This document shows, piece by piece, positions 1-19,525 of a stretch of 19,525 nt of DNA. The stretch comes from Nitrospirota bacterium (lineage in GTDB: Bacteria > JACPQY01). The notes under the pieces are model-generated. The model ran no database searches. It was not told the origin of the DNA and saw only the letters and a list, made by a program, of their open reading frames with translations. Every line of letters starts with the position of its first letter. The first letter of the stretch is position 1. The translations under genes were made by a program, and so were the position numbers. The DNA lies in contig JACPAV010000054.1 in the NCBI GenBank assembly GCA_016180645.1, forward strand, positions 1 to 19,525, written 5' to 3'.

Positions 1-179
1 GGAAAACGGCTCCTGTCTCAAAATTCACGGCGTGGAAATGGCCTTCCCTCGTGAAGTGATGTTCACACAGCATGGAAAAATGGCAAAAGTCGAGCTTAGG
101 GGACATGCCTTTCGGTTACCCTTATTTACTGATCCTGGTCATGTTCTGTTCTACGCGTTAGAGAGCATATTTTTCGCGG
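1..179. other. Left-edge region without a supported gene
   Basis: I see no convincing coding frame before the porin gene. A short open frame starting at 32 runs into the porin gene in another phase and has no family features. The stretch is more AT-rich than the genes that follow, as expected for a promoter region. It holds a short inverted repeat (GTGAA at 51-55, TTCAC at 62-66) and a weak -24/-12-like site at 81-97, described separately. The 3' end of an upstream gene could lie in the first tens of bases, but this cannot be decided from the window. Confidence 0.5.
81..97 (+). promoter_or_regulatory. Weak sigma54 (-24/-12) promoter candidate for the porin/heme-sensor operon
   Basis: The site reads TGGCAAAAGTCGAGCTT. 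The -24 half (TGGCA) is good and the spacing GG-N10-GC is exactly that of sigma54 promoters. The -12 half is only GAGC instead of TTGC. It lies about 85 bases before the first gene of an operon that ends in an NtrC-class regulator, so self-control is plausible. GG-N10-GC occurs by chance in GC-rich DNA, hence the low confidence. Confidence 0.3.
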
Positions 180-1274
180 ATGGCAAAACGGAGGCGCTGC
201 ACCCGAATCGTGAAGGGTGTTCGGGACACCGTGAGCCTGCTCTTGGTCGCCCCCTTCCTTCTGCTCGTTCCAAGATCCGCCTGGGCCGCGGACGGGAACG
301 CGCACCTCGACGTCTTCGGAAACGTGGATCTCACGGTTGCCGACAAGCCGAAGACACGAGGCTTCGCTCTGGGAATGATGGATCTCGTGCTCACGGGCTC
401 TCCCATCCCAGGCGTCCGGGGTCTCGCCGAAACGGTCCTCCAGGGCGAGGAAGATGGGGAGTTCGAGATCGAGATCGAGCGGCTTTCGATCACCTACGAT
501 TTCCGAGACTACTTGTCCGTCACGGCCGGCAAGATCCACACGCCGGTCGGCTACTACAACACGGCCTATCACCACGGGAGAATGCTGGAGTCGGCGGCCA
601 CCCGGCCGTTGACGTTCCGATTTGAAGATCAGGGAGGCATCCTCCCCCTCCATCTCACGGGCGTTGCGCTGAATGGCTCGGCGGACCTGCCGGGAAGCCT
701 CCGGTGGACGTACGACCTGGGAGTCGCCAACGGCCGCGGGACCAATACCAACAGGCAGCAAATCGTCGGCGACGACAACGACTGGAAAGCCATTGCGGCC
801 CGCCTGACACTTCAGCCGATGGTCGTTCCGGGCTTGGAGGGAGGCTTCAGCACCTACCTGGATCGAGCGCCGCCGGGCGTTCCCCCGGAAGGTCTCGGGG
901 AAACCACCCATGAGCAGCTCTACTCGGCCCACCTCGCATACCGCGAGACCCCTTGGGAGTTACTGGCGGAATTCGTGACCTACCGTCGCCTCCTCGAACA
1001 ATCCCGTGCCGAGTCCTGGAACATGGGAACGTACGCCCAGCTTGCCTACAGCATCGACAAGGTGACCCCTTACGCGCGCGGCGAATTCCTCGATGCGGAG
1101 AAAGATCCGTACGCCGCGCAGACGGCCGACCTCTTGTGGTCCCGTTCCGTTCTCGCCGGGATCCGCTTCGACGCGGACGCGAACCTCGCCCTAAAGGCGG
1201 AGGGCGCGTCGGACAATCTGAGAGGATCGCGGGACGCCCGCCGGCTCACCTTTCAAGTCGCCTTCACATTCTAA
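180..1274 (+). CDS. Outer-membrane porin-like beta-barrel protein
   Basis: This 364-residue protein is probably a trimeric-porin-type outer-membrane channel. A signal peptide is visible: a basic head (KRRR, residues 3-6), a hydrophobic core at about 19-31, and an AWA cleavage site at 34-36. The mature part consists of short alternating polar/hydrophobic strands rich in Gly, Tyr and Arg. It ends in the aromatic signature VAFTF expected at the C-terminus of an outer-membrane barrel. It lies 6 bases before a small phosphate-binding-like protein, which suggests an anion porin of the OprO/OprP kind, but the substrate is not shown by sequence. No good ribosome-binding site precedes the ATG at 180. 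GTG codons at 210 and 231 are alternative starts that keep part of the signal peptide. It heads the operon porin, binding protein, kinase, regulator. Barrel type is fairly sure; family is inferred. Confidence 0.75.
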   Translation: MAKRRRCTRIVKGVRDTVSLLLVAPFLLLVPRSAWAADGNAHLDVFGNVDLTVADKPKTRGFALGMMDLVLTGSPIPGVRGLAETVLQGEEDGEFEIEIERLSITYDFRDYLSVTAGKIHTPVGYYNTAYHHGRMLESAATRPLTFRFEDQGGILPLHLTGVALNGSADLPGSLRWTYDLGVANGRGTNTNRQQIVGDDNDWKAIAARLTLQPMVVPGLEGGFSTYLDRAPPGVPPEGLGETTHEQLYSAHLAYRETPWELLAEFVTYRRLLEQSRAESWNMGTYAQLAYSIDKVTPYARGEFLDAEKDPYAAQTADLLWSRSVLAGIRFDADANLALKAEGASDNLRGSRDARRLTFQVAFTF

Positions 1275-1280
1275 GACGCC

Positions 1281-1763
1281 GTGGCTTTCCGGCTGCTGGT
1301 CTTCGCATGCGCCGCCCTCCTGGCGCTTGATGCTCCCCGGACGACCGCGGGGAGAAGACTTGTCGTCATCGTCCATCGGCATAACCCGGTCGAGAAGCTC
1401 ACCCTGCCGGAACTCCGAAAATATTTCCGCGCGGAGCGCAAGCACTGGCCGGACGGCGAGCCGGTCGTCCTGGTCATGCGGGAAGCCTACGCAAGCGAAC
1501 GAACCTTGTTCCTCACGAAGGTGTATCAGATGGACGATACCCGGTACCGTCGCTTCTGGCTGGAGAAAATCTTCCGCGGCGAAGCCGACCGGCCGCTGAC
1601 GGCCATGTCGGCGGAATCCATGAGGCAGCTCGTCAGCCGCGAAAAGGGCGCGGTCGGCTTTCTTTGGGAGGACGAAGCGGACGCGTCGGTGAAGGTCATC
1701 CTGATCGACGGAACGGATCCCCTCACCGTGGTCGGGCCGGAGTCCGCCAGGGGGTCCCCATAG
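1281..1763 (+). CDS. Small periplasmic phosphate-binding-like (PstS-type) protein
   Basis: The protein has 160 residues and a GTG start. A signal peptide spans residues 1-23 (hydrophobic core RLLVFACAALLAL). The mature part has the pattern of the short 'phosphate ABC transporter substrate-binding protein' family: a beta strand ending in HRHNPVEKLTLPELRKYF near residues 31-50, then WPDGEPVVLV, then an FL...RFWLEKIFRGEADRP segment, and near the end a GAVGFL motif. Full PstS proteins have about 300 residues and two lobes, so this is a one-lobe-sized member. No permease or ATPase genes adjoin it, so transport by an ABC system is not indicated. Lying between a porin and a heme-containing kinase, it may instead present a ligand to the sensor; that is inference. 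The gap to the next gene is only 2 bases. Confidence 0.75.
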   Translation: MAFRLLVFACAALLALDAPRTTAGRRLVVIVHRHNPVEKLTLPELRKYFRAERKHWPDGEPVVLVMREAYASERTLFLTKVYQMDDTRYRRFWLEKIFRGEADRPLTAMSAESMRQLVSREKGAVGFLWEDEADASVKVILIDGTDPLTVVGPESARGSP

Positions 1764-1765
1764 AA

Positions 1766-3220
1766 ATGTTTCGAACTCTTCGAGCGCGCCTCATTGTATC
1801 GATCCTTTTTCTTCTCCTATCCGCCTTCTTCGCCTACTCCTGGTTCACTTTCCGATGGTTGGAAGGCTCCCTCACCCGATCGCAGGAAATCCGGACCGTG
1901 CTCCTGGGCGAAACCATCAAGCGCGGCCTCATGGTGACGATGCTTCTGGGTGAAGGGAAAAACATTCAAACCATCATCGAGGCGATGGCCCAGCATGAGG
2001 AAATTGAGACCATCCGAATTTTCGATACGCAGGGGCGGATCAAGAAATCATCGAGACTCCGCGAAATCGGCGCCTTCGTTCCGTCGTCGCTCGTGGAGGC
2101 CGGCCTCCGGGACCAGCCCCAGGTTTTCCGCGACAAGGGGATAGACGGTGAACCCGTATTCACCTCGCTCCAGAGGATCGATAACCTGGCGCAATGCCAC
2201 CGGTGCCATGGGAGTGATCACAAAGTCCGCGGGATCCTGGAGCTCCAGGTCACCCTGGCGGGCGTCCTGGCCGAAGTGGATGCCCAGCGCACCCGGCTCA
2301 TCTGGACGGCGGCCGGAACATTCCTGTTCCTTTCGGTCGGCCTCTGGTTCATGCTGCTCCGGGTGGTGGCCGGTCCCGTGGAACAACTTTCCCTCGCCAT
2401 GCAAACGGCGCAAGGCGGCGACCTGTCGGTCCGGGCGCCGGAAGGCGGTCCTGAGGAGATCGCGCTGCTCGGTCGGGGGCTGAATTCCACCCTGGCCGCG
2501 CTCTCGGAAGCGCGCCGGAAATTCGAAGAGGCCCGCCACGCCGAGATGCTGCACATGGAGAGGCTTGCCTCCATCGGCGAAATGGCCTCCGGGATCGCGC
2601 ACGACATCAAGAATCCCCTCGCCGGAATCGCCGGTTCCGCCGAAGTGATCCGCGATCAACTCCCGCGCGATGACCCCCGCAAAGAAGTCCTGAATGCCAT
2701 CCTCTCCCATGTTCAGCGCCTGCATCACTCCATCGAAGGTGTCCTCTCCTACGTGCGGATCACGCCCCCCCACAGGATCGCCATCCCCTTGAAAAATCTC
2801 CTCGACAGGCTTCTCCTCCTCTGCGGTCCCGAGTTCGAAAAGAAGTCGATTGCGGTGCGTGTGGACACGCCCGATTCCCTGCCCCTTCTCCGGGTGGACA
2901 CGGAGCGGATCCAGCAGGCTCTCATGAACCTCACGATCAACGCAGTCCAGGCCATGGGCAAGGGGGGCACCCTCGACTTCTCCGCGCGCGAGATCCTCGC
3001 GGGTAGGGTCGAACTCCGCATCTCGGATACCGGCGTCGGAATCCCATCCGAGAATCTCAACAAAATTTTTGAGCCGTTCTACACCACGCGGGAAAAGGGT
3101 ACGGGACTCGGCCTCGCCACAACCCGGAGAATCATTGAAGAACACGATGGACAGATCACCGTGGAAAGCACCCCGGGTGCAGGGACCACATTCATCATTG
3201 TCCTGGAGGCGGCGCCGTGA
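1766..3220 (+). CDS. Sensor histidine kinase with a c-type heme motif in its periplasmic domain
   Basis: This is a membrane sensor kinase of 484 residues. I chose the ATG at 1766, two bases after the upstream stop and behind AGGGGG at 1749-1754, because it gives a proper first membrane segment. Domains: TM1 about 9-29; periplasmic Cache/PAS-like sensor about 30-178; TM2 about 179-199; HAMP about 200-252; HisKA with the H-box SGIAHDIKNPLAG (phospho-acceptor His279); then an HATPase_c domain with the N-box NLTINAVQAM, DTGVGIP and GTGLGLA. The unusual element is CHRCH at residues 144-148, a canonical CxxCH heme-c attachment site, just before TM2. Heme-c sensor domains are known from chemoreceptors such as DcrA of Desulfovibrio, which senses oxygen or redox state. 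A redox or ligand-binding heme role here is therefore likely but inferred. The stop overlaps the regulator start by 4 bases, so the two are a pair. Confidence 0.88.
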   Translation: MFRTLRARLIVSILFLLLSAFFAYSWFTFRWLEGSLTRSQEIRTVLLGETIKRGLMVTMLLGEGKNIQTIIEAMAQHEEIETIRIFDTQGRIKKSSRLREIGAFVPSSLVEAGLRDQPQVFRDKGIDGEPVFTSLQRIDNLAQCHRCHGSDHKVRGILELQVTLAGVLAEVDAQRTRLIWTAAGTFLFLSVGLWFMLLRVVAGPVEQLSLAMQTAQGGDLSVRAPEGGPEEIALLGRGLNSTLAALSEARRKFEEARHAEMLHMERLASIGEMASGIAHDIKNPLAGIAGSAEVIRDQLPRDDPRKEVLNAILSHVQRLHHSIEGVLSYVRITPPHRIAIPLKNLLDRLLLLCGPEFEKKSIAVRVDTPDSLPLLRVDTERIQQALMNLTINAVQAMGKGGTLDFSAREILAGRVELRISDTGVGIPSENLNKIFEPFYTTREKGTGLGLATTRRIIEEHDGQITVESTPGAGTTFIIVLEAAP

Positions 3221-4575
3221 GAATCGTCGTCATCGATGATGAACAGCTCATCCAGTGGTTCCTCAAGGAGGGACTCGCCGAGCGCGGGTACGACGTGGCC
3301 ATCGCCAAGTCCGGCGAGGAGGGGCTCGACCTGATCGAACGCGATCTTCCCGATCTGGTGATTTTGGATCTGAAACTTCCCGGCCTCTCCGGTCTCCAGG
3401 TGTTGGAACGGCTCAAGCGCGACCACCCCGATGTGGTCGTCGTGATGATCACGGCGCATGGGGACGTGAACTCCGCCGTCCAAGCCATGAAATTGGGCGC
3501 GCACGACTTCATTCCGAAGCCTTTCAAGATGGAGGAAATGGCTTTGGTATTGAACAAGGCGCTCGCCACGGCGCGCCTCCGCGCCGAAGTTACGGCTTTG
3601 CGGCGCGCCCGCCGGCCCTCCTGCTGCCCGTCCGAGCTCGTCGGGACCTCCCCGGCCATCATGGACGTGATGGCGCTGGTCGAGAAAGTTGCGCCCACCG
3701 ATGCCATCGTGCTGATCCAGGGTGAAAGCGGAACGGGAAAGGATCTCACCGCCCGGATCATCCACGACCGCAGCCCGCGTTCAACGGAGATGTTTCTGGA
3801 GGTGGACTGTACTTCGCTGCCGTCTACTCTCTTCGAGAGCGAAATTTTCGGACATGAAAAAGGGGCGTTCACGGATGCCAAGACGGCCAAGAAGGGCCTG
3901 ATTGAAACCGCCGAGCGCGGAACCGTTCTTCTGAACGAGATTGCGGACGTTCCGCTCCCCGTGCAAGCCAAGCTCCTCCGCCTGATCGAGCAGAAAGCGT
4001 TCCGTCGCCTCGGAGGCACCCGCGACATCCAAGTCGACGCGCGCCTGATCGCCTGCACCAACCGCGACCTCCAGAAAGAGGTCGCCAAGGGTGGGTTCCG
4101 CGAGGACCTCTATTACAGGCTCAAAGTGTTCCCTCTGACTCTCCCTCCGCTCCGGGAGCGCGCCAAGGACATCCCCGAACTGGTACGGTGTTTCGTTGCC
4201 GATGCGGCCTCGAGCATGAGGAAACCGCTCCCCCCAATCGGCGCGGAGGCGATGGATCTTCTCGGGGTCTACCCCTGGCCGGGGAATGTGCGCGAACTCA
4301 AGAATGTGATCGAACGCGCCATGATCCTCGCGGAAGGCGGGCCGATCCTTCCGCTCCACCTCCCAACCGAAATCGTGGAAACACAAGCCGTGCTGCCCAA
4401 CCACAAGCCACCCGTCACTCTGCCCGACCAAGGCGCTTCCCTCGGGGAAATCGAGAAGGAACTCATCGCCCAAGCATTGGCCAAGACCGGCGGCAATCAA
4501 TCGCAGGCCGCCCGGCTCCTCGGCATCAGCCGCGACACCCTCCGCTACCGCATGGAGAAACATGGCCTTGCGTGA
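3217..4575 (+). CDS. NtrC-family response regulator with non-canonical Walker B and GAFTDA motifs
   Basis: The protein has 452 residues and starts at a GTG inside the GTGA overlap with its kinase. The receiver domain (1-120) has the acidic pair D7/D8, phospho-acceptor D51 (LDLKLPG), T in MITAHGD and K in PKPF. The AAA+ domain (about 140-375) has an intact Walker A (GESGTGKD, 169-176) and the R-finger region FREDLYYRL with PPLRERAKDI. The C-terminal Fis-type helix-turn-helix is GNQSQAARLLGISRDTLRYRM. Two key motifs deviate. The sigma54-contact loop is GAFTDA (216-221, Asp220 for Gly), and Walker B reads LLNEI with Asn240 where the family has the catalytic Asp. In PspF/NtrC-type proteins that Asp is needed for ATP hydrolysis. 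This regulator may be hydrolysis-impaired, act without ATPase cycling, or work with a partner. The second regulator in the window is canonical at both places. Confidence 0.92.
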   Translation: MRIVVIDDEQLIQWFLKEGLAERGYDVAIAKSGEEGLDLIERDLPDLVILDLKLPGLSGLQVLERLKRDHPDVVVVMITAHGDVNSAVQAMKLGAHDFIPKPFKMEEMALVLNKALATARLRAEVTALRRARRPSCCPSELVGTSPAIMDVMALVEKVAPTDAIVLIQGESGTGKDLTARIIHDRSPRSTEMFLEVDCTSLPSTLFESEIFGHEKGAFTDAKTAKKGLIETAERGTVLLNEIADVPLPVQAKLLRLIEQKAFRRLGGTRDIQVDARLIACTNRDLQKEVAKGGFREDLYYRLKVFPLTLPPLRERAKDIPELVRCFVADAASSMRKPLPPIGAEAMDLLGVYPWPGNVRELKNVIERAMILAEGGPILPLHLPTEIVETQAVLPNHKPPVTLPDQGASLGEIEKELIAQALAKTGGNQSQAARLLGISRDTLRYRMEKHGLA

Positions 4576-4580
4576 AAGAT

Positions 4581-4691
4581 GCGTTCAGCAGTCAGCCGTC
4601 AGCACTCAGCTTCGGAACCGGAGCGAACGACGTACTGAAGAATCTCAAGTCTCATTCAGAGGCTGAAAGCTGACCGCTGATGGCTGAACGC
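4581..4691. repeat. 111-bp palindromic element of TCAGC heptads
   Basis: The element has 9-bp terminal inverted repeats, GCGTTCAGC at 4581-4589 and GCTGAACGC at 4683-4691. Each arm is an array of four degenerate heptads, TCAGC repeating every 7 bases from 4585 on the left and GCTGA every 7 bases on the right, enclosing about 50 bases of unrelated sequence. It begins 5 bases after the regulator stop. A transcript would fold into a long imperfect hairpin, so it may also act as a terminator or mRNA 3' end. There is no coding frame inside. I recall similar 7-base-periodic intergenic elements in other uncultured bacterial genomes but cannot name the family. Confidence 0.7.
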
Positions 4692-4738
4692 CACTTGGGG
4701 CATTTCACTCACCCTGCGTGAGATGGCCCACCAGACGA

Positions 4739-4769
4739 GATTGAGCAAGGGTCTCCGTTCCGCTCAATC
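4739..4769. promoter_or_regulatory. 8-bp inverted repeat, candidate enhancer site for an NtrC-type activator
   Basis: Perfect arms GATTGAGC (4739-4746) and GCTCAATC (4762-4769) are separated by 15 bases. The arm-to-arm distance is 23 bases, about two helical turns, which suits a dimeric Fis-type HTH. Its centre lies about 125 bases upstream of the -24/-12 promoter at 4880, the usual distance for NtrC-class enhancer sites. Binding by either regulator in this window is inference; the repeat itself is seen directly. Confidence 0.4.
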
Positions 4770-4832
4770 CTGCTGTTGGTCATGATGGTCTGCTGATGCC
4801 GATCAACTCTTCTCGCAGGAATCAAGCCATTT

Positions 4833-4848
4833 CCTGACCGCCGTCAGG
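4833..4848. promoter_or_regulatory. Short inverted repeat upstream of the tetraheme promoter
   Basis: CCTGAC (4833-4838) and GTCAGG (4843-4848) form a 6-bp perfect inverted repeat with a 4-base centre, ending about 30 bases before the -24 element. It could be an operator or a local hairpin. It is short enough to occur by chance. Confidence 0.22.
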
Positions 4849-4879
4849 TTCCTTCCTTGTGCCTGAGCACTCTGTGATC

Positions 4880-4895
4880 TGGCATTGTCGTTGCG
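4880..4895 (+). promoter_or_regulatory. Sigma54 (-24/-12) promoter of the tetraheme cytochrome
   Basis: The site reads TGGCATTGTCGTTGCG, against the sigma54 consensus TGGCAC-N5-TTGCA. It has TGGCA at -24, TTGC at -12 and the exact GG-N10-GC spacing. Only the sixth and last positions differ. Transcription would start near 4906, leaving a leader of about 65 bases before the ATG at 4971. Two NtrC-class activators are encoded in the window, and a candidate enhancer inverted repeat lies upstream at 4739-4769. Confidence 0.62.
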
Positions 4896-4956
4896 CTTTA
4901 GTCAGTCGGACAGGAGTCCAACCAGAATGGAAAGAACGGAAGATTGGGTGAGCAGG

Positions 4957-4966
4957 AAAGGAGGTG
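4957..4966 (+). promoter_or_regulatory. Strong ribosome-binding site fixing the tetraheme start
   Basis: AAAGGAGGTG at 4957-4966, followed by TCGC and the ATG at 4971, is a near-perfect Shine-Dalgarno sequence. It decides the start in favour of 4971 over the upstream in-frame TTG at 4944. It is by far the strongest such site I noticed in the window, suggesting high expression of this cytochrome. Confidence 0.8.
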
Positions 4967-4970
4967 TCGC

Positions 4971-5657
4971 ATGACGGCACTGAAAAACAATGTGAGACAA
5001 TCCGGAGCCTACGCCGGCCTGATTACGCTCCTTTTCGTGGTTGTCTGGACGCTGGCGACCATCTTCGCCAAGCAGGTCCTCGCGGCGGACAACGTCAGCA
5101 CGACGAAGCACAACCTGAGCGCGAACGCCGTGGCCTACGGGATCACGAACTACGGTGAAATCTGCGTGTACTGCCACACGCCCCACAACGGCAACACGAC
5201 GGCCAAGCCTCTGTGGAACAAGAACCTGCCGGCCGGACCGTTCACCATGTACAACAACGGCTGGAGCTCCACGGTCGACGAAACCGTGGACGCTTCACCG
5301 GGCGGCGTCTCCGCGGCCTGCCTCGGTTGCCATGACGGTTCGATCGGACTGGACACGATGGTAAACCGTCCGGGATCGAGCGGATGGGCGGCGCCGACGA
5401 ACGCCCTCATCGCCAACGGCGCGAGTGCGGACTACCAGCCCCGGCTGGGGACGGACATGCGGAACGACCACCCGGTCTCCATCACCTATCGCACGGTCGA
5501 TATCACCGGATTCAAGGCGGCCCCCGCCAGCGCGAAGCTTTACAGCAACAAAGTCGAGTGTGGCTCGTGTCACAACCCACACGAAGACACGAACGCTACG
5601 TTCCTGCGCATCTCCAACGCGGCCTCAGCGCTATGCCTGGATTGCCATAACAAGTAG
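4971..5657 (+). CDS. Secreted tetraheme c-type cytochrome
   Basis: The protein has 228 residues. A long N-terminal signal segment (hydrophobic core about 15-33) ends at VLAA (36-39), so the product is periplasmic or exported. Four canonical heme-binding motifs are present: CVYCH (65-69), CLGCH (117-121), CGSCH (197-201) and CLDCH (222-226), with accompanying patterns HTPHN and CHNPHEDTNATFLR of the doubled-CxxCH type. It closely matches the first four heme motifs of the large fused cytochrome ending at 12983: the N-terminal ST..HNLS segment, the HTPHN...LWN...GP.T.Y block and the DDHPVS/NDHPVS block are shared. It is monocistronic between a sigma54-type promoter and a strong terminator. Role: electron carrier, probably between inner-membrane quinol oxidation and the conduit encoded downstream (inference). 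Confidence 0.9.
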   Translation: MTALKNNVRQSGAYAGLITLLFVVVWTLATIFAKQVLAADNVSTTKHNLSANAVAYGITNYGEICVYCHTPHNGNTTAKPLWNKNLPAGPFTMYNNGWSSTVDETVDASPGGVSAACLGCHDGSIGLDTMVNRPGSSGWAAPTNALIANGASADYQPRLGTDMRNDHPVSITYRTVDITGFKAAPASAKLYSNKVECGSCHNPHEDTNATFLRISNAASALCLDCHNK

Positions 5658-5686
5658 CCTCGCCTAGCCAGGAACGAAAAAACGTC

Positions 5687-5726
5687 AAGGGCCGGGATAG
5701 CCGCTGAGGTTTTCCCGGCCCTTTTT
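5687..5726 (+). terminator. Intrinsic terminator after the tetraheme cytochrome
   Basis: A perfect 11-bp stem, AAGGGCCGGGA (5687-5697) with TCCCGGCCCTT (5713-5723), has a 15-base loop and is followed by T-rich 5722-5726. It separates the tetraheme transcript from the NHL operon, which has its own promoter candidate 40 bases further on. Confidence 0.88.
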
Positions 5727-5767
5727 CTCGAAAGGGCGGGAGGGCGACAACGGGCCATGGAACGGTC

Positions 5768-5783
5768 TGGCAGAATCAATGCC
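5768..5783 (+). promoter_or_regulatory. Sigma54 (-24/-12) promoter of the NHL/cytochrome/barrel operon
   Basis: The site reads TGGCAGAATCAATGCC: TGGCA at -24, ATGC at -12 and exact GG-N10-GC spacing. Transcription would begin near 5794, about 70 bases before the chosen ATG at 5867. This is the second good -24/-12 site in front of the cytochrome genes, which makes chance less likely for both. Confidence 0.55.
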
Positions 5784-5866
5784 CTACACCATCAAAAAAG
5801 ACTGAAATGACGACGGTCATACTTTGGACCTCGGCGGTCATGATATCAGCGAGGGGGCGGTTGGAC

Positions 5867-7006
5867 ATGGTTCTTAGGAAAGGGTTCTTCACGGCAATGG
5901 CCTTCCTCTTGGCTTCGTGCGCCGGCAATCGGGTATTGGGGCCACGACCCCTGCTTGTATGGCCCCTCCCTCCCGACCCGCCGCGCATCCGATACGTCCG
6001 CAGTCTGGCCACATCCGCCGACCTGAACGATTCCCCCACGTTCGTGGAGCGGATCAAACAGCTCCTCGTCGGCGTCAGGGCCGTTCCCGTTTTCACGAAA
6101 CCTTTCGGCGTCTGCTCCGGAAAAGGCAGGATCTTCGCCACCGACCCCTCCGAAGGGCGCGTGGTGGTCTTCGACATGGAGAAGAAGAAGCAGTACTTCC
6201 TCGGCCAGACCGGAGCCCATGCGTTGGCGCGACCCCACGGCTGCGCGGTAGGCCCCAAAGAAGAACTGTACGTCGTCGACCGCGGCTTGTTGAGGGCCAT
6301 GAGATACACACCGGAAGGCGAGTTCATGGCGGCCTATGGAGGGAATGAGATGTTTTTGAACCCTATCGATGCCGCGGTCAGCCCGGATGGAAAGCGTCTC
6401 TATGTGTCGGACAGCTACCTCCACCAGGTTCTGGTCTTTGACCCGGAAGGGAAACTTGTCCTCACGATCGGCAAGCAGGGGAAGGAGCCCGAACCCGTTC
6501 CCCCAGGGGCACATGGGAGCGATCGCTATTGGAACCGGGGATCGGGAGAAGGAGAGTTCAACTTTCCAACCTACCTAGCGCTCGACAAGAACGGCCTCCT
6601 CTACGTTGTCGATGCCATGAATTTCAGGATCCAGATCTTCGACTCTTCGGGCGCATACGTGAGATCGATCGGAAGCCTCGGCAGGGGATTTGGCAATTTC
6701 GCCAGGCCGAAAGGGATCGCAGTGGACGCCGACGGCAACCTCTACGTGGCGGACGGGGCATTCAACAACGTTCAGATCTTCAATGCCGAGGGGCAGCTCC
6801 TGATGTTTTTCGGCGCGGTCGGCCACGATCCCGGCCAATTCTGGCTGCCGCAAGGCGTGGCCGTAGAGGGAGACCGAATCTTGGTCGTGGACCAATACAA
6901 CCATCGCCTCCAAGTCTTCGAACTCGTGGCCGCCGACGCCGGCGCGAAACCTGTGGATGCTCCCGCGAACGGGACCTCGACAGCATCGAAAGACGGCCCG
7001 CCGTGA
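5867..7006 (+). CDS. NHL-repeat beta-propeller lipoprotein
   Basis: The protein has 379 residues. I chose the ATG at 5867, preceded by GAGGGGG, over the ATG at 5807, because it directly yields a lipoprotein signal: basic RK, hydrophobic GFFTAMAFLL, then lipobox LASC with the lipidated Cys18. The rest is a six-bladed-type NHL propeller with repeats such as LYVSDSYLHQVLVFDPEGK, LYVVDAMNFRIQIFD, LYVADGAFNNVQIF and ILVVDQYNHRLQVFE. There are no CxxCH motifs. It is homologous along its length to the N-terminal 450 residues of the fused cytochrome ending at 12983 (VWPxPPDxPRI opening, NFRIQ, FWLPxG). It likely acts as a scaffold or surface docking protein in the conduit; no catalytic site is apparent. 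It overlaps the next gene by 4 bases. Confidence 0.88.
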   Translation: MVLRKGFFTAMAFLLASCAGNRVLGPRPLLVWPLPPDPPRIRYVRSLATSADLNDSPTFVERIKQLLVGVRAVPVFTKPFGVCSGKGRIFATDPSEGRVVVFDMEKKKQYFLGQTGAHALARPHGCAVGPKEELYVVDRGLLRAMRYTPEGEFMAAYGGNEMFLNPIDAAVSPDGKRLYVSDSYLHQVLVFDPEGKLVLTIGKQGKEPEPVPPGAHGSDRYWNRGSGEGEFNFPTYLALDKNGLLYVVDAMNFRIQIFDSSGAYVRSIGSLGRGFGNFARPKGIAVDADGNLYVADGAFNNVQIFNAEGQLLMFFGAVGHDPGQFWLPQGVAVEGDRILVVDQYNHRLQVFELVAADAGAKPVDAPANGTSTASKDGPP

Positions 7007-7617
7007 AACGAGTCATCCTTTTCTCAGCTCTCCTGCCGCTCATCCTGGGCGCGGTCTGGGCCTGCTCGCCAAAGGCGCGATGGAAAGTCCTGAATACGCT
7101 CTTCGACGCCGTCCCACCCCCCGAAGAGAAAGCCGATAAATCGAAAACACCGGCGCCTCCAAAGGCGGCATCGCGCGCGACGCTCGAAAACCAGAGCCGC
7201 ACTCCGCCCAAGGTCCCCGGCATCCCGGCCGAGAAACTCTCCGACTGGAAACAGGTGGAAGAACTTCTGCCGAAGGACGATTCAGGCGGCGTGGATTGGG
7301 TGGCCGCGCTCCGCGAGGGGATCATCGAGCCGTGGGCGGGGCTGACGGAAGACGCGCCCCCGAAAAGGGACTTCGGTTTCGACTTCATCTACAAGGCCGA
7401 AAGCAAGGATGACGACGCGGTCTTTTTTCACAGTTCCCATGCCGAATGGCTCGCGTGCAACAACTGCCATCCCGCCGTCTTCGAAGGGTTCGATTTCTCT
7501 CGCGGCGAGCTGAACATGGATGCCGTCGATGAAGGCAAGTATTGCGGCCGCTGCCACGGCACGGTGGCCTTTCCGCGAGGCGACGAAAACTGCACCCGAT
7601 GTCATCCCAACCAATAG
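7003..7617 (+). CDS. Triheme cytochrome, probable lipoprotein, c7-like C-terminal domain
   Basis: The protein has 204 residues and a GTG start inside the GTGA overlap with the propeller gene. The N-terminus is a signal segment ending in AVWAC, with Cys21 a possible lipidation site; Trp at that lipobox position is unusual, so cleavage type is uncertain. A Pro/Lys/Glu-rich linker covers about 35-75. The C-terminal domain has three heme motifs, CNNCH (152-156), CGRCH (181-185) and CTRCH (197-201), plus distal-type histidines in FFHSSHAEW. This layout fits the cytochrome c7 / triheme family, where CxxCH motifs and preceding His residues give bis-His hemes. It sits between a propeller lipoprotein and another triheme cytochrome, so a periplasmic-side wire is likely. 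Confidence 0.87.
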   Translation: MKRVILFSALLPLILGAVWACSPKARWKVLNTLFDAVPPPEEKADKSKTPAPPKAASRATLENQSRTPPKVPGIPAEKLSDWKQVEELLPKDDSGGVDWVAALREGIIEPWAGLTEDAPPKRDFGFDFIYKAESKDDDAVFFHSSHAEWLACNNCHPAVFEGFDFSRGELNMDAVDEGKYCGRCHGTVAFPRGDENCTRCHPNQ

Positions 7618-7624
7618 GCTCGGC

Positions 7625-8062
7625 ATGAGGACACGTCTCGTCGTCATGGCGCTGCTGACAGGCTTGGCAACGGCGGCGGTTCGCTTCCCGGATTCCGCGG
7701 GCTCGGAGGAGCCGACTCAGCCCCCATCGTCGGAGAAGCCGTCCCTCCCGTCCATCGGAACGGAGTACGACCCTGTGTACGGCGACATCGTGTTCAAACG
7801 TCTGACGGGCGAAATCGGCACCGTCCCTCCCGCGGTCTTCAGTCACTGGGTCCACCGAATGCGATTCCGATGCTACGTCTGCCACGATTCGATTTTCAAA
7901 ATGAAAAAGGGCGCCAACAAGGTGGTGAAGGACGACATCAGGAAAGGAAAGTTCTGCGGAGTCTGCCACACCGGAAAGCTGGCCTGGCAGATCACCGATG
8001 AGAACTGCCACCGGTGCCACAAGGGGCCGGTCCCGAAACCGGTGGCGGAGAAGACACCGTGA
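7625..8062 (+). CDS. Periplasmic triheme cytochrome of the c7/c3 type
   Basis: The protein has 145 residues and starts at the ATG at 7625, 7 bases after the previous stop; the open frame continues upstream but only inside the previous gene. The signal peptide is MRTRLVVMALLTGLATA. The heme domain has the pattern FSHWVHRMRFRC with distal histidines, then CYVCH (83-87), CGVCH (111-115) and CHRCH (128-132). This spacing is typical of cytochrome c7 and related triheme proteins, which are small soluble periplasmic electron shuttles. It resembles the C-terminal half of the preceding gene product, so the pair may derive from duplication. Its stop overlaps the barrel gene by 4 bases, pointing to co-production with the outer-membrane component. 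Confidence 0.88.
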   Translation: MRTRLVVMALLTGLATAAVRFPDSAGSEEPTQPPSSEKPSLPSIGTEYDPVYGDIVFKRLTGEIGTVPPAVFSHWVHRMRFRCYVCHDSIFKMKKGANKVVKDDIRKGKFCGVCHTGKLAWQITDENCHRCHKGPVPKPVAEKTP

Positions 8063-9969
8063 CGCGATTCTTCATCGCCCTCCTCGGGGTAGGGGGCGTC
8101 CTCCTCCCCACCACCGCTCTCGCGCAGGAATGGCTCCAAGTCTCGCCCCTCCAAGGCGGGATCCAGGGGCAGACGCGCGCCGGCTGGGGGTACCAGTCGG
8201 AATCGGGCGATTCGCAAGATTTGTATTGGGCCACGAGGGTGTTGATCCGGAACCGGGTCTCTCTCCTCGATCCGGGCCTGCTGTCGCTCGGCGTCGCCGG
8301 GAGCATCGGATTTTTTCAGGACCGGCTCCAGTCGCAGAACACCGCCAGCCGGAGCAACTCGATGCCCGTCGAATACGACCTGGGTGTCTCGGCCCTCGAC
8401 AAGAGCAAGTTTCCAACGCATCTGCATGCGGCCCGATCGCAACGGGTCACCCGCCTGGACCTTGGAGGGCTTTCACGAAACGATTCGGAAAACGCCGAGG
8501 GTTCCATTCGGTGGAGGAACGGGGTCCTGGAACCCTCCCTCAACTTCAACCGGACGCAGTCGCGCGAAACGGTTCGGCAAGGCGTTACGGGCGCCACCAG
8601 CGAAAGAGAAGATAGGTCCATACGGGGAGGGGGAAGCCTGAGCCGAGCCGGGCCCACCACCCAACTCAACGCCGACTACGGCATTCTGAACCTGGAGGAC
8701 CTCGTCGATCCCGCTCGAGACTACAACGCCCAAGACGCCTCATTCCACCACAAGGCCGGCGTCTCACGGCGGTTCTCGACCTCGGTCAATTTTCACAGGC
8801 GCGGCCCCTTCCTTGCGCAACAACAGTTTCGCGCCGCCGAAGACGTGAGCCTCGACCACACGCCGACTCTATCCTCACAACACGGCTATTCCTTCGCCCG
8901 TTCAGACTCCCAGGATCTTTTCACGGCCACCCATGCCGCAAAAACAGGGATCAGCCACCAACTGTTCGGCAGTCTCAACGAACGGCTTGACCTCGCCGGC
9001 ACACGGCGTGACTTCACGAGCGGGCGCGAGACCGAGGGCGGCCCGAACGGCCGCCTGGGCTACAGGAAAAAGGCCGGACCGGGAGACATCCTGGCCGGAG
9101 TCGGCGGCGGGTACAACCTCGCCTCCCGGAAGGCGGACGCCGCCCCACTCAGGTCCGTCAACGAGACACATGCGCTCGAAGACGGCCTCCCCGTTCTTCT
9201 CGAACAGAGAGACGCAGATGCCGAATCGGTCGTCGTGACGGACGCCGAACGCGAACTCCTCTACCAGAGAGGATTCGACTACGACCTCACGACCCGGGAA
9301 GGGTACGTCGAACTCGTCCGCCTCCCCGGAGGCCGAATCCGGGACAATCAGGAAGTCTGGGTCAGCTACACCCACAGCGTCCCCGGCTCCGCCGTGTATG
9401 ACCGTCGCTCCGTCGGATACGATCTCGGGTACGACCTCCACTGGCTGCGCCTCTTCTACCAACAGAACCGGCTCCGCTTGCACCCCCTGAAAGGCGGCAT
9501 TCAGAGTTCATCGACCCTGTCCGACAATGTGGGAGTGGAAGGCCGATTCGGCGGCAGCCCGCTCCTGTTCTCACCCCTTGCGGAAAGGCGCTCCCTTCGG
9601 CAAGACACCATATCCTACGTTACGTACATCGTCCGACAGCCTCTGGCCTGGGAGGCGACCTCCCGCATGAAGCTCCAGCTTACCTTCGAAGAGTTATTCT
9701 TCAGTATGCCGGGCAATGGGGATTTCCAGACGTACTCCGCCGAGCTGTCCGGAACGGCGGACTTCAGCGTATGGACGGTTCGACCGGGTACCCGCTACTG
9801 GCTGCGGTATCTCGACGGTTCGGAGAAGCTGTGGACCTCCTTCATCGATTTTTCCGGCAGGATCGGAAAGCTGGAAAGCTCCCTCGGCCTCGATTACAAC
9901 AGGTGGAACGTGCGCGGATCGGCGCGGCAAGAATTCCGAACGGACTTCTCGGTCACGCGATGGTTCTGA
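8059..9969 (+). CDS. Large cysteine-free outer-membrane beta-barrel protein, candidate conduit porin
   Basis: The protein has 636 residues and a GTG start in the GTGA overlap at 8059. The signal peptide runs to PTTALA, with QEW after it. The mature protein contains no cysteine and alternates short amphipathic strands throughout, ending in FSVTRWF with a terminal Phe as barrel assembly signals require. Around residues 375-450 a non-barrel insert (VVVTDAERELLYQRGFDYDL ... LPGGRIRDNQEVWVSYTH) resembles a small beta-sandwich seen in other such outer-membrane proteins. I cannot assign it to MtrB or OmbB by motif. In porin-cytochrome conduits a barrel of this size encloses a multiheme cytochrome. 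The neighbours on both sides are multiheme cytochromes, so the same job is inferred. The final TGA shares one base with the next ATG (TGATG at 9967-9971). Confidence 0.8.
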   Translation: MTRFFIALLGVGGVLLPTTALAQEWLQVSPLQGGIQGQTRAGWGYQSESGDSQDLYWATRVLIRNRVSLLDPGLLSLGVAGSIGFFQDRLQSQNTASRSNSMPVEYDLGVSALDKSKFPTHLHAARSQRVTRLDLGGLSRNDSENAEGSIRWRNGVLEPSLNFNRTQSRETVRQGVTGATSEREDRSIRGGGSLSRAGPTTQLNADYGILNLEDLVDPARDYNAQDASFHHKAGVSRRFSTSVNFHRRGPFLAQQQFRAAEDVSLDHTPTLSSQHGYSFARSDSQDLFTATHAAKTGISHQLFGSLNERLDLAGTRRDFTSGRETEGGPNGRLGYRKKAGPGDILAGVGGGYNLASRKADAAPLRSVNETHALEDGLPVLLEQRDADAESVVVTDAERELLYQRGFDYDLTTREGYVELVRLPGGRIRDNQEVWVSYTHSVPGSAVYDRRSVGYDLGYDLHWLRLFYQQNRLRLHPLKGGIQSSSTLSDNVGVEGRFGGSPLLFSPLAERRSLRQDTISYVTYIVRQPLAWEATSRMKLQLTFEELFFSMPGNGDFQTYSAELSGTADFSVWTVRPGTRYWLRYLDGSEKLWTSFIDFSGRIGKLESSLGLDYNRWNVRGSARQEFRTDFSVTRWF

Positions 9970-12900
9970 TGAAAGCCATCAGGGGTCGGCTTCCTACCAG
10001 GAACTCTCGCATCCCGGTAGCCGCAGGCTTTATGCCTGCGCCCAAGACGCGGGCTAAAGCCCGCGCCTACCAGGGTGGAAGTAAACGGGCGAGGGGGAAA
10101 CGCATCGTCCTCACGTCTTTTCTCACAGGACTGATCCTCGCCGCCTGCGCCCTCCTCGGCCGCAACCGGCCCGCGCCGATGCCGTTCAGGGTGTGGCCGG
10201 GCCCGCCGGACTCTCCCCGGATTGAACTCGTGATGAGCTTCAGCTCGCCGGACGATCTCGGCTTTCCCCGCGGGTTCTGGAGCCGCGTAGCGCAGATCCT
10301 CTTCGGCTCCGGCCCCCCCAGAATGCTCCGGCCCTACGCCATCGCCGTCCGCGGCCAGACCGTTGCCATTACAGACACCAAGTTGGGCGCCGTCCACCTG
10401 TATCGTTTCGACAAGAAAGACTACCGCCAGATCGGGCGGGGCTCCGGAGGTCTCATCTCCCCGGTAGGCCTGGCCATCGACCGACAGGGACGCGTATGGG
10501 TCTCCGACTCCGTGCTGGCAGAGGTGCGCATTTACAGGCCGGACGGCAAGCTGGAGAAAAAAATCCATCCTTTCAATCGGCCGACCGGCCTCACCTATGA
10601 TGAGGAACACGGCGCCATCTGGGTGGCGGACGTTGCACGGCACAGCCTGGTGAAGCTGGACGAAAACGGAGAGTTCCTGGGGCAGGTTGGCGAACGCGGA
10701 GGACAGCCCGTTCCGGCCGAAACCTATTCCATATCCACGCGGTTTGAACTCCTGCCCGAATCCTCACCCCGGCCCTCCTCCTCCCAGGGAAAGGTAGCCC
10801 CGATCCCCAACGGTATGAAGGCGCAGAGTGAAGGCTTGCATTTCAACTTCCCCGCCCATCTTTCCTATCGGTCCGGCCGTCTCTTCGTAACGGACACACT
10901 CAACTTCCGGATCCAAGTGCTTGACACGGAGGGACACCCCGTCAGCCGGTTCGGCCGCCATGGCAACGGGTCCGGCGACTTCGCCATGCCCAAGGGCGTG
11001 GGCGTGGACAGCGAGGGCCATGTCTACGTGGTCGACTCCATGTTCGGAGCGTTCCAGATATTTGACGCGCAGGGGAACCTCCTTCTCGGCGTGGGGGCCA
11101 CCGGCCAGGCCCCCGGCGACTTCTGGCTGCCTTCCGGCTTGTTCGCGGACGAACAGGACCGCATTTGGGTTGCGGACAGTTTCAACCAGCGTGTGCAGGT
11201 CTTTCAGTACCTGCGCGAAGGCCGCGCGCCGAGAGGGCCCGTCTCGTCCCGCGCGCAATACGATTGGCTCTTCGGGATTCGCGAAGCCTTCGCCGTACCC
11301 AACATCTCCACCACCCTTCACAACCTCTCCACGTCGGGAACAAGCACGTTCAAAAGCGGGACGATCAACGAGGTCTGCGTGTTCTGCCACACGCCGCACA
11401 ACTCCCAACAGAAGCGCCCGCTGTGGAACCGGTCGGACCCGGGCGGACCCTATACGCTCTACTCCTCCTCGACTCTCAACGCCACTTTGGGCCAGCCGTC
11501 GGGCTCATCCAAGAATTGCTTCTCCTGCCACGACGGCACGATCGCACTGGGGTCCTTGACCAACTCGCCAACCGGCCAGGTGAACGACCTCACCGCAAGC
11601 TTCCTCAGCGGACGGGCCCTGCTGGGTACGGGCCTCACGGACGACCATCCCGTCTCGTTCACATACGACGCCGCGCTCGCCGCCGCCGATCCCGAACTCA
11701 AAGACCCCGCCACGCTCACCGGCGTCATCCTCGAAAACAACCAAGTTCAATGCGCCAGTTGCCACGAACCCCACGACAACACGAACGCCCCCTTCCTCCG
11801 CGTCTCCACCAATAACGGCGATCTCTGCACTCGCTGCCACGTGAAGGTGGATTGGAGCACGTCCAGCCATTCCACGTCCGCCGCCATCTGGAACGGTCTC
11901 GGCACCGACCCGTGGGCCGAACGGAAAGCGGCGTGGAGGCAGACGACGGTGTCCGGAAACTCGTGCATGAACTGTCACGATCCCCACAACGCGGCCAACC
12001 CGACGCGCCTCCTCAAGCAGGCGGGCGACGAGGAAAACACCTGCTACCCCTGCCACAACGCCAACGTGGCCGTGAAAAACGTCCAGGGCGATTTCGGAAA
12101 GACCTATCGGCACCCCGTCGCCACGTACTCGGGCGTACACAACCCCACCGAGGACCCTCTCACGATGGCCACCCACGTCGAATGCACGGACTGCCACAAC
12201 CCTCACGTCGTCAGCAATGCCTCCTCGTTCGCCGCCTCCCCCTACGGGGCCCCGCTCGGCGTCGGAAGCCGCCTCCAGAAAATCAAGGGCGTGGACACGA
12301 ACGGCGCCAACGTCAATCCCTCAACCTACCTCTATGAAGTCTGTTACAAGTGCCACGGACTCTCGAACGCCCACACGTCCAATTTTACGAACGTCGTTCG
12401 CCGGGATGCCACCTACAATCTCCGCCTGAAGTTCGACACGGCGAATCCCTCCTTTCATCCGGTCGAGGCCGTGGGGAAAAACGCCAATGTCCCGTCCCTC
12501 CTCGCCCCCTATACGACGGGTAGCATCATCTCCTGCATCGACTGCCACAACAGCGACGCCTCCCCGTGGGTCGGCGGCGCCGGAGCGAACGGCCCCCACG
12601 GCTCAACGTGGGGTCCCGGCTTATTCATCCAGAACTACAAGATGATCGACGACGTCTCAAATGTGTGGCCCGACTTCGACATGTGCCTCCGATGCCACAG
12701 CCAGGCCAGCCTCAACGCGGGTACCAGCACCCCCAAACACGGGCACATCCTGGGCTGCCAGAAGGCCCCCTGCATGAACTGCCACGATCCGCACGGCTCC
12801 ACCGTGTCCAATCACCTCATCAATTTCCTCAAGGTCGACCGGTTCGGAAATGTGGTCGTCCAGAAGGGCACCCTCGCCGGTTGCGACCCCTACCCAGAGC

Positions 12901-12983
12901 CCACATTCGTGGATTTGGGAACATACACGGGGCAATGCTACCTCAAATGCCACGGCACCAACCACTGCTCCAAATCGTACTGA
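9969..12983 (+). CDS. Fused NHL-propeller / dodecaheme-type cytochrome lipoprotein
   Basis: The protein has 1004 residues counting from the ATG at 9969, which shares a base with the upstream stop. Residues 46-60 form a lipoprotein signal (IVLTSFLTGLILAAC, Cys60). An NHL propeller covers about 70-425 (NFRIQVLD, VYVVDSMFGAFQIFD, IWVADSFNQRVQVF). The C-terminal half has eleven CxxCH motifs starting at residues 470, 517, 595, 620, 666, 692, 739, 792, 856, 906 and 935, and a twelfth, CYLKCH at 990-995, with three spacer residues. The first four motifs match the tetraheme protein at 4971-5657. The signal peptide has an extra 44-residue head because a hairpin repeat lies at 10018-10070; the ATG at 10032 inside the repeat is an alternative start. 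Expected place: outer-membrane surface or periplasmic face, as terminal electron-transfer partner of the barrel (inference). Confidence 0.9.
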   Translation: MKAIRGRLPTRNSRIPVAAGFMPAPKTRAKARAYQGGSKRARGKRIVLTSFLTGLILAACALLGRNRPAPMPFRVWPGPPDSPRIELVMSFSSPDDLGFPRGFWSRVAQILFGSGPPRMLRPYAIAVRGQTVAITDTKLGAVHLYRFDKKDYRQIGRGSGGLISPVGLAIDRQGRVWVSDSVLAEVRIYRPDGKLEKKIHPFNRPTGLTYDEEHGAIWVADVARHSLVKLDENGEFLGQVGERGGQPVPAETYSISTRFELLPESSPRPSSSQGKVAPIPNGMKAQSEGLHFNFPAHLSYRSGRLFVTDTLNFRIQVLDTEGHPVSRFGRHGNGSGDFAMPKGVGVDSEGHVYVVDSMFGAFQIFDAQGNLLLGVGATGQAPGDFWLPSGLFADEQDRIWVADSFNQRVQVFQYLREGRAPRGPVSSRAQYDWLFGIREAFAVPNISTTLHNLSTSGTSTFKSGTINEVCVFCHTPHNSQQKRPLWNRSDPGGPYTLYSSSTLNATLGQPSGSSKNCFSCHDGTIALGSLTNSPTGQVNDLTASFLSGRALLGTGLTDDHPVSFTYDAALAAADPELKDPATLTGVILENNQVQCASCHEPHDNTNAPFLRVSTNNGDLCTRCHVKVDWSTSSHSTSAAIWNGLGTDPWAERKAAWRQTTVSGNSCMNCHDPHNAANPTRLLKQAGDEENTCYPCHNANVAVKNVQGDFGKTYRHPVATYSGVHNPTEDPLTMATHVECTDCHNPHVVSNASSFAASPYGAPLGVGSRLQKIKGVDTNGANVNPSTYLYEVCYKCHGLSNAHTSNFTNVVRRDATYNLRLKFDTANPSFHPVEAVGKNANVPSLLAPYTTGSIISCIDCHNSDASPWVGGAGANGPHGSTWGPGLFIQNYKMIDDVSNVWPDFDMCLRCHSQASLNAGTSTPKHGHILGCQKAPCMNCHDPHGSTVSNHLINFLKVDRFGNVVVQKGTLAGCDPYPEPTFVDLGTYTGQCYLKCHGTNHCSKSY
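10018..10070 (+). repeat. Double-hairpin REP-like repeat within the cytochrome N-terminus
   Basis: Two tandem perfect 7-bp hairpins are present: CGCAGGC-tttat-GCCTGCG (10022-10040) and CGCGGGC-taaa-GCCCGCG (10048-10065), framed by GTAG on the left and CTAC on the right. The 9-mer CCTACCAGG occurs at 9993-10001 and again at 10066-10074, like a direct repeat around the element. It is read through in frame as VAAGFMPAPKTRAKARAYQG. Such double hairpins are dispersed repeats in many environmental genomes. Here it lies between the coupled start codon and the signal peptide core. Confidence 0.78.
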
Positions 12984-13005
12984 GGATAGAGTAGGGGGTC
13001 AGAGC

Positions 13006-13044
13006 TTGACTATTGACTTCAGACCCATGACACATGACGGCTGA
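13006..13044. repeat. Decayed 7-base-periodic repeat between convergent genes
   Basis: TTGAC occurs at 13006 and 13013, and ATGAC at 13026 and 13033, each pair spaced 7 bases, followed by CTGA. The stretch between the cytochrome stop and the minus-strand gene stop therefore looks like a worn member of the heptad-type element at 4581-4691. A similar short fragment (CCCATGACTCCTAACGC) occurs at 13379-13395. No terminator with a T-run is seen here. Confidence 0.35.
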
Positions 13045-13050
13045 AGAGAG

Positions 13051-13308
13051 CTACGGCTTGAAGAACGCGAAGAGGATGGCTGTGAGAACGCCGACAATGG
13101 ACGCGAATTGCCCGATCCAGTAGATGAACATCCATCGGATCAGGCGTGCCTCAAGTTTGGCCAAGTCTTCTTTCATGGCAAACCGCTCAGACTCGCGGAC
13201 GAATCTGCCCTCCAGCGCCGGGTCAAACTTCTCCGCCGCGGACTTGGCCTTGGCATCATCGGCCCCCGCCGACCGGAGAGCCTCATATATTTCCAGCGCA
13301 ACCGCCAT
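13051..13308 (-). CDS. Small membrane-anchored coiled-coil protein (DUF1640-like)
   Basis: The protein has 85 residues, with ATG at 13308-13306 on the minus strand. The N-terminal part is a charged helix (EALRSAGADDAKAKSAAEK ... KEDLAKLEARLIRW) able to form a coiled coil, followed by one transmembrane segment, FIYWIGQFASIVGVLTAILF, and a short tail FFKP. This is the usual build of small DUF1640/CCDC90-like bacterial proteins, whose function is unknown; they often look like toxin-antitoxin-sized or phage-adjacent genes, but no partner is present here. It is the only well-supported minus-strand gene before 18900 and interrupts two plus-strand operons. Family assignment is by pattern only. Confidence 0.72.
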   Translation of the reverse strand: MAVALEIYEALRSAGADDAKAKSAAEKFDPALEGRFVRESERFAMKEDLAKLEARLIRWMFIYWIGQFASIVGVLTAILFAFFKP

Positions 13309-13320
13309 GATTCAGAATCC

Positions 13321-13348
13321 ATTATACCCTCCGGCAAAGGTCCCGCAA
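13321..13348 (-). promoter_or_regulatory. Sigma70-type promoter candidate for the minus-strand small gene
   Basis: Read on the minus strand, a perfect -10 TATAAT lies at 13326-13321, with TTGCGG 16 bases upstream at 13348-13343 as a partial -35. Transcription would start around 13313, giving a leader of about 5 bases, so the message would be nearly leaderless; no Shine-Dalgarno sequence is seen. This short leader lowers confidence. Confidence 0.32.
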
Positions 13349-13381
13349 GTCCACCCCATATGGGACCACGACGCGTAACCC

Positions 13382-14809
13382 ATGACTCCTAACGCATGGT
13401 TCGCCACTCTATTGCTCGCCGCGTCGGGGACCGACAAGACGTCGATGATCCAGGCCGGCTGCCCGCCGATCAGCGAGTCCCTCGTCGAGACGGTTCTGAC
13501 CGCAAAGGGCTCGTCACCTGAGGGAGTACAATCCGCGGCCCGACATGCCCTTGACTCGCTCGCACGGCACACCACCGACCAAGCCCGCGACCAATGCGCA
13601 AAATGGGGAAAACGGTTCAATCGCCATTCCGACGAACAAAAGCTGGCCGAGATCGAGCGCATCGTGGCGGGAGAAGGTGACGCGCCGTCCGAATGCCTGG
13701 CGGCGCTGCTCGCCGCGGACCTTCCCCCGCCCCTCGCGACTCTGGCCAGAGCCGCCGCCTCCTACAAAGGTGAACCAACGGCCATACTCTCGTTTCCCCA
13801 AGACATGGAGGACGACTCTTTCCGCGCCGCTCTCATCCACTTCATGAGCCGGGGGATGACGCCGTCCCCGGCCTTTGCGTGGGTGGCTCTCCGGTCGAAC
13901 GATACGGAAGTCCAGACCGCCCTCGCGCCCCTCCTGGTCCGAATCAACGAACCCTCCCTCATCGAGCCGCTCCTCGAATCCATGTCGGACCCGGACCTTC
14001 GTGTGGGGGCGCGCGAGGCTCTTATGCGCTGGGCGAAAGACCCGCGCTATACGGCCTCTCTTGTGCGTACTCTCGAACACCCCCAACACCGGAAATGGAC
14101 CCTCGAAATCCTCTGGCAAACACACGAAACCGCCGTCGCCCACGAACTGGAGAAGGCACTCACACACCCGTCGGCGGGTGTCCGCGCGGATGTCGCCGGC
14201 GTCCTCGGGAATGTAGGCGACCCGCACTCCATCCTACCCTTGGTCCATGCCCTGAAAGACGCCGATCCGCTCGTGCGTCGAAATGCGACGATCTCTCTCG
14301 GGAACCTCAAATACCTTCAAGCCGTGCCGTACATCGTGGAGGCCCTGAAAGACGCCGACCCCCGCGTCCGATTCGATGCGGCGTGGTCCCTGGCCCGCAT
14401 CTTGCGCGAGCGGGACGGCAAACCCGTCACGCCAGACCCAAACGTGGTGGAGGCCCTTCGCCAAGCATTGACCGATGACGACTCCGAAGTTCGCCGCGCT
14501 GGAGCCGGAGCCTTCATGCTCCTGAAAGTGCCCGCGGTCGTGCAGGATCTAAGGGCGCTCCTGAAGGATGCCGTCGCCGAAGTTCGCATAGATGCGGTGG
14601 TGGCCATTGCGGAAATCCACTCAGCGGAGGCTACGGAGGCCATGCTGAGCGCCCTCGGCAGCAAGGACGAGGGGCTGCGGCTGCGCACAGTCAAACTCCT
14701 CGCCTTCCGTCTTGACAAAACCGTACGGGCCAGGCTCGCGGCCCTCAGCCGGTCCGACCCCTCTCCCCTCGTCCGCCGGGCCGCGGCTGAGGCCATCCAA
14801 CAACCATGA
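13382..14809 (+). CDS. HEAT-repeat protein
   Basis: The protein has up to 475 residues. From about residue 195 to the end there are about eight HEAT/PBS-lyase-type helical pairs of about 31 residues, for example LVHALKDADPLVRRNATISL, IVEALKDADPRVRFDAAWSL and LRQALTDDDSEVRRAGAGAF. The first two share an identical 17-base stretch 93 bases apart, suggesting recent repeat duplication. The N-terminal 190 residues are helical and unassigned. No convincing signal peptide is present. The ATG at 13382 lies in a repeat-like fragment and lacks a ribosome-binding site; the ATG at 13445 is a reasonable alternative. HEAT proteins are protein-protein scaffolds. Its stop overlaps the diguanylate cyclase gene by 4 bases (ATGA), so a scaffold role in this signalling operon is likely but inferred. 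Confidence 0.82.
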   Translation: MTPNAWFATLLLAASGTDKTSMIQAGCPPISESLVETVLTAKGSSPEGVQSAARHALDSLARHTTDQARDQCAKWGKRFNRHSDEQKLAEIERIVAGEGDAPSECLAALLAADLPPPLATLARAAASYKGEPTAILSFPQDMEDDSFRAALIHFMSRGMTPSPAFAWVALRSNDTEVQTALAPLLVRINEPSLIEPLLESMSDPDLRVGAREALMRWAKDPRYTASLVRTLEHPQHRKWTLEILWQTHETAVAHELEKALTHPSAGVRADVAGVLGNVGDPHSILPLVHALKDADPLVRRNATISLGNLKYLQAVPYIVEALKDADPRVRFDAAWSLARILRERDGKPVTPDPNVVEALRQALTDDDSEVRRAGAGAFMLLKVPAVVQDLRALLKDAVAEVRIDAVVAIAEIHSAEATEAMLSALGSKDEGLRLRTVKLLAFRLDKTVRARLAALSRSDPSPLVRRAAAEAIQQP

Positions 14810-15642
14810 GGGGAAGACGCCGCATGCCTCGATCCAGGTCGCCGATCCGCCTTGCCTTGACGGGCGCCGCCTTGGGTCTTGGCGCACCCGCCGGCTGGCT
14901 TGCGCTCCGCTATCTCAGCAGGTCGTCGCAGGGTCACGGCGTAAACGGATGGCTGCTCCAAGAGATCGCGGATTCCAGCATGCTCTATGCCTACCTTGCC
15001 GTTTCCACTGTGACCGTTTTTGCCGTGTACGGCTGGCGCCTGGGCAGTATGGTCCAGAAACTGAAACGACAGACGCATGAGAAAATGAAGCTGCATCGGC
15101 TCTCGATCACGGACTCCTTGACCGGCCTCTACAATCGGGGATTTTTTGACCGGTGCGTTGAGGATGAACTGGCCCGCGCCCGAAGGCTCTACTACCCTCT
15201 ATCCCTGCTGCTCCTGGACATGGACGATCTGAAGGCCATCAATGACCGATACGGCCATCCGGTCGGAGACGAGGTCCTCGCCAAGATCGGTTTTGCCATC
15301 GACCAGGCGCTTCGTGAAACCGATCTCGCCTTCCGGTACGGCGGAGATGAATTCGTCGTCCTGCTGCCTAACTGCGATGAAGGAGACCTCGCGGAGGTCG
15401 AGCAACGTCTCCTCGCTTTGATCGATGAGCATGCTCAGCCGGCCGTTCCCCTTCCGAGGCGTGTCAGTGTCTCGGTCGGCCGCACCACCTTCCATCCCGG
15501 AAAAGATTCCTCCGGCACGGAGATGGTCAGACAAGCCGACCGGGAATTATACGGGCAGAAAAAAACGAAGAAGCCGGCGGTGCGCCTCGCATCACACACC
15601 GCCCGCACATCGGCTGCGGACTCCATGGGGGGCGCGCCATGA
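14806..15642 (+). CDS. Membrane-bound diguanylate cyclase (GGDEF)
   Basis: The protein has 278 residues and starts in the ATGA overlap. Two membrane segments (about 14-36 and 54-76) flank a short periplasmic loop. A linker helix and the GGDEF domain (about 98-260) follow, with DSLTGLYNR, LLLDMDDLKAINDRYGH and an intact active site GGDEF at 179-183. The allosteric I-site RETD (170-173) lies five residues before it, so product inhibition by cyclic di-GMP is expected. It makes cyclic di-GMP from two GTP. There is no EAL domain and no sizeable sensor domain, so input must come through the membrane or partner proteins such as the HEAT protein encoded upstream. It overlaps the kinase gene by 4 bases. 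Confidence 0.93.
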   Translation: MRGRRRMPRSRSPIRLALTGAALGLGAPAGWLALRYLSRSSQGHGVNGWLLQEIADSSMLYAYLAVSTVTVFAVYGWRLGSMVQKLKRQTHEKMKLHRLSITDSLTGLYNRGFFDRCVEDELARARRLYYPLSLLLLDMDDLKAINDRYGHPVGDEVLAKIGFAIDQALRETDLAFRYGGDEFVVLLPNCDEGDLAEVEQRLLALIDEHAQPAVPLPRRVSVSVGRTTFHPGKDSSGTEMVRQADRELYGQKKTKKPAVRLASHTARTSAADSMGGAP

Positions 15643-17183
15643 ACCAGAGCCGATGGCGAATTCTCGATCTGGTCGCCCTCTGGGGGCTCACGATTCTGGT
15701 GATTTTCGGGGGATACGAACTGGCCGAGCGCTTTTGGCTGGGTGCCCTGGAACCGGGCCTCATCCGCCGGTTGCACATCGCGCGTGGCATCGGCGCATCG
15801 GCGCTGACCGCCATCCTCGTCGGGATCTACCTGGCCCGGAGGCAGCCGCCCTCCATGATTCTGGGCGGTGGAGCCGCGTACCTCCCGAAGCCGGAGATCG
15901 AACTGGTCCGCGACCAAGCCGCGTGGTTCGTCCGGATGCGGTGGTTCGCAGCCGGTCTGGCCGCCCTGGGTTGCGTCATCGCCACCCGGCTGATCAGCCT
16001 CCTCCCTGCGGAGAATCTTGTGCCTCTGCTGACCTGCGTTCTGGGTCTCATGGCGGCCAACGCAATCTTCACGTTCCGGGTCTCCAGGACGGACAAACCA
16101 TACCGGCTCATCGTCATCCAGGCCGCGGTGGACCTGCTGATCCTCACCTATCTTCTGCACTTCTCCGGCGGAATTGAGAATCCCTTCTACCTCGTCTACC
16201 TCCCTCACGTTATCATCGCGGGGATCATTCTGTCCCGTCGCGATGCGTTCTTTGTCACCCTTCTCACCTGCCTCCTGTTCCTCAGCTTGGCTGTTCTGGA
16301 ATACACGGATGTGTGGCATCATTCGTTCATCGGACTTTCGCCCCACGGGAACGACCACGATGAGCACGGCGCCTCCAGACTGGTTTTCGTCGTCGGCGAA
16401 TCCATCCCCTTCCTGCTGGTCACGCTGTTCACGGCCTATTTCACCATCCTTCTCCGCGACCAGATTCATCGGGACCAGGCGAACGTTCTTCAAGCGAGCA
16501 AGTTGGCCACGATCGGCGAGCTGGCGGGCCGCTTAGCCCATGAAGTCAACAACCCCATCGGCATCATCAGCACCAACGCGAAGCTCCTCCTGGAAAACAA
16601 GTCACTGCCCAAGGACGCCGTGCCCCTTATCGAGAAAATCGATCGCCACAGCGAACGAATCGCCGCCCTTACACGGGGCTTGCTTTCCTTCAGCAGGCCT
16701 TCGCCGGGTCAACGGACCTCCGTGGATCTCAATCGAATCGTCCGCGATTCCCTCCGCCTCGTCGAACCGGAAGCCGCAGGGGCCGGAATTCGCATCGAGA
16801 AAAAATTGGCGGATCCGTTGCCTCCCATCCATGCCAACGGCAACGACCTCCAGCACGTGATTCTCAATCTGGCCAGCAACGCGGTGGCCGCGATGCCGAG
16901 AGGGGGAACGTTGCGACTCGAAACCGGGCATGACGGGAACGGATGGGTATCGTTGGCGCTTGCAGATACGGGGACCGGTATTCCTGCCCGCATCGTCGAC
17001 CATATCTTCGATCCCTTCTTCACGACGAAACCGGAGGACAAGGGCACGGGCCTGGGTCTTTCGATCGTGCAGGGAATCGTCCGAAGCCACGGCGGGATCA
17101 TCGACGTGTGGACGCGGGAAGGGAAAGGCACCACCTTCACCGTCCGGCTGCCTATCTTGAAGAATGAAAGGGGGAGCGCATGA
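15639..17183 (+). CDS. Histidine kinase with RegB/PrrB-like quinone-site membrane domain
   Basis: The protein has 514 residues and starts in the ATGA overlap. Two N-terminal membrane segments (about 7-27 and 46-66) are followed by a six-segment membrane region (about 100-275). It contains GGIENPF at 177-183, which fits the GGxxNPF heptapeptide known as the ubiquinone-binding site of the redox sensors RegB and PrrB. A His-rich loop (HGNDHDEHG) lies before the last membrane segment. The kinase core has the H-box GRLAHEVNNPIGI (His301), N-box NLASNAVAAM, DTGTGIP and GTGLGLS. The H-box is of NtrB type rather than RegB type, so it looks like a RegB-style sensor joined to an NtrB-style kinase. The paired regulator is NtrC-class. 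Sensing of the quinone pool is inferred from the motif. Confidence 0.9.
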   Translation: MNQSRWRILDLVALWGLTILVIFGGYELAERFWLGALEPGLIRRLHIARGIGASALTAILVGIYLARRQPPSMILGGGAAYLPKPEIELVRDQAAWFVRMRWFAAGLAALGCVIATRLISLLPAENLVPLLTCVLGLMAANAIFTFRVSRTDKPYRLIVIQAAVDLLILTYLLHFSGGIENPFYLVYLPHVIIAGIILSRRDAFFVTLLTCLLFLSLAVLEYTDVWHHSFIGLSPHGNDHDEHGASRLVFVVGESIPFLLVTLFTAYFTILLRDQIHRDQANVLQASKLATIGELAGRLAHEVNNPIGIISTNAKLLLENKSLPKDAVPLIEKIDRHSERIAALTRGLLSFSRPSPGQRTSVDLNRIVRDSLRLVEPEAAGAGIRIEKKLADPLPPIHANGNDLQHVILNLASNAVAAMPRGGTLRLETGHDGNGWVSLALADTGTGIPARIVDHIFDPFFTTKPEDKGTGLGLSIVQGIVRSHGGIIDVWTREGKGTTFTVRLPILKNERGSA

Positions 17184-18595
17184 AAAAGGCTTGCGTGCTC
17201 ATCGTGGATGATGAGCCGGACATGCTGGAGACCTGCGCAAACGTCCTCGGTTCCGAGAATCTTGACGTCCGCACCGAGCCGAGCGCTGCGGCCGCCGCCC
17301 GCCGGTTGGGTGACGAAAGATTCGACCTCCTGATCACCGACATCACCATGCCGGAAATGAACGGCATGGAGCTCCTCGAACGAGTTCGTTCCGCGTCTCC
17401 GGAAACCGTTGTCATCATGCTCACCGCGTTTCCCACCGTGGAAACCGCCGTCGATTCCGTCAAGCAGGGGGCCTTCGATTACATCACGAAGCCTTTCACC
17501 CCCGATCAACTTCGCGTGGCCGTCAGCCGGGCCCTCGCTCATAGACGCCTGAAAGAAGAGAACGTCCTTCTCAGCCGCGAAGTCGAACGGACCGCCCGTT
17601 TTGACGCTCTGATCGGCCGCAGCCCCAAGATGCGCGCCGTCTTCAAGCTCATCGAACAGGTCTCTTCCTCGGATTCAGACGTCTTGATCCTGGGCGAAAG
17701 CGGGACCGGCAAGGAGTTGATCGCCCGGAGCCTTCATACCCGAGGCCGGAGGAGGGAGAACCGGCTCGTGCCGGTGGATTGCGGAGCGATTCCGGACAAC
17801 CTTCTGGAAAACGAACTCTCGGGGCACGAAAGGGGAGCCTTCACGGGGGCGCAGACGTCCAGTCTGGGCCTGCTCGATCTCGCGCACCGGGGGACTCTTT
17901 TCCTGGACGAGATTTGCGAGCTGCCCGCTTCACTTCAGGCGAAACTGTTGCGCGTGCTCCAGGAAAGGCAGTTCCGAAGGGTTGGCGGGCGGGACCTTAT
18001 CGATGTGGACATCCAGGTTATTGCCGCCACCAATCGAGACATCGAAACGGAAGTTCGGGAGAAACGATTTCGGGAGGACCTTTTCTATCGGGTCAACGTC
18101 GTACGGATCGAGGTGCCTCCGCTTCGCGAGCGCGCGGAAGATGTTCCCCTGTTGGCCGCCCATTTTCTGGAACGATATGCGAAAAAGTGGGGGAATTCCG
18201 ACCGCCCCTCAGGAAGCCGCACCCTTCACGGGTGCGTCCGATCCATCGAGAAAGACGCCATGGAGGTGCTCTGCCGGTATTCGTGGCCGGGAAACGTGAG
18301 GGAACTCCAGAACGTGATCCAGCGGGCCATGGTGGTGTGCCGTTCGGATCAAATCGCCGTGGCCGACCTGCCCGCCGAGGTCTTCGAAAGCGGTACACCA
18401 TCGAGCACACCCGGCGGTTTCTTTGCCTTCCGAAATACCCGACTGGCCGCGTTCGAAGGCGACTATCTCCGCGAACTTCTCACGCGTCACACCGGCGATG
18501 TCGCGATGGCGGCGGAAGAAGCCCGCCTGCCGAGGGGAACCCTCTACCGGCTTCTCAAGAAACACGGCCTCAGGCCCGAGTCCTTCCGGAATTGA
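17180..18595 (+). CDS. NtrC-family response regulator, canonical sigma54 activator
   Basis: The protein has 471 residues and starts in the ATGA overlap behind GGGGG. The receiver has D10/D11, phospho-acceptor D54 ([11 protein letters not shown]), MLTAFPT and TKPF. The AAA+ domain has Walker A GESGTGKE (172-179), the sigma54 loop GAFTGA (219-224), Walker B LFLDEI (Asp243), and [10 protein letters not shown] with [10 protein letters not shown]. The C-terminal HTH is [25 protein letters not shown]. All catalytic elements are intact, unlike the regulator at 3217-4575. Between the AAA+ lid ([10 protein letters not shown]) and [17 protein letters not shown] there are about 12 more residues than in the other regulator, encoded by a hairpin repeat. 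Likely targets are the -24/-12 promoters at 4880 and 5768 (inference). Confidence 0.94.
18211..18241 (+). repeat. Hairpin repeat inserted in frame in the NtrC-type gene
   Basis: CGCACCC (18218-18224) and GGGTGCG (18230-18236) form a perfect 7-bp hairpin with a 5-base loop. The architecture and start (AAGCCGCA..CTT) match the first hairpin of the repeat at 10018-10040. It encodes [10 protein letters not shown] at residues about 345-354, in a region where the sister regulator is about 12 residues shorter. Confidence 0.55.
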
Positions 18596-18598
18596 CCC

Positions 18599-18634
18599 GG
18601 AATGGCAAGTGCCCCGTTACGGGCCGTTCCTTTT
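18599..18634 (+). terminator. Probable intrinsic terminator of the HEAT/GGDEF/kinase/regulator operon
   Basis: GGAATGGC (18599-18606) pairs with GCCGTTCC (18623-18630) with one G-U pair, and an inner CCCG-TTA-CGGG stem can form. TTTT follows at 18631-18634. It lies directly after the regulator stop. Confidence 0.6.
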
Positions 18635-18926
18635 CCGCATCGCAGGTGAGACCCTACAGGGACTCGCTCCCAGTGTGGCCACGCCGTTCACGTTGACGTT
18701 CTTCGGAATGGCCCCTAAACCCGAAGAGTCGGCTGTGAAGCGGCCAAGAGCAGTTGACCAAGGCAACCTGTCCGGCATGAACTTCGGACGGTGCGGTACT
18801 GATTCCCACCGGCAGGGTCGAGAGAGCTTTGCAAGCCCATGGTGTCGCGGCAAGTTATTCAATCTGCAAAAGCGACCCCATGCACCCCATGCACCACTCC
18901 TCGTGCATACGAATGCACGAATGCCC
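18635..18926. other. Gene-free stretch after the regulator operon
   Basis: I find no supported gene here. Open frames exist but lack family features and overlap the regulator or run into the lower-GC tail. The base composition becomes less GC-rich towards the right. A short tandem CCCCATGCA duplication lies near 18877-18894, and a palindrome at 18901-18920 is listed separately. Confidence 0.5.
18901..18920. repeat. 8-bp perfect palindromic hairpin beside the minus-strand gene end
   Basis: TCGTGCAT (18901-18908) and ATGCACGA (18913-18920) are separated by ACGA. The hairpin lies 6 bases beyond the stop codon (18929-18927) of the minus-strand hypothetical gene. It could end its transcript, though no T-run follows on that strand. 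Confidence 0.4.
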
Positions 18927-19427
18927 CTATTCGCACTGGTTCGGCAGGAGTTCGCAGACGGAATTCTCCCTTGGAAGCCCGTTTGGAAACTGGGTGGAAA
19001 GTTGATAATCGGCGACCAACTGACGCTGGCCAGACTGGAGATCGGTAGCGAAGATTCTCACGCCATCGCCTATCGTAATCCGCCCTCCTGTAGCAAGAAT
19101 CAATTGGACGTCTCCACCCGTAACCCACACCAATCTGCCCTCGTCCATGTCCTGTAAGGGCCACGGGGAGCATCTCAAGCCATTCCGATCATCATCTACA
19201 GTTATGCGAAGAAGGATTCCATTCTCGATCCTGATGGCGTAGATATCCCGAAGCTCCCTCATACAGTTCGCAGGCTCAATAAGGCTTTCGATTGGGCTAT
19301 AGGCCGGAAAAGCAACGTACTGGCCGTCCGTCAATACTGGAGGATCTGGAAGTGGAGTTGGAGTTAGAAGCCGGTGTGCTTCTAGGTCGAGCTTGTCATT
19401 GTCTGGTACGTATCCAACAGTAGACAC
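18927..19427 (-). CDS. Hypothetical protein, possibly a 5'-truncated secreted protein
   Basis: This is a 166-residue open frame on the minus strand with a GTG start at 19427 and stop TAG at 18929-18927. I do not recognise a family. The product has few charged repeats and many beta-prone stretches (LVWVTGGDVQLILATGGRITIGDGVRIFA), a Pro-rich TPTPLPDPP segment near residue 22, and three cysteines, which suits an exported beta-rich domain. No signal peptide is present at the chosen start. In the same frame an ATG at 19499 begins a 19-residue stretch ended by a TAG at 19442-19440, so the 5' part may be broken. GC content and codon use are lower than in the rest of the window, suggesting transfer or relaxed selection. 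Whether it is expressed is open. Confidence 0.48.
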   Translation of the reverse strand: MSTVGYVPDNDKLDLEAHRLLTPTPLPDPPVLTDGQYVAFPAYSPIESLIEPANCMRELRDIYAIRIENGILLRITVDDDRNGLRCSPWPLQDMDEGRLVWVTGGDVQLILATGGRITIGDGVRIFATDLQSGQRQLVADYQLSTQFPNGLPRENSVCELLPNQCE

Positions 19428-19525
19428 TAAATATAACCACTAATGTACTCTAACATATTGATCGCCCAGGCTTCTGATGGACTTGGGGTTCCTGTTCATG
19501 CGCCGCAGGCTGCGGCCGAGGACTA
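19428..19525. other. Right-edge region, AT-richer, with a small hairpin
   Basis: There is no supported gene. GCCGCA (19502-19507) and TGCGGC (19511-19516) form a 6-bp hairpin; its GCCGCAGGCT is identical to the start of the repeat at 10020-10029, so it may be a further relic of that repeat family or the edge of something beyond the window. Confidence 0.35.

Follow-up and report, generated by a model that had tools for sequence, protein, structure and literature searches.

A candidate Uet-type electron conduit with OmcE-like cytochromes and a propeller–cytochrome fusion in a Nitrospirota contig

How cytochrome nanowires are electrically connected to the cell is poorly understood, as has been stated for Geobacter (PMC10553843). 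The locus discussed here, on a 19,525-nucleotide contig from a Nitrospirota bacterium (analysed whole and referred to below as the window), poses this question through a compact gene block: what might a tetraheme cytochrome, NHL propellers, two triheme cytochromes, a large barrel and a propeller fused to a multiheme cytochrome do together?

The block and its control region

The tetraheme cytochrome, the NHL lipoprotein, the two trihemes, the cysteine-free 636-residue barrel and the propeller–cytochrome fusion were all found where the original prediction had placed them, with the junctions it had described (overlaps of 4, 4 and 1 bases and one 7-base gap), and every gene of the block has family or profile support. 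The features are as follows.

1766–3220, + strand: sensor histidine kinase whose sensor part contains a heme-binding CXXCH (Pfam HATPase_c/HisKA/HAMP)
3217–4575, + strand: NtrC-type sigma-54 response regulator paired with the kinase (from sequence; 4-base overlap with the kinase gene)
4880–4894, + strand: candidate −24/−12 (sigma-54) promoter TGGCATTGTCGTTGC (exact pattern match; 76 bp 5′ of the tetraheme start codon)
4971–5657, + strand: secreted tetraheme cytochrome, OmcE homologue, UetA-like (228 aa; phmmer, motifs)
5687–5727, + strand: likely terminator, a hairpin with a T-run behind it (−29.3 kcal/mol, z −4.8; equalled by 0 of 200 shuffles)
5867–7006, + strand: NHL β-propeller lipoprotein, the first propeller, UetH/I-like (379 aa; Pfam NHL E 1.4e-31; lipobox LASC)
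7003–7617, + strand: triheme c7-type cytochrome with an N-terminal signal (204 aa; NCBIfam TIGR04257 E 1.8e-15)
7625–8062, + strand: periplasmic triheme c7-type cytochrome (145 aa; NCBIfam TIGR04257 E 1e-19)
8059–9969, + strand: outer-membrane β-barrel, UetC-like, about 28–30 strands (636 aa, Cys-free; AF2 model, Foldseek, profile)
9969–12983, + strand: fused lipoprotein, NHL propeller plus multiheme cytochrome (1004 aa; Pfam NHL, Paired_CXXCH)
10016–10075, + strand: palindromic interspersed repeat that reads in frame within the signal-peptide n-region of the fused protein

The histidine kinase (1766–3220), the probable regulator of the block, has its CXXCH at residue 144, and its sensor region weakly matches Mcp40H-20 (Pfam; E 9e-6, just under the cut-off). 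The candidate sigma-54 promoter draws its main support from its location, the pattern with at most one mismatch being found twice in the window against 1.8 expected; a scan for sigma-70 promoters returned nothing useful. The hairpin at 5687–5727 – overlooked by the terminator scan because its stem is longer and interrupted, and its loop longer – likely sets the conduit operon apart from the tetraheme gene. Of the two trihemes, the one at 7003–7617 is a probable lipoprotein, a clear lipobox being present in 9 of 12 homologues at the same position, while that at 7625–8062 has a Sec signal without a lipobox.

A conserved block with a named parts list

When loci were chosen by the cytochrome alone, giving 80 named loci in at least 14 phyla, most proved to contain the same block. 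Of the undecaheme loci, 58 extend over 5 kb further upstream, and in 54 of these the barrel lies on the same strand; where more than 800 bp precede the undecaheme gene (76 loci), an NHL gene stands directly 5′ of it in 74. Barrel, multihemes and NHL propellers are thus a conserved unit, as had been proposed, and the block does not come apart in related genomes. The first-propeller position is also occupied by an NHL gene in most relatives, and two trihemes, or 5-heme or 9–13-heme substitutes, directly precede the barrel; the twelve-heme cytochrome is the most conserved part of all. The window's own cytochrome belongs to a clade with support of 100/97, and those of its members that have enough DNA around them show the same two-triheme-plus-barrel arrangement. 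Two trihemes also stand in gammaproteobacterial loci that carry this block (Candidatus Thiodiazotropha, L144 and L125; also L099 and L160), and those of them placed in the tree group with the window.

This composition already has a name, although conduits of the kind have been little studied. Uet, the undecaheme electron transfer cluster (uetABCDEFGHIJ), comprises a tetraheme, a barrel, trihemes, NHL units and an undecaheme (PMC10734462; PMC12575090), and the Uet clusters of Candidatus Tenderia electrophaga, Tenderiales and Gallionella have the same parts list, matched here by parts and order. We therefore class the block, on its parts and gene order, as a Uet-type cluster. The original prediction had seen a conduit of new composition and recognised no named one: the conserved outer-membrane electron conduit survives from that proposal, but its novelty does not, nor does the absence of a name.

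In Uet terms the window holds a UetJ-like cytochrome (11 CXXCH), a UetA-like tetraheme and a UetC-like barrel. Against the three Uet trihemes (UetD, E and G) it has two TIGR04257 proteins, one fewer than Tenderia, whose three triheme genes are among its highest-expressed on a cathode; of the Uet NHL units (UetH and I), one is separate here and one is fused to the undecaheme. No TPR gene was found in the window, unlike in Uet, and no peptidylprolyl isomerase (UetB) was found by Pfam among the ten window proteins, although this accessory gene could lie elsewhere in the genome. The host lineage, unlike the Tenderiales hosts of Uet, is sparsely sampled. TIGR04257 by itself is a poor guide to such clusters, as most loci with it encode unrelated triheme or multi-domain cytochromes.

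The AF2 model of the barrel, a confident one (pLDDT 91.8), is a very large, MtrB-sized barrel of about 28–30 strands, which Foldseek matches to MtrB (6r2q_B) at E 3.3e-8. A likeness to MtrB, which the original prediction had suggested looking for, is seen in structure, where MtrB heads the ranking (Z 15.7) but is tied with unrelated large barrels, and not in sequence: searches of Pfam, NCBIfam and the PDB returned no porin family and no sequence link to MtrB. No ordinary porin family was matched, and a profile search recovers full-length barrel homologues adjoining the cytochrome in relatives. The barrel might instead be a substrate porin or a metal or cofactor uptake channel, with the cytochromes acting as a surface reductase of a soluble metal or an organic compound. 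This we consider improbable: TonB-dependent receptors do come near MtrB in structural score, but none of 61 barrels has a TonB plug or receptor family match, and the barrel co-occurs tightly with cytochromes in many phyla. In 21 of 61 barrels a central segment weakly resembles a phage tail-tube domain (best E 8e-10); this similarity is short and was read as a shared β-domain, so a phage origin was set aside.

Like MtrCAB (PDB 6r2q) and OmbB–OmaB–OmcB, the block pairs a large Cys-free barrel with neighbouring multihemes, here including a lipoprotein of 12 heme sites, presumably on the surface side, encoded beside the barrel. It differs from both in having no decaheme, in a barrel of unrelated sequence and in its extra propeller proteins. 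Desulfovibrio ferrophilus DFE_0448–0465, compared by published composition, offers another case of outer-membrane multiheme clusters with NHL propeller genes. Closer to the question of nanowires is the osc (OmcS companion) operon of Geobacter, likened here by description, which is nanowire-linked, has the cytochromes OscI and OscJ and counts a β-propeller protein gene (GSU3586, which is listed after GSU2476 and before GSU2504); unlike it, the present block has no prolyl isomerase gene, and the hexaheme OmcS has no sequence relation to OmcE.

The osc comparison brings in an alternative, namely that barrel, propellers and small trihemes together serve to assemble and secrete the tetraheme filament and the big cytochrome and are no conduit, with electrons entering the filament by another way. 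OscE, OscF and OscG have been proposed for OmcS nanowire secretion and OscH for folding (PMC13194489), GSU2500–2493 has been termed a nanowire secretion cluster (PMC12977616), pilus ushers tie with MtrB among the structural neighbours of our barrel, and the filament subunit gene adjoins the block. Yet the fixed place of multihemes before the barrel in relatives is hard to square with a plain secretion pore, and the most conserved part is the twelve-heme cytochrome itself. On balance we judge this explanation unlikely, while noting that conduit and secretion roles could coexist.

OmcE homologues and the fused lipoprotein

The tetraheme protein (CXXCH at residues 65, 117, 197 and 222; Sec signal) is, judged by its sequence, a homologue of OmcE, the nanowire subunit of Geobacter. 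It matches OmcE of Geobacter sulfurreducens (PDB 7tfs) at E 5e-30 and 9yuq at E 5e-25 (phmmer), and it has exactly four histidines outside the CXXCH motifs (47, 72, 167 and 204), the likeness covering the four motifs and these four further histidines. The second homologue lies within the fused protein, which has its lipobox Cys at residue 60, an NHL propeller at about 60–425, an OmcE-like tetraheme module at about 445–626 and then eight heme sites up to residue 1004. This module matches 7tfs at E 9e-34, and its structural model has OmcE as the only significant Foldseek match (Z 10.3); the big cytochrome opens with an OmcE homologue. Unlike in OmcE itself, one copy is here built into a larger, anchored cytochrome, and the wire role is read from homology. 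Neither homology had figured in the original prediction.

The cytochrome part is about 40–48% identical to the undecahemes of 54 loci, with alignments over 560 aa giving 43–48%, and its heme motifs are not due to chance, since none of 2000 shuffles of this half reached even three CXXCH. The 12 motifs originally counted are indeed 12 sites, of which 11 are CXXCH and one is CX3CH (residue 990). This last site is invariant among 55 sequences, so the "undecaheme" probably carries twelve hemes, and heme counts based on CXXCH only are probably one too low.

What is new here is a single lipoprotein that unites the second NHL propeller with the undecaheme; the fused gene corresponds to the NHL gene plus the undecaheme gene of relatives, which are separate in every relative checked. 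One culturable relative, Desulforhopalus sp. IMCC35007 (L164), has the block in its unfused form. Could an assembly error or a frameshift have united two neighbouring genes? The window makes up an entire contig of 19.5 kb in a draft genome of 65 contigs, and no close copy confirms the fusion, the best relatives being only 48% identical and the sole genome of the same family examined yielding no such cytochrome. However, the 1004 codons are open without a stop, and the signal peptide that precedes the cytochrome in relatives is missing at the junction in each of the three frames; after a frameshift it would still be there. An artefact is accordingly very improbable, and we regard the fusion as real. 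It is the unusual feature of this block; a second suspected case, in genome G262, turned out on reading of the locus to have separate NHL and cytochrome genes. The repeat at 10016–10075 has 55 matches in its own genome, folds at −40.9 kcal/mol (z −5.1) and includes an alternative in-frame ATG at 10032.

A possible electron path to the wire

The reading that we consider probable is that of a Uet-type outer-membrane electron conduit together with an OmcE-type cytochrome filament. Electrons would be exchanged between inner-membrane quinone chemistry and the periplasmic triheme, pass to the second, lipid-anchored triheme and cross the outer membrane through the interior of the large barrel, along a putative heme path. 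Against this speaks that the block has no MtrA-like decaheme to fill the barrel; the wire would have to consist of the two small trihemes or of some stretch of the twelve-heme protein. Beyond the barrel would stand the lipoprotein with NHL propeller and twelve-heme cytochrome in one chain, presumably on the surface side. The fusion points to propeller and cytochrome working together as a single unit on one membrane side, and the propellers may be collars that keep the cytochromes against the barrel. Elsewhere the genome encodes a further triheme and a cytochrome b complex with multihemes, which count in favour of the conduit, as well as two heme-copper oxidases; no RuBisCO large subunit gene was found in the genome. 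These oxidases and the absent RuBisCO leave either direction of electron flow possible.

The OmcE-like module, with the first four hemes, may serve as the fixed first unit on which secreted tetrahemes, if they form filaments, stack as a wire. In OmcE filaments one heme receives its histidine from the adjacent subunit, and an OmcE-like base unit is therefore chemically sensible. Only tentatively do we go further and propose the fused protein as the physical joint between conduit and nanowire, its OmcE-like module starting the filament and its eight hemes leading back to the barrel. If this were true, the same joint would exist, as two separate proteins, in many phyla with the block.

An OmcE-type subunit, the barrel and a large cytochrome with an OmcE-like first module are paired in at least 14 phyla, and the block offers a concrete, testable model of the base of such a wire. 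The fused gene, which supplies propeller and cytochrome together, is a useful target for expression.

A conserved block, probably of the Uet type

The original prediction described the genes at 4971–12983 as a tetraheme cytochrome, an NHL lipoprotein, two triheme cytochromes, a cysteine-free barrel and a propeller–cytochrome fusion. The sequence bears this out, including the overlaps and the gap between the last five genes.

Features of the block (window positions)
4971–5657, forward strand: tetraheme cytochrome gene, outside the five-gene run
5687–5727: hairpin and T-run (z −4.8), 3' of the tetraheme gene
5867–7006, forward strand: NHL lipoprotein gene, first of the compact five-gene run
7003–7617, forward strand: triheme cytochrome gene, second of the run
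7625–8062, forward strand: triheme cytochrome gene, third of the run
8059–9969, forward strand: cysteine-free barrel protein gene, fourth of the run
9969–12983, forward strand: propeller plus multiheme cytochrome fusion gene, fifth of the run

The block exists as described, is conserved and belongs to a known kind. As loci were sought with the cytochrome only, leaving its neighbours out, synteny provides independent evidence. Among the named loci – the best 80 of 578 confirmed places – an NHL gene directly precedes the cytochrome in 74 of the 76 with more than 800 bp upstream (the other two being the window itself and one locus without an NHL gene), and a same-strand barrel is found in 54 of the 58 whose upstream sequence exceeds 5 kb; the block is kept together in most of the 80. 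The 80 loci span Bacteroidota, Ignavibacteriota, Chlorobiota, Calditrichota, KSB1, Verrucomicrobiota, Planctomycetota, Nitrospirota, Nitrospinota, Pseudomonadota, Thermodesulfobacteriota, Myxococcota, Acidobacteriota, Sumerlaeota and others. The usual order is tetraheme, NHL, small multiheme(s), barrel, NHL and undecaheme (the large cytochrome homologous to the cytochrome half of the fusion); in Bacteroidota-type loci, the NHL–undecaheme pair is shifted to the front.

The two-triheme version is found in twelve loci, one of them the window. The cytochrome tree places the window in a clade (100/97) with proteobacterial sequences, adjoining a Desulfuromonadales one; those of them with enough flanking sequence (L099, L125, L147 and L160) share that version. 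The barrel occurs in many genomes of the class to which the Desulfuromonadales genome belongs, where all 18 loci examined share a core of NHL, 5-heme, barrel, NHL and 11–12-heme genes. In Desulfuromonadia (L205–L212, L195–L204), a cytochrome with 15 heme sites usually precedes the block, and a very long one (about 900–1200 residues, some seven heme sites) often follows it.

Although the conduit had been thought unnamed, its parts list equals that of the undecaheme electron transfer (Uet) cluster of Tenderiales, set out in PMC10734462 and PMC12575090: UetA tetraheme, UetB isomerase, UetC barrel, UetD/E/G triheme, UetH/I NHL and UetJ undecaheme. On these descriptions the block is probably Uet-type, an assignment made by parts, order and the presence of this block in gammaproteobacteria. 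Worth keeping are the phylogenetic breadth, the OmcE-like module of the large cytochrome, its twelfth heme site and the fusion.

Cytochromes and the propeller fusion

The tetraheme protein, with four CXXCH motifs and exactly four further histidines, is homologous to OmcE, a Geobacter filament subunit (E 5e-30 against 7tfs, sequence search). The cytochrome half of the fused protein, about 40–48% identical overall to undecaheme cytochromes of other bacteria, also opens with an OmcE-type module (E 9e-34; profile E 6e-45). In Foldseek, OmcE was the only significant match to the AlphaFold model of this half (pLDDT 80.7; E 6e-8), aligning over 170 of 202 OmcE residues (Z 10.3, rmsd 3.1); pLDDT is low in parts of the module, as can be expected of a model without hemes. 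The fused protein carries 11 CXXCH and one CX3CH near its C-terminus, and since the latter is invariant in 55 of 55 aligned sequences, the undecaheme family probably binds twelve hemes. Both triheme proteins (7003–8062) belong to TIGR04257. Each shows only two clear distal histidines for its three hemes, and the remaining ligand may be a methionine or be supplied by a partner.

In 77 relatives the cytochrome gene has its own start, nearly always with a hydrophobic, signal-peptide-like stretch right before the OmcE-like module. The window has a short linker at this junction and no such stretch in any frame, which rules out a frameshift as the cause of the fusion. No other locus among the best 80 of 578 places has the fusion, and rare further cases may exist. 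The lipobox retained by the fused protein (LAAC, cysteine 60) places propeller and cytochrome on the same side of the membrane in this species. As gene fusions are usually read, the pair very likely makes contact in unfused systems as well. The signal-peptide n-region contains, in frame, a 60-bp palindromic repeat (10016–10075) with a possible alternative start codon at 10032; its 55 matches across the genome tie the contig to its bin.

The barrel and the likely working of the block

No family in Pfam, NCBIfam or PDB sequences explains the barrel. Its model, built from 61 aligned sequences, is confident (mean pLDDT 91.8) and very large, with some 28–30 strands as counted from those listed. In the Foldseek ranking by E-value, MtrB (6r2q_B) comes fourth and has the best TM-score of the top matches; by Z (15.7, 412 residues) it heads the list, but tied with siderophore receptors and pilus ushers. 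The model shows an MtrB-sized barrel, with membership of the MtrB family unproven. A central segment (mature residues about 346–418) weakly matches the phage tail-tube family NF052337 (E 1.3e-4), as do 21 of the 61 aligned barrels (best E 8e-10).

The block most likely works as an outer-membrane conduit that carries a filament on the surface side, hemes presumably passing through the barrel. In OmcE filaments, a neighbouring subunit supplies the second histidine of one heme (PMC9473688 and PMC12954529), so the anchored OmcE-like module would be a natural first unit on which a wire of the tetraheme protein might dock. In the main alternative reading, the barrel together with the propellers would assemble the cytochromes and export them; a second relative in kind, the Geobacter osc operon, is proposed in PMC13194489 and PMC12977616 to fold and secrete OmcS wires. 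The block may serve both as conduit and in export.

The genome encodes two heme-copper oxidases as well as a multiheme-containing cytochrome b complex, and a RuBisCO large subunit was not found in it; none of this settles the direction of electron flow. A possible inner-membrane partner of the conduit is locus L042 (C3:324770–330368 of this genome), with cytochrome b and c554-like, five-heme and triheme cytochrome genes; L043, in another genome of the family, has similarly arranged triheme and five-heme genes, yet without the conduit.

Regulatory surroundings

A −24/−12-like site lies 76 bp 5' of the tetraheme gene, an exact match, though weak taken alone. Directly upstream of that gene, an NtrC-type regulator adjoins a histidine kinase (1766–3220) whose weakly Mcp40H-20-like sensor domain carries a CXXCH heme motif, an arrangement that would fit a sigma-54 promoter under redox control. 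Before the regulators (180–1763) lie a porin-like and a short PstS-like gene; after the conduit (13382–18595) come a HEAT-repeat protein, a GGDEF protein and a second kinase/NtrC-type regulator pair.
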